A stretch of 64,000 bases of DNA from positions 10,326,993 to 10,390,992 of the forward strand of contig OZ007510.1 in the NCBI GenBank assembly GCA_963931865.1. Reading direction: 5' to 3'. Origin of the DNA: Axinella damicornis (Eukaryota > Porifera > Demospongiae > Axinellida > Axinellidae). The notes beneath the pieces were generated by a model. It was given only the letters and a program-made list of their open reading frames with translations, had not been told where the DNA came from and ran no database searches. Position 1 is the first letter of the stretch, and each line of letters opens with the position of its first letter. The translations under genes and the position numbers were made by a program. Of this stretch, positions 1 to 64,000 are shown in pieces.

Positions 1-387
1 ATTTTGGTTGAGTCAAGTCTTCTCCTGACTGGAGTAGTTCATAGACGTTGCCAACAGGTGGATGCTCCAAAGAACTGCGCAGTCATAAATGTGTGAATCG
101 ACCGCAACGACGATTTGATGTAGCCTGACCACTAAACTAGCTTCTTCCCCTAAATTGCAGGCTAAAATAAACTCAGTAGGTACAAAGCTAGTCTACCAGT
201 GCTAGCATATCAGTTATAGCCCTCTACTGTGCCTTTGCAATCGCGGTGGGGTGTTCCGGAATGATGATGGCGGAATCCCCCCTGGTGTTCCAAATTACCC
301 ACAATAGGGTAGCGTAAAATTGAAGCTATTTAGTGGTGATTGCTGCATTACAGCCGGTTTGCAGTAGGTGGTGTTTGTGTACCGTGG

Positions 388-480
388 TAACTTGTACCGT
401 TGGTAACTTGTATATATCCAAGAGCTAGTTAGTCGTAACTTGTACCGTTGGTAACTTGTATCCAAGAGCTAGTTAGTCGT
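388..480. repeat. Short tandem duplication
   Basis: Two head-to-tail copies of about 45 bp containing TAACTTGTACCGTTGGTAAC and ending in AGAGCTAGTTAGTCG. The first copy carries an extra TATA. No coding content was seen in the first 640 bases. Confidence 0.7.
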
Positions 481-639
481 TGCTAGAATCCCTCATGGCT
501 TGGGTGTTCCGTAATACCCTCATTTCCCTTACACAATACATATAGCTATAGGCCAATGGCACATATGCGCAAAATGAATTTTTGCTCAGGTCTTAAGCTG
601 TATCTCCGGAATGGAAGGACGGATCTTCTTCAAATTTGA

Positions 640-950
640 AGCACAAGCTTCAATGAAAAGATTAGAAGAGTATTTATTTACTAAGAGAATCGCTGAAGCA
701 TAGAAACAGAAATAATGTTCCTCTATCTGATCGGACTGAAGCTCATTAATTTACCTTTGACCTCTACCGACTCAAGGAAAGACACGAAAACAGGCCATGC
801 AAGCAATTTAGTGAGTGAATGAATAGCTAAGTATGCTTAGCTTCTGTCCTACACTGAAAAAGGCCTCGGAGTTTTGGGTGAGTCCAGTCCACTCCAGTCC
901 AGTCTGTTTTCCGTTTCCATTTTCCGTTTCTGTCGTTTCCGCGAAGTCCA
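640..950. mobile_element. Partial copy of a palindromic element (full copy at 59.96-60.36 kb)
   Basis: This stretch shares long blocks with 59957-60363, including the 'gacctctaccgactcaagga' block, the 'gcttctgtcctacactga' block and the terminal 'gggtgagtccagtccactcc'. At 60 kb the blocks occur as both arms of an inverted repeat. Here mainly one arm is recognisable, so it is an incomplete copy. Confidence 0.55.
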
Positions 951-1047
951 CTTGCCCGGCATACTACTGTAGTTTTTGTCATATCATGTCATGCACTACA
1001 ATAAATACATGATAACATTCAAAATGCGGATTTTGATGAAACAAGCA

Positions 1048-1300
1048 CCATTTGAAACCACAGAGTGGTTACCTTGGATGCAGACAAGCTGGAGACAGTT
1101 CAGTGGTTATAGGAGGTTACTCAAGGGTTAGGGTAACAACCTGCAATGGCGACTGGCCCAGATCATCTTACTGACAATCTTGGAACATCTGCAAGGTCAC
1201 TGGCTACAACTGGTTGTCATGGAAATGTCATGCCCTTGTTGGCAGCAGAGATGTTTAGTGCTTATAAGATCACACGGTTATGGTTGTAAGATAATCTGGG
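1048..1300. mobile_element. Dispersed repeat, ACCACAGAGTGGTTACC family, copy A
   Basis: It starts with ACCACAGAGTGGTTACCTTG and runs through GCAGACAAGCTGGAGAC, a GGCCCAGATCAT block and a 'gcagagatgtttagtg' block. It is colinear with 13158-13395. Reverse or partial copies lie at 2800-3035, 11577-11745, 14960-15190, 16620-16760 and 17715-17755. No coding potential was seen; it looks like a non-autonomous interspersed element. Confidence 0.7.
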
Positions 1301-1558
1301 CCAGCTTCCTCTCAATTTGCCTTATGCAACTAGTCTCTGCAACCAGGGTAACCACTCTGTGGCTAAAACAACTGATTTGTTTTTGCAGTGATTAACATCA
1401 CTGCAAAAACAAATCAGTTGTTTCAACCCAGAGTGGTTACCCTGGTTAGAGACAAGCTGGAGATGGTGGTTAGAAGATAGGATCCGTCCCAGGCTTAGAA
1501 GAAGGGGTGCAGAGACTAATTGCATTAGGCAACTTGAGAGGAAGATAGTCCAGATCAT
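1296..1558. mobile_element. Inverted-repeat element of the same family
   Basis: Two arms of about 100 bp, roughly 1296-1390 and 1398-1558, are reverse complements around an AT-rich centre near 1394. The inner arms read AACTGATTTGTTTTTGCAGTG and its complement. The outer arms carry CTTCCTCTCAA and TTGAGAGGAAG. It abuts copy A of the same family. Confidence 0.7.
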
Positions 1559-1561
1559 CTA

Positions 1562-2768
1562 GGCCGTGGTGAAAACCCGGACTGGACCGGACCGGACCGG
1601 ACCGACCGGAAGTAGTTAATTAGTGCTTCCATGTGTAGAGAAAATAGTTTACTTTGGATCGTGAAGTAGCCTTCATGCAGGGAAGTCAGAGAACAGTTTA
1701 GTCTCGTGAGATGACTGATTTGCACAGTATTTTGAAGCCACGAAGCGTAAGCGAGGTACCCACGCGGGTCTAAGTCGGCCGGTAGTGGTGAGAAGCTGGC
1801 TCGCGAGATCTAGACTAGCAACGATCCGGAATTTGAGGATGACTTGAAGGAGGCAACCAGACATTTGTTGGCGTTTCACGGTTGCTAGATAATTATAAGT
1901 CAGAGAGCTGAGCCAAGCGAGTGTGAGTAATCGCATCGAGTACTAGTTATTGTATTGTCTGTGGGACTCACCCCCTGCTCTGCTATAAGCTTCACATAAA
2001 CGCAGTGGCAGATCTAGAAATTTTGAAAGGGGGGTTCAGCAGGTTGGTTGGCACATACACAGCGCAGTGGCGAAGGCGGTGCGCAGATCAAGCCGCGAAG
2101 CGCGGAAATTTTTTTTACATGTTCTTTTTAGCAATCAGGAAGCGCTCTCGTAGCATCTCTGCGCATTCTGGACACGTTCCCAGATGCAAAGAAGATTGAC
2201 TAAGTAACCAGTAAGTATCGATGTGTGGGGCTGTTAGCTTCCTTTTCATCGTCGATGGATTACGACCACCTACGTGGACGATTGAACACTGCGTTATTGC
2301 TTTATTTTCTAATTATACGTATATACAGAAACAAAGTTAATTGATGTTAAGTTAAAATTGTGTAGCAGAGTAAACAAGACTATGTCTGCCTTCCCGCGAA
2401 CGGTCAAGGTAGGTAAGTTGCTCTTACATTTAATTTCAAACATGCAGCTTGCTTTTCTGCGTTGCGTGTACAGTCTGATCAAAATACATTTTTGGGTTCT
2501 CCTTGAAAGAGGGGTTCCATGGAACCCTCGGAACCCCCCCTGGATCCGCCACTGAAACGCAACGCGAAGTACAAATGCAGTAGCAATACAGACAGTACTA
2601 CCTTTGCTGAAGCTACTTCAGGTCCCACGAAACTCCTCCAGCAGTTGCCTGCAAGTGTATACATGGTTATTAGTTTGCGCAAAATATCCAAGTCGTTTAG
2701 CTAAGTCGTTCTACAATAATTATTGCTATTTCACTTCCGGTCAGTCCGTTCGGGTTTTCACCATGGCC
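1562..2768. mobile_element. Non-autonomous TIR DNA transposon (GGCC[G/A]TGGTGAAAACC ends), copy 1
   Basis: The left end GGCCGTGGTGAAAACCCGGA mirrors the right end ...GGGTTTTCACCATGGCC. The subterminal region carries GGACC repeats. A second copy lies at 6981-8243 with the same ends and colinear internal blocks (AAGTCAGAGAACAGTTTAGT, TTTTGAAGCCAC, CTACTTCAGGTCCCAC). It contains no long ORF. A different element is nested inside at 2003-2554. Superfamily was not assigned because no clear target-site duplication was found. Confidence 0.75.
2003..2554. mobile_element. Nested TIR element (CAGTGGC[A/G]GATC ends) with 5-bp TSD AAACG
   Basis: The ends CAGTGGCAGATCTAG and CTGGATCCGCCACTG are inverted repeats. 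AAACG flanks both sides (1998-2002 and 2555-2559). The paralogous element at 7.4 kb reads uninterrupted 'cataaacgcaacgc' there, so the empty site is visible. A related end occurs near 6920-6976. Confidence 0.85.
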
Positions 2769-2799
2769 GATTATCGTAATTGTGTGATCAAAACCACTA

Positions 2800-3035
2800 A
2801 ACATCGACCTGTGCCATCAAGGGCATGAAATTTGCCATGACTGCAGACTGAACCATGCAGTTGTATAGTGACCTTGCAGATGTTCCCAAGATCAGCAGTG
2901 AGATGGGCCAGTTGCCTTCGCAGGTTGTCTTATGAACTCTATAAGCCCAACTTGAGTAAACCTCCCATAACCACGGTTCTCTGCAACCAATGCAAGGTAA
3001 CCACTCTGTGGTTGAAACAACCAATTAGCTAGTTT
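2800..3035. mobile_element. Dispersed repeat, ACCACAGAGTGGTTACC family, reverse copy
   Basis: It runs from 'ccactaaacatc...gggcatgaaattt' to 'aaggtaaccactctgtggtt', the reverse complement of copy A, with diverged middle sequence. Confidence 0.6.
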
Positions 3036-4017
3036 TTACAGTGTATGGGGCTCAGAACAGCAAGAAAGCTAATTGGTACCAGTTAATTTACCACATGTAT
3101 CTAGCTAGCAGGGCAAGACTGTCATACACACCCAAGCGTTGAACATGTAGTTAGCTAGCTGAACAATACGCAAAACTTCACTTGTCATTCTGCCATTTCT
3201 CAATTACGTCATGCTCACGTGAAGAAAGATAGTTGGCCTTCTCCTGCTTTCCGTACTGCAAGTGACGAAAAGCTGGAAACGAGCCTATGCAAGTCCTGCA
3301 ATTAGCTATGACTGGTAATATTTCATGGGAGGATTTAGCTATGCAAATGCAAGAGTATAGATTCCTGCTGTGTACATATTAGGTTGCAGCTGGGTATGAT
3401 TATCATTGCTATATTTCACGTTGCTTAACTGATCAATTATTGCGCAGTGTGTATTATCGCACAGTTCCGAAAGCCCTGCCCAGCCCATATTATAACTCAA
3501 CGTGAACAGAAGCACTGTCGTGTGCCGTAAGTTAGATACCGTCAGCTGTCTTTGCCTGTACCAGCCTTTCTGTGCCTTTCACTGTAGCTAGCTAAGTTTT
3601 TATTTATTATAATGGAGGATATGCTCTTTGCACAATAATAGACCTTTATCCATTGAGGGGTATATAAATGTACCTACATGAAAATAGCACTTAGCTATCA
3701 CAAAATTTTAACTTTCCTGAAATTCTTGAACAACTGTATCAATGGAGACAACATCCATGCATGCAATTGCAGTGCGCCCACGTTCAATCAAACATCCTTT
3801 CAATCCTGACACCACTCACATGAGGAAAGCTACCAGGCCTGCTCTCACTTTTCTGTACTGCAAGCAACAAACAGCTGGGCGGAACCGCCATGCAAACCAG
3901 GCTATAGGACTTGCACACTTTTACAGACTACGCTACAGAATATCAAAGATTTCTCACTGTCACCAATACACAAATGCTTGATATGATTTTTGAAGCATGT
4001 TTTTTTCATATCTGTAG

Positions 4018-7000
4018 TGATAATTATGACTCATGGCACCGTCAACGCCAGGCTGTGGCAAAGTCATTGACAGCAAAAAGGTCCAGAGAATTCACTGGGG
4101 CCATCAACGCAATCACCGATGACCAGCTGGTGAAAGAGATATACCAACTGAGAGATCCAGAAACGAAGGTGGTCTCTAATGTATTGAGAATGATCATCAG
4201 GTGCTCTTCTGACGGTAGGTTCAGTCAGTAAATATTTCATGCTAGATGGTGCATGGATGTACAGTTACAAAAATAGCATAAACCACCATTTCTCCACCTA
4301 GTTCTAATGTGAACTGCTACTAGTTAAACAATGGACAACTGACGTGGTCAACCATTGGTACCGTACAGAAGCATATTGTCAAGAAGGCCAATCTGAGGAA
4401 GCGGATGGAGAAGGTTGTAGAATGGGAGCTGAAGGAGATTAATGTTGACCAATTGAAATGGAACTTGCCAAGAAGCCCACTACGGAGATTGTCCAAGACA
4501 CTTTTTGGTACCTATCTTCCCATTTTTGACATGTCAAGGTGCACGCTGTAGCTACATAGTGTGATCGTCGGTCAAGGAATGTTCAAAGTGTGGCACACTC
4601 TTTGAAAAGTTAAATTGAGTTAAAATCTCCCTCCCTCATATAAGCTCCTGGTTTTAGGCATTAGGAAGCAGTTTTGATGCAAACAATTTTGATGTTGTCC
4701 ATTTAGCTGCCATTTAGCTCTGAGATTTGTGGTACTATACCAAGGGTTAGTTAACTTACTTCAATTCATTGCCACACTCTAGAGTGTCTGCTTGTAGCTA
4801 ACTTTCCACAGCCACTTTGGACCCAAGATATAAATACTAATACATGGGCAGATCAAAGGCAGTGCCATGCAGTGTGGTTGTAGCAGTGTTAGAGGTTTTC
4901 AAGTTGTTTGTCTATGGAGGTTTGCAGGTTGCTTGTCTAGCAGCATTGCATATAGGCGTGTCTTTGCAAGCCATAATTACTTAACTTAAGTACTTGTACC
5001 AATTATGGCATGCAAAGACACGCCTATACTCAATGCTGCTAGACAAGGGAGGGACACTATATACAGTGGACCCGGGACCGGGGACCGGGGACCCAAGGAT
5101 CTTCAGCTGTTACGGGAGACAGAAATGCAATTACTAGCAATCTGTGCTAATGTAAAAGCCCAAACTCACGGTTAATACTTACAAGTAGTTTCTTCGCTCG
5201 CATCGCTCACTCAGCTACTTCCCCCTCGTTCGCCTACCGTGAGTAATCCAGTACCGGACAGCTCTCTGTGCAGAGCTGCTGCTCCCCGATTGCATCTGTT
5301 TCAGCTGCTGCTCGCCGCTTGCGTCGACTTCAGCTGCTGCTCCCGACTACACGTCCGCTTCAACTGCTCCCCGTGTGTCCGCTTCAACTGCTGCTCCCGG
5401 ATTGCGTCCGCTTCAACTGCTCCCCGATTGCGTCCGCTTCAACTGCTGCTCTCCGATTGTGTCCACTTCAACTGCTGCTCGCCAGATTGCGTCCGCTTCG
5501 ACTGCTGCCCTCCGCATTCGCTTGTAGCCCCAACTGGCATGGATTCCAGCCCATGCCCGGGCGGGCGCCCGATATTCTCAAACATTCTTCGTGGAGTTCG
5601 AGGTTCAGTAAATTGAAGTATGAAGGTCGCGCGTCACAAGTCTAGTCCCGCCCCACAAACATCCCACTTCCGTCACGCACAGACACGCAGACACATGTTA
5701 AAATCTTAATGTATTGATGTTGTTACCTTGAGTATGCAAGTCAACTTTGCACAACCGATTAATACTTAGCCTCGTTCCCTGGCCGTAATCCTGGGATCCA
5801 GGCTAGGTTATTATAAATATTTGTAACAGAATTAAAGTTCAAAGTGCAATGCTATAGATACATGACAAAGGTCAAATGCTTTCTTGTAGCCTTGTGTAGT
5901 GTGCGAGAGTCTGACTCTGCGGGAGGGGCCAGAGAACGAGGTACATAAATATCTGAAAATATTCTGAAGTGGAAAAGCGATGAAGACAAGCTAGAGGGTT
6001 ATGCTGTATGCTGAAAATGTCTTCCGATTTGTGCCAAGCTGACTTGCATACTCCAGGCAATGATATAACCATGAGTTTTGGCTTGTAGTTGCATTTCTGT
6101 CTCCCATAACAGCTGAAGATCGTTGGCATGGGTCACCGGGTCCTCAGGTCCCGGGTCCTGTTTATAGTGTCCCGCTAGACAAGCAACCTGCAAACCTCTG
6201 TAAATGAAATGTGCCAAGTGCAGAGTTCATTTACCTTAACTGACCACCAATTAGTTTGGTAACACCTGCACACTTTGTAATCACAAAGGTGCAGGTGTGA
6301 CAAATCTAATCTAATTAGTGGTTAGTTAAGGCAAGTGAACTCTGCACTTGGCACGTACTTTTAAAAGTGCCAGTGAAGTGTGGCCATTCACTTACCTTAA
6401 GTGCCAAGTGCAGAGTTCACTTACCAACTAACTAGGCATGCGTGCGTAATGTGGAAACAGAATTGCAGAGTCAGAGGTGGCGAAGCGAAGTCGAGAAATA
6501 AATTGTCTGCTCTGGGGTCTCCTGTGCATATGGCTAGCTACTATTCTGAGGGGTTTATTCCCATTTGGTCAATTCCCATTTGGTCAATTCCCATTTCGTC
6601 AATTTCACTTTGACAATTCCCACTTTGTCAACTTCTCACTTTGTTAATTCCCACTTCATCAACATTGACCATGTGGGAATTGACAAAGGGAGATATTGAC
6701 AAAGTGGGAATTGACGAAGTGAAATTGACGAAGTGGGAATTGACCAAATGGGAATTGACCACCTTCTGGGTTACACCACACATTTAGTCAGGAGATTCCA
6801 TAGAACGACGCTCAAATTCCCTTTGCGTACCATTCTGTGGTGCCATTGACTGACTGCAGCCAATTATATTAACAGTTTGCGGCTCTGCGCACACGCCTTC
6901 GGCGGTGCACTGCGCCAACCAACCTGGCCTGCTGAACCCCCCCCCCCCCCTTCTAAATTTCTGGATCTGCCACTGGGCAGGGCCATGGTGAAAACCTGGA

Positions 7001-10000
7001 CCGGACCGGAAGTAGTTAATTAGTGTTTCCACGTGTCGAGAAATAATTTAGTTTGGATCATGAAGTAGGCATTGCGGCATTGCCTCGTGCAGGGAAGTCA
7101 GAGAACAGTTTAGTCTCACGAGTTGGACAGTATTTTGAAGCCACAAAGTGTTAGCGAGCTGAGGTAGCCACGCGGGTCCAAGTCTGCCGGTAGCAACGAC
7201 CCCGAATTCGAGGATGGCTTGAAGGAGGCAATCAGGCATTTGTTGGCATTTCATGGTGCTAGGTAGCTAAGTCAGAGAGCTGAACCAAGAGAGTGTGAGT
7301 AATCAAAAGCATCGAATACTACTTATTCTACTAACCATTAGATTCACCCCCTGCTCTGCTATAGCTAAGCTTGACATAAACGCAACGCTAAATACAAATG
7401 CAGTAGCAATACAGACAGTACCTTTGCCAGGGGTGTAAGATGTTTTGTAGTAGGGGGGTTGATGTGACGGACAGGTAGACTCAGTGGGCGGGCGAAGCCT
7501 GTCCTAACTAGGGGGGACCGAGGGCATGCCCCCCGGGAAAATTTTTGCTTTTAGGCACTCTGAGACTAATTTTGGTGCAATCTGAGCTGCATTGTACTGA
7601 GGTTGATTTTATGATGAAAAATGGTAGAATGACACAACAACAACAACAACAGAGCCAGCGCCATCATCACTATCTGCACCTTGCTGCTGTGTCTCGACAA
7701 CTGGTTCAGTGTTCACAGTCACCGACAATTCCTGCGATGGGTCCTGGTCAGTTTCTGTAGGACGAAAAAGTGGTACACTGATACCAGGTACCACTGTGAC
7801 GTGACAAGCAAAAACATTTAAAATGTAACAGGCTATAGGGATACCAGAACGGCAAAAACTAAGGAAACAAGGTAGGGATGATCACACAAAACATGAAGTG
7901 TACAATCCCCTCTACAGAGATCTTTTTCCATATACGTGTATAATGAAGAAAGATATGTAGGGGGGATTGTACACCATGCCGCATACCGCATGCTATAGTG
8001 CTTACACTGACTACACGTGGCTGTGCGGAAGGGGGGCGGAGCCCCCTGCCTTTGCCCCACCGGTTCTTATGCCAGTGTTTGCTGAAGTTACTTCAGGTCC
8101 CACAAAACTCCAGCAGTTGCCTGTAAGTGATACTATGTTATTAGTTGAAGTTTGCGCAAAACATCTGAGTCGTCACGCTGAGCAAGTCGCTCTACAATAA
8201 TTGCTATTTCACGTCCGGTCCGGTCCGCGTTTTCACCACGGCCACTTGGCAGTATCTGATTTACAATGCCACTCAGCTTTCAGGCTGCGCGCCTTCTGGG
8301 TGTACAGCCCTGGTAGACGTGTTACCAATTAACTATTACATGTATACCACTCGGAGAGAATTGTTTGTTAGTAGCGAGAGAATTTCCCTTGCAATTACTT
8401 CACGCGTAGGCAGGCCCGTAGCCAGCTTTTCCAGGATGGGGGTTTGCTACAGGCACTGCCGAAGGCAGTGAATAGAGGCGCATAGCAATCCTCGCGAAGC
8501 ACAGAAATTTTTTGTCAGGGTTGTTTTTTCAGTTACCTAGATGGGCTCTCGTAGCACCTTCACCGCTTCGCACTGCACTGTCACTGCTTCTGGTTTGCTC
8601 GCAATCCGTGACCGTCGCGTCTCACTCACGACGTGGATCGTGGAAAGTATCGATGCATCAATGTATGTGGTAAACGAGGATCATTTTGTGAATTCATCTT
8701 GTTCCAATTCCGGGCTGATCACAGTCTGGGAACAATTTAACATCGCTGCACCTTCTTTACTAGGCTCGGTACTGGTAGCAGCAGGCACTCGTAGTACAGC
8801 GAAGCTTTAGCCACCTTATGTGTGGAGGATAGAGAAATTTTAAGGGGTTCGATCGAACCCCTCGAACCCCCTCCTGGCTGATTCTGTGTATGTGTATATG
8901 TGTGACTTATAAGCCAATATGTCAGCTGGGTTCAAGCTTGTTCACATAGCCTGAAGCCAGACCTGTACACTGCTTTCTTCTCACAGTTTGGTTCTACATT
9001 TTGCTTGGAAAACGACTTGAACAGCTACCAACCACACTGTCTGTGGAGTTTTTAGAAGCCGTCACGATATTTGAGTATTTCGAGGATATTAGCAACGTCT
9101 ACTTCCTGTCCGACAAAGCTAAGTTGGTAAATGTACGGGATGGGCTGCAAATGATGTACAACACAGCTTTTCCATACATCAAAGAAATAGTGCGCGAAAA
9201 TCAGGAAAGGGAGACGATATCTGAAGAAACACTTCCTCAGCACAACTTTATCAAGAATATCTCAGATGGAACACTGAGCATGCGTGAAATTGTCTTCAGT
9301 ACATTGGATGTACTCTTGCCTGGGATGAGAGAGGTAAGTCATAAGAATTGACTGTTGGCAAGCAGTTACAGATATTAGGAACTGTTATAGCTGGGATGAT
9401 CATTCAATGTTCTTTTTATCCTTTTATACCCATAGGTATCTACGAATCTACTTTGGTGTCTCTACTTTCTTGCCCGTGAACCTGTTGCTCAAGAGAGACT
9501 GCGCAAGGAATTACATGGAGCAATAGGTATGGAAGAGCCAGTGACACCATCCCACATATACAACATGCCCTACCTTGAAGGCTGCTTCAATGAAGCTATG
9601 AGGTAAGATATTAACACTAGCTAGCTATACCTGTAGCCCAACAAGTTTGATCAGGAATAGTGACACCCTCTTGACCAATCAGACTGCTTATGCAGTATAT
9701 GGTGTTTAATGCTAGTTAAATCGACTAAGCGTGCATTCTGTAATCAGGGCAGGCTCTGCGCTTGCATTCTCACTGCATGCTTTTTGTTCTGCCAGCCAAC
9801 TATAGTAGCTAGCTAGCTAGCTAGCTATTGTTGCCAGTCGCTGCAGCCACTATTTGCACTTGGAACCGCTTCCAAAGTATTCCCACCCATGTACCCATCC
9901 CCTCCGGATTACACTGATTAATACTCCGTCTGGAATAGACATGATCTGAGTTGGGCCAATACCTGGAGGCTCCACCCCCATACCCCCAAGCTTTGGACAG

Positions 10001-13000
10001 TATACTCTGTAGCAGGGTGCAAGCTTATTACTGGGTACTTGATAAGACCAAGGTGTAGCTACGTATACTAGCTATAGAGATGCTTGCATGTTGTAGTTTG
10101 AGTTGCCATCACATGCACCCTAGTTGCAACATGTATATGGGCTGTGGCAGCAGTTTCATCATGAGAGAGAGATAATATACAAGAACGCTCCAGCCCAGAG
10201 GCCCTTTCCATCTCAATCGCACCTCTCCATGCTGTTCAAACTTGAACATTATAGGCTCCAGCCCGAAACTCTGGCCATGCACCTTTACCCCATGCGCATG
10301 TGCAGCAGGGGGTAGAGTGATCGGTTTGTCTGTCAGTCAGTCTGTCTGTCTTTCCATCCAAGTGGTTTGAGCAGTGAAGGCCTTGTTGAAGGCTTACCGG
10401 GTATTTCAGGATAGAAGTGTCAGAATTCAGAAACTACTAGCGTCTACAGTGTACATAACTCACAGACCAGAGATCCGCTTGAGAGGCTGAAAAAATTTGC
10501 GTGAATGTCGACGATTAGCTGTGTTCTAATTTATACAACTTGACCACACCCTGTTTATAACATTACTGCCACAACTTACGGTATCTTCAATAAGCTATAT
10601 TAATCTCATCGTGCATGCTGTATTGCATGAATGATCGGCATTTAAAACGTCGCGCACGGGGTACATGCTCTGCTGAGCACCTCTAGTTAACTATGCAACT
10701 TTCGCCTGGAATTTACTGAGAATGTCATTGCGGTCACAACCCTCGAAGGTTGAGTAGCATCTTGTATTGTCACCAAACCCCCTGTTTTGTGAGTGCGCGC
10801 TCGGGGTACGGTCTGGGAATGAGATTAGCCCCCCTTGATGGAAAACAGGTCCATGACAGATGTTTAGTGCACAATTGTGGTTGTAGCTATGTCTTGTAGA
10901 TAATCAGGGCCAGCTTTAGGCCTGGGCATCATATAAAAGGCGAGCATTAACCCTTTAAGCCCCATTGACGTCTATAGACGTCATTTAGACCCTATGCACT
11001 TGTAGGGCTTCTCGTCAGTCCACAAAAAGGCTTCAGAGGGCCTAGGGACGAATTTGAGGGACGAACTCAAAAATTTGGTCAGATTTCGGCACGCATCCCC
11101 CACTAAACGTTGTGGGCGTTTTTAGATTTTAATGAGATTCATTGATCCGAGGATTTTTGGAATCTAATGATATTCATAGACCCCACCCAGGGCCTCAAGC
11201 AAATTGGTGGTGTAAGGTGCCATCAGTAAGATCTGGTCCAAGTTTAGGGAAATGCTGGGCGAAAATCTGGCTGACATCCACCTTTGACCTCCGATTGCTG
11301 GGCTTGTGGGGGGTCATGAATATCATTAACAGTATTGCCAGAGGGGTCTCTCCATGTGTACGGGCCCCACCAAGTTTGGCCACTGAGGAGCGAATGCTGC
11401 GGGAGAGGAGTACCTACGAATGTGGTGTGCGCTGAATGCATGAAAATGTGTCGCCAGCGCGCGACCTTCGAACTCACCAATGTTTAGTACAGACTTCAAT
11501 GGAAAAGTACTCCAAAACTGTCTGGGAAAGGACTCCGAATGAGACGTCACGTACGATCACATACCTTAGGCCTTAGACTAAAGTTGTCTATTGCATAAGG
11601 CAACTTGAGAGGAAGCTTGCCGAGATTATCTTACAACCACAGCCGTGTGATTTTTAACCACTAAACATCTCTGCTAGCTGCCATCAAGGGCATGAAATTT
11701 CCATGACAACCAGTTGTACAAAGCTAGTGACCTTGTACAGGCAAATTAGAGTTTGACCTTAAACAAATTGCAACACAAGGTTTTACAACTGTTTCCTAGA
11801 CAGAAAAATGTCCTCTATAAAAGTACCACGGAATACCTTGAGGGGAAAGTACTGAAATAGTAACATTTATAAATTAATTAAAACAATAATTATTGCACAT
11901 TTAAATTTTTTTTAAAATCATTGCAACCCAAGTTCTTTCAACTGTTTCCTAGACAGAAAAATGTCCTCTATGACATACTAAAAGTCCCAAGGAATACCTT
12001 GAGGGGAAAGTACTGAAATAGTAACATTTATAAATTAATATAAGTGTACCGTTTCTGAGATTTGGAGAGATTCTTTTGTATTAGCATATATTGCGTGTAC
12101 GTCGTATCCCTACATACAGAGTCTACCGACTCTGCGATTAAAACAATTATTGCACATTTCCTGCATTTTAATTTTAAATCATTGCAACACAAGTTCTTTC
12201 AACTGTTTCCTAGACAGAAAAATGTCCTCTATAACATACTAAAAGTCCTAAGGAATACCTTGAAGGGAAAGTACTGAAATATTAAAAACAATTAATTAAT
12301 TATTTCACAATTTCTGCAAATTGGAGTTTGACCACAAATTTCTGCATTCTTGATGACTAACTATGCTACAGAGAATGCAGTGTCGAAAAGCATGGCAGAA
12401 GTTTCCTCCAGCTGGCTATTTGGTCGATACTTTCCCCTACCACATCTTACGTACACTCAACCAGGGATAGCAAGATTAAGATTTGATCGCCCACCAACTT
12501 TTCTAGCTCAGTTTTCACCTATGCATGCCAGTCGGTAAACTTTTCAATAAACCAGAGGGTTCATGGTGTACAAGTACACACAATGCATTATGCAATGAGC
12601 CTCATGTAATGGCAGCATTCTGGTGTATAGCAGGCTGGCTGCAGTCATCGAAAAGCCCAGATTATATCAAAAGCTGGGGCATCAATAATTATCGCCAATG
12701 CTGGATGATAGTGAGCATTGGCGTGCCGTTGAGTTTGACCAAATGCATGCAGGATACTATCATGCAAAGTGATTTGGAATGCATCTGTGTGTATGCAGGG
12801 GCATTCAGGTGCAGGCCGCTATTCAGCCACTGTATTGATAATTATGTGAAGTTATGACATCATAATCTGGACATTGCACAATTATTGATCATTGTAATTG
12901 GTTGAGCTGAAATTGGTCATAAGTGAGCATCCAGTTGCAGATCGAGTGGGGGTTGGCCAGTAACATCATCATATGCATAGTGGTTATTTAGGGAGCAAAC

Positions 13001-16000
13001 AAAATTGTCCACTAGTACTGCTGTCAGGTGGTGTGACCGGGGTCGTTAGGGTTCTTTTCCCTGACTTGTAATTGCCCTATCCTTGCTCCATGCCTAGACA
13101 ATAGCGATTCTGCTTTTATGGGTAGGTATTTCACTGTAAAAACTATACTGGTTGTTTTAACCACAGAGTGGTTACCTTGGGTGCAGACAAGCTGGAGACC
13201 GTGGTTATTGGACAAGGGTTAGGGTAATTGCATAAGGCAACCTGCAATTGAAAGGCAACTGGCCCAGATCATCACACTGACCATCTTGGGAACATCTGCA
13301 AGGCACAACTGGTTGTCATGGAAAATTCATGCCCTTCATGGCAGCAGAGATGTTTAGTGGTTAAGATCACGCGATTATGGTTGTAACATAATCCAGAGAT
13401 GCCAACTACTTAGCAAATAAATGAGTGAAATGTGCTGTGAAAATGCGTGAGATTGTGCTAGAATGCGTGATGCATGCTACTGTAACAGCTCAAGAGTGCG
13501 CACAGCAGTTCATTTCAGTTGCTGTTGCTTCATCAATTGCTTTTGTCCTTAGCAAAAGGCTCCACCAATCAACATTTTGCTGTTTGGCAAGGTGGTAGCG
13601 CCTGCATTTATCCTCTTTGATGCGGATCGACACAGGAAAGGAGTCCATTATGTCGCTCGAACTGCGGTCGTCCTTGTCTCAAACAATCACGTGTTATGTA
13701 TACACGCGCCGTATTCCTAGGCCCCACCCACAAAATAAGCCTGAACGGCTAGCTACTAATGCGTGAGATTTGCTGTAGTAAGCGTGAGAGCGTGAGATTA
13801 TGGACGAATGCGTGAGTCTCACACGCAATGCGTGAGAGTTGGCATGTCTGCATAATCTGGGCCAGCTTCCTCTCAAGTTGCCTTATTACAGAGGTTTGCA
13901 TAAAGCTTGCAACAAGCCCTGCTTACAGTGCTGAGACTAGAAAACCACAAGTCCCACCCTGTGCCATTACCCTGTACCTTAGTAGTAGCCTCGTACCCAG
14001 GGCCTGGGGGTACGAGGCTACCTTAGTAGTACAATAATTTGCTTCCTACCCACTTAGCGCTTCCTAGCTGTACTAAGTCACTATGTACACTGCAGGGTGG
14101 GACTTGTGGTTTTCTAGTCTCAGCAGTGCTCAGCAGTGTTTGTTGCAAGCTTTATGCAAACCTCCGTAGACTCTGAACCCCTTCTAACCACCACCTCCAG
14201 CTTGTCTGCAACCAGGGAAACCACTCTGTGGTTAAAACAACTGATTGGTTTTGCTGTGCATGCATATGCATGTAGGTATCCGTATACAGGCAAACTGCAT
14301 CCATGCTGCAAATTCTGCATTGCTGCCATTGCTCCACATTTAGTTACTGCGCTGCTTGCCGCAAGTTGCTTGCTGTAGTCACTGATTACTGTATAAGCTG
14401 CACGCCAAAACTCTGCTAGCAGCTTCCTGAAACATCCATTGCTCTGCAATTACACTGGCAATGCCAGTGGAACATATAACGTAACCCAAATGGCATCCGC
14501 ACATAACTATTTTGCCCTGCATGCCAAGTGTTTCATGCCGAATAAAGGCCTGTCCTCTCAGTGGCACATTGCACTTTTACAGCTCCTTTAATTTTTCATT
14601 GACGCTGGCTCCTTTTAGGAGCCAAACTCCTCCTCATGCAGGTTGATCACCCTTTGGTATCAAAATGTGTATACCTGATGATTCCAATGGACCAAGTAGG
14701 GAGGCAGCAAGCTATAGTTAACACTGACAGGAACACCTGCATGTGTACGTTGTCAAAACAATACCAAATTGCAGACCTGCAGGATGTATGGAACGTGCAA
14801 AAGAAGTGTGTGCACAGTAACTCTGCCCATTTCTGGGTCTGCAGTGGTGACACGCTGGGTACCAGTTTCTGTTCACATGCTGACAGTTCGTGAACTGGAT
14901 AGCTCGTTATAACTGGACACTATGCTTTCCATTTCCAGCTGTTAGCTGTACATTATGCATATGTGCACTGGTTACCCTGGTTGCAGACTAGTGACAAGCT
15001 GGAGGTGGTGGTTAGAAGGGGTTCAGAGACTAATTGCATAAGGCAACTTGAGAGGAAGCTGGCCCAGATTATGTTACAACCATAATCATGTGATCTTAAC
15101 CACTAAACATCTCTGCTGCCATGAAGGGCATGAATTTTCCATGACAACCAGTTGTAGTGCCTTGCAGATGTTCCCAAGATGGTCAGTGCTCGTGCCTACT
15201 AAGGCATGGTTTAATGTATTGCACGTTACACGGAGATTCATTATAGTGTGCGAAATTAATCATTTAGTATACGGAGAAAGAAAATGGCGGTGTAAATAAA
15301 CAAGTAGAGTATGGTCTACCAGTATGCCTCTCTGGTTGATAGTTGTAGCTTCGCTTCATGATAGTCGTAGTCTATACCTTTGTTAGTTGTTTGTGGTACT
15401 CCGCTGTGCCACTCCTGTGTGGATTTCGGACGGCAGTATATACTTGACCTTCAGACTGCAAGCCATTGGTAAACCGGAACGTTCCGACACGTTCACAAAG
15501 TGCCGAGATACAGGAGAATCGAAGTGTACCTCGGTCTGATCTGATGTACAAACGGCCCCACCCAGCGAGAACGCAAAATCGAAATGCTAATCCATCAGGT
15601 GAGATTTTAGATTAGGCTTATATATTGTCGTTGACTTCCAAAGTGAACGAATTACTGAAGGTTTTACATACCGCCTAACGCGAAGTTTATTTTAATCGGC
15701 ATTACGTCATCAATTGGCCATGTTTGTTTACAGGAAGTAGTGGGCGTGGCTAAAAACAATGTAAATGTAAACTATAATGGTTTGGGATATCAGATCTACA
15801 ATTTTATTTCTTAATCCTACATCTATAAAACCTACAATATAATAGTTCTATACTACACGGTACGCATTAATCTGATATACCACTTGGTTAACCAATCAGA
15901 TTGGTATTACACTTTTTTCTCGAGGTACTGCTGTAATAGAAAGCTGATTGGCGAATACTTCGCTTAGTAACGCCGTTGCAGAACCTGGTTGCTAGGCAGC

Positions 16001-19000
16001 CTATACAGCTTCCCTTCAGTTGTAGGGTTGAAAAAGGGAGCACGGCTGAAGCGGAGAAAGCGACTGCCTCCAAAGTAAGTTTCACGAGCGGATACACCGT
16101 AGACGAGCTGCTCGCACGCACTGTTGAGATGTACATAGCTACGCTCTGGTTCCAAACCTGTACCGAACCAGGACCGACAACCACAGCCACGCCTATTGCG
16201 TGAAGCGACGCTCGTGCCATGCCGTGACCATGGCCCGAGTCGCTCGCTAGTGCTTGCTATGCTACCAACCGTGCCTGCTGCGTGTCGAGGACGCTCCAAG
16301 TTTCACCAACGCATCCAACAGCAACACTAAGAAAACCACTGTGATGTAGCTGGCTAAGATGTAGGATTAATCTGTGATAGGATGGTCTACTGTGGTATTT
16401 TGGATTAATAGCACTCGCAATGCAGTCAGGAAGTAAATAGCACTCGGCTTCGCCTCGTGCTATTTTACACTTCCTGACTGCATTGCTCGTGCTATTAATC
16501 CCAAATACCACAGTGGACCATCCTATTACATATACTAATACAAAATGAAAGGGGGTATAACAGTAGGATGAAAACAACTGCTCCATATGTCCATTTTTCA
16601 GCTCTCCCGCACCTTAAGTGGCCTGAGTGTGATGATCTGGGCCAGTTTCCTTTGCAGGTTGCCTTATGCAATTACCTTAACCCTTGTCCAATAACCACAG
16701 TCTCCAGCTTGTCTGCACCCAAGGTAACCACTCTGTGGTTAAAACAACCAATATAGTTTTTGTCTCGGCGCCGAAGCGCCGAGACACAGTGCTGGGTACG
16801 TACACGTCTGTCTGTCCACGTCCACGTGGCCACATAGTTTGAGCGCATGCGCGACAGATTTTACTAACTAGCTAGTTGGCCTAATATTTATCTATGTGCA
16901 TGTGGCCGCACCTTACAAGTATCTAGCTGTAAGTACGTAGCTAGCAGCCGAGAAAGGCAACGGCAAAGAAGGCAACAAGAGAGAGAGAGAGCAACGACTA
17001 CAAGCTGACCGAGAGAGGAGACAATTGAGGAGGCAACGAGAGAGTCAGGAACAGAGAGAGCAACGGCATGTGGCCGCACCCTACTGCGCTAGACAAAGAG
17101 TCAAGATCATGTGAGATTTCAGCAAGAGAGGCTAAAACAACAAGAAGTCGGATTACAAGGTATACGCAAGAATGATCGTCTGAGAAGCGCCAAGAACGCA
17201 GACTATACAAGCTGACTGAGAAAGGCTACGGCAAAGAAAGCCTGAACAAGAGAGTCCGGAACAGAGAGAGCAACGACTACAAGCTGACCGAGACAGGAGA
17301 CGGCTAAGAAGGCCATGAGAAACCACTGACCAACGTACATGACGTAGGCAACGTGTAGCTAGCTATTCCTCCATTGACAAATTTAGTCTAAGTCTTCTCT
17401 TCAAGCCACTTTGTCTGTGTGCTCACGTATACTTTTTTCAGTCAAAGTCAAAGGTATGACCAGTGCTCCTTTCATTGAAGTTTGTCCATCATAATTATGT
17501 GTCTATTGGTGCAACAAATTGTGACGTATTTGCCTGTTGACACACTAAAGTTTTTCATCAGTACGGCAGCATGCGCCAAGCTAATCTCAGAGCTATAGCT
17601 AGCTAGCTAGCTACCAAGCAAACATCTGTAGTGTCCAACACTTGTATCAGTCTTGCAAGCAAACCGCCGAGACAATTTTTCCAAAAAGACGCCTTGTTAC
17701 AGTGGTACATGCGACCAAGGTAACCACTCTGTGGTTAAAACAACCAATTTGGTTATGCATTGTTGGTCTCTGCCAAGTTTTAATTATCACTGGCCTTTTA
17801 TTCCTTTGCCATGTACATGTAGGCTGCGTGGTTCACCATGGTACTTCACCCGTATCCTACAAAAAGATGTGGTTCTCTCGGGGTACAACATTCCAGCAAA
17901 CGTAAGCTTACTTATACTGACAAAAAAGCCTAGTAGTTTGGGCAAGCAGTTGTCAATAGTCTGTATAGCCATTAATTTGGAGCTATCCAGCATGACTAAT
18001 ACAAAGGTATGGGCCAGAAGAAGGTTTTCTGTATCACCTTAAAAGCTAATGTGCCTTCTCTTTGCATACAGAAATATCTGACAACCTTCGGCCTACCCAT
18101 CCTTTAGTGCAGGAGCATTGTTCTGAGAATCTATTCTTGAGGAGGACTGAAAATTTACAGTACTGTAATCATAATAATTGTAAACTCAGGTGTGCTAAGG
18201 CATGACTCAATGACGTTGACATGACGCGGAAAGATTATGGTTGATCCGCGGAAACTTCCTTGCGGTTGCGATGTGAGGTAGCTAAGTATGACTCCGATTC
18301 TAGTCATCTAAAATATCAATGTGCTCCCGTGATAGTAGCTTGTTGTTACCTATGGTAGATGGCCTTTGAGAGTTGGAGATAGTATCTGCTTTTCGAGTCA
18401 TGTGCTAAGACCCTGAAAACCGCGATGGGAGTACTACGGTTCAGGAAACATCACCTCAGTCGGAGCAGTTCCACACTGAATAGCCGACGTTTTTCTACTC
18501 ATTTTGCCCATTGTCCAGAGGTCTTCCAGGATCACGCTGGGGATAGCAAAGGACGAAGGTTTGAAGAACTGTTACCTGGTTCGTTTGTCATTTTCGGGAT
18601 CGGTGTAAGACAATCTCTTTTATCTCCCGTGCGGTTTGTAATTTCTGGGACCCCAATCGGGTTTTAGTTATTACTCAGACTGGGGTTTGCTGCAACAACA
18701 GTAGCTCCATGGAGAACTGCTCCGACTTTAATATTTGCGATGGCATATTTCTCTTCAACGGTGGTGGCGGATGTGGGCATGGCCATAAAATGACGTCATA
18801 AAATGGTCGTGATTAATATGAAGTATGAGGTTCATGGTGTACGGCTGACATGATATATGGTTTCAGTACAGTGGTCATGCCTTAATCGACCTGAGAACAA
18901 ATCGATCCATATTAGTGCAGCGGCATAGTCAGACATATCAAACCTATCGTGCATTTTTTGATAAAAGCACCAAAATTGGTACACATATGCATTAATATGC

Positions 19001-20152
19001 TGTGAACATTTTCAGATATTGAGGCATGTGAAATTGTGCCTGCGTCAGCCGTGGTGGGCGGTTTCCAAAATGGCCGCCATGCAACGTTACCAAATTTGGC
19101 AATGTTGTCTTAATTGACTCTTAGTGGCAATCCTTCAAGCCCTTCTACACGAAACACAAATTTAACGCCTGGCTGAGAGAGGACTCATGTAGTGGACAGT
19201 AGCGGCTATATGAAAGAAAGAGGGAACATGCAGCTAGGTGGGTGGCACCGTGGGTGATCGAATAACCCATACTTTACTTACTACTGCTACAGCTTGCAGC
19301 TGTCTCCACAGCTAGTGTTGCTAATGTAGTGAATAATCAGCTCCACCCTGATTCACCATTGTCTGGCATCCCATAATCAGTTGCCTGTCATTCCCAGTTA
19401 ACTCTGTTCTTTTGCAATTGGCCATTAAATAATAATTGGTACCAGTTAGCTACCACTGTTCATTGGAGGGGAGTCAGGTCAACGATGCAGTGTAGCAGTG
19501 GCAGTGAGAGCTTTCCAATCACATGACTCACTTGCTGCTGATCACATGACAGCTTCACTCCCCAACTATGGATATCAGGTGCACATCTGTATATCCATAC
19601 GTAGTCCTTGGGTGTTTGGGTGGAAAGGTGGTCCTTCCACCATTGTCCACTGGAAGATGTATACTTTCCCCAATATAGGACACTCTATCGTGGGTGTGAC
19701 TCCCCTCCCCTTTCCTATGAGTATGATGCATAATGTTTTGTGATACTAGTATATATACTACAACACGTGCACGAAAGTCAGTGACGGGAAAGATAAGTAC
19801 ATGCAGTGGCTAGCCAGCATGTACCTGCAGACAACGTTACCATCACGATATGAAACTAACCATTGCATGTCTAGGCATTCAAGTATGGATTTTATACGCT
19901 TCTACCCAACAAATTAATGCGGAATGTATGCATGGGATGCCTTTGCCACAGTGGTTACTGCCCTGATTCTAAACTGCGATCTCCATAATTATAGGCTGAT
20001 TCCCAGTCCCAATGGCCTGGAGGGAGGGGTTGTCAAATGCTCTCCCTTGTCTATTATATCCATGTAATGGCCCTTGCAATTGCTTTGTATATAAGCTCAC
20101 AGTGGTGGAAAATGGAGTGTATAGGAAATGAGCTTTGGACAAACTATGCTGA

Positions 20153-20188
<36 letters not shown>

Positions 20189-23100
20189 TTCCGAAAGCCA
20201 GCTATATAATATTATACTACCCTAGATCTGAGGTTTGTGGTCTCCAAAGTCATGGGTTTATACATACAGTGGCTTGCAACTGTGGGCTTTTTTCCGACTT
20301 GGAGATATTTGTGCCAACAGGTCAGCAACATGATATTTGGCTACATGATTGCATTGTTTATTTGTGTCAACAGAACAGTTTCATGCTGGCAATAAGTTCA
20401 TTGGGCATACAGGGGATCAATGAGTTATGTTCAGTGGTAGCATTTATGGCCTACTGAGCAGTATAGGCATTCATGTGTACTGCATCGGTTTGTGTATGCC
20501 CTTAGCATTTTGTGCATGATGATTAGCTGCCAAGTGTGTCTTGATTATTTATCTGCAAGCTAAGGCATTGTTAGCTACAAAGATGTGGTGGGTGTTTGGG
20601 AGATATGTTTGATGAAAAAGAGAGGCAACTGCAAGGCTACGACATTCCAACTGCCTGACATAATAAGACAGAATGAACGGCAAATAAGTAAAATGCACTA
20701 TGCTGTGGCTCAGCTAGTGTTGGTGGTAGCACTGGTTGTTTCAGTGGTAATAATATCCATACCCTTACACTGCCTAGCTTCCTCACACAGCAGACGCTAT
20801 ATACTAAAAGTAATCAAAAATGTAACAGGATGTAGGGATACCAGAACGGCAAAAAGTAAGGAAACAAGGTAGGGATGATCACACAAAACAGTGAAGTACA
20901 GTCAAACCTCCGATAGTGGACCCTCCGAGATAGGGACACAATATAATAAACCTCTCTACAAAGGACGCTTTTCAAGGTCCCAAATAATTGGTTTGCCTAT
21001 GGTTCTAATACATTTTGAACCTCCGAGAAGAGGACAACCTCTCTACAAAGGACAAAAGACTTGAATTTATATTGTTCCCAAAGTGTCCTTTGTTCGGAGG
21101 TTTGACTGTTTACGATCCCCCTACAGAGATCTTTTTCCATAATGAAGAAATATAAGTAAGGGGGATTGTATACTTCACTGTTTTGTGTGATCATCCTTAC
21201 CTTGTTTCCTTACTTTTTGCCGTTCTGGTATCCCTATATTCTGTTACATTACATTTTCATTTTATTACTTGTTTATGTCATTCTTTTTTAGCAGCAGGCA
21301 CATGTTTGAGCTGAAATTTGCCATCACAGAGGTTGTGAAAAAGCAATGGGTCGTTGCACTGCTCCGTTGAAAATGCTGCTGTTTCGTGCGAAAACCATCA
21401 TGAGAGATTGAGAGCTAAGTTGTCTGAAGAAGAAGAAGAAAGAGAAACAATTTGCCCGTTTGCGAGTGCCTGCTTTGGTACTTTCGCGATGGTTTTTCGC
21501 GACGCTGGGAGTCTTGTTGGACATGAAAACACTCGAAGATGACTGGTATGTTGTTATAAAGTGTACCGTTTCTGAGATTTTTTTTGTATTAGCATATATT
21601 GCGTGTCTGTCGTATCCTTACATATAGAGTCTACCGACTCTATGACAATCCCTGGAATATATTTCTCCTGTTCCACCACCTTGCCTTTCCATGCTAACTG
21701 TATGGAACCACTCTGAAATTTTCCCCTAGTAGGCAAAATTAGGCCAAATTCCCAATGCTATGGTGTCAAAGAGAATACCCCAAAAGACAAAGCATCATGT
21801 TGATCCTTCGCATTCATCTGCAAGGGGAACTCCGCATGCCTGGTTCATCATATCACAGTTAAATTGCAGTCTGCTTGACACAATATATACAACACCAGGA
21901 TTATCCATGCCATGGTCTTATGATAATCCATTGCACTGTAATTGCACCGGCAATTGCCTTAATGGCATTCGCACAATCATATTTTGCCCTGCTGTTTCAT
22001 GCCCAACAGAGCTATAGGTCCTCTGGGTGGACTCGTACAAAACTGTAACCACTTTTAGCAATGCAGAGAACACATCTCCTTTTGAATGCTATCACTGGCT
22101 CCTTTCGGACTTTAAAAATCCAAGATTGTCACTCCAAACATACTAATTTGTACCCCAGATGTTTTCCCTAATATGAATCCCGGCAGTCAGCCCATTTTTC
22201 TTGCAGGAATGCAAATGCAGATGCCTATATCTTGCAGCCACCCTCTCAAAGCCTATATAGAATCCCTGCTACTTGACCTGCAAGATGCCGGTTTCTGTTC
22301 CCAGAAAGGTTCATTATTATTAATAACCGGACCTCTATATGCATGTCCATTTCCGGAAATCATAGCTGTAATGTGGCACATAAAAACAGAATAATTCTAG
22401 CAAGGATGGGGCAGTCACAAGTTGTGCAAAAGAACCCTAAGACCCCTAAAAGTGGTATTAAATACATTATAGTACTGCATTATTCTTGTCGAATAACGCC
22501 ACATGGCGGCCATTTTGGAAACCACCCACCACGGCTGACGCAGGCACAATTTCACATGCCTCAATATCTGAAAATGTTCACAGTATATTAATCTATATGT
22601 GTACCAATTTTGGTGCTTTTATCAAAAAATGCACGATAGGTTTGATATGCCGCTGCACTATATAAGGTCTGGCTTGGACTGCATGTGTTACCGTGGAACA
22701 GGCCTGTTGTACTTGGAGTTTATTCTGTATCCATTAAATGTCTATTCCAGACATCAATCATCATCCCTCTGAATGTGATTGGAAGACAGCCCCAATTCTA
22801 TCCTGAACCAGAATCCTTCATGCCTGAGAGGTGGAGTGAAGAGAACAGAAAGGCACGACCATCATTTTCTTTTATACCCTTTGGGTTTGGACCACGAGTA
22901 TGTCCTGGTGAGTCTCTACAACTAAAATATGCCATTCAGATAAATCAGAGAGGGTGAGATGCCCAAAGGAAATGTTGAAGTTTAGCTAACTACCTTCTTT
23001 TTGAAGCTTCTCTTTGAGGCATGATGGGCTTCCTTCCACAGGTAAGCTGTGGCAGACCTGCATGATGGGCATCGAAGAGCCATACCTGAATGACAAGTAG

Positions 23101-24007
23101 GGTCACTCATTGCAGCTAGCTATAGCGGCTACACTTCCACCTCCGACGGCAACTAGTGAAACATACATATCTAGATTGTAATGAGCTTATGAGCCACTGA
23201 AGGTGGCGAGCGAGCGTTCAGCTTCCCATATCACAGGGCCGTAGGAAGCAAAATCCCCCCTGTCCGGCCAATATTATAACAGCACAATTACATGCTGCCA
23301 AAGGCATTGCATAGAGGTGCTTAGTGCTGATCGGTGCACACGAAGCATGGAAAAAAATTTCGCCTTCATTTCTTGTGGCACCTTCATGCTTTGCACTGCA
23401 AGACTCCCACGGTGGGAACAAAACTACGGACTGTGCTGGTCTCACTCGAGCGCTCACACTTTCATTCATGCCCACACGATAGATTTAGTTATTTTTTGTA
23501 AGGTCAAAACCGGTACAGCCATGGCCGGACCGGCCGTAGTGGCTCCTACGGCCCTGTATCACATGTATTCACAGTGAATTGTAAACTGCGCCACCAGTTC
23601 AAATCGTAAACTTCCAAATTTGGCCGTATGGCCCCATGACATCGTGAAAGGTCAGGAGATTTTTCGCAAGTGAAAATCAAAATGACAAAAGTGAAAGAGC
23701 ACAGCCAATCTCTGGCCTAGACCAGGAAGAAGGCAGAAAAGCCTAGAAGGCCCTTGACATGTCAAGGAATGTTCAGAAATCGGCAATTTTCATGTATGAA
23801 TGATTGTGTTCATTAATTGTGTTGATCAGACGATTGCTGTTCCTTATAGGACGACAATTTGGTATGCTGCAGGGACTTATTGCAGTAGCTCAGGTGGTGA
23901 GGAAGTTCCAAGTTGAGTTTCTGGAAGAGATGCCAATGGGTGTCAAACAAGTGTACGCAAGTAACGGTCCAGAAAGGCAGCTGAATTTGGCTTTTAAGGA
24001 CCTGTAA
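4018..24007 (+). CDS. Cytochrome P450, mitochondrial-clan-like (C-terminal ~367 residues; N-terminal exons not found)
   Basis: Heme-thiolate monooxygenase. I place six exons with agreeing phases and GT-AG borders: 4018-4214, 8987-9333, 9436-9602, 17823-17901, 22751-22907 and 23850-24007 (stop TAA). Landmarks in order are the C-helix SWHRQRQAVAK (WxxxR), an I-helix region STLDVLLPGMREVSTNLLW, the K-helix ExxR (NEAMR, exon 3), PERW (exon 5) and the Cys-ligand loop PFGFGPRVCPG. The loop is split by the last intron and continues as RQFG. WHRQR and the LLWCLYFLA...QERLRKEL stretch resemble mitochondrial-type P450s. The I-helix lacks the usual acidic-Thr pair of AGxDTT. About 130-150 N-terminal residues are missing, probably upstream of the window. 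Introns of 4.8 kb (exon 1-2), 8.2 kb (3-4) and 4.8 kb (4-5) are full of repeats. It could be a functional divergent P450 or a decaying gene. Confidence 0.85.
4932..5047. repeat. Near-perfect hairpin
   Basis: CTTGTCTAGCAGCATTGCAT and the GGCGTGTCTTTGCA block at 4932-4980 are mirrored at 5001-5047 (TGCAAAGACACGCC, ATGCTGCTAGACAAG) with a loop of about 20 nt. Confidence 0.8.
5260..5520. repeat. Minisatellite, GCGTCCGCTTCAACTGCTGC unit
   Basis: About eight imperfect 25-30 bp units of [GATT]GCGTCCGCTTCAACTGCTGCTC. Two reading frames stay open through it only because of the repeat, so I do not call a gene. Confidence 0.75.
5767..5805. mobile_element. TAGCCTCG micro-hairpin (no TSD seen)
   Basis: It starts TAGCCTCGTTCCCTGG and ends with an imperfect reverse complement CCAGGCTA. 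It belongs to the family described under 13986-14020. The flanks do not match. Confidence 0.55.
6211..6354. mobile_element. Inverted-repeat MITE
   Basis: Arms of about 45 bp start GTGCCAAGTGCAGAGTTCA on the left and end TGAACTCTGCACTTGGCAC on the right. They also share CCTTAACTgACCAC and AATTAG. A further single arm copy lies at 6398-6425. Confidence 0.8.
6545..6765. repeat. Inverted pair of tandem arrays, unit TTGACCAAATGGGAA
   Basis: The left half repeats CCCATTTGGTCAATT or TCCCACTTTGTCAA about seven times. The right half carries the complement (GGGAATTGACAAAG, GGGAATTGACC) about six times. The result is a large imperfect cruciform-capable block. Confidence 0.8.
6981..8243. mobile_element. 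Non-autonomous TIR DNA transposon, copy 2
   Basis: Ends are GGCCATGGTGAAAACCTGGA and ...GTTTTCACCACGGCC, with interior homologous to 1562-2768. It carries its own nested insertion at 7438-8077. The flanks share GGCAG on both sides, but no exact TSD is certain. Confidence 0.75.
7438..8077. mobile_element. Nested element (CAGGGGTGTAAG ends) with 5-bp TSD TTTGC
   Basis: TTTGC at 7433-7437 and 8078-8082 flanks an insertion whose ends, CAGGGGTGTAAGA and TTCTTATGCCAGTG, are imperfect inverted repeats. Copy 1 of the host element reads through this point. Inside, 7817-7985 is a fragment of the MITE family seen at 20819-21250. Confidence 0.75.
10300..10700. repeat. Interspersed repeat with (GTCT)n stretch
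   Basis: A TTTGTCTGTCAGTCAGTCTG stretch is followed by unique-looking sequence and a GC-rich end (GCACGGGGTACATGCTC). GTCT or GACA runs beside GC-rich ends also occur at 16.8 kb and 55.5 kb, suggesting a dispersed family. No coding signal was seen. Confidence 0.4.
10948..11445. mobile_element. Truncated piggyBac-like MITE (TTAA-CCCTTTAA end)
   Basis: It is homologous to the intact copy at 59307-59816: TTAACCCTTTAAGCCCC start, GACGTCTAtAGaCGTCATTT palindrome and a shared block to 'gtgcgctgaatgcatgaaaa'. The right TIR is lost. Four overlapping ORFs in several frames are by-products, with no protein signal. Confidence 0.7.
11766..12290. repeat. Three diverged direct repeats (~125-155 bp)
   Basis: Copies at about 11766-11890, 11921-12045 and 12180-12290 each contain CAACTGTTTCCTAGACAGAA, GTCCTCTAT and GAATACCTTGA[G/A]GGGAAAGT. 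Between copies 2 and 3 lies a block (12043-12135) that recurs at 21558-21645. Confidence 0.8.
13158..13395. mobile_element. Dispersed repeat, ACCACAGAGTGGTTACC family, copy B
   Basis: Colinear with 1048-1300 over its whole length, from ACCACAGAGTGGTTACCTTG to 'gattatggttgtaa'. Confidence 0.75.
13986..14020. mobile_element. TAGCCTCG micro-hairpin with perfect 9-bp TSD CCTTAGTAG
   Basis: A 35-bp unit has 13-bp perfect ends TAGCCTCGTACCC and GGGTACGAGGCTA. CCTTAGTAG is duplicated at 13977-13985 and 14021-14029. It is the smallest clear insertion of the family. Confidence 0.85.
14960..15190. mobile_element. Dispersed repeat, ACCACAGAGTGGTTACC family, rearranged copy
   Basis: It contains GACAAGCTGGAGGTGGTGG, CAACTTGAGAGGAAGCTGG and 'ccactaaacatctctgctgcc' blocks found in the other copies, in a different order. 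Confidence 0.5.
16377..16526. mobile_element. Long-arm hairpin MITE
   Basis: Arms begin TAGGATGGTC[T/C]ACTGTGGTAT and end with the complement ACCATCCTA. They include GCACTCGCAATGCAGTCAGG and its complement, and the loop is about 15 nt. Confidence 0.85.
16763..16786. repeat. GC-rich hairpin shared with 62.0 kb
   Basis: GTCTCGGCGC...GCGCCGAGAC is a perfect stem-loop followed by ACAGTGCTGG. Its reverse complement with matching flanks (GCACTGTG before, AAAAA after) recurs at 62005-62040. Confidence 0.7.
16940..17330 (+). pseudogene. Decayed Arg/Gln/Glu-rich transposon ORF, possibly Helitron-type
   Basis: Read across several frames, the purine-rich strand encodes REQRLQADRERR-like and QRESQEQREQR-like stretches. 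These resemble the basic coiled-coil N-termini of some Helitron helicases. Frameshifts and stops break it up. The DNA also looks like a degenerate repeat of AACAGAGAGAGCAACG and ACAAGCTGACCGAG, so a simple repeat origin is possible. Confidence 0.35.
20819..21250. mobile_element. Nested MITE, TGTAACAGGATGTAGGGATA arms
   Basis: Arms of about 80 bp contain ACCAGAACGGCAAAAAGTAA and GTAGGGATGATCACACAAAA, with complements at 21180-21250. Family fragments occur at 7817-7985, 62040-62236 and 63940-64000. A further element is inserted at 20898-21110. Confidence 0.85.
20898..21110. mobile_element. Third-level nested TIR element
   Basis: The 16-bp perfect ends are ACAGTCAAACCTCCGA and TCGGAGGTTTGACTGT. 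The interior repeats CCTCTCTACAAAGGAC twice. It splits the MITE arms, so it inserted last. Confidence 0.85.
23233..23556. mobile_element. TIR element (CAGGGCCGTAGGA ends) with 5-bp TSD TATCA
   Basis: CAGGGCCGTAGGAAGC and GGCTCCTACGGCCCTG form the ends. TATCA occurs at 23228-23232 and 23557-23561. It lies in the last P450 intron. It shares CAGGG-type ends and 5-bp TSDs with the insertions at 2003 and 7438. Confidence 0.85.
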
Positions 24008-24558
24008 AAACTGTGATGCAATTTGATGTGCTGTTGTACTTTTTATGCTATAATCTCCACCCACCCTCACAAATAAGCGGCATATACGCCCACCTTCACA
24101 AATATGCCCACCCCCCTTTTCACGACAAATTGTTGCAAAGGGTCATTTAGCTATTCAGACTCGAAAGTATGCCCACCCTATTACCTTGAACAGGGAACAA
24201 GCCCGAGAGAGCCCCGCATAGACAAATTTGCTGTGAAGTAGTGGAAATGCATGATATTGGAGGGCGAGCCTGAGCGAAGAGCATGGATGTGGAAGACATG
24301 GAGCACTGCCTCTTTGAGAGTACTGCCGAACGAACGCAACAAAGGAAGAATCGGACTCCGAGTGAAGCGCGTGAGATTAGCGGGTCCATGCGTGAGAGCG
24401 TGAGATTCGCTTGAGACTTGACAGGTCTGCCTTCATATAAGGTTGGAGACTATATCGCGCGGTGAGGGGCTAAAGCATTTCATGAAGACTGGGAGAGTGC
24501 TTCAAGACATCTCATGTCCTGCATGCAGAGCACATCATGGTGTGCAGCATGCATAGCT

Positions 24559-25102
24559 AGGGTACCCACCCCAATTATGAGACACGAAACCATTACAAGT
24601 TAACCAACAAGCTGTCAACAGGATGTGATTGTACTATGGTATAGATTTAACAAGATAATACTAACAATGCTGGTAAGCAAAGTTTCAGGTCTTTTTCTCT
24701 GCACTGCAGTTTGGCTGCATTTTTATCACATACCTTAGTGAGGCAATTATGAGACAGGCCAGGGTATGTATTATGAGACACCCCTATTATGTTTCATACC
24801 TAATCATCATCTGGCTAGGTAGCTACACCCTACCAGCATAGAAGATTCTGCTAGAACCATTTCCATGCAAACGTGCTTGTTGGTATTCTGGCAGTGCGTT
24901 TTTTTATTAGGACAATCGGAAGTACCCATAAATTTCATCAAAATTTTCTATGCTGTCCAAATCATGAATACCAAATACTTTGCACCATTTGAACGGTAGA
25001 GGATACATTTGACAATGTTCAGGCAAAGTGACGATGTCTATAAATTGTAGTAAAGTATGAAACCCATAATTGGTGCTGTCTCATAATACCTGCACCTACC
25101 CT
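24559..25102. mobile_element. TIR element, AGGGTA...ATTATGAGACA ends, TA target
   Basis: The left end GGGTACCCACCCCAATTATG mirrors the right end CATAATACCTGCACCTACCC. It is flanked by TA. An internal 'aattatgagacaggccaggg' block is another copy of the end sequence. No ORF. Confidence 0.75.
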
Positions 25103-25254
25103 ATAAACCATCACGGTGTGATGTGCCTGTTAGACTGCTTCAGCTAGCTACCTGCTCGACTCGGATGATGGTGACAACAAAGACACCTGCCTATAATTTC
25201 GTTGGTTACTGCATGGCCATAGATACTGGGCTGCTACTTGTACGTGTTGTGCAA

Positions 25255-25412
25255 GTATGAGAGCAGCTCAGAAGCTAGGAGAGATTGGCAAGAGCAGCTC
25301 AGCAGCTAGGAGAGATTGGCAAGAGCAGCTAGGAGAGATTGGCAAGAGCAGCTAGGAGAGATTGGCAAGAGCAGCTAGGAGAGATTGGCAAGAGCAGCTA
25401 GGAGAGATTGGC
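25255..25412. repeat. Minisatellite, 23-bp unit GCAAGAGCAGCTAGGAGAGA
   Basis: About six units of GCAAGAGCAGCTAGGAGAGATTG. The first two are longer because of an internal CTCAG[C/A]AG duplication. Intergenic. Confidence 0.9.
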
Positions 25413-25881
25413 GTGCAAGTGAGACTTGAATAGATGAACAAAGAGACAGCGAGAGTGCTTCATCTGTTCGTGCCACATGTATACATGATGTACTGTTCTT
25501 GTGCACACATGCTGGAATTCTACGTACAGCCTGAGGTTGAGTTACATTCAAATGACAGTGATATGCATGCACTCGCTCAGGCTCGCCCCACAATGTTTTC
25601 TCCTAACTGAGTGTATGACATTAGACCATACATTAAGAAACATTAAAAATGTAGCAGTAGTGCATGCAGCCCTAGCTACATGCATGTAAGTCTCTACAAA
25701 GGAGTGTGGTGGAGTGATGTTTACTAGTAAACGTGACAGTAACAAGTATCAAAGCACTCCATTCAAGGATATAGTGTCACGAAAGAGTACCCATGGTTGG
25801 TGGTGTAGCTACCTTATACATATTCACCAAAGAGAGAGTGGTCCTTCACATTCGCCTATGAAATAGATAGCTACATAATAG

Positions 25882-25884
<3 letters not shown>

Positions 25885-25917
<33 letters not shown>
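25885..25917. repeat. Poly(C) tract, 33 bp
   Basis: Uninterrupted C run. Similar tracts are at 20154-20186 (33), 34259-34292 (34), 44646-44677 (32), 48815-48844 (G, 30) and 50765-50795 (31). Shorter ones are at 6937-6950, 36827-36843 and 58914-58938. Confidence 0.95.
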
Positions 25918-26067
25918 TTGTCTACACGTGTCTCCCTCAGGTTCCTCCTCCTAGCTCTTCATTAAACTCAGCATCATCTTCGGCAGTATCTTGGTACTGC
26001 TGATACTCTGACACTTAATCTCTGCAATGATAAAATTGCTTTATATATAGCTACAACATATGCAGTG

Positions 26068-26152
26068 TAGCCTCATTCCCAGGCCGTTCCCACCTCCGTA
26101 ATTACATACTGCAATACTGGAGATGGGCATGCACAGTCTGGGAATGAGGCTA
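26068..26152. mobile_element. TAGCCTCA hairpin, 85 bp
   Basis: TAGCCTCATTCCCAGGCC and CTGGGAATGAGGCTA are the ends. Flanks show no clear 9-bp duplication. Confidence 0.7.
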
Positions 26153-26671
26153 TGAAGTACATTTACTTGTTTACTGCAAGTTTAAATAATCTGTAGTATT
26201 ACTAGCTATGTTCCTAAAAAATCTATCTGTGGCCTACAAAAACTTCCTAAGTAATCAATCTGCAGCCTAAACAAGTGTCCTAAATAACTATATGTGGCCT
26301 AAGTAACTGTGGATGGTGCGGCAGGTGCCCCTTCAACTGTTGCATGCAGTCTCCAGTTACACAGCTAGTGTGTGGTTGTCACTATTTACGGAAACTGCAT
26401 GTTTGATGTATGCTGGTAACTATGCAACTGTATGCCGAGTTCTCTGACACCAAACAGCACAATATCATTTCAATCACCATGGGAGCTAGCTATAAGCGGA
26501 GAGCTACCTTGCTCACAGGCATTGCATAAACTAGCTAGCTAATGGGTAACCCATATATAACAAGTAGATAGCTATGTATTATGTAGCTATGTTGGTAGCG
26601 TGCAACTCAGATGACACGTAAACAGTTCTTATCTTCCAGTGCATGATCATGCTCTGACATGTATAGCTATA

Positions 26672-26874
26672 TAGTTAGCTATCTGCTGAGGCTTTTATCC
26701 AGAATGTTCCTGTTGTGCGTGTGTGTTCTGATAAACATGTTCTCTGATTGGAGACCAAAAATAAACATGTTCTGACATGTTTAGTTAGCTATCTGCTGAG
26801 GCTTTTATCCAGAATGTTCCTGTTGTGCGTGTGTGTTCTGATAAACATGTTCTCTGATTGGACACCAAAAATAA
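26672..26874. repeat. Tandem duplication, ~110-bp unit
   Basis: TAGTTAGCTATCTGCTGAGG through TCTCTGATTGG and ACACCAAAAATAA occurs twice (about 26672-26769 and 26782-26874), nearly identical. It lies 160-360 bp upstream of the beta-helix gene, so it could be a duplicated upstream element. Intergenic sequence from 24.0 to 26.9 kb otherwise shows only repeats. Confidence 0.85.
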
Positions 26875-26915
26875 CGGTTAATCAGCCAGCATACACTGTA
26901 TGTGTATTCATTTCT

Positions 26916-26957
26916 TAGTCTCGTGCCCAGAATGGCCTGGGAACCGGAACGAGGCTA
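26916..26957. mobile_element. TAGTCTCG hairpin, 42 bp
   Basis: TAGTCTCGTGCCCAG and CGGAACGAGGCTA are imperfect ends. It ends 19 bp before a TATA-like box. Confidence 0.6.
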
Positions 26958-26976
26958 GTGCTGTTCAAAGTCATGC

Positions 26977-26984
26977 TATATAAG
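26977..26984 (+). promoter_or_regulatory. Candidate TATA box for the beta-helix/TM gene
   Basis: TATATAAG lies 46 bp upstream of the ATG at 27031. This spacing implies a very short 5' UTR. Sequence-only call. Confidence 0.45.
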
Positions 26985-27030
26985 GGCTTGCTTGTTATGT
27001 TAGACTTTAATTATAGGGCTGCGAAAAGCT

Positions 27031-30000
27031 ATGTCTTCTGAGAGAAGTACAGTAGCAGTTGCACTGTGTGTAGCCAGTGTTCTCAACCTGTTGACAGCTG
27101 AGTTTTATGCTAGTGATAACAGTTGGAGTGTGTACTATGTGAAACCATCCGACACGGAGTACTGCCCTCCCCACTTCCAACCATGCCACACTCTAGAGTA
27201 CTATGTGAACTACTCCAATATGACCTCCAATAGCACTTTCTTGTTTCTGAAAGGATTGCACACCTTGCAGTTTACTGCAGAGATTGGAAATGTGACCAAC
27301 TTAGCTCTCATTGGAGTTGCTGGTCCAGAGGACAGTAAGATTCAGTGTGAAGGACCTGCAGGATTTTACTTCCGACAATTGATTCCTGGCAACCTCACCA
27401 TATCTAACTTGTTGTTCTCGAATTGTGGAGGCGATATAGCAGAAGGCTCATGTGGTGCTCTTATCCTTGATACTGTACTTCATCTGAACATGACCAACGT
27501 GATTGTAGAAAACAGCACTGGGTATGGATTACTCGGGTATAACATACTCGGTAATTCGTTCATAACAGGATCCGTTTTCAGGTACAACAGGGCAACCCAG
27601 GACTGTCTTGGAGGTAACACTTGGTTCTATTATAATAACTGTCCAAAACTTGATACTGCTACTTCTCTTGTGATCGACTCATCCGAGCTCTTGTTTGGGT
27701 ACCAACCCCATGTCCAATTTCGCACTCTGGGCTCTGGAGGGCTGAATTTTGCAATGAACTGCACAAATGTACATGTAAATGCTACAAACCTAAGACTGTA
27801 CGGCAACGAAGGGTACTTTGCAGGAAATGCACAATTTTACTTTATGCTTTTCACTAACGTTTCCATCACTTTAGAGAGTAGCTACCTAGGTGCTGGGCAG
27901 GCAACAAGAGGAGCAGGTGCACTCGTTGCTATTGATGATGATGCAGCTGTCAATGACAAGGATTCATGTGGAGACAATGTAGCACTGAATCAGAGATACC
28001 ATAAACTGGTACACCTTTCAAATGTAAAATTTAGTAAGAACTCTGCTGAATGGTCTGGAGCAGGCTTTCAGCTTGAAGATCGATCCCCACCAGGCTATAA
28101 GTGTACAATCCAGTCAGTTGTGATAGAAAACAGTGTATTTTGGAAGAACTTTGTTCAAAGGTCATGGTTTGGAGGAGCAGCTGTACGTCTTTGCACTTAC
28201 GAATATTCAGTTATGGTATATGATATTCACACAAAACGAAACTTTCAGACAGAATTCAGGAATACAATATTTGAAGACAATGCAATTAACAGTAAGGATT
28301 CGAATGTTGCAATTGTAACCCTGGAATCTTATCCAAATGTAACATTTACCAACTGTACATTTATAAACAACAAAGCCACTGCAATTCGCGCTATCCAGAA
28401 TGATGTAATTTTTCAGGGCAATAATTCCTTCTACAACAACGTTGGAAATTTTGGCACTGGGTTATCACTTTTCATGAACTCCTACATGTATCTCAAACCC
28501 TACACAAAACTGTTGTTTGCCAACAACCATGCACGGACAGTTGGAGGAGCAATATTCACGGATCTTGCATTGAAGATACCAGAAATGGCTCTTCCCTGCT
28601 TCTTCCAGGTACTCACAGAGGGAGTAGAGAACACAACCGAAGTGGATTTCATAAACAATACAGCTGGAGTTGCTGGGAGCTCTCTGTATGGAGGCTACAT
28701 TGACAGATGTGCGGCTTTGAATACAGACAGTCTTGCAACATTCAAAAAGATCTTCCATTATAATCATTCTGATCCCTCAGTGGTATCTTCTGATGCAGTT
28801 GGTGTCTGTTTCTGCTCAAACTCTCTAAAACCAGACTGCCAGAATAAAGTATTTCAGGTCACAGCCTATCCTGGGGGGTTGTTACGCATACCAGCAGTCC
28901 TGGTAGGTCAACTTGATGGAACAGTTCCTGGAGTAATACACTCCTCTTTTCAAAATGGCAACAGCACTGCATCGATTGGCAACCTCCAGGAATCACAGAG
29001 GATCAGTAAAGCTGAGTGTGCATTACTCAGCTACTCTGTTTTTTCAACTAATCGTTCGGAAAATCTCACACTACTTCCTGAGAAAGCACAAGATTTGGAC
29101 TTACCAGGGGGCTACAACCCAGCATTTCTTGTAGTTTCCCTCCGTCAGTGTCCAACAGCATTTGTCCTCTCAAATGTATCTGGAAAGCCGAAGTGTGACT
29201 GCACACCCATTTTATCCCAGCATCATGCTAAATGTTACATCGATAATCAAACCATCCTTCGCCCTCCAATGACATGGATAGGGTACCACAAAAGTACAGG
29301 CAACACTTCAACCGAGAGTGGAGTTCTGTTTCATCAACACTGCCCTTTTGACTACTGCAACAATGACTGGTCTTTGATCACCATCAACAGCACAGACACT
29401 CAATGTCTCTTCAATCACTCTGGCATCCTGTGTGGAGGGTGCAAACCAGGACTCAGTCTCACACTAGGCAGTTCACTATGTCAGTACTGCTCTGATCAGT
29501 ACCTTGCACTGCTGACTGCATTTGCAGCAGCTGGAGTGGTACTTGTGATCTTTCTGGTAGCCTCCAACGCCACTGTAACAGAGGGAACAATAAATGGACT
29601 CATCTTCTATGCCAACATTGTCAGAATGAATCATGACATTTTCTTTCCTCCTCAAAAATATAATGTTCTTAGCGTCTTCATGGCATGGATCAATCTTGAC
29701 CTAGGCATACGAAGCTGCTTCTATAACGGCCTGGATGGATATGCGATGACTTGGCTGCAGTTTGCATTTCCACTCTACATCTGGACAATTGTGATATTTG
29801 TGATCACTCTCAGCCGAAAGTACCGCATTGTTGCAAAGCTCATTAGTAAGAATGCAGTCAAAGTGTTAGCAACACTGCTTCTCCTCTCCTACACCAAACT
29901 CCTGCGTACCATCATAACAGTGCTCTCTGACGTACGTACGTACATCGTCTATCCTGACAACTCCAAGAGATACGTGTGGCTTTATGATGGCAATGTTGAC

Positions 30001-30739
30001 TACCTTAAAGGGAAACACATTTACTCTTTTACAACATCAGTGGTGTTTCTGTTGGTCCTAGTGATACCATACACTCTAGTTCTAGTTTCTGTGCAGAGCT
30101 TGCAGGCTAAATCAGAGTGGAGGATTCTCTCATGGGTAAACAAACTGAAGCCACTCTTTGATGCATACACTGGGCCCTATCGAGACAAGTACCGCTTTTG
30201 GACTGGATTCCTCCTGCTTGTTCGCAGCATTCTTTTCTTTATCTTTACATTCAACACACTTGGTGACCCCAGTTTGAACCTCCTGGTCATCACTCTTGCT
30301 TCCCTCGTACTTTCTCTGCTGTTTGGAGTCTTTCATCCTGTCTACAAGAAGAGATACTGCAACATCTTGGAGTTTTCATTTTACCTCAATCTGGGTGCAG
30401 TTTCAGTAGCTGTATGTGAGTGCCAACGATGGAAGCCAGGCTGCTGTGATATACACTTCTACTGGCATTGCTTTCTTCACATTTGCTGGAACTGTACTCT
30501 TTCATGTATACCAAGGTGCGACCTGTCATCACATAACGTTTGTCACTTGGCAGTGGATATGTAGCTGTTGTTTACTACCATGCAAGCAACGAGAAGCTCG
30601 TGCTGGAGCAGAGGAGCCTCTGCTTCAGAGTTCTGATGGTGAACTCAGTGACGAGAATGAAGGGGCACAGCCACTGCCACAGGTTGTACGTTATGACCAG
30701 TACCGTGAGCCTGTGCTTGAGTATGAAGATGATAAATAA
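27031..30739 (+). CDS. Beta-helix ectodomain + multi-TM C-terminal protein, with a +1 frame break near the end
   Basis: The ATG at 27031 opens 1,127 codons in one exon. Frame 1 then drifts to a stop at 30564, while the family-like sequence continues in the next frame (SANDGSQAAVIYTSTGIAFF...) to TAA at 30739, about 1,235 residues in all. Residues 1-25 look like a signal peptide. Residues ~40-600 carry beta-helix style NxT/S-rich repeats (TNCTFINNKA, VDFINNTAG, FSKNSAEWSGAG) and many N-glycosylation sequons. A Cys-rich linker follows (CGGCKPGLSLTLGSSLCQYC, ~810-830). About seven or eight hydrophobic spans run from ~835 (LLTAFAAAGVVLVIFLV, FPLYIWTIVIFVITL, VVFLLVLVIPYTLVLV, LLLVRSILFFIF, LLVITLASLVLSLLFG, final FFTFAGTVLFHVY). 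The cytoplasmic tail is acidic with EEPLLQ and YDQY. Such proteins are, as far as I recall, abundant in sponges. The ligand and role are unknown; a receptor-like surface protein is inference. Confidence 0.85.
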
Positions 30740-31379
30740 TTTACCTGCCCAAATAACCTGCATGTTTGTTTGCATCAAACCATAGTTTCTCATAGTTATT
30801 GCCATGCATGTAGTTCTACAAGAATTACCTGCAGTGTAATATAATGCAACTTGCATGCACAATACAATGTTTTCTGTCATGACGTTATACTGTCATAGCT
30901 ATTCATCCTTACAAAATTGAATGTAATATTTGTATACATAAATCTGTATTGCTATTGCTACACTGTTATGGAATACTGCCTTTGCTTGTTCATTTTTCAA
31001 ACCAGGAAGTAGCTACACGTGTGAGACGTAGCAACAGTGATGAGTGTGCATGTTGTTTATCACTGCAGTAAGGAAATCAGCTTCATTGTTATGGCATTCT
31101 TTACATAATGCTGAAACATAGTTGAGAGTTAATGACTAGATTTTCATCTTGCCAGAATAGTCAACAATTAACTCTTCATCCTTTACTCAGTTACGCAGCA
31201 TCGATTACAAACATTTCTGACAACATTGTGTCGATAGTTCTCTTGAGTGACACATCCAACATATCCTCTAAAAAACATCTCTGAGTCCTTTCATAGCTAC
31301 AAAGTCTTGTGACACAGCTGCAGATTAATTACCAAAGTATAATAGAAATTTGCCAGTAGAATAATTATGGTTCCACTGA

Positions 31380-31930
31380 GAAGCTTGCACCGTATACCAG
31401 CTGCAGTCACACTAAGTATGCAGTTAGCCTATAGCTTCTCAAATTTGTCTGATGTCCTGTATGATTATGTGCTGGGGAACTATGTGAAACTAATAAGTTG
31501 TAGCTATAGCACATTATTTTTGCAAAGTACTACAGACATTGGAAATGCAGCCACCCAAAGTGGATCACTTGGAGTATCACTCATGGGGAAGGAGGGCCTG
31601 ATTTCTTCTCAACTTTAACAGCCAAGCTGGACAACCTTACCTGTACGTACCCCGCCGAGCGCTTGTCACAGATCATGCATCTATCATTTGTCTATGTGGT
31701 GGGACCATCTGTATACAGCAAGGGGGGACCAGGTATGGCTGCGATATTTGGTCAGGGGGGATCGATCATTCTGCCGTGGACAGTCCGGGGGGACCGCTTT
31801 TCAGGGGGAACTGTCCACGGCGTGACAGGTACAAAGACACCATGTACCAGCTGCTAGCAAAGTCAGGGAGCAAATTCCTGGCAACCTCAACTTGATCTTC
31901 TCAAGCTGTGGAGGGCTCTAGCTACTGAGT
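31380..31930 (+). pseudogene. Decayed fragment of a beta-helix/TM paralogue
   Basis: Short stretches echo the intact neighbour. 'YSTLFLQST..DIGNA' (near 31500-31560) matches 'NSTFLFLKG..EIGNV' of the intact protein. 'IPGNLNLIFSSCGG' (31876-31915, with a frame change) matches 'IPGNLTISNLLFSNCGG'. Stops and G-rich insertions separate the blocks. It looks like a tandem duplicate that lost its function. Confidence 0.5.
31773..31822. repeat. Hairpin, GCCGTGGACAGT arms
   Basis: GCCGTGGACAGTCCGGGGGG faces CCCCCTGAA..ACTGTCCACGGC with a short loop. It interrupts the decayed beta-helix fragment. The remaining sequence to 32.34 kb shows nothing coding. Confidence 0.6.
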
Positions 31931-32344
31931 ACAAAGAACCTAATGGATGATCTACCTCATCAGCTACATGCAATGTTGTATTAGCTATGCCAATGATCTT
32001 GGAAGGCAGTCTGCATAATAGTTTGTAGGCTGGGCAACAAAAAGCTGGGCGGGGCCTGGGATGCTTCCTGTATAGTTCACGATACCTGTATAGTTCACGA
32101 TACATATAGCGCCAGCTTCCGTACAATTAGGAACATGCATGCCTCATGATACATCAATGTTACCAATACATCTGGGACTAGTCTCACGAGCCAGTCCACT
32201 TCCACACGGGGCTGGCCATGGTCCGCGGGGACAGTGTCTATGTATGACTTAGGCTCCTCTGCAATAGCATTATGTTAATGTTCACCATGACAACAATACT
32301 GCATATGTCGGAACAGAGTTGCAGCTATAGAGGATACAGTTCAA

Positions 32345-33094
32345 TTAAGGCTTGGTGAAAGTGAATGACACTAAGTTGGATATGAACTTGAACGGTCCTG
32401 TTCCATACTGTTGCTTGAATCTCTCCTGTGCATCTTTATCGATAGCTGTGAGATCAAATGCACCATGTGTTATACCACTCCAGAACTTGCAAAGTACATC
32501 AAGGTTGGGAGTTTCAAACACTTGGGAATGAAATGTCTTTGAAATCAGTACGAGTCCATTTGACGATCCCAGTGTCTCATACCTCTCGGCACTTTCTAAA
32601 TAACTTATCGTATCAACTATTGCCTTTCCCTTGTCAGGCCCCATCAGGTAGCTGAGGTCTACTACCATCTGGGGATTTCTTTCAGGATGTGTGAAACCAA
32701 ATTTCCCACCAGGGCGCATATTCTGACTGACTTTCTTGAATGTAGCTTCTTTATCCTTGATCCGGTGAAAGACATAGATGGAAAAAACAATATCGTACTG
32801 ATCTTCTGGAAAGTTCTTGCTATCTCCCTCCAGAAATTCTAAGTTGCTTCGTGAATACTTCTCATTTGCAATGTTCACTCTTTCTCTGTCAGGGTCAATA
32901 CCTACAACCTTCCCCCCTGACCCCACCCGTTCAGCTAAGATGCTAGTGATCTCGCCAGTTCCGCATCCAATGTCCAAAACCTTGTCATTTTCTTTGGGTG
33001 AGAGTAAATCAATGAGTTTAAGGGCTTCTTCTTTCGTCGTCGTCTTCGACTCAGTGTTTAACTGATTGTACACAGCAGCGCTATCCAACGCCAT
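32345..33094 (-). CDS. Class I SAM-dependent methyltransferase, 249 aa, intronless
   Basis: Predicted soluble methyltransferase. Motif I VLDIGCGTGE is at residues 39-48, the acidic ribose-binding loop VVGIDPD is at ~63-69, and a motif near FPEDQYDIVFS follows, then MRPGGKFGF. This is the usual Methyltransf_11/25 order, and 249 residues fits a stand-alone enzyme. The C-terminal 80 residues (SGITHGAFDLTAIDKDAQERF) look like the cap of small-molecule methyltransferases of invertebrates, such as juvenile-hormone-acid or menaquinone-type relatives. The substrate cannot be told. The ATG at 33094 is the first in frame. There is no signal peptide and no intron. It is head-to-head with the vWA gene, 242 bp apart. 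Confidence 0.9.
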   Translation of the reverse strand: MALDSAAVYNQLNTESKTTTKEEALKLIDLLSPKENDKVLDIGCGTGEITSILAERVGSGGKVVGIDPDRERVNIANEKYSRSNLEFLEGDSKNFPEDQYDIVFSIYVFHRIKDKEATFKKVSQNMRPGGKFGFTHPERNPQMVVDLSYLMGPDKGKAIVDTISYLESAERYETLGSSNGLVLISKTFHSQVFETPNLDVLCKFWSGITHGAFDLTAIDKDAQERFKQQYGTGPFKFISNLVSFTFTKP

Positions 33095-33336
33095 CAGTCT
33101 TTAGCTAGCTAAATTATTTAATACGTCTTTGCGCGGAAGATGAGCACTGAGACAACCTTGACGACGACAAATTAGCTCACAATCATGTGCTCGGTTCATA
33201 GGTCAAGTATGCATGATGATGCGACATTACCTCATGCAAAATCATTCTGTTATTATCTCTATTTTTAGAATCCAAACTGTTTATTAATTCGTCTTGCTAG
33301 CTAGCTGAGCTATAGCTTTGTGAGATTCTGTGCAAG
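33095..33336. promoter_or_regulatory. Candidate bidirectional promoter
   Basis: The 242 bp between the divergent ATGs of the methyltransferase and the vWA gene must hold both 5' UTRs and promoters. It contains GCTAGCTAG repeats (33296-33306) and no obvious TATA box. Position-based inference. Confidence 0.5.
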
Positions 33337-34257
33337 ATGGAACACGGCTCTACGCATGTGTGGATGTACGACTGCTCCGATGAGGAGTTCATCTCCGACA
33401 GTGAACTGCAGGAGGGAATGTGGTTGAGGTGAGTAGACGGATGACCCTTGCCTTCATAGTCACACAAAATTTTATGTTCACTACTCCATAATGAGCATAG
33501 TAGCTGTAATTCAGTAATTTCCCCCTACCCACCGCCACTCCCCCACTGTTCCCGCCCCCCACTGTCCGCAGCCCTACTCCCCCCTCCCCCCCACTGTCCG
33601 CACCCCCCAACAAACATGCAAGCACATGCTGTTAGACACAGAACGTGGTAGTCTCGTGCCCACACTCCACTCTGGGTGTGAGCATGAGACTATGAACATG
33701 GATCAAGAACGACACCACTAGTCCCAACCTTAACCGTTTAGGACCATAGCGCCAAATGTCGTCATAATACTTTCAGCTTCATCATGTGACTTCCGTCAAT
33801 GTCCTTGGGAGATAGGTTCTGCGATAGCAGAAAGGGCGGGACAAGGGGAGGTGGGTGGGTTCCCCCAGGAGGGTGCAAACAGCATGGCCGTGTCTGGGCT
33901 CTGCAATAGAAAGGTCTTGGTCGCCACTGGGAGGGCCTTTTCCATCGATTTTGGCATAAATGGGGTCAGAAAGTAGCCGTCTGGCTTTGTAGGGCCTCCA
34001 TTTCCAGCATACATGGCCCGTTTTTCAACTACGACAGGTTGCCATTTCTCGGGAGACTTGATTGCAAGTTTGTTAATTGGTGGGCGTGGTTAGTATAGCT
34101 GAAATTACCTGTGTGAGCAGTTTCGAGCCCAGCAATGCCAGGGAACAGAAATTAGGGTACGTTTAAGTGTTCAAGAAATTTGGGCCCTAAAGAGTTTTAA
34201 GCTATACATACAGATTACTGTACAGATGCCAATTGCTCTAATGGATTGTCTTCCTAC

Positions 34258-34294
<37 letters not shown>

Positions 34295-35697
34295 AAACAC
34301 ACTCACGAATATACAGTGACAGTGAGGAGCTGGATGAGCCGCCACGGCCAGGTGTACCTCAACCTTACAGCCAGCAACAACCTCAAGAGGTACTATTCAT
34401 GTCATGATTACCTCCCTCCCTGTTGTTCATTCACAACCTCAGTCGGAGGTTGTAAATGGTGGGCAAGCGTTGTTGTGTGCACGTCAAGATCACACCCAAT
34501 GCCATCTCAGTGCAGTACCTCGTCTCGCAGACCAGACGTTTACTGGGGAAAGGAATGTCTGGTCACTTCAAACATGTTTCGTGGCATAAAACGTGACATC
34601 ATTGCATGTTGTTCTTCTTGTTGTTTGTTTTTGGGGGCTCTTTTGTATGAAGTGACCAGCTATTTCCTACAGAGCTATAATTCGAATTGAAGCTCACTTC
34701 CTATTTGAGGAATGTCAACCGCATCTCGCTTATAGGTGCATAATAGGCGCATGTGCCTGCCTATTAATGCGTGACTATCATTCAGTCCGTGAGTAAAGTA
34801 GGGGGAGGGTGCCGAACAACGACTGGCTTGCTGAGCTCGACTACTAGGTCAATGGTGCATAGTAGATAGGAGTAGTCAGAATTTGTGACTGAGATGCAAT
34901 AATTTTAATCACACGTACACCTTGAGGGAAGACCTACCCAGGTCGAACCATCTTGGTCTCGAACTTTGGCAGATTCTGACTACTCCTACCTACTATCATT
35001 CAGTCCGACTTATTGTCCATCCAATTTTGATTTTTGTGCAGGGACAGCAGCAGCAACTGGAGCTCATTAGCTCCACCACAAAGTACGAACACATTCCTGA
35101 CCGGCCCCCTTCGGATGGCACCGCCCAGAACTATGCTGACCTGGACCTTGCCTCCAGTGGGCCCCCTCCCCCTCCCCCTCCTCCTCCCTCCAGCTCCACT
35201 GACAAACCTGTCGACTATGTAGAGCTCCGTCAGCCACCACCAATTCCCCCTGTTATCCAAGTGAAGCCCCCCTCTGAGCCCCACAGACGTGAGGCAGCTG
35301 TGAAACGTGAGTGCCAATCCTGTTTATGCCATATATGAGTGATTTGACCCCATCTCGTGGTTAACAGGTGGGATAATTATGACCTGTCACGTGAAGAGGA
35401 TACTATCCTGAATTCTTGTCATACTGTAAAATGTTAAGCATTCTCACTTGACTACACAGTAGCTAGTTTCAAAATCACACAATTTAATTCGTCTCTATTT
35501 AAGCAAAATTTCAGGATGTCCTTTTTGTGTGACAGGTCACCATTATTATTATGACTGAATGCCGCTTTGGTCAGGAAATTAAAGTTGAGTAGGATTACCT
35601 ACTCAACTTTCCTGACCAAAGCGGCATTAGAGGCATTTAAGGACTCTCAGGTAGACCAGCCACTGGCTGATGAGACATTCCTGTCGAAAATTAAAAT

Positions 35698-35736
<39 letters not shown>

Positions 35737-38700
35737 AATTAGCATTTGACCCAACACTGGGATAGACTACCCACAGGAGTAGAATACCGGTGAATGAGTG
35801 GTTTTGTGCATATGACCTCCTAATATGTGGTCTCTGTATGTTTCCTTAAAGGCCTCTAATGTGTCATGGACATCTTATACATGTAGGCCGACTCGGAAGT
35901 GTACCCCCTTTATTTTAATAGTCTTGCTAGGCAGTCTCAATGTCCTCCTCTTGGTATTCCAAGACCGATTATAAACCATGTCCTCCTCTCCCTTCCCCCC
36001 ATCTCCTCACAGTCCCTCTCCTCCCCCTGTTCACAGCCCCCCTCCCCTCCCCCACCTCCTCACAGCCCCTAACACTCCTCCCCTCCCCCCTGCTCACATC
36101 CACTTACTCTCCTCCCCTCCCACCTCACAACCCCTAACCTTCCTCCCCTCCCCCCACCTCCTCACAGCCCCTAACACTCCTCCCCTCCCCCCTGCTCACA
36201 TCCGCTTACTCTCCTCCCCTCCCACCTCACAACCCCTAACCCTCCTCCCCTCCCCCCACCTCCTCACAGCCCCTAACCCTCCTCCCCTACCCCCTGCTCA
36301 CAGCCCCTACCCTCCTCCCCTCCTGCCCCTGCTCACAGCCCCTAACCTTCCTCCCCTCCCCCCACCTCTTCACAGCCCCTAACCCTCTTCCCCTCTACCC
36401 ACCCCCTCACGGTGCCTAACCCTCCTCCCCTCCCCCCTGCTCACAGCCCCTAATAATCTTGTCCTCGCCCCTGCTCACAGCCCCTCCCCTCCTCCCCTCC
36501 TGCCCCCTCCTGCCCCTCCTCACAGCCCCTAACCCTCTTCCCCTCTCCCCCCTCCTCACAGCTCCAAACCCTCCTCCCCTCCCCCCTGCTCCGAAGGGGA
36601 TCATCAAGACGAGACTGGTGCCTGGTCTGAAAAAGATGAGGAAGCAGCGAGTCCGGTGGGAGAGCGCGAGGCCCAATTTACGCGGTTTGTTGCTGTAACA
36701 AAAGCTGACTAGTATTAATTTGGTAGTGTGTGACAGTGGTGCCATTCCAATTGGTGTGCCCTGTGGAAGATTGTATTTGCACATAGTATCACGGTTTCTT
36801 TTGGGGGGTGGGGGAAGGGGGACATTCCCCCCCCCCCCCCCCCTTAGACATTTCAATGCCAGAGCCCCCTTATTCAATCGCCCCCCCAAACTTCTCTACA
36901 TGTATGTTCTGTTTTGTGATATTTTCCCTGGTGCCGGTTCATCTAATACTGCACCAGCAGAGAGCTACATGTACAGTAGCTATAGTGGGGCTCAGAATGG
37001 CGCATGCCTATGCAATCGTCTGTAGTACTAGCGGTTGTCCTCTATAGTGACATTCATGAAGTATACATGTACAGTTGCATGAGGCATATACATGTATTGA
37101 CACAAGGCTTCAATGGACAACGCACTATTGATAGGCAGAGCCTGTACTGGTGTGTACAGCGTCTCTAAAATATATACCACCCTCATTTCACTTGCAGATA
37201 GTGCTGAGTCCCAGAGGGGCCGACGTACCCGTCGCACGGACACCAACGTCCTTGCGGTGAAGTTCAACACGCTCACCGGACCCAGCCACGTGCACACGGG
37301 GGACCGTGTGGTGTGCTGTAACCCTCAGTGCACATCCATCCTCTCCCACCTGTCCAAGGTGGAGGGAGGCACGCAAGACCAGAAGGTGGGAGGGTGTCCG
37401 GGAGCTGTATAGGTGTGGCCATGGGAGGGATGTGAGTGGTTGTGGGTGTGGCACTCCTGGGGTGAGAATTCTCTCCCCAGGAGTGGGTGTGGCATGGGAC
37501 GGGGGTGGGTATGGCATGGGAAGGGTGTGGGATATGTTATCATATTGTGTGTACGTCTTACCCCAGGAGTGGGTGGCATGGGGACAGGGGTGGGTGTGGC
37601 ATGGGACGGGGGTGGGTGTGGCATGGGAAGGGGGTGGGGTATTTTATGATGGTGTGTGCATGTATTTCTCACCCCAGGAGTGGGTGTGTGAGTTCTGTGG
37701 CTCAAAGAATGAAGTCGATGTTGTGCCGGAGGAGCTACCGACAGAAGCGGACACCACGTACATGATAGCCCCAGCCCCACTAGTGGGAGGCGGGGCTGGG
37801 GGTGGGGTCGGCATGGAGGACTCCCTTGTCATCTTCTGTATTGACATCTCCGGCAGTATGTGTGTCACAACAGAGGTGGGCAGAGTCAGCCAGTCCTACT
37901 AGCTACATACAGTGGGCGAAGTCAGCTAGCTACATACAGCGGGCGAGGTCAGCCAGTCCTACTAGCTACATACAGTGGGCGAAGTCAGCTAGCTACATAC
38001 AGTGGGCGCAGTCAGCCAGTCCTACTAGCTACATACAATGGGACTTCTCTTTCTCTATAGCGGTCACAGTGGGACCTTATAGGGAAGCTATCCTTTATGG
38101 GAAGATTACACGGCATAATGAGTGTGCTCTATTTTAGAGGTTGTTGGGGTGCCTTTATTAGAATTTCTAGTGACTTTCCACTCCTGGTTATGTGCATGTA
38201 AATATGTATACTCTGCACTACAAAGCGTTTTCTTCTTCTTGCAGGTAGCTGGTAAGTTTGAGCTGAAGGGTCATGATCGTGTGCGGGGGCTCTCCTCCCT
38301 CAATATGCACGGAGAGGACCAGTACATGCCCAGACAGAGGAGAGACGTCACCTACGTCTCCAGGCTGCAGGTTAGACAGGCATGCACTGCAGTGCTGGCC
38401 TAGTCTCGTTCCCAGGCTCTCTCCTGGGACCGAGGCTAGTGCTGGCCTACCCTCGGTCCCAGGCTCTCTCCTGGGACGGAGGCTAGTGCTGGCCTAGCCT
38501 CGGTCCCAGGCTCTCTCCTGGGACGGAGGCTAGTGCTGGCCTACCCTCGGTCCCAGGCTCTCTCCTGGGACGGAGGCTAGTACTGGCCTAGCTCATTCCC
38601 AGGCTCTCTCCTGGGACCGAGGCTATAGTGCTGGCCTACCCTCGGTCCCAGGCTCTCTCCTGGGACGGAGGCTAGTGCTGGCCTACCCTCGGTCCCAGGC

Positions 38701-41647
38701 TCTCTCCTGGGACCGAGGCTAGTGCTGGCCTAGCTCATTCCCAGGCTCTCTCCTGGGACCGAGGCTAGTGCTGGCCTACCCTCGGTCCGAGGCTCTCTCC
38801 TGGGACCGAGGCTAGTGCTGGCCTACCCTCGGTCCCAGGCTCTCTCCTGGGACCGAGGCTAGTGCTGGCCTAGCCTCGTTCCCAGGCTCTCTCCTGGGAC
38901 CGAGGCTAGTGCTGGCCTAGCCTCGTTCCCAGGCTCTCTCCTGGGACCGAGGCTAGTGCTGGCCTGCCCCACACTAATTTGTATATAGTGTGCTGTGTCT
39001 TCGGTTGCATCCTATGTACACATACATGAGTGTTGTACATGTAGGACAAGCCTGTGTGATGGTGATCGGGATAGTGAAGTTGCCCCCCCCTCCCCCACAT
39101 AACACACACACTCCTCCAAACCTGCACAGAGTGTGCAAGCGGCAGTGGACCACCAGCTCACGACCCTGACCAGCTCACACCCCTCTCAGAGGGTGTCTCT
39201 GGTCACCTTCAGCGACGAGGTCAGGGTGATGTATATATGTGGCACTGTCATCTACAGCTTCTCTTGAAGAATCGTTTCTGTTGCTATGGCAACAGCACTT
39301 TCTGTACCCCTAGGGCTTCCATGCATTGAGGCTGTACATGTGTATGAGGATGTGCAGTGCATGAGTGGCTGCAGACTGAGCCATCCGTACCAGATTTTGT
39401 CCTGGAGGACACACAGAGTTACTAAAGCTTCCAGTGATGCCCTAGTGGCACCGTATCACATACGAAACCCTCCCAGGTCTTCTTCCCAAACTTCCCAAAG
39501 CTGCAAGACAAAATCTGGGGCAAAAGGCCCAGAATAAGATACTGTTCAGCCGTGACCACTGACCAGGAATGTTGAGCTAAACTCATGCACTTGCTGCGCT
39601 TCTGCATGTACCTCAACTCAGAAGTCTACTTCAAGCAATTCTTGAGGCCACTGGCCTGCGCACCGCATTCTTCTCTTCTGGAGAAAGCAGGGACTAGCTC
39701 CTGTGAATTCAAATCTGTACATAGTAGGCCAGTGGACACAAAGAAGTGTTGTTACCATAGCAACAGAAAATATGTGGCCATCCGTGGTTCTAGATGTGAC
39801 TGAAGTATCTAGTTGGTTGACTCCATGTTTGTGTGTGGGTGTTTCAGGTGACGGTGGTAGGGGATGGGAGGGGTGAGGTGGTGACGGTGGCAGGGGATAA
39901 GCTGTGGAACTCCGATGCCGTGGTGAAGGTTGGAGGAGAGGTCACCTTGCCAGCTGCGGTCAGGGAGACCCGCAGTGCTCTCAGCAAGAAGGTCTTTGAG
40001 TAAGTGAGCACGCATCTCTGAAATACAGGCAGCTGAATCTCAGTCACACATCAAAGCACTTGCTACACGTGCACAGTGGTTGAAAATTAATGGGACAATT
40101 TTGAAGGATCTGATCGACCCCGCATGATCCCGACACAAATGAAGTGGAGATCACCCACTATCTTCTGCACAAACAACATGCCTGCAGTAAATGATACATT
40201 AGTCCAACTTTGCCACAATCTCGCTATAACTACGCGTATGATCAGACACTAATATAGGACAAGGCATGTATGTCTTCTTTGTGCATAAATGTGTTGTCTC
40301 ACTCTGCCCTCTTAGTCTGGAAGAAGGGGGTCAGACGGCCCTGGGACCTGCTCTGCTGCTCTGTGTGACCGTAGCAGCCAGAGTACCAGGTTCAAAGGTC
40401 AGTGAATCACACCATGTACTGGAGTAGGGATCGTTTCACGTGCCTATACTCAAAGCAGGGGCTCGCCCCATGAGGCACTTGCATCCTCTAGAGCAACTGA
40501 ATTATGCCTCAAGTCCACCTCTCACCTCGTGGATACTTTAGCGAACTCCGATTGTGTTCACCAGCTCTATCTTATTGCTTGAGCTTGTACATGTGGCTTG
40601 CTCCAATCAATGTGTATGTGATATCATGTGCTGCCTACCGTAGAGTACGTATCAAGTGCCCACCTCCCTCTTCACGCGAAAGTTACTGCACAGGGTCCAA
40701 AAGCAATGTAGTAAGGGCCCACCCATCACAAAAGTTTTGAGCAGCATTTCTTAACCTCTGGGCGAGGTTGTACATTCAAAAGTGAAGTATGAACTACGGC
40801 ATGCTTTCCCTGTCGAGCATTTTCTTCTCAAGGACTTATATATTCATAGCCGGTCATATATTCATAGCTTACAGTGGCGCTTGTTGTGGGTGGGCGGATA
40901 CTACATGCCTAAGTAGTCTGAGTACGCATCTAGCGCCCACCTCCCTGTTCAGCGGGCGTTCAACTTAATACTACTCTAACGGTATATATAAGATTTTAAC
41001 CGTGTGTTCATGTACATGTGTGTGTGTTACCTGTGTAGGTGATAATATGCACTGACGGCCTTGCAAACAAGGGAGTCGGAAACCTGGATGGTAAGTCTGC
41101 ATACTTCAGAAGGTCTTATTGTAAAGGCCTTCCCATGCAACTTTCATTGCTTGCAGTATGAAAGTATGGAGCAAGTATTTCCCGTGTGGTGTCTGCTATT
41201 GTCATTGCAGAGCATATCATGTTCTGGATACAGCAGCTGGCCCAACAACTAGCAGAGAGCCACACAGAGTGTATAAAGCATATTCAGGCTATGAGTCCTT
41301 CCTTTGAAGGGATACGGATACTCAAAGCATTGATTCACCACACAAAGCATGCGTTTAGCAAGTTCTGTCCCTTCAATGGCAGCTGTCCCAGTGGCTGCCT
41401 CCTCTCTGCAACTTGTCTGGTCTCTGCAACTTGTAGCGGACGATAGCAAGCTGGATATGCGCACTTCTCTTCTTGTTATATGAACTGTTGTGCATAGCAG
41501 AAGCTCCACAGCCTCCTGAACCCCTGCCTCTGAAGGCAGAGTGCATGTTACCATAGAGATGGTTGTAAAATGTCCAGGTGGCCATGATGTACGTACATGT
41601 GCTGTTGTTAGCTTGCAATGTGATCACAGTGTGTAACTGCCCCTGTC

Positions 41648-41740
<93 letters not shown>

Positions 41741-43384
41741 CTGTGTCAGTGATTTCTACTGTGACTTACTGCCTCAGATCTGAGCACGGATGAAGCCAAG
41801 GATGCTGCCCAGACGTTCTATGAAGACCTTGGAGCATTGGCACTCGAGAAGAAGTATGTTGAGTATGGAATTAGAGCACACCCATAATTTTGTGACCACA
41901 GACCTATATTGTATATGTTTACTTACCAAGTCTCACGCTTTGGACGTGCATCAGTGTCACACTTCAGCACACAATCTCACACTCTCACGCTGTAACGAAG
42001 CATTCTGATGCCTAGGAGGATCCGACATGAGATCTTGCTTATGGGACAATCATCAAACGTCTAGTGAACAAATTTCAAATGTATAATTTTGTTGCCTGTA
42101 CATGCAACATGGTTGGTCTGTCTTTCCTGGCTGTGTTGATTATTGTGGTCATCTCATGTTCTGCACCTTGGCAGATCTGACGCAGTTATCATATTAGCTG
42201 GCAAAGGCCCTTCGAGGGGATGAAATGCTACCAGCACTTGCATCAATGTTATTTCCTCATTTGTGGCCGAATTAAGGTTTCAAGCCTGAGCTACATGGCT
42301 CAAGTTGCACTCTATTTGATTATTGCATGGAGGATCCGTAGTGATCCATTGTACTGTAATTGATCATTGACTACGTGCACAAGCATATGATTTGACTTGA
42401 GGAATGTTTTCGATTGCAATTGCAGGTGTGTGAATATTAAAATGCAAAGCACGCACAAAGCTTTACTTTTTACATTGTGTGCGTGTAAGAACACAATTGC
42501 AGTTTGCCCTCAAAAAAAAACATGGAGACATATTTTATGTACTTTGCAATCTGACCTACAATACTGTGAACACATGGAAAGGAAACACTGGTCTAGCCTC
42601 GTCCCCAGGCCTCCACCCAGATTATATCTCGCAGCCGTGGAGAAAACTTTTCTCCACGGCTACGAGATAAAATCTGGGCGGAGGCCTGGGAGCGAGGCTA
42701 ACACTGGTCCACCAGTTACATAACATTGCATACATATCTGTTCTTCTCAGTGTGACTGTTTCCCTGGTGACCATCAAAGGGACCGACTGCAAGACCCTGG
42801 AGTTGGGGCAGGTCGCTGACACCACCGGGGGACAGGTAACGGATACAACATTATCCAAAACCAATTGTAGTCACAGCTACAGCTGGGGTCAAGAGATGTT
42901 GACATTATGCAAACAGCCTTGACACTTGTTAGCCTCATTCCCAGTCCGCTTTCTCCCCTCCTACGTAGCCTGGGAATGAGGCTACCTTCGTGCTTTGACA
43001 ACTTTGTCTGTTGTTGCTGGAGGTTCTCTACTGTCTTCTTTTCTTAACTGTACTGCTGGTTATGGGCTGGGGAGATAAGGGGATGATACTGAGACCGGAT
43101 ATGCTTGCTCATTGAATAGTTCCACATACAACATACATACATGTACATGTACATGTACGTATAGTGTCATCAGCTTGAAGTGTGTGCTGATGCTATAGCT
43201 TCACACAGCTGTAGTGTGTGTGTTACGTGTGCCGTCCTTTCTGTCTGTGCAGGTGACCATTGTTGATCCTCTGAATATCACGAAAGAGTTCAGCAGCATC
43301 CTGGCCAATCCGGTCATTGCCACTGATGTTATGACCAAGATCGTCCTCCACAGTGACCTGTGAGTGAGAGAGAGAGAGAGAGAT

Positions 43385-43449
<65 letters not shown>

Positions 43450-44644
43450 TACATATGCATATGTGTTCGCGTACTCAGACCAGAAAGTTGCCATCCTTAC
43501 GAGGCACTCTGCAGGCATATGCATGTACACTAGTTCAAGAGCTGTGTAAAATGTTTAACATGTACATGTGCATCTCCTCTCTCCCTGACATACACCCAGT
43601 TACTTCCGCACAGAGGAGTCCAAAGACAGTATGCTGACCATCCCGGTGGGCAATGTGACAGCGGAAACCGAGCTCAGCTATGAGTACGGGGTGAGGAACA
43701 AGAAGGAAGAGGCGACTCCCCCTCCGCAGCCGCAGGACTCCGGCAAGGAGGAGACTCCGCAGGACAAGGGGGCTGTCGGAGGAGGTAAGCTACTCTTTGC
43801 ATGGGGTGTTGCAAGCCTGTCTTCATGTAGTTGCTGAGTATGGGAAGGGTCTTGAGCAGAGCTAGTTGGATGCTGTACAAATTGTTGGTGATGTAAAGTT
43901 TTGAAAAGTGTTAAAAGTGTGGTCGAAGTGCAAGGGAGTCCATTGTACGTAGCACCTGTAAGCAGGTGCAATGGCAATCAAGCAGAAGTAAGCAGTCTAG
44001 GTTTGGGCGATACTATGAATTATACCTTGAAATTATTGCCTGAAACCATCTTGCGAACATTGCTCGTCTTTACTGGTTGTCATTATTCTTCAAACAGAGA
44101 TGTACCAATGACCTCAATTTCAAATTCCTTATCTTAGTTTAATGCTAGAAGTGTAAGGATATTGCGATATATTGCGGTCTATTGCGATTGCGATAGTATT
44201 GGCATTCTAAAATCAAGCGATACATTTATTGCACTATTGCGACATTGCAGAATTATTGCGCAACCCTAGAGCAGTCCACCAGCAAGGGATGAGTTTGCGC
44301 GTTCTGAAGAATTCTTCTGTGTGCTCACTGTTTCTCTGTCAGGGTGGTACACTGTGTAAACCACGTACATGCAACGTCACAGCCTGATGGGCAATAACAC
44401 CATGCAGCCCGTCCACCCAACAACAAACCCTCATGTTATATGTGAGAGCTCCCAGTATGGACAATCGAATGCTTGTCTGAAACTGAAATCGACTTTCGGA
44501 GCCAAGACAGACTGTATTGTCTTTTCATCCGCCATCCAAACATTCACAAGATTTTCGATTTTCACCCTGAAAGAATTTGTGCTATACGGTAGAGTTGTAT
44601 GCACAGCCACAGCTCCATATCTCCCAGGTTTATGTACATTACCC

Positions 44645-44714
<70 letters not shown>

Positions 44715-47700
44715 GCAACTGCAGCACCCTCCCCAAAAGACAAGGTAGTGTCTCCATTGATCATTGATGGCAAGCCACACCTCCCGTTCCAGCTGCAGAT
44801 TGAGTATACTGGTCAGGACGGGTCGAGGTGCATCAGGGTGATCACCCAGTCCAAGCCCACCACTCGGGATAGAGATGTGGCTGAGAGAGGTATGCACCAT
44901 CCTTGCGCCTCCCTCCCACCACAATATACCAGCTCCTCCCACTATAGTATACCAGCTCAGCTCCTCCCACCACAATATACCAGCTCCTCCCACCACAATA
45001 TACCAGCTCCTCCCACCACACTATACCAGCTCCTCCCACCACACTATACCAGCTCCTCCCACCGTAGGATACTTAACCTCCTCCCACCATAGTTTATGTG
45101 CATGCTGGGAAACCTGGCTAGATACATGAAACAATATGCCTTGCATCAGCAAACACAACCACAAAATCGATGTTTACATGCAGCCTGCACCTGTTTGTTG
45201 TAACATGACATAACTGGTTATGTTTAGAAATGTCATGTGCTAACTACTTGTACCACCTGTGAATTACGATGCGACATTGGGGACGGAACCAATAAACCAC
45301 ACAATAGGAAGGAACTGTCTGGCCAAGTAAATTATTAATGAACAACCCAATTGATTGTGTAAAGTATAAACTCTCTATAACTACCTTAGCTAACCTGCTT
45401 GAAACGTTTTTATGGACTGACAGACCGACAAACTGATTGCTTTTCGTACGTGCATGCACATGGGCTAACAGCAAGATGTACCGCATGCCCATCTTGGAAT
45501 GACGTCCCATAGTGTGGGTTATAGGTTGCAGATGTGCACATACAATATTATGTTGCAATGCACACTCCCCTTCTCTTGCTTACAGACATCCAAATGGCAG
45601 TAGTGGGGACACATGCAGCACACACCACTGCCAAGCTGGCCATCGAGGGTGAATTTACCCATGCCAGGATGAACGCCCTCGTCTCTCAGAGGCTCATGCA
45701 GAGGACTAGGTATGATGGGTACCCTAAATGGCAGATTCTATGTTCTTGTAGGTTTGAGCTACATTTGCTGCTAATGTAAATCAGGTGCAAACTGGATATT
45801 GTGTCACTAGAGCTATGTACAGGTTAATCTGGAGCGATTTTTCCTGACGTTGTAACGTTTGTGGCCTAAGACTGGTCATCCTTATGTGACAAGTGTCCTC
45901 CACAAATCTGGGCCTAGAATTATAATTACTACTAGCCTAGTGGCTGACCAACTAGTAAGTTTAGTTATTATTGAGCGGGGGATCCACACAAACAAACAAA
46001 CAAGAAAAATGCTTCAGAGTTACTACTACCCCAAAGTGACTCATACTACTAGCCCTAGTGTAACCTACTAGCTGTTTGGACACTATACTATAGCCCACAA
46101 TTTTAGGCCCTGCTGCAAATGCAGCATACATCTAGCCTCATTCCCAGGCTCCCCCTGCGCACGCGGCGACGTAAAATACGAACCGATCCGCTCCGTACTG
46201 GACCAGTGACCACCAAACTCTGGGTCCGACCAGGAGCGCTCCCACCCCAAGTGTAAACGGAATTAGGCGACGTGATGGTAGTATCGGTACCAGACAGCAA
46301 AGGGTCTGCTTTCGAGTCTAGGGGTTGTCATGGTGTTGTATATCGAACATGACTAATCTCGTGGAGGATGTGGTCTGGCCATGTGACTAATCATGAACTT
46401 CGACCCCGAACCACACCTACATGGGGCGTTCACGCGGCATAGTGTAAATGCACCTCCCGGATCAATCTGCGGTCAAACTGGAGCGAATCTGCCCTTCTCG
46501 GTCTGTAGTGTAAACACGCTGTTAGTTAGTAGCTCATTCTCTGTGTGTGGTAATCACAACCTTGTGTGTTAATGCTGTGTGTGGCATCACTTTCCTTTAG
46601 CCATGCAAGTGCAGGGAGTCGTTTTGCGTACCAAAACGTGATGGAGGACCTCATTCCACTGGAGAATGAGCTGAGAGACCGGCAGCAGGTGAGTACCGGA
46701 ACGACATCACACAACATGAGATGGAGAATTTGGGATGTTGAATTTACAAGTTGTATCTATAAAATACCATGGAACCCCTCTTTTATGGTCGCCCTTGGAA
46801 ATGTGTCCTGAATAGCATAGAGTCCTCATTTCAGGGGAAGAATCTGCACTTGGTCACAGGCAATGCCCTTGATGGTGTTTGCTGTCATGGCACTAATTAT
46901 TAGTACTTATGTACGCTTCTCCTTCTCTAAGCAGTTTCTTGTGGACAGTAAAAGAGGGGCACACTGTGATGACTGTATCCTCATTCATTTCTGCTCCTTC
47001 CTGCAGAGGGAGTGCACAATGTTTGGCCGGCAGTACAGTGATGATGAGGATGAAGAGCAGTATGTTTATGGCCACACTCGGTCGGAGCTCATGGGCACGA
47101 AGCTAGCTAAGGAGGAATCCTCCACAAGGAGCCGGAGCGAACCCATAAAGAAACTGTTGAAGGCAGCTCCAAGGGTAATTGACACATTAACTGGCAACAT
47201 CCATCATCTGCATCAGTTGTTCTATAAACCTCCAGCCATATCTGTACTATACTTGTCAGCTACTTTGTATCATGCATTGTAATTGTCGTTCCTGCAGAAA
47301 AAGAAGGCCATTTCTAGACGGAAGGACATCTCCGATAATCTTGCTACCTATTGCTACCAGATGAGGGTGAGTGCTGTTTGTGCAGTTACCACAGCACTCA
47401 AAACACTTGACAGATCAGTATAGCTAATAGCTGGCTGCCTGGTTGAGGCTTGTTGAAGCTAGCCATCAGCCAGCATCATTTGATCACCACATTCCACTCC
47501 AAGGAATCGGGGCCACCATGCACCAACAAGTATACCTGTAACTGCATGCTAGACCAGGCCCATCCCGTGATGCTGAAACTTCTTCCCACCAGCAGATACA
47601 GGACGTGATATTTGCTTTTCTGATATAATTTTGTTGGAACAAAAATGGATCAAACTGTGTCAGTGATCTGGAAGTTCATCATCCTACACACAAGAGCACA

Positions 47701-47971
47701 TAATAAATTTTGATCATCGGAACTTAGGATCGTGACCACTATGTGTCACCAGCTGCTATAGTTACACATTGTTTTAGCTAAAGAGCTGGTGGAGTGGTGC
47801 AGCACCACTCTAGTCTTGTACCCTCTCCTTTAGCCCAGTGCAATGCTCCACTTGGCACATTCTGTTGCATCAGCAGCTATGTCATCTTGTCTTCACCTGC
47901 AGTCCAGCAAGTCCTCTGATTACGCCGGCTTTGCTGATGAGGAAGAGAGCGATGATGAAGAAGAACAGTAA
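33337..47971 (+). CDS. vWA/Sec23-like zinc protein, resembling the non-GTPase part of circularly permutated Ras protein 1; 21 exons, 861 aa
   Basis: Exons (all GT-AG, phases agree): 33337-33428, 34317-34389, 35042-35306, 36562-36684, 37198-37385, 37678-37875, 38245-38370, 39130-39219, 39848-39999, 40316-40397, 41039-41090, 41778-41853, 42751-42835, 43253-43359, 43600-43784, 44716-44889, 45586-45709, 46601-46688, 47007-47174, 47298-47366, 47903-47971. Total 2,586 nt. The N-terminus is acidic then proline-rich (PPPPPPPPPSSS, ~110-125), followed by a basic stretch. Zinc pairs are CCNPQC (~224-229) and CEFC (~251-254). The vWA MIDAS is complete: DISGSM (~302), TFSD (~381), CTDG (~467). A Sec23/24-like beta region and an acidic tail (EEESDDEEEQ) end it. 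I see no P-loop or NKxD, so the Ras-like GTPase part of that family is absent. The role is unknown; the Sec23-like fold suggests protein-protein binding. Exon 4's acceptor is one of many similar sites. Confidence 0.85.
33649..33692. mobile_element. TAGTCTCG hairpin with degenerate 9-bp TSD
   Basis: 44 bp with ends TAGTCTCGTGCCCAC and GAGCATGAGACTA. The flanks AGAACGTGG and TGAACATGG match at 7 of 9 positions. It lies in vWA intron 1. Confidence 0.65.
34259..34292. repeat. Poly(C) tract acting as polypyrimidine tract before exon 2
   Basis: A 34-C run ends 24 bp before the exon 2 acceptor (AG at 34315-34316) of the vWA gene, so it may serve as its polypyrimidine tract. Confidence 0.8.
34858..34999. 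repeat. Inverted repeat in vWA intron 2
   Basis: TAGTAGATAGGAGTAGTCAG (34860-34881) is mirrored by CTGACTACTCCTACCTACTA (34976-34996). CTATCATTCAGTCCG occurs just outside both ends. Confidence 0.7.
35556..35630. repeat. Perfect-arm hairpin in vWA intron 3
   Basis: AATGCCGCTTTGGTCAGGAA and AAGTTGAGTAGG are mirrored around position ~35597. A (TATC)n microsatellite follows at 35697-35736. Confidence 0.85.
35980..36561. repeat. Polypyrimidine/CAG minisatellite running into exon 4
   Basis: Degenerate units of CTCCCCTCCCCCC..CCTCACAG|CCCCTAACCCT recur at least eight times. The last CACAG is the acceptor used in the phase-consistent model. Much of the array is open in a proline-rich frame. Confidence 0.85.
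37400..37677. repeat. GGTGTGGCATGGGA minisatellite containing copies of the exon 6 acceptor
   Basis: CCCCAGGAGTGGGTG occurs at ~37477, ~37562 and at the true exon 6 border (37672-37686). Each is followed by GGCATGGGA[C/A]GGG repeats or, at the last, by coding sequence. Confidence 0.85.
37876..38042. repeat. Minisatellite after the exon 6 donor
   Basis: Units of GTCAGC[CAGTCCTACTAGCTA or TAGCTA]CATACAGTGGGCGA[A/G] repeat about five times directly downstream of the donor. Some units contain GAGGTCAG-like sites. Confidence 0.85.
38392..38964. repeat. 12-unit, 47-bp minisatellite: 38-bp TAGCCTCG hairpin plus 9-bp GTGCTGGCC
   Basis: Each unit is a hairpin (TAGCCTCGGTCCCAGG CTCTCT CCTGGGACCGAGGCTA style) followed by GTGCTGGCC. 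That 9-mer also precedes the first unit at 38392-38400. The period therefore equals one transposable hairpin plus its target-site duplication. Units differ by a few substitutions. It lies in vWA intron 7. Confidence 0.95.
41651..41739. repeat. (GT)n microsatellite
   Basis: About 44 GT units in vWA intron 11, ending 39 bp before exon 12. Another (TG)n run lies at 43389-43448, just after the exon 14 donor. Confidence 0.95.
42594..42700. mobile_element. 107-bp near-perfect palindrome with perfect 9-bp TSD ACACTGGTC
   Basis: Arms of ~53 bp (TAGCCTCG[T/C].CCCAGGCC...) differ at about five positions. The centre is GCCGTGGAGAAAA/CTTTTCTCCACGGC. ACACTGGTC occurs at 42585-42593 and 42701-42709. vWA intron 12. 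Confidence 0.9.
42930..42984. mobile_element. TAGCCTCA hairpin, 55 bp
   Basis: TAGCCTCATTCCCAG and CTGGGAATGAGGCTA perfect 15-bp ends. No clear TSD. vWA intron 13. Confidence 0.75.
44646..44708. repeat. Poly(C)32 followed by (CA)n before exon 16
   Basis: The C run passes directly into (CA)16, ending 7 bp before the exon 16 start at 44716. The whole polypyrimidine tract is therefore simple repeat. Confidence 0.9.
44918..45085. repeat. Minisatellite, CTCCTCCCACCACA[A/C]TATACCAG
   Basis: About seven ~22-bp units in vWA intron 16. Confidence 0.9.
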
Positions 47972-49127
47972 TTGTTGGAACATAGTTGCACCATTAATAC
48001 GCACTGATGTACAAATTTTATTCCTGATTTTTTATTGTAGGAGTATACAACATTTCCTTGTGTTAGTACTGTGCACATAGTTTTTCACGACTGCCGATAG
48101 CAATATTTTTTTGGCATGAGTTGTGAGTTGCTAAAGTATAGTGAGTTATAGCTATTATGCTAGGCTAAGCATCATTTTGAGATAGCTTAAAGAATTCAGA
48201 ATCAGTATTCTATACATGTAGGCTAAAATTTCAGGCCATGAAAGAGAAACTTCACTCATTAAGTGAGAGTGATATAGCAGAGCGAATTAAACATCAGTAT
48301 AACGAGTCTATATACACCATGCAAATGATCACAACACAATTCTACAAGATCTGTTCAAGGGGTTTTTCCCCCATATGCATGCCAGACATTTGGGCTTTTT
48401 TTTGCCAGAACATTTATATGGTGCAGTCATTTGTCAATTTGCTATATAGGATATAACTGCTGTTGGACTGTTACGGAATCTCTGATATATAATGCCAACA
48501 CGAATTCACAACAAAAGTGACGGATGAAATACCACACCTAGAGTGAGTAAGGTTCACACATTCAACACTAACATGACAATAATCACATGTACAGGATGGA
48601 ATGGGTTTCATAATGGCATTGCACGCATGCAGGCTCATGCACACTAAATATCATCACTGAAACATTTCTGGTATCCATTAAATTGAAATTTCCTACTCAA
48701 ACAGTAGCTATAGTGTCTGAGGATCATGAAGCTTCTTTCTATATTCTTTGTGCTGCAGCTGCCAGAGCTTGCAACGTTGGCATGACATCTTGAGTCTTCA
48801 TGATGTACTTTGCAGGGGGGGGGGGGGGGGGGGGGGGGGGGGGGCTTCGATCACAACTTAAAAAAGATCCAATGTCTGTTTGGGAGTGATCATCATTGTC
48901 AAGCTCCCTATAGGGTTCATTATATAAATACCTATGAAGGAGTAGCTACTAGCTATATTAACCGCTGTACGAGACTTGTGCGGACAACGGATCGTGAGAT
49001 CGTGCATGAGGTCAATCCATAATGCGCCAGGGCGCATGCGCGCGACCTTCGTTGATCGAGCCGCGACGCTAAAGCTATAAAATATTTATGTCAGGTGAAA
49101 ATCGAAGCACTTCTAATTCTATTTGTG
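47972..49127. other. Intergenic stretch between the vWA and glycosyltransferase genes
   Basis: Contains the only long G run (48815-48844, 30 G) and a 72-codon ATG ORF at 48238-48456 with no recognised similarity. I do not call that a gene. No AATAAA was found close after the vWA stop. Confidence 0.6.
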
Positions 49128-50012
49128 ATGGCATCAAACAAAGGTGCAATTGCTTCTTTGCTAGCGCTAGTTGTATTTGTTGTAACTCTGTGCGCAGCAG
49201 AGTATTTGTTTAGTCATGTTACTCGTAGGCCAGTGGTTCTGGAAGCTGATGTGAAAAACAGCAAAAGCATTACAAAGTCATTACCGCCGTCTAGGACAGA
49301 CGTGTCGATACACTTGGTAGTTGTTCCCTACCTGCAATTTAATGCCTCTGATGAAGCTGTCATTGAGCGGAAGAGGGAATACTGGACTGCCCTACAGAGG
49401 AACCTAAATCACAAACATGTCAGTCATGTTCACGTCCTCACAACTAATGCTCGTGAAATGCTTCAAAATTTAAACCTTTCAACCAATCAGAGCAAGCTGA
49501 TAGTTTCTGAGTTGAGCAGCATAGATACAATGCGAGATCCTTTTGACTACATCTCAAAGAAATTAGTGGATAAAGATGTGGTGTTTACCAATGCAGACAT
49601 TTACCTTGGAGGTGGTTTTAATCTGGTGGATCCATTGGTACTGTCTAATCGCAATGTCATGTACGCCCTCACTAGACGAATTGCTCAGGAAGAGAAGGAA
49701 AAGTGTGGTGAACCCGATTTGTGTGTGGAACACTATTACAAAGGTTCACATGACACCTTCTTGTTTCACTTGACTGAGCCACTGCCAGAGAAAGCTTTGA
49801 AGCACTTGGAGATAAAACTGATTAGCCCAGGGATGGAGAATGTCTTGCTGTGGGTGTTTCAACGTCAGCTGAATTATTGCACACTTAATCCCTGCACCAT
49901 TCTGGAGACATTCCACCTTCATTGTAGTAACTTGCGCAATGCCAAGGGAAGGAGAGTGAACCATGCCAACTACAGTGGCCTGGCTCCCTTTACCAAGAAG
50001 CTTGTGTGCTAG
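49128..50012 (+). CDS. Type II membrane glycosyltransferase-like protein, 294 aa, intronless
   Basis: ATG at 49128 is preferred over the in-frame GTG at 49095. Residues ~5-26 (GAIASLLALVVFVVTLCAAEYLF) form a signal anchor after a short N-terminus, so the catalytic domain should be lumenal (Golgi/ER). The pattern FTNADIYLGGG (~152-162) suggests a GT-A style D-containing nucleotide-sugar site. Downstream come ALTRR, then GSHDTFLFH, and a C-terminal ISPGMENVLLWVF...CTILETFHLHCSN. This order matches my memory of a broad bacterial/eukaryotic family reading NADIYF..ALSR..GSQDTWIF..G..N.....H.H. Donor and acceptor are unknown. A polyadenylation signal AATAAA lies at 50309-50314. It is well preserved, with no stops. 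A non-enzymatic relative cannot be excluded. Confidence 0.75.
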   Translation: MASNKGAIASLLALVVFVVTLCAAEYLFSHVTRRPVVLEADVKNSKSITKSLPPSRTDVSIHLVVVPYLQFNASDEAVIERKREYWTALQRNLNHKHVSHVHVLTTNAREMLQNLNLSTNQSKLIVSELSSIDTMRDPFDYISKKLVDKDVVFTNADIYLGGGFNLVDPLVLSNRNVMYALTRRIAQEEKEKCGEPDLCVEHYYKGSHDTFLFHLTEPLPEKALKHLEIKLISPGMENVLLWVFQRQLNYCTLNPCTILETFHLHCSNLRNAKGRRVNHANYSGLAPFTKKLVC

Positions 50013-50308
50013 TGAATTCTGCAAATGTGTGCACTTAGCTACTGATAAAGATGATAACTTCTATAGCAATGTGTACATGTATATGCATGTGGTCTGTCTA
50101 TCGTTTAATGGATCCGGAGTTAACCTTGAGCAACAACAGTAACATGAACTTCAGAACCAAAGTGTGGTGATGAGTTACAGTGGAACATTTCATGAGATTG
50201 ATTTTCACACACACACACACTGATTGGGCCAAATTAAAGGTAATTCCCAAAGCATTTTACAGGATGTCGGTATGCAAAAATTCAGTTTTGCAGTAGGTAT
50301 GACTGTAC

Positions 50309-50314
50309 AATAAA
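50309..50314 (+). terminator. Polyadenylation signal for the glycosyltransferase gene
   Basis: AATAAA 297 bp after the stop codon; a second one lies near 50610. Confidence 0.45.
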
Positions 50315-50315
50315 C

Positions 50316-50346
50316 ATGTGGTATTTACCAATGCAGACATCTACAT
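50316..50346 (+). pseudogene. Relic of the glycosyltransferase NADIY motif
   Basis: ATGTGGTATTTACCAATGCA and the following GACATCTAC repeat the coding sequence at 49578-49605 with few changes (VVFTNADIY in translation). No further similarity is visible on either side. Confidence 0.5.
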
Positions 50347-50619
50347 AGCTACAACCAGACACGTTCTATAGCTATATATACCAAGGATGTTGCAAACTTC
50401 TTGCACTATATACATGTGCCTATTACAATTACATCTAAGCACTAAGGACACCTCACCAATTATTGGTAAGCCTTACCGTTTTACATATTGAGTGTCCTCT
50501 TTCTTGGAAAGCTTACAAGGTAAGGGAAGACCTGCCTCTAAAATATTCCCATGTACTCACACAACTTACGTAACTGTTGTATATAGAGTGTATATTATTA
50601 CTTCCAGCAATAATAAATT

Positions 50620-50763
50620 TGAAGCCCTAGCTCTTGTACAAATTTGAGATTTCACTTAATAGGTTTGCATATTTAATTTTGGTAGATGTTTACACACTGG
50701 ATCACCACAGAAACTCATAACATGGTTCATGGTTCATGTGGGCCTCAATCCCGGCTGCCAGCC

Positions 50764-50797
<34 letters not shown>

Positions 50798-50940
50798 GGT
50801 GAGGATTGGGTATCGATCCCAGCCCCCGGGAGGAGGATCGGGCCACCACACCCTAGCTCTTGTACAAACTTGAGGTTTGCATATTTAATTTTGGTAGCAC
50901 ACTGGATCACCACAAGAAACTCATAACATGGTTCATGTGA
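50620..50940. repeat. Direct duplication flanking a poly(C)31 tract
   Basis: Blocks at ~50628-50735 and ~50852-50940 share CCCTAGCTCTTGTACAAA, TTTGCATATTTAATTTTGGT and CACTGGATCACCACA. Poly(C) 50765-50795 and a CCCGGCTG-rich spacer lie between. From 50.94 to 51.66 kb I see no gene. Confidence 0.85.
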
Positions 50941-51667
50941 AGAAGGTCGGTAATACAGCAGTCATCAAAACTCATTTCTGCACCTATGACTTGGAACTTC
51001 AACTGCAGCAATCAAATCTGGGAGAATGGAATCTAAAACCATCAGTCCTGAAGGTGTAGCTCGGATGCCTCTGCATACAGGATACACACAACCAATTACT
51101 CATCACTCGATCAGGGAGCTTGTACATAATATGACAAGTGCATAATACCGAGTATAAGTTCAACATGGTGCTATGTATGTACAGGAGCCCATAACGGGAA
51201 GGAGCGTCCAACTAGCATACCCATCACTCGCAAGGTTGCAGCACATGACACTCCTTATACGGATCCATTTGCGGTCTATGTACGTGTACGGCTGCACAAG
51301 ATTAACGTTAAGTAGGTGGGCAGGTGTTGTGTACGCTATCGTGGCTAGTTAGTTTTTCACGCGTCTGCGGGCCCTCACAGGCTTCTTAACAAAGTAGGTG
51401 CCAGTTGTAGCCCAGCCCTATAAGGCATTTTGTGCGACGGCTATCTTGCGAGTGATGGAACCCTAACAAGTACGGTAGTTTGACGCTCCTTCGCGCCGCT
51501 TCGCGGCGCTCATAAGCTCCTGGTATGTATAAGCACGACTGAAGAGAAAATGAACTCATTCACCCATGCAAGTGGGGCAGGCTCATGCATCCCATGTAAT
51601 CAATGCTTTTACAATCATAATAATAATATAGACTCTTTATGGTACAAATTCGTCTACAGGTGATGAG

Positions 51668-51780
51668 TCACATCACAATGATCACATGCACTGCTACTTT
51701 GAGCATGGATAATAGAGCATTATCCATGCTTTGCATATAGCAGAAGCCAACCAGGCCTGCATGAGCTGTATACAGTTTGG
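51668..51780 (-). CDS. RSAD1: Tentative last exon of RSAD1 (phase conflict)
   Basis: On the minus strand, reading '...AHAGLVGFCYMQSMDNALLSMLKVAV' ends at TGA 51670-51668. It resembles the family C-terminus (GL...LDSLLLTLL). Every AG acceptor there leaves two bases before the frame, whereas the previous exon needs one. The border is therefore misread, or there is an indel. Confidence 0.4.
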
Positions 51781-51837
51781 CTATAGATGCCAGTGTAGGC
51801 TAAGGGCAACGCTTATATATCGCTGGAGTTTGTTTAC

Positions 51838-54800
51838 CTGTTGTCAAGTATCAATAACCCACTCACAAACAGCCCTCTCAAACTTTCACTCCGATAAGGT
51901 GAAAATGCTCCAGCCAGGTATGCACCAGTAAATTGTCTCCATATCTGCAGGCAGAAGAATACAACTACTGGGTAATGAACAGTGTACGTGTGTGCATTCC
52001 AGCCAGTAAGGCCAACCTCATCTGTGAGGCCTTGAGATGTCCTCATACTTGTTGCTATCACTTCTTCCAGCCTGCAAGAAGTGTGCAGAATAAACAATGC
52101 ATGGTACAAGTGGCTTGATGCAAGAAGATCTAGAGGAGGGAGAATTCGGCTGTGTATCAAATTAACAACTGGAGACTGTATTCGACCTCTACCAGTTAAT
52201 TGTCCAATGGAATGCAAGTCTCACTGTATAATGTCTGTATTTAGTTCAGTTATGAGTTCTTTTTTCACTTAATAATGGATAAGGAAACCAAAGTGGTCAC
52301 GAAACACAGTATGAAGCAATGCATTGCATGGCATAGTTCAGGCAAGGTCATTGCCTCACGGAATATAGCTCATAATCCTACCTCTCAATTGTACTAAGGT
52401 ACTTTGCCTTCTGCATTCCATGCCCTAAGGCACAAACCTGAAACAAAATGGTCACAGTAAACCCATCAACAATTTATTAGTGCACAACACTTGCATATGC
52501 CATATACCTTATGCATCCAAGCATTTGGTTCTAAAGTGTTTATAGCGTGCAAATATTGTGAATTTTCTTTTACAGCAAACCTGAGGAGAAGAGTTCAAGA
52601 ATACCAACTGAGATCATGCACTGATCAATACATGTTGCATGATTATTGCTTGTTGCCATGGTTACAAGTATAAACAATCCTATTGAGTTTTGTAATCAGA
52701 TTATAGCTGGCTTGAAATAAGTATTGTTACATTGAGTGCACTACAGGATTTGTTGCACGAAGGGCAGGCCATGAGGCGTATGCAGCGTGAAGCAAAGCTG
52801 AGTGCTGTATTTTCTCATTACAGGTCTCTACAGCTCCAAGCAGGTCTATTCTGTATACATATATGAATACTACACGATGAACATACGAAGAGAAATTCTC
52901 AGAGCTATCATCGCAATAATGAAGCAAGTATCAGCTCACCTTGAGTGGGCGCCTTCAATATATGGAGGGTTACACCAAAGAAGCAAGATGGTTAACATGA
53001 GTGATATTACTTCATAAGCTTCATGGAATGGGTTTTTTTTACCTGGTCCTATACCAATATAGTCCACCCCGGTCCAGTAGGACATGTTATGCTGACTCCA
53101 AAATCCCTGCATGGATGTGTATATAAAACAGAGGCAGTGAACTGCTAGCCTCATTCCCATGCAGCCTGGGAACGAGGCTGATGAACTGCATGCCACAAGG
53201 AAAAGGGCTCCAATTGAGCGACTGTGCTCACATCTCTTGCAAAGTTGGAGATCTCGTATTGTACCAACCCTGCATTGTTCAGCATCTGAAATTGACAACA
53301 CGCATAGTCTCATTGCTCACGAAGGGTGCATGCTGTGCACGCATGCACTTAACAGGTGTTCTCTCACCAATATTGCTGCTTCATACATGTCAGCAATAGC
53401 ATCCTCACTAGGTAACATCTATCAGGTAGCAGAGCAGGAGGTATGCATGCAGTCATTATCTCACATTCCCATGCACACTGTCAACACTACTGTTAGTAGT
53501 CTGTTCTACGTCAAGTGTTTCATACAGGGTATATTGGATAGCACACTGGTGCAGCCTACAGAACATACAGTTTGTGTACCAGCTGTTGATAGATATGCAT
53601 TACCACGCATACATATTGAATACGAGGGCATCCTAGCATGCATATACGGACTCTCAGCCCCAGCCCCAGACCACTTCCAGTGATTCTGGAAGCGATCCAA
53701 GCTGGGTGTTGGTTTGGGTTAGGGGCCAAGACTAGTCTCGGTCCCTGACCCAATTACCAACCCCAGCACGGATCGCACATTATACTACACGCGCTGGATA
53801 AACGGTCTGGGAACGAGACTAGGCCAAGACTAGTAAATACATGGCACATAATGGCACAAAAATTAATCATCAAGAGTGATACATAGCTAGTTCTCTAAAT
53901 GAATCAACCTGTATACCACTTCACTTTTCCTCAGGGCTTTGGACAGAGGTGTTCCCTCCTCCACTGTGAGTTGATAGAGTGACATATGGTTGCCACACAG
54001 TGTCAATACCTGCAAAAATCATAAAAGTATAACCTAGAATCTTCATGTACCTAGCTTCTGTGAGTGCTCAAACATGTTTGAAGTACAATCTATCTATAAT
54101 AATTTTCACGCGTACGTCACACTTCTGAGCATGTGCAGTAGTATCATTGACCATGTCCTTTTATGTCGCAAGTCATAGTGCCACGGGTTGCAACACACAT
54201 GACCGTTGAATAGTTGAAGGAGGCGGGGTTCAGGGCTGGTTGACCATGGGTATTGTAGGGCTGAGTCCGGGTAGTTTTATATTAATAGCAAGCAGCAATA
54301 GCATTCGGTAGGCTAGTTGAACTGATATATGTCCACACGATTAAGCAGTATGTGACATCACATGTATACGTATGTGTTAACTGGAGTGTATCGTAACTTT
54401 GTAATAATTATGATCGGGCCAGGGTAAGAGTAGTGCAAGTACGAGCTGGTAGATCGACGCAATCGGATCCTCTGAAGTATCCACATAGTGCATGATGAGA
54501 GGAAGACCTGAGGCATCATTTTATGAATGAGTTTGCTCTACCAGCTGTGGTATTCAGTCAATAGTGTTACAACACGTGCCCACACACAATAAGAACAATA
54601 GCCATATTTATACAGAACTACGTAGCCATGAGATGCTAACAGTTCATAGTTCATGCCACATCTTCCCTTCTCGGGAGGGGCAATGTGAGTTCCTAATCAA
54701 ATACCACACATGCATGCAGCACACAATGAAAAAGCACTAAAGTGCAAACCTCGCCCTCATGTAGCAAAGCGTACCCATAAGATCTACTAGTGGAATGCAG

Positions 54801-55523
54801 GACATTGGAGGGCGCGGCAAGCCTGAGCGAAGTGCACGTGCAGGACGTGCATGGAGCAGTTGCATTCATACAGTGACTGTCTTCAGACTCAATTATATAT
54901 GTGACTGGGCAAATTATGAGCGACAGAATTACATTATTACACTGAATTATGACACTACATGCACTAAACATACACTCGTGCAACTGTGAGTCAGGTTAGC
55001 GTTAGCTGAAGCAGTCTAGCAGGTACGTCACCGGCCATGGCGGTAGACCCACGAGCTGTCTCCGTCTTTGTTGTCGCCACCGAGGAGGCAGAACTTGAAG
55101 TTTATGGTGCTCTATTAGCCAATGAGATAGGTAGGTTCCTTCACGAGTGGTCTCCGTCTTACATGTTGCGCATACTGCACTGCACGTGCAAGTATCACGT
55201 GTCATCCGGTGCGCGTTCGGGGTCTGGTATCGGGAACCAGACTATAGGTCGCTAGCTCCTCACTTTGTGCCGCTTGGTTTGTGGTGGCTGGTGTCGCTAG
55301 ACGCCACGCTTCACGTACCAGTACTCTAGTAACAGCGCTAGTGACCCGCTGATGTCGATTTTGTGGCAAGTAAAGTTTTCGCGGTGAGCTAAAAACTGTC
55401 ATAACTCTCGAACTAAACATTTTTATCCATATTGCTATGTTAGTTTTGTTCCTTACGTCGAGCGCTTTCTTTTGATACCTTGGTCTCACTCGTCCAGTAC
55501 CCGCAGCGCCCGCTAGAGCGGTA

Positions 55524-55554
<31 letters not shown>

Positions 55555-58500
55555 CACACGATGAGTACTAGAACCTCCCCCGCATGGGCGGGGCGAGGTT
55601 AATAACAACAATAGCTCAGCCATGCAGCTACAATAAGTGCAATTACACAGAACTGCATAATCATATGACATAATGCAATACTAGTTGATCCACATCAGTG
55701 GTTCTACCATGCAGGAGTGTGGTTGCTGGGACCGGAATCACATACCTCTTTCAATTCCGCAACCCATGTGTCATGCGTCTGATTTGGCCTGCCAAATATC
55801 ATATCCATGCTGGTCTTCCCTGGGAATATGCTGTGAGCCTCCTGCAATGCCCTAAGCAGTACGGTAACCATCATCTACAGTAACTATATACACACCTGGT
55901 AAGTATACTCAGACACATACCAGCTACACCCTATTAATATAGATTCCTACAAGCCATGTACAGATCCCTAACTTTACTAGACAGTTACCTCCTTGCTTCT
56001 TTGGCTGTGTGGTCTCTATTGAGGAACTTTAAATCCGGATCATTCAGAGACTATACAGATAATAATGGGAACACATTTAAACACCTGCCAAGTGAATACC
56101 GTATAGCGGGAAAATTTGGCGGGGGTTTTAATTTGGCGATTTGGCGGTGCAGGAAAAAATCGCCAAATTAAATTCCGCCAATATTAAACCCCACCCCAGC
56201 CGGCCACTCGGGTATGCGCACCATACGTACGGTATACGATCGATTATGGCGCTGTACCAGTGAAAAGACAGCTGTATACTCCCAAGAGAACGCGACATCG
56301 GCGATTCCTCTCTCTCCGGGAAGGAACTACAAGCCGCTAACGAGAGTGTGAGGAACGTGGCCAACGATTGCGCTCGAGCGCGCGCATCACCGCCACAGCG
56401 CAATCCAGTCGCCGCTCTCGGACGGTGGGGCTCCAAACTGTATGGAAAACGTGATAGCCTCTGACACATCTCTCTACTTCGAAGGTCTCCACGGCTAGCT
56501 GGTAACTATTAAACTGGTCGCACTCGATCGATACATGTATTGTACAGTTCACACTGTACTGAGCGCTAGCGCCTGGCAGTGAGGCTTACGTCATTTCCGG
56601 TACGTCATTTGTGCCGAGGATCGCCAAATTAAAAATTCGCCAAATTTAAAAATACGGCGTTTTGGCTGAAATCGCCAAATTTAATGCCCGCCAAATTTTC
56701 CCGCTATACGGTATACCAATTAAGAGACCTTCTAACCTGTACTCCAAGAGATAAACGTGTTACTCCAGCGGACTTGAAATCCCTGCAACAGGTATACACA
56801 GTTCATATTACATGATAAAACATTAGGCAGACACTTCTATACAGTAGGAAAGCCGAAAATGCAACACCCAACTATATAATTATTCTGCTGTTGGTAGTGT
56901 GCATGATATTATACACCTCAGTGTCTTCACTTCAGTTGATGTAGGGTTTGCCTCAAGGGTCACCTCAGCATTGTCCACTAAACGTGCGGAGTTGGCTATT
57001 GCACTGACAGTGGCTTCCACCATACTGGGTTTGGCCAAACTGGGAGTACCTACACACAAAAACAAAATATGTTTTGAGAGTGAGGTACATTCTCCTAGTA
57101 ATACATTGACCTGCTAATTATCCAGTAAACTAGCCGATTGCTCTGCTCCAAAATCACTGAAAATGCTCGTTCAATCAAGATACCAGATGCAATTGTACAG
57201 TCACGCTCTATCATTCTCGGAATAATATACGTAAGTTGCCAATTATCCACAAAACTGTTCGGTTCATGCATCCATAGGTGCATATAATAGGGAGCAGGGG
57301 GGCTATACAGGGGCTCAAGCCTCCCCATGTATGCAAAGACGGGCCCTGTAATCGCATGAACATGAAATCAGTTTGCAGTTGTGCTCAGGGTGTAACTTAG
57401 TCTTGTGGGCCAGACGGTAGGGGAGGCTATTGATTTTTTTTGACCAGTTATCCTATTCCCCAATGCTCCAGATTATGTCCGATTATGCTCTTGCTATATC
57501 CCGATTATTCTCCGATTATGCTCTTGATATAGGCATTGCTTCTGTATGCCGGTGGGAGGCGCATAAATCTTCAGTCTTCTATTTCTGAAGGCTGTGGAGA
57601 CTTCAGTTGGTCTAGTATTGAAAGTACAGACCGTGCAGAGCTAGAACCAGAACTAGAACTAGCTAGACCACTAGAATCTAGACTACTTTCGCTAGCAGCC
57701 TCACTGCTGGAAGCCATCCAGTGACACGTGGTAGAACTCGAACCCCAATTATGCCTGTATTTCCCCACATTATGCCAACTCCGTGAACCTACCTATTATA
57801 TATGCCGGAAACTGTGCCGGCATAATAGCCTCATCCCTACAAGACGGCCACAGACATCAGATCACAGCTAGTTGCTACTAATAATAGGTTAGCTAGTGTA
57901 TGCTTGGCCTCAAAGTTCAGACCATTGGCAAGCTGCTCCATCTCAAAGTTCAGACCAATTCAAGCTGCATATGCATCCTCATGCAGCCACCACCTACTAC
58001 TTCATTATGTACAGCCTGCTCCAGTATTCTATGAACGGTTGCCCTCTTTCAGAAGATTAGCTCAGATCGATATTGATGCAGAGACGAGAAACAAATATTG
58101 TATTTTGTGTGGAGCCGTCCCAAACTGAAAGTGCTTCCTAATAAGTTCCTCCATACACCTATGCATGCATCTCTGGTACACTCAACCTCCTCCAAAGTAG
58201 ATGGACGTCACTGTGCTGACAGCAGACATTTTGAGGAGGCTGTTGACCTCCTTTAGAAGACAACTAGCCATCTTCTCATGATCAACGTGTTTCCTACAGG
58301 AAGTGCAATATTCAGACATTCTATAAATCAGCATCGAAAAGAAGTATAGCTATGTAAATTCACAAGTGGGTACAAATGCAAATTGTCTGCAGGTCCGGCA
58401 AGGTACATGCAGCTGCAACAGCTTCATTTCCCTTTGAACTGCAACTGCAAAGAGAATCAGCCCAAAATTGGAGTGTTGCGGCTGAAAAAGAATTATAATT

Positions 58501-60577
58501 GATGATAGGGGGCCGCATTCAAAGATCAAAGCTAGATAGCTATATGTGAACTGAATTGGATTCTTTGTACCCACGCTGCTCAGTACACCACGTACCTCAC
58601 ATATTTGTTGAAGTTACAGTATGAGCATAGCTGTGAACAGTACGGCCACTGCAATAAAATTAGTGTGTGTGAATTAATATCTCATACACAGAAACGAGTT
58701 TGGTTAGGGGCATCCCCAAACCATTAAAGGATGTGCGAATTAATATATCATGCACAGAAACTAGTTTAGTTACATGTAGGGGCATCCCCAAACCATTCAA
58801 GCCATTGGGTGCATTAAAAGATCTCATGCACAGAAACGAGTTTGCTTAGGGGCATCTCGGGATCCCCAAACCATTACACTTGAAGTAACATTAAAGTAAT
58901 GTCAAGTTTTGATCCCCCCCCCCCCCCCCCCCCCCCCCGTCATACAGCATGGTGTTTTGCTACAAACTACAGTGATGAAACAAAGCTGCCGACAGACATG
59001 ACAAGTGAGGTGGTTAGACACCTCGAGTCATGTTTGCACAACACAATAACAATACCCCCCAACACACGTACACACGTACACACACACACACACACACACA
59101 ATGACATTCTTTTCTTTGGAGAAGTCAAGGAGAATTATCCTTAAGGTAGCAGATACCCCTTTACGTTAGGTTACCTTTTTTGGCCCCCAACGTTTAAAGG
59201 TAACCTAACGTAAAGGGGTGTCTGCTACCTTAAACGTCGGGGGCCCCCGACGTTTAAAGGTAACCTAATGTAAAGGGGTATCTGCTACCTTAAGGTACCC
59301 CTTTAACCCTTTAAGCCCCATTGACGTCTATAGGCGTCATTTAGACCCTATGCACTTGTAGGGCTTCTCGTCAGTCCAAAAAGTGACCAAAAAAGCTTCA
59401 AGCGGGGGGGTATCGAAAGGGGGGGCGGCATGTCATGGGCGTTTTTTGATTTTAATGAGATTCATTGACCCGAGGATTTTTGATTCTAATGATATTCATA
59501 GACCCCACCCAGGGCCTCAAGAAAACATGCAAATTGGTGGTGTAAAGTGTGCCATCAGTCAGATCTGGCCCAAGTTTAGGGAAATGCTGGGCGAAAATCC
59601 GGCTGACATCCACCTTTGACCTCCAATTGCTGGGCTTGTGGGGGGTCATGAATATCATTAACGGTATTGCCAGAGGGGTCTCTCCATGTGTGTGGGCCCC
59701 ACCAAGTTTGGCCGCTGAGCAGCGAATGCTGTGGGAGAGGAGTACCTACGAAAGTGGTGTGCGCTGAATGCATGAAAATGTGTGGTCTTGGTGGGAAGAA
59801 TTCGGTGGTTAAAGGGTTAAGGGGTATCTGCTACCTTAAGGTAGCAGATACCCCTTTACGTTAGGTTACGTTAGGTTACGTTAGGTTACCTTTAAACGTA
59901 ACCTAACGTAACGTAAAGGGGTATCTGCTACCTTAAGCAACAAATCACCCAGGCGTCTGTAAACACTGGCTGGACTGGACTCACCAAATCTGTAAAATGC
60001 CTTTTTCAGTGTAGGACAGAAGCTAAGCATACTTATTCATTCACTAAGGTTGCTTGCATAGCCTGCTTTCGTGTCTTTCCTCAAGTCGGTATCGAGAGGT
60101 CAAAGGTCACATGCATATTTAATGAGCTTCAGCAAAATGCGCTTCAGTCACAGTATTATTTCAGTCAGTATTATTTGTTTTCTATTTCTGCAGTAAATAA
60201 ATGCTCTTCAAATTAAGCTTATTAAATATGCACGTGACTTTTTGACCTCTACCGACTTGAGGAAAGACACGAAAGCAGGCTATGCAAGGAAATAAGTATG
60301 CTTAGCTTCTGTCCTACACTGACAGATGTTTGGGTGAGTCCAGTCCACTCCACCAGTCCAGTGAATAAAGACACCCCTAGCTAGCTAGCTATAGCTACAG
60401 CCCAGCACATGCAGCAACACACACATGAATGTAGACAGTTCCTCTTCTGCTCTTTGTTTCTGCAACACTTGAATCACACCCTTCCACAACCACAGAAGAA
60501 CAGCAGAGTCCTCTCACTCTCCACGGCAATGCAGCAGCAGTAGTATGAGCAGCAGACCTAGTCGCCCACACTTGCAT
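51838..60577 (-). CDS. RSAD1: Radical SAM domain-containing protein 1 (HemW-like), at least 16 exons
   Basis: Heme-handling radical SAM protein, normally mitochondrial. Exons in coding order (minus): 60577-60425, 58648-58596, 58293-58187, 57049-56917, 56782-56737, 56050-55989, 55851-55746, 54009-53917, 53418-53368, 53285-53232, 53106-53043, 52952-52940 (13-nt microexon), 52797-52731, 52437-52382, 52071-52017, 51944-51838. Phases agree throughout (1,220 nt, 406 codons plus 2 nt). Motifs: Arg-rich, acid-poor N-terminus fitting a mitochondrial presequence; [20 protein letters not shown] with the CxxxCxxC 4Fe-4S site; YFGGGTPS; VTLEANPTS; TRLSLGVQSLND; FPGKTSMDMIFGRP; HMSLYQLTVEEGTPL; VQYEISNFAR; HNMSYWTGVDYIGIGPGAHS; LGHG; LEEVIATSMRTSQGLT. 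This follows the human RSAD1 order. The last exon is tentative (see 51668-51780). Exon 13 fits by phase but is weakly family-like. Confidence 0.88.
53146..53180. mobile_element. TAGCCTCA micro-hairpin with 8/9 TSD
   Basis: 35 bp. TAGCCTCATTCCCA and CTGGGAACGAGGCTG are the ends. The flanks GTGAACTGC and ATGAACTGC match at 8 of 9. It lies in RSAD1 intron 10, 40 bp from the exon 11 acceptor. Confidence 0.8.
53733..53821. mobile_element. TAGTCTCG hairpin with perfect 9-bp TSD GGCCAAGAC
   Basis: 89 bp. TAGTCTCGGTCCCTGACC and GGTCTGGGAACGAGACTA are the ends. GGCCAAGAC occurs at 53724-53732 and 53822-53830. RSAD1 intron 8. Confidence 0.9.
55300..55600. repeat. Interspersed repeat with (GACA)n tail and GGCGGGGCGAGGTT end
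   Basis: GACAGACAGACAGACA at 55523-55550 is followed by ACTAGAACCTCCCCCGC and GCGGGGCGAGGTT, a small GC hairpin. It resembles the 10.3-kb and 16.8-kb GTCT-containing repeats. RSAD1 intron 7. Confidence 0.55.
56096..56714. mobile_element. TIR element filling RSAD1 intron 5
   Basis: 28-bp ends ATACCGTATAGCGGGAAAAT and ATTTTCCCGCTATACGGTAT are perfect inverted repeats, followed by TTGGCGGG and several ATCGCCAAATT motifs. No ORF. It occupies 619 of 686 intron bases. Confidence 0.9.
58660..58890. repeat. Three tandem ~80-bp units in RSAD1 intron 1
   Basis: Each unit has ATCTCATGCACAGAAACGAG (or close) then GGGGCATCCCCAAACCATT. Spacing is about 75-85 bp. Confidence 0.85.
59141..59936. mobile_element. 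TTAA-flanked palindromic element hosting a second TTAA element
   Basis: The ends TTAAGGTAGCAGATACCCCT and AGGGGTATCTGCTACCTTAA carry ACGTTAGGTTA repeats inside. The same end sequence recurs internally, suggesting earlier nesting. The element at 59307-59816 splits it. Confidence 0.8.
59307..59816. mobile_element. piggyBac-like MITE with TTAA TSD, 510 bp
   Basis: TTAA at 59303-59306 and 59817-59820. TIRs CCCTTTAAGCCCC and GGTTAAAGGG. It shares ~490 bp with the truncated copy at 10.95 kb. TTAA targets and CCCTTT-like ends are typical of piggyBac. Confidence 0.85.
59957..60363. mobile_element. Palindromic MITE with ~150-bp arms
   Basis: The left arm starts GGCTGGACTGGACTCACC and includes CAGTGTAGGACAGAAGCTAA and CTTTCCTCAAGTCGGTA. 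The right arm holds the complements and ends GGTGAGTCCAGTCCACTCC. A partial copy is at 640-950. Confidence 0.85.
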
Positions 60578-60950
60578 GGTGGGGATTAATAGGAATTGTT
60601 ATTCCGCGGATCTTGGCCCGGGTTCGGGAGAGATGAGTGCATGTGATGGATTCTGGCAGTCTGCAGATGTATTATAAACTGCGAGGTGGGCCAACTGAAG
60701 GTACTGTCATGTAATTGTATATCACTGTGTTGTGTGAGAGAGACGTAGTAGAGAAGAGACTAATTTGTCTGTTGCTTGCAAGTTTACATCGATCTGTTGA
60801 TCAATTCACAGACTGCCTTGGAGTCATAGATTGATTCATAGATCTATTTGCAGGTCAATTGATATATGGACTGATTCACTGATGGATTAATTTGCACATT
60901 AATTTTATCCACAGATTGTAATATTCATGGATCATATCAATAGACCCATT

Positions 60951-61228
60951 GCAAGGGGGTGACACTCCCATACGCGCTGTAGTCAGAGCTGCGACCGGGC
61001 TTATCAGCAAATCTTGACCCCGTATACTAAGGAAAGGCTGCAGTCGCTACGCATTCTTCCGTATACTATCGGCGGTCAAGCGGTCAACGGCTGAAATACA
61101 GCGCAGTCAAACGGTCAAGAGTCTTTTTGCGATGCGGTCAAGCGGTCAAGCAGCATAATGACGGTCAAGATTTCTTGACCCCGGTCGCAGCTCTGACTAC
61201 GGAGTCAATGGGAGTGTCACCCCCTTGC
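60951..61228. mobile_element. TIR element, GCAAGGGGGTGACACTCCCA ends
   Basis: Perfect 20-bp ends, and second inner arms GTAGTCAGAGCTGCGACCGG with complement at 61181-61200. The interior repeats GCGGTCAA several times. Candidate flanking repeat ATTGCA. Confidence 0.85.
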
Positions 61229-62237
61229 ATTGCACATGACGTCATCATGGCAGCTAATATTTGTGTTTGTGGAGATAACAGCTTCTATGGAGATCTCGGC
61301 AAATGCAGTCATGCACCAACAATGCAGTCATGCACCAACAATGCTTCTAGTATGTGTTGAATTGAGATTGATATGTAGGCTATTAAAGCTATACAAGTGT
61401 AACAAGTGAGTCTTTAAAAGACTTGATGTGTCTCGGCACGACTTGGTATCAGCTAGAATCATGCAGAGGACATGGCAGCTGCTTAACCCTTTATTATGAC
61501 TGCAAAACCTGTTAGCTACGAGACTTTCAGCTCAAGTGAGCGTCAATATCCTTGGAGGTTCTGTGTGAGCAAGGGGTGGGTCAGGAATGTTCACCCAAAG
61601 GGTGAAAGCAGTCTGGGCTTGATGTGTAGTCAACACCTTGGCCAATTCTTTCAGCACTTATCTATAGGCCTATAGCTAGCTAGCTAGAGCTGAGTGAGCT
61701 TTAGTATGCACTTGGGATGGCTGAGTGCAGCACACTGGATGGGCCAGTGAGTATTCATTGTCCTGAATTCATTGTCCTGAATTAAGTATTAGAGCTATGT
61801 AGCAGCAGTCTTGGTAAGAGGATTCATGAGCAGCCATTCAAACCCATAATCAATTTTGAAGATCTACTTGCAGGCTATAAATACGTTTGACACCCTATTA
61901 AGGGTGTAGAGCATGCATGCAGCACTTGCGCGGGCGCATTGCGAAAAGCGACGTACCACGTACGTACGTACGCACGTACGTACGTACGTACCTACGCATC
62001 CAGCACTGTGTCTCGGCACTTCGGTGCCGAGACAAAAATGTATGGAGATAAAACAGTTCAGTATACAACCCCATCTTACATATCTTTTCCACACATGTAT
62101 AATGAGAAAAGTATGTAGGGTGTTGTATACTGAACTGTATACTGAACTGTTTTATGCCATCATCCCTTCTTATTTTTTGCTGTTCTGCTATCCCTACATC
62201 TCCATACATTTTTAATGTTTTTTACACTTGTTTACGT
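61229..62237. other. Intergenic stretch with simple repeats and a MITE fragment
   Basis: No gene recognised. Holds a CAGTCATGCACCAACAATG duplication (61305-61343), (ACGT)n near 61957-61992, the GTCTCGGC hairpin (62012-62034) and a MITE fragment (62040-62236) related to 20819-21250. Confidence 0.6.
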
Positions 62238-62326
62238 AACTCTTTGTAGCAGCATCTAGAACGGGCCCTGGCCCTAATATACCCTAACCCATTGCCCTAC
62301 TTCCTGCCGGACCAATATCCACTCAC

Positions 62327-63830
62327 CCTTGAGTCCCACTTGCTCAGGTCTCCTTCCCGGAGGAAATCCCCGTCACAAGGGGTGGATTCAACCTCTTAGG
62401 GTGCCCCATTGGTCCTCCATCACATTGTGAGGCTGCCATTTCAGAATCAAAGAACACTCACCAAACTCGCAGCCTACAAGATTTGCAGATGGAGACCACT
62501 ATCCTCCGCTCCTGTCTTTCTCTCCCCAAAGTGGCCTTTGCCCTACGCACCTGCCCACCTAACTACATCAAGGCTGCCACAGACGCGTTTGATGACACCA
62601 TGTTTGAGTCCTTGTCTGATCTGGCAGGGTGCCCTCTGTCACAGTGGGCTTGGCTGAAAGCCTCTCTCCCAAGCTCTCTAAGGGGTCTGAACATCCAACG
62701 GGCTTCTCTCCATGCCCCTGCCGCCTTCATCAGCTCCCTCACTCAATCCAGACCACTCGTTGCCAGGATCCTGGGTCACGGTCCAGAAGCTTCCCACCAT
62801 CTAACTCCCGCCCTCTCAGACTTTGCGGCTGCTGTGCGGAGGGAAGATTGGCTCACCATCGAAAATGTGGATGTCCCCCTCAGACAGCATTTTCTCTCCC
62901 GCTGTCACGAAACATCTTTCAATCTCCTTGTATCTGGGGCTCCCAATACCCGCTCGAAGGCGCTGGCCCTCTCCACGGCCATCCTGCATGCTGGAGATTG
63001 GTTGAACGTAGTGCCATCAAAGGCTCTCGGCCTCCACCTCCATGACTGGGAGTTCCGCCTGTGTCTGCAATATTGGCTGGGTCTTCAACTGGCTAGGGAG
63101 GGGTCATGTTGTACAATTTGCCGAGCTCCAGCTGACGCCATGGGTGACCATCAAGTGGGTTGTGGTGGGAACGGAGACAGAATCCATAGGCATGACTCAA
63201 TCAGGGATGCAGTATTCTCAGCAGCTCAGTCGGCTGCTCTTGCGCCCCGGAAAGAAGTGCCCAGTTTGATCCCCGGTTCCAGTAGCCATCCGGCCGATGT
63301 GTATCTCCCAAACTGGACGAGGGGCCAACCAGCAGCTCTGGACGTAATGGTCATGTCTCCTCTGCAGCAGCTCACCTTGCAAGGCCGGGGCTGCTTCCAC
63401 ACAAGGCCACGCCCTGTCAGTCGGTGCAACAAGGAAGAATGCCATCCACGCTGATCCCTGTCATGATGTGGGGGTAACCTTCGATTTCATTCCCCTAGTA
63501 GTGGAGACTCTGGGGGACTGGAGCAATGAGGCCGCTCGCACCATCTCCAACATTGGCCGCCTTTTGGGGCAACGGTTGGGACAGACCCTGCCATCTCCAC
63601 CCGCCACTTGTTCCAGAGACTAGGCATTGGCTTGTGGAAAGGAAACGCTACCTTGTGGGTGCGCCGCCTCCCAGTGAACTCTCCCAGGGTGGACAGGGTC
63701 GTGTAAACTGTTTCTCTTTTTATTTTCCTGTTCCTATTTTTGGCCATTTGTAAACTTTCACTGATTATTCTTGCTAAAAAAAGAAAGAAAAAAATAAGAA
63801 AAAAATAAAAATAAACAAAAGCTCTGCCCT
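62327..63830 (+). pseudogene. 5'-truncated, frameshifted non-LTR retrotransposon (reverse transcriptase C-terminal part) with A-rich 3' tail
   Basis: A reading frame open from about 62327 to 63454 gives NLLGCPIGPPSHCEAA, then LPKVAFALRTCPPNYI, SLPSSLRGLNIQRASL, and a Cys/His end CCTICRAPADAMGDHQVGC..GDRIHRHDSIRD, HPADVYLPNW, AALDVMVMSPLQ. This order is typical of the region after the RT core in LINE-type ORF2s. After ~63385 the family-like sequence moves to another frame (GHALSVGATRKNAIHA, PLVVETLGDW, NIGRLLGQRLG), so it is frameshifted. The A-rich tail at 63774-63830 fits a LINE 3' end. The RT catalytic motif is absent (5' truncation). Confidence 0.8.
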
Positions 63831-63939
63831 AGCAACGAGCGTCCGCGTCATGGCTACGCCTCGTTTTCATTAGCAACAGTTGAAAATGGCTGTGCTGTGT
63901 AACATGAACGCACTAGCGGCTAGCCCCAGGAACGTTGCC

Positions 63940-64000
63940 ATCTGTTCTGCTATCCCTACATCTCCATACATTTTTAATGTTTTATACACTTGTTTACCTC
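63940..64000. mobile_element. MITE fragment at window end
   Basis: TCTGTTCTGCTATCCCTACA onward matches 62175-62236 nearly base for base. It belongs to the family of the 20819-21250 MITE and runs off the window. Confidence 0.7.

Follow-up and report, generated by a model that had tools for sequence, protein, structure and literature searches.

The array and its setting

A minisatellite of twelve head-to-tail units lies in the window, which is the whole 64-kb stretch of DNA analysed, and the GT and AG borders together with the reading frame suggest that it sits within an intron (Table 1). The peptide of the joined exons matches VWA_2 at E 1.5e-5 and 26 bits, slightly below the 27-bit cut-off, and the upstream exon alone (43 codons) gave no family match in the profile search. 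The host gene may be a circularly permuted Ras homologue.

TRF returned a single array at 38391-38969 (period 47, 12.3 copies, 93% matches) with a score of 979, the top among the 58 TRF rows of the window. Other minisatellites in the window were also reported by TRF. The sequence-only reading had described twelve 47-bp units, each made of a 38-bp hairpin plus a 9-mer that also precedes unit 1. The twelve units and 13 copies of the 9-mer stand, but the element varies from 37 to 39 bp, the 12 spacings between 9-mers are 47 bp in ten cases, 48 bp in one and 46 bp in one, and all 9-mers are GTGCTGGCC except one GTACTGGCC (starts at 38392, 38439, 38486, 38533, 38580 for GTACTGGCC, 38628, 38675, 38722, 38768, 38815, 38862, 38909 and 38956). 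Outside the array, exact GTGCTGGCC does not occur in the window on either strand. The left end of the hairpin is not uniform as had been supposed: TAGCCTCG is exact in only three of the 12 units, with TACCCTCG in six, TAGCTCA in two and TAGTCTCG in one.

Pairwise comparison of the units (11 comparisons) gave identities of 0.89-0.97 in the forward and 0.66-0.76 in the reverse direction, so that the array has a single orientation. In the unit distance matrix, units 2, 4 and 6 are the same, as are 7 and 10, and 11 and 12, and a left-arm variant is common to 5 and 8; such sharing of variants is what exchange among the units would give. The RNA of the array is predicted to form a very strong structure (−419.5 kcal/mol, z −17.2 relative to 100 shuffles). 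The transcript had been expected to carry twelve stable hairpins, but the predicted minimum-energy fold pairs units with one another in one long structure.

Table 1 Features of the array, its setting and its relatives in the window
Position	Strand	Feature	Basis
38245..38370	+	Inferred upstream coding exon, VWA-domain-like gene	Exon reading frames, profile match of joined exons
38371..39129	+	Inferred intron holding the array, phase 0, GT...AG	Sequence, exon reading frames
38392..38964	+	Minisatellite, 12 units (9-bp TSD + 37-39 bp hairpin element) and 13th TSD copy at end	TRF, 9-mer positions, unit sequences
38392..38400	+	TSD GTGCTGGCC, outermost left copy	9-mer positions
38401..38438	+	Unit 1 hairpin element, 38 bp	Inverted-repeat scan and sequence
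38580..38627	+	Unit 5, 48 bp: GTACTGGCC, left arm TAGCTCA, additional TA	Unit sequence
38722..38767	+	Unit 8, 46 bp: left arm TAGCTCA as in unit 5	Unit sequence
38871..38908	+	Unit 11 element; 38-bp identity with single dispersed copy G000:C1:3409258-3409295	Sequence comparison
38956..38964	+	TSD, outermost right copy	9-mer positions
13986..14020	.	Solo relative, 35 bp, TSD CCTTAGTAG on both flanks, 9/9	Inverted-repeat and TSD scan
33649..33692	.	Solo relative, 44 bp, TSD 7/9	TSD scan
42594..42700	.	Solo relative, 107 bp, TSD ACACTGGTC on both flanks, 9/9	Inverted-repeat and TSD scan
53146..53180	.	Solo relative, 35 bp, TSD 8/9	TSD scan
53733..53821	.	Solo relative, 89 bp, TSD GGCCAAGAC on both flanks, 9/9	TSD scan

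The dispersed hairpin element and its target-site duplication

The hairpin is a mobile element scattered through the genome. The pattern TAGCCTCG-N10-30-CGAGGCTA occurs exactly at 2,363 places in the genome and its reversed control at 0, and the dispersed copies share terminal inverted repeats and a target-site duplication (TSD) of fixed length (here 9 bp), as do MITEs, which are non-autonomous TIR DNA transposons. Among the first 42 copies listed of the wider family, 24 have a TSD matching at no fewer than 8 of 9 positions (0.2% for shuffled flanks). When TSD lengths of 3-15 were compared in the same 42 copies, length 9 alone stood out and the others were at background; four of the 42 have a probable 10-bp TSD. 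Four of nine relatives in the window carry a TSD of at least 8/9. Elements of a few tens of base pairs are obviously too short to code, and the full hairpin had 0 matches in viral contigs and prokaryotic genome contigs. Among six arm positions, position 10 agrees between arms in 34 of 40 cases (23.5 expected) and position 9 in 38 (34.3 expected). This co-variation, clear at position 10 and slight at position 9, could also be explained by subfamilies and was therefore not used as a sign of hairpin-templated repair.

Elsewhere in the genome, the array's own 38-bp element stands singly at 13 places, each copy having 0-3 differences relative to unit 11. Their TSDs match at 9/9 in five copies, 8/9 in three and 7/9 in three, with none in register in two; the hairpin at these places stands without GTGCTGGCC and, in eight of 13, within a private TSD (at least 8/9). 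These copies bear on the idea that an ordinary minisatellite with a chance-palindromic unit came first and that the dispersed hairpins were thrown out of it. Minisatellites undergoing unequal exchange are common and several more lie in the window, but solo copies that lack the array's 9-mer and mostly have a TSD of their own, in a wider family far larger than the array, make this origin extremely improbable. The order "array first, solos later" was rejected on the private TSDs of most solos, and the TSD 9-mer, as an internal label of arrays, places insertion before the array.

Tandems of the element across the genome

We read 44 element-9bp-element junction loci in the 226-Mb genome. By reading of the loci, 25 were assigned as tandems of like units with repeated 9-mers, nearly all with a private 9-mer and period, and two (L051 and L120) as dimers in which unlike elements share three 9-mers; the other 17 have the 9-bp junction and a structure assigned to neither class. 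The search for element-TSD-element arrays elsewhere, which the sequence-only reading had suggested, thereby yielded 24 further arrays or dimers. Since the window array, these 24 and the TSDs of solo copies agree, the repeat unit is the element plus its 9-bp TSD, as had been proposed.

As in the window array, with 12 elements and 13 TSD copies, n elements are accompanied by n+1 copies in L052 (22/23), L068 (8/9), L111 (28/29, counting TSD copies with at most two differences) and other arrays. Identical-element dimers with three TSDs (L064 and L066) and a trimer (L131) are also present. In 20 arrays all units point the same way (159 of 159 comparisons). The remaining five (L059, L117, L118, L133 and L134) have units that are perfectly palindromic, tied, mixed or cut into pieces, and there 23 of 43 comparisons agree. 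Identity between neighbouring units falls below 0.8 in L114, L133 and L134, a result of alternating unit lengths or of units split by the parser. Breakpoints are not always within the TSD, since L114 (13 bp) and L053 (right flank) also copied flank beyond TSD and element, and L065 copied an internal piece.

Spacers of 1-30 bp were examined over nearly all of contig C1. Of the 64 junctions there, 23 have a spacer of 9, and the other 41 are spread over 20 of the 29 other lengths with at most five each; none of the non-9 spacers forms an array of its own, and only 9 recurs in arrays (three arrays). Family arrays with periods unrelated to element plus 9 bp had been named as evidence that would tell against the proposal. 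What we found are partial departures from it: an 11-bp variant within one 9-bp array, the copied flank of L114, and one unit of L119 without the usual left end.

Three routes to the array had been offered: re-insertion, unequal exchange and rolling replication. If separate copies of the element entered the same 9-bp target in turn, an alternation of TSD and element would arise directly. This does occur in the genome: neighbouring elements were inserted independently in L051, where three GGTCAYGAT copies surround two elements of 427 and 387 bp from different dispersed families, and in L120, where three exact ACTCCCCAC copies surround an element of 26 bp and one of 120 bp whose right end has diverged. 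Empty target sites moreover resemble the element's own ends (z 5.9 for 52 sites, among which those of L003 and L072 partly overlap; z 4.4 for the 35 single-element sites alone), and re-insertion would therefore be favoured; sites flanked by other elements' ends (11 of 44 in the initial set) were left out of this comparison. No sign of independent insertion is seen in the window array, whose 12 units all have one orientation and belong to one subfamily, with only 13 other exact-core copies found in the genome. In a set of 30 loci, unlike-element or unassigned junctions make up 14, compared with about six expected by chance, a modest excess; the background used for the expectation is rough and probably an underestimate. 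Re-insertion is therefore unlikely for the window array, where we rejected it on orientation and subfamily and give it very little weight, and it is kept for L051 and L120.

Rolling replication would start from a circle of one element and one TSD, formed by recombination between TSDs, amplified and reinserted. The unit and junction structure is what this route would produce, and the high uniformity of several arrays, such as L052 with its 22 units of 58 bp, suits it. Nevertheless, the dimers, the trimer and the patchwork order of variants point to stepwise growth, and the exact junction of the window array, AGGCTAGTGCTGGCCTA, is found at nine places, all inside this array and at no other locus. 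We consider rolling circles improbable here, if somewhat less so than re-insertion.

Proposed origin and comparison with known systems

It is highly probable that the array goes back to a single insertion, which was followed by one duplication, with the 9-bp repeats as anchors, and then by unequal exchange or slippage in the 47-bp register. The inserted element, a non-autonomous hairpin DNA transposon of 38 bp with ends TAGCCTCG...CGAGGCTA, would have entered GTGCTGGCC once in the inferred intron; solo copies and the TSDs at either end of the array show that 9 bp were duplicated on insertion. Nine base pairs are too short for ordinary homologous recombination. The TSD and element would instead have been duplicated when strands misaligned, or when microhomology primed a template switch, between the two TSDs, probably aided by hairpin extrusion. 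Slippage, microhomology repair and rolling circles yield the same product, and we infer this step from its product. From two units on, unequal exchange or slippage in full register could have produced twelve units and shuffled their variants, as the distance matrix suggests. Many other insertions have followed this course, each on its own, with results that range from dimers and trimers to arrays of 28 units at most. More rarely, an element of another kind has entered a target that was already occupied, perhaps because the target preference resembles the element ends.

The proposed link between micro-transposon insertion and satellite birth is thus borne out by this array and by many independent ones elsewhere in the genome. 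More tentatively, and with slightly more doubt than confidence, the hairpin family may be a minisatellite generator, in which the ends match the element's own target preference (CTA-G...C-TAG-like), a hairpin between 9-bp repeats is prone to tandem duplication, and a fixed share of insertions passes from n=1 to n=2 to long arrays. If so, every step of satellite birth would be preserved in the genome, in series that each carry a private 9-mer and period as a label. How satellites begin usually has to be deduced from arrays whose age or length hides the first step. Stages of one, two, three and more units side by side in one assembly make satellite birth visible stepwise, and population reads would allow one to measure its rates, what the hairpin contributes and how much homology the first duplication requires.

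TSDs of 9-11 bp characterize the Mutator superfamily, and the TSD of the hairpin falls within this range. Like Mutator-like (MULE) MITEs and foldback elements, the hairpin is non-coding and has inverted-repeat ends and a TSD of 9 (sometimes 10) bp. The genome has 51 matches to PF10551 (MULE), 33 of them in open frames of 419-1336 aa. The family is a MULE candidate by TSD length only.

The transposons that form tandem dimers in flies are kilobases long. Tandem transposons separated by one TSD copy have been described (McGurk and Barbash 2018, Genome Res 28:714, via PMC12628747 and PMC9659126); according to these reviews, insertion-site preference was proposed as the cause of fly dimers by double insertion, and expansion to longer tandems reached 16 copies in hobo. 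The tandem arrangement with a single intervening TSD copy is the same here. Whereas the fly dimers are, as reviewed, ascribed to double insertion, most resolved tandems here look like copies of one insertion, the hairpins are mostly 28-50 bp, and many independent loci with n = 1, 2, 3 ... 28 coexist.

The Tetris foldback transposon of Drosophila virilis, with TSDs of 8-10 bp, seeded satellite arrays (PMC4079207). Both are foldback-type elements giving satellite arrays, but the Tetris unit is, in that account, a 220-bp internal repeat within the TIR and here it is the whole element plus TSD. Hairpins or stem-loops have likewise been invoked in tandem-repeat birth for MITE-derived repeats of Xenopus and in the hairpin model for zebrafish Angel (PMC12628747). 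Here too a MITE hairpin is tied to tandem-repeat birth, but the repeats summarized in that review lie inside the MITE or derive from stem-loops that were released, and the review does not name the TSD as the limit of the unit, unlike here. Bacterial REPs are not known to have a 9-bp TSD. These palindromes of 20-40 bp (PMC3733652) are, as described there, short and of high copy number like the hairpin and, unlike it, prokaryotic.

The literature searched, with McGurk and Barbash (2018) known via reviews, showed no report of this hairpin family or of micro-hairpin element-plus-TSD arrays. Tandem transposons with TSD spacers are already published; what is new is how small the element is and that so many arrays were born independently within a single genome.

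The window array and its dispersed element

The window array consists of 12 hairpin units set between 13 copies of the 9-mer GTGCTGGCC, one of them the variant GTACTGGCC, and it scored highest among the 58 rows that TRF returned for the window (period 47, 12.3 copies, 93% matches). The sequence-only reading had described it as 38-bp hairpins repeating every 47 bp; ten of the 12 spacings between 9-mers are indeed 47 bp but one is 48 and one 46, and the hairpin length ranges from 37 to 39 bp across units. Three of the 12 hairpins begin with an exact TAGCCTCG. The array would lie inside a phase 0 intron, the joined translation of the flanking exons giving a VWA_2 match (E 1.5e-5) whose 26 bits fall slightly below the curated cut-off of 27 bits. 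Rather than the twelve separate stable hairpins proposed for the transcript, the predicted fold of the array RNA (−419.5 kcal/mol, z −17.2) is one long inter-unit structure.

A 20-bp core of the array element occurs at 24 places in the genome, 11 in the array and 13 outside it, no two of the latter near each other. All 13 outside copies were read and show 0–3 differences from unit 11 over 38 bp; their 9-bp target-site duplications (TSDs) match at 9/9 positions in five, 8/9 in three and 7/9 in three, and are absent in register in two. At one of them (L146), the end of another element lies 9 bp upstream. The array junction AGGCTAGTGCTGGCCTA occurs nine times in the genome, always within the window array. 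The element was therefore mobile. The window insertion is one of at least 14, and among exact-core insertions an array formed only at the window locus.

The wider family shows the same TSD length. Nine paired relatives from other parts of the window were compared: the TSD is a perfect 9 bp in three, 8/9 in one, 7/9 in one and lacking in four. Their flanks are most alike at length 9 (identity 0.654), and no other length between 3 and 15 exceeds 0.32. A search of the genome to which the window belongs (G000; 226,483,885 bp in 120 contigs) found 2,363 exact matches to TAGCCTCG-N10-30-CGAGGCTA, in-array copies included, and none to its reversed control. We read the first 42 places on contig C1 among the matches listed (67702 to 4002617): 24 have a TSD of 9/9 (15) or 8/9 (9), compared with 0.2% for shuffled flanks. 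Four more have apparent 10-bp TSDs (L074, L085, L094 and L098, the last 8/10), and the remaining 14 have weaker ones, four of these 7/9. Loci L070 and L091 have flanks in common and may represent one duplicated insertion.

Nine-base-pair spacers and arrays across the genome

Because the 44 loci read for arrays were chosen by their 9-bp junction, the unbiased test of spacer length is a survey of GAGGCTA-N1-30-TAGCCTCG junctions covering C1 nearly to its end. The spacer was 9 bp in 23 of 64 junctions, spread over nine loci; the remaining 41 were scattered over 20 of the 29 alternative lengths, with no more than five at any one and 1.41 per length (nine loci versus 1.41 expected, P 2e-5). Arrays with other spacers were sought on C1, and the proposed tie between period and TSD was borne out: only 9-bp spacers recur (three arrays), the one exception being an 11-bp variant within a 9-bp array.

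Exact GAGGCTA-N9-TAGCCTC junctions number 375 genome-wide. The 44 loci comprise the window array, all 18 loci among the exact-junction matches listed, and 25 from a complete set of 30 A/T-spacer loci (spacer A-first, or T-last on the other strand), five of which had already been read. By our reading, 25 of the 44 are tandems of like units, which vary between loci in both 9-mer and period; in two, unlike elements form a dimer with three TSDs, and the other 17 lack an outer TSD or are complex. Elements in tandems are mostly 28–50 bp long, with extremes of 15 (L117) and 95 (L053). The L117 unit may be the shortest in the family to bear a TSD, or else a hairpin that has lost its loop. L060 and L061, 17 kb apart with a common 9-mer, are probably a single array duplicated. 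The spacers of L134 on C14, ATGGTGATA, and L122 on C8, TATCACCAT, are exact reverse complements of each other, and the elements at the two loci differ; this may reflect either chance or a common target.

Arrays, loci and other repeats, with locations
Feature	Location	Composition
Window array	window 38392-38964	hairpin minisatellite
Inferred intron	window 38371-39129	phase 0
C-rich minisatellite	window 36037-36586	period about 34-37 bp, >13 copies; upstream of array, near same gene
Second inverted-repeat family, TTACGTTAGG/GGTAACCTAACG	window 59141-59937	arms 38-43 bp, two adjoining clusters
Other hairpin-type repeat, TACAATCCCC...GGGGATTGTA, with divergent versions	window 7901-7971, 21111-21170, 62062-62129	
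Tandem duplication	window 26672-26874	110 bp, 1.8 copies; probably recent, because 98% matches
L052		22 units of 58 bp; 9-mer AGCCTGGAC
L068		8 units of 43 bp; 9-mer TGGGTGTAT
L130		6 units of 45 bp
L119		10 units of 39 bp
L111		28 units of 47 or 51 bp
L065		17 units of 57-94 bp
L064 and L066		each a dimer: two identical 35-bp elements, three TSDs
L131		trimer
L117	locus about 500-701 (G000:C5, about 501400-501600)	eight perfect or near-perfect 15-bp palindromes (TAGCCTC-W-GAGGCTA), each with GGGGAAGGC or a sequence close to it next in line; period 24
L113	G000:C3:13249759-13250667	two 427-bp-family members, opposite orientation, meeting across AGCTGCCAC; second 73% alike; outer 9-mers exact at far right, 5 of 9 at far left
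L123 and L124	G000:C8, 25 kb apart	complex mirrored element-end cluster around AGTTTCATC and its reverse complement; the region has probably been duplicated

Probable copying of one insertion, and re-insertion at one target

All units of the window array are oriented as unit 1 (identity 0.89–0.97 forward, 0.66–0.76 in reverse). Units 2, 4 and 6 are identical, as are 7 and 10, and 11 and 12, and a left-arm variant is common to 5 and 8, a pattern expected from unequal exchange or slippage. Orientation agrees in 159/159 unit comparisons over 20 arrays and in only 23/43 over L059, L117, L118, L133 and L134, whose units are perfect palindromes, tied, mixed or cut up in parsing. The first duplication would most likely have arisen by slippage or microhomology-primed template switching between TSDs, aided by the hairpin, since the direct repeat is only 9 bp. 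Copying extended beyond TSD and element at L114 (extra flank), L053 (right flank) and L065 (internal duplication), indicating that breakpoints are not always within the TSD.

Re-insertion at one target, to judge by two loci, also occurs in this genome. At L051, elements of 427 and 387 bp lie between three GGTCAYGAT copies; among the matches listed, each is represented across the genome by about 40 relatives of nearly full length, and neither matches the other's family. At L120, elements of 26 and 120 bp lie between three copies of ACTCCCCAC, the right end of the 120-bp element being diverged. L113 is a possible same-target double insertion.

Target preference was examined at 52 distinct empty targets, after removal of sites flanked by other elements. 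These favour C-T/A-A before the 9 bp and T-A/T-G after, with G first and C last within, and match the element's own junction, GGCTA-N9-TAGCC, at a mean of 3.54 of 10 positions; places drawn at random from the window average 2.45 (sd 0.18), giving z 5.9 (z 4.4 for the 35 single-element sites alone). Given this resemblance, an inserted element supplies half a preferred target beside each TSD. Unlike dimers may be more frequent than chance would produce. In the A/T-spacer set, 14 of 30 loci are non-array (one, L110, joining alike ends), where rough scaling from C1 predicts 6.2 (P 0.005); the A/T-spacer pattern is looser, which probably makes this background an underestimate.

Relation to known systems

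The hairpin family carries a putative Mutator label based on TSD length. The genome holds 51 MULE-domain matches, 33 of them within open frames of 419–1336 aa, many intact-looking; some fall in groups with identical scores, which suggests multi-copy families.

PMC4079207 describes Tetris of Drosophila virilis as a foldback element with 8–10 bp TSDs whose internal repeats seeded satellites. According to the reviews PMC12628747 and PMC9659126, McGurk and Barbash (2018) described tandem transposable element dimers that form by double insertion, mainly from insertion preference, together with TSD-sized P-element tandem junctions and a 16-copy hobo array. The present arrays work like these tandem dimers as the reviews portray them, but their units are of a different size, the prevailing route is another (one insertion copied), and the number of arrays born independently within one genome also differs.
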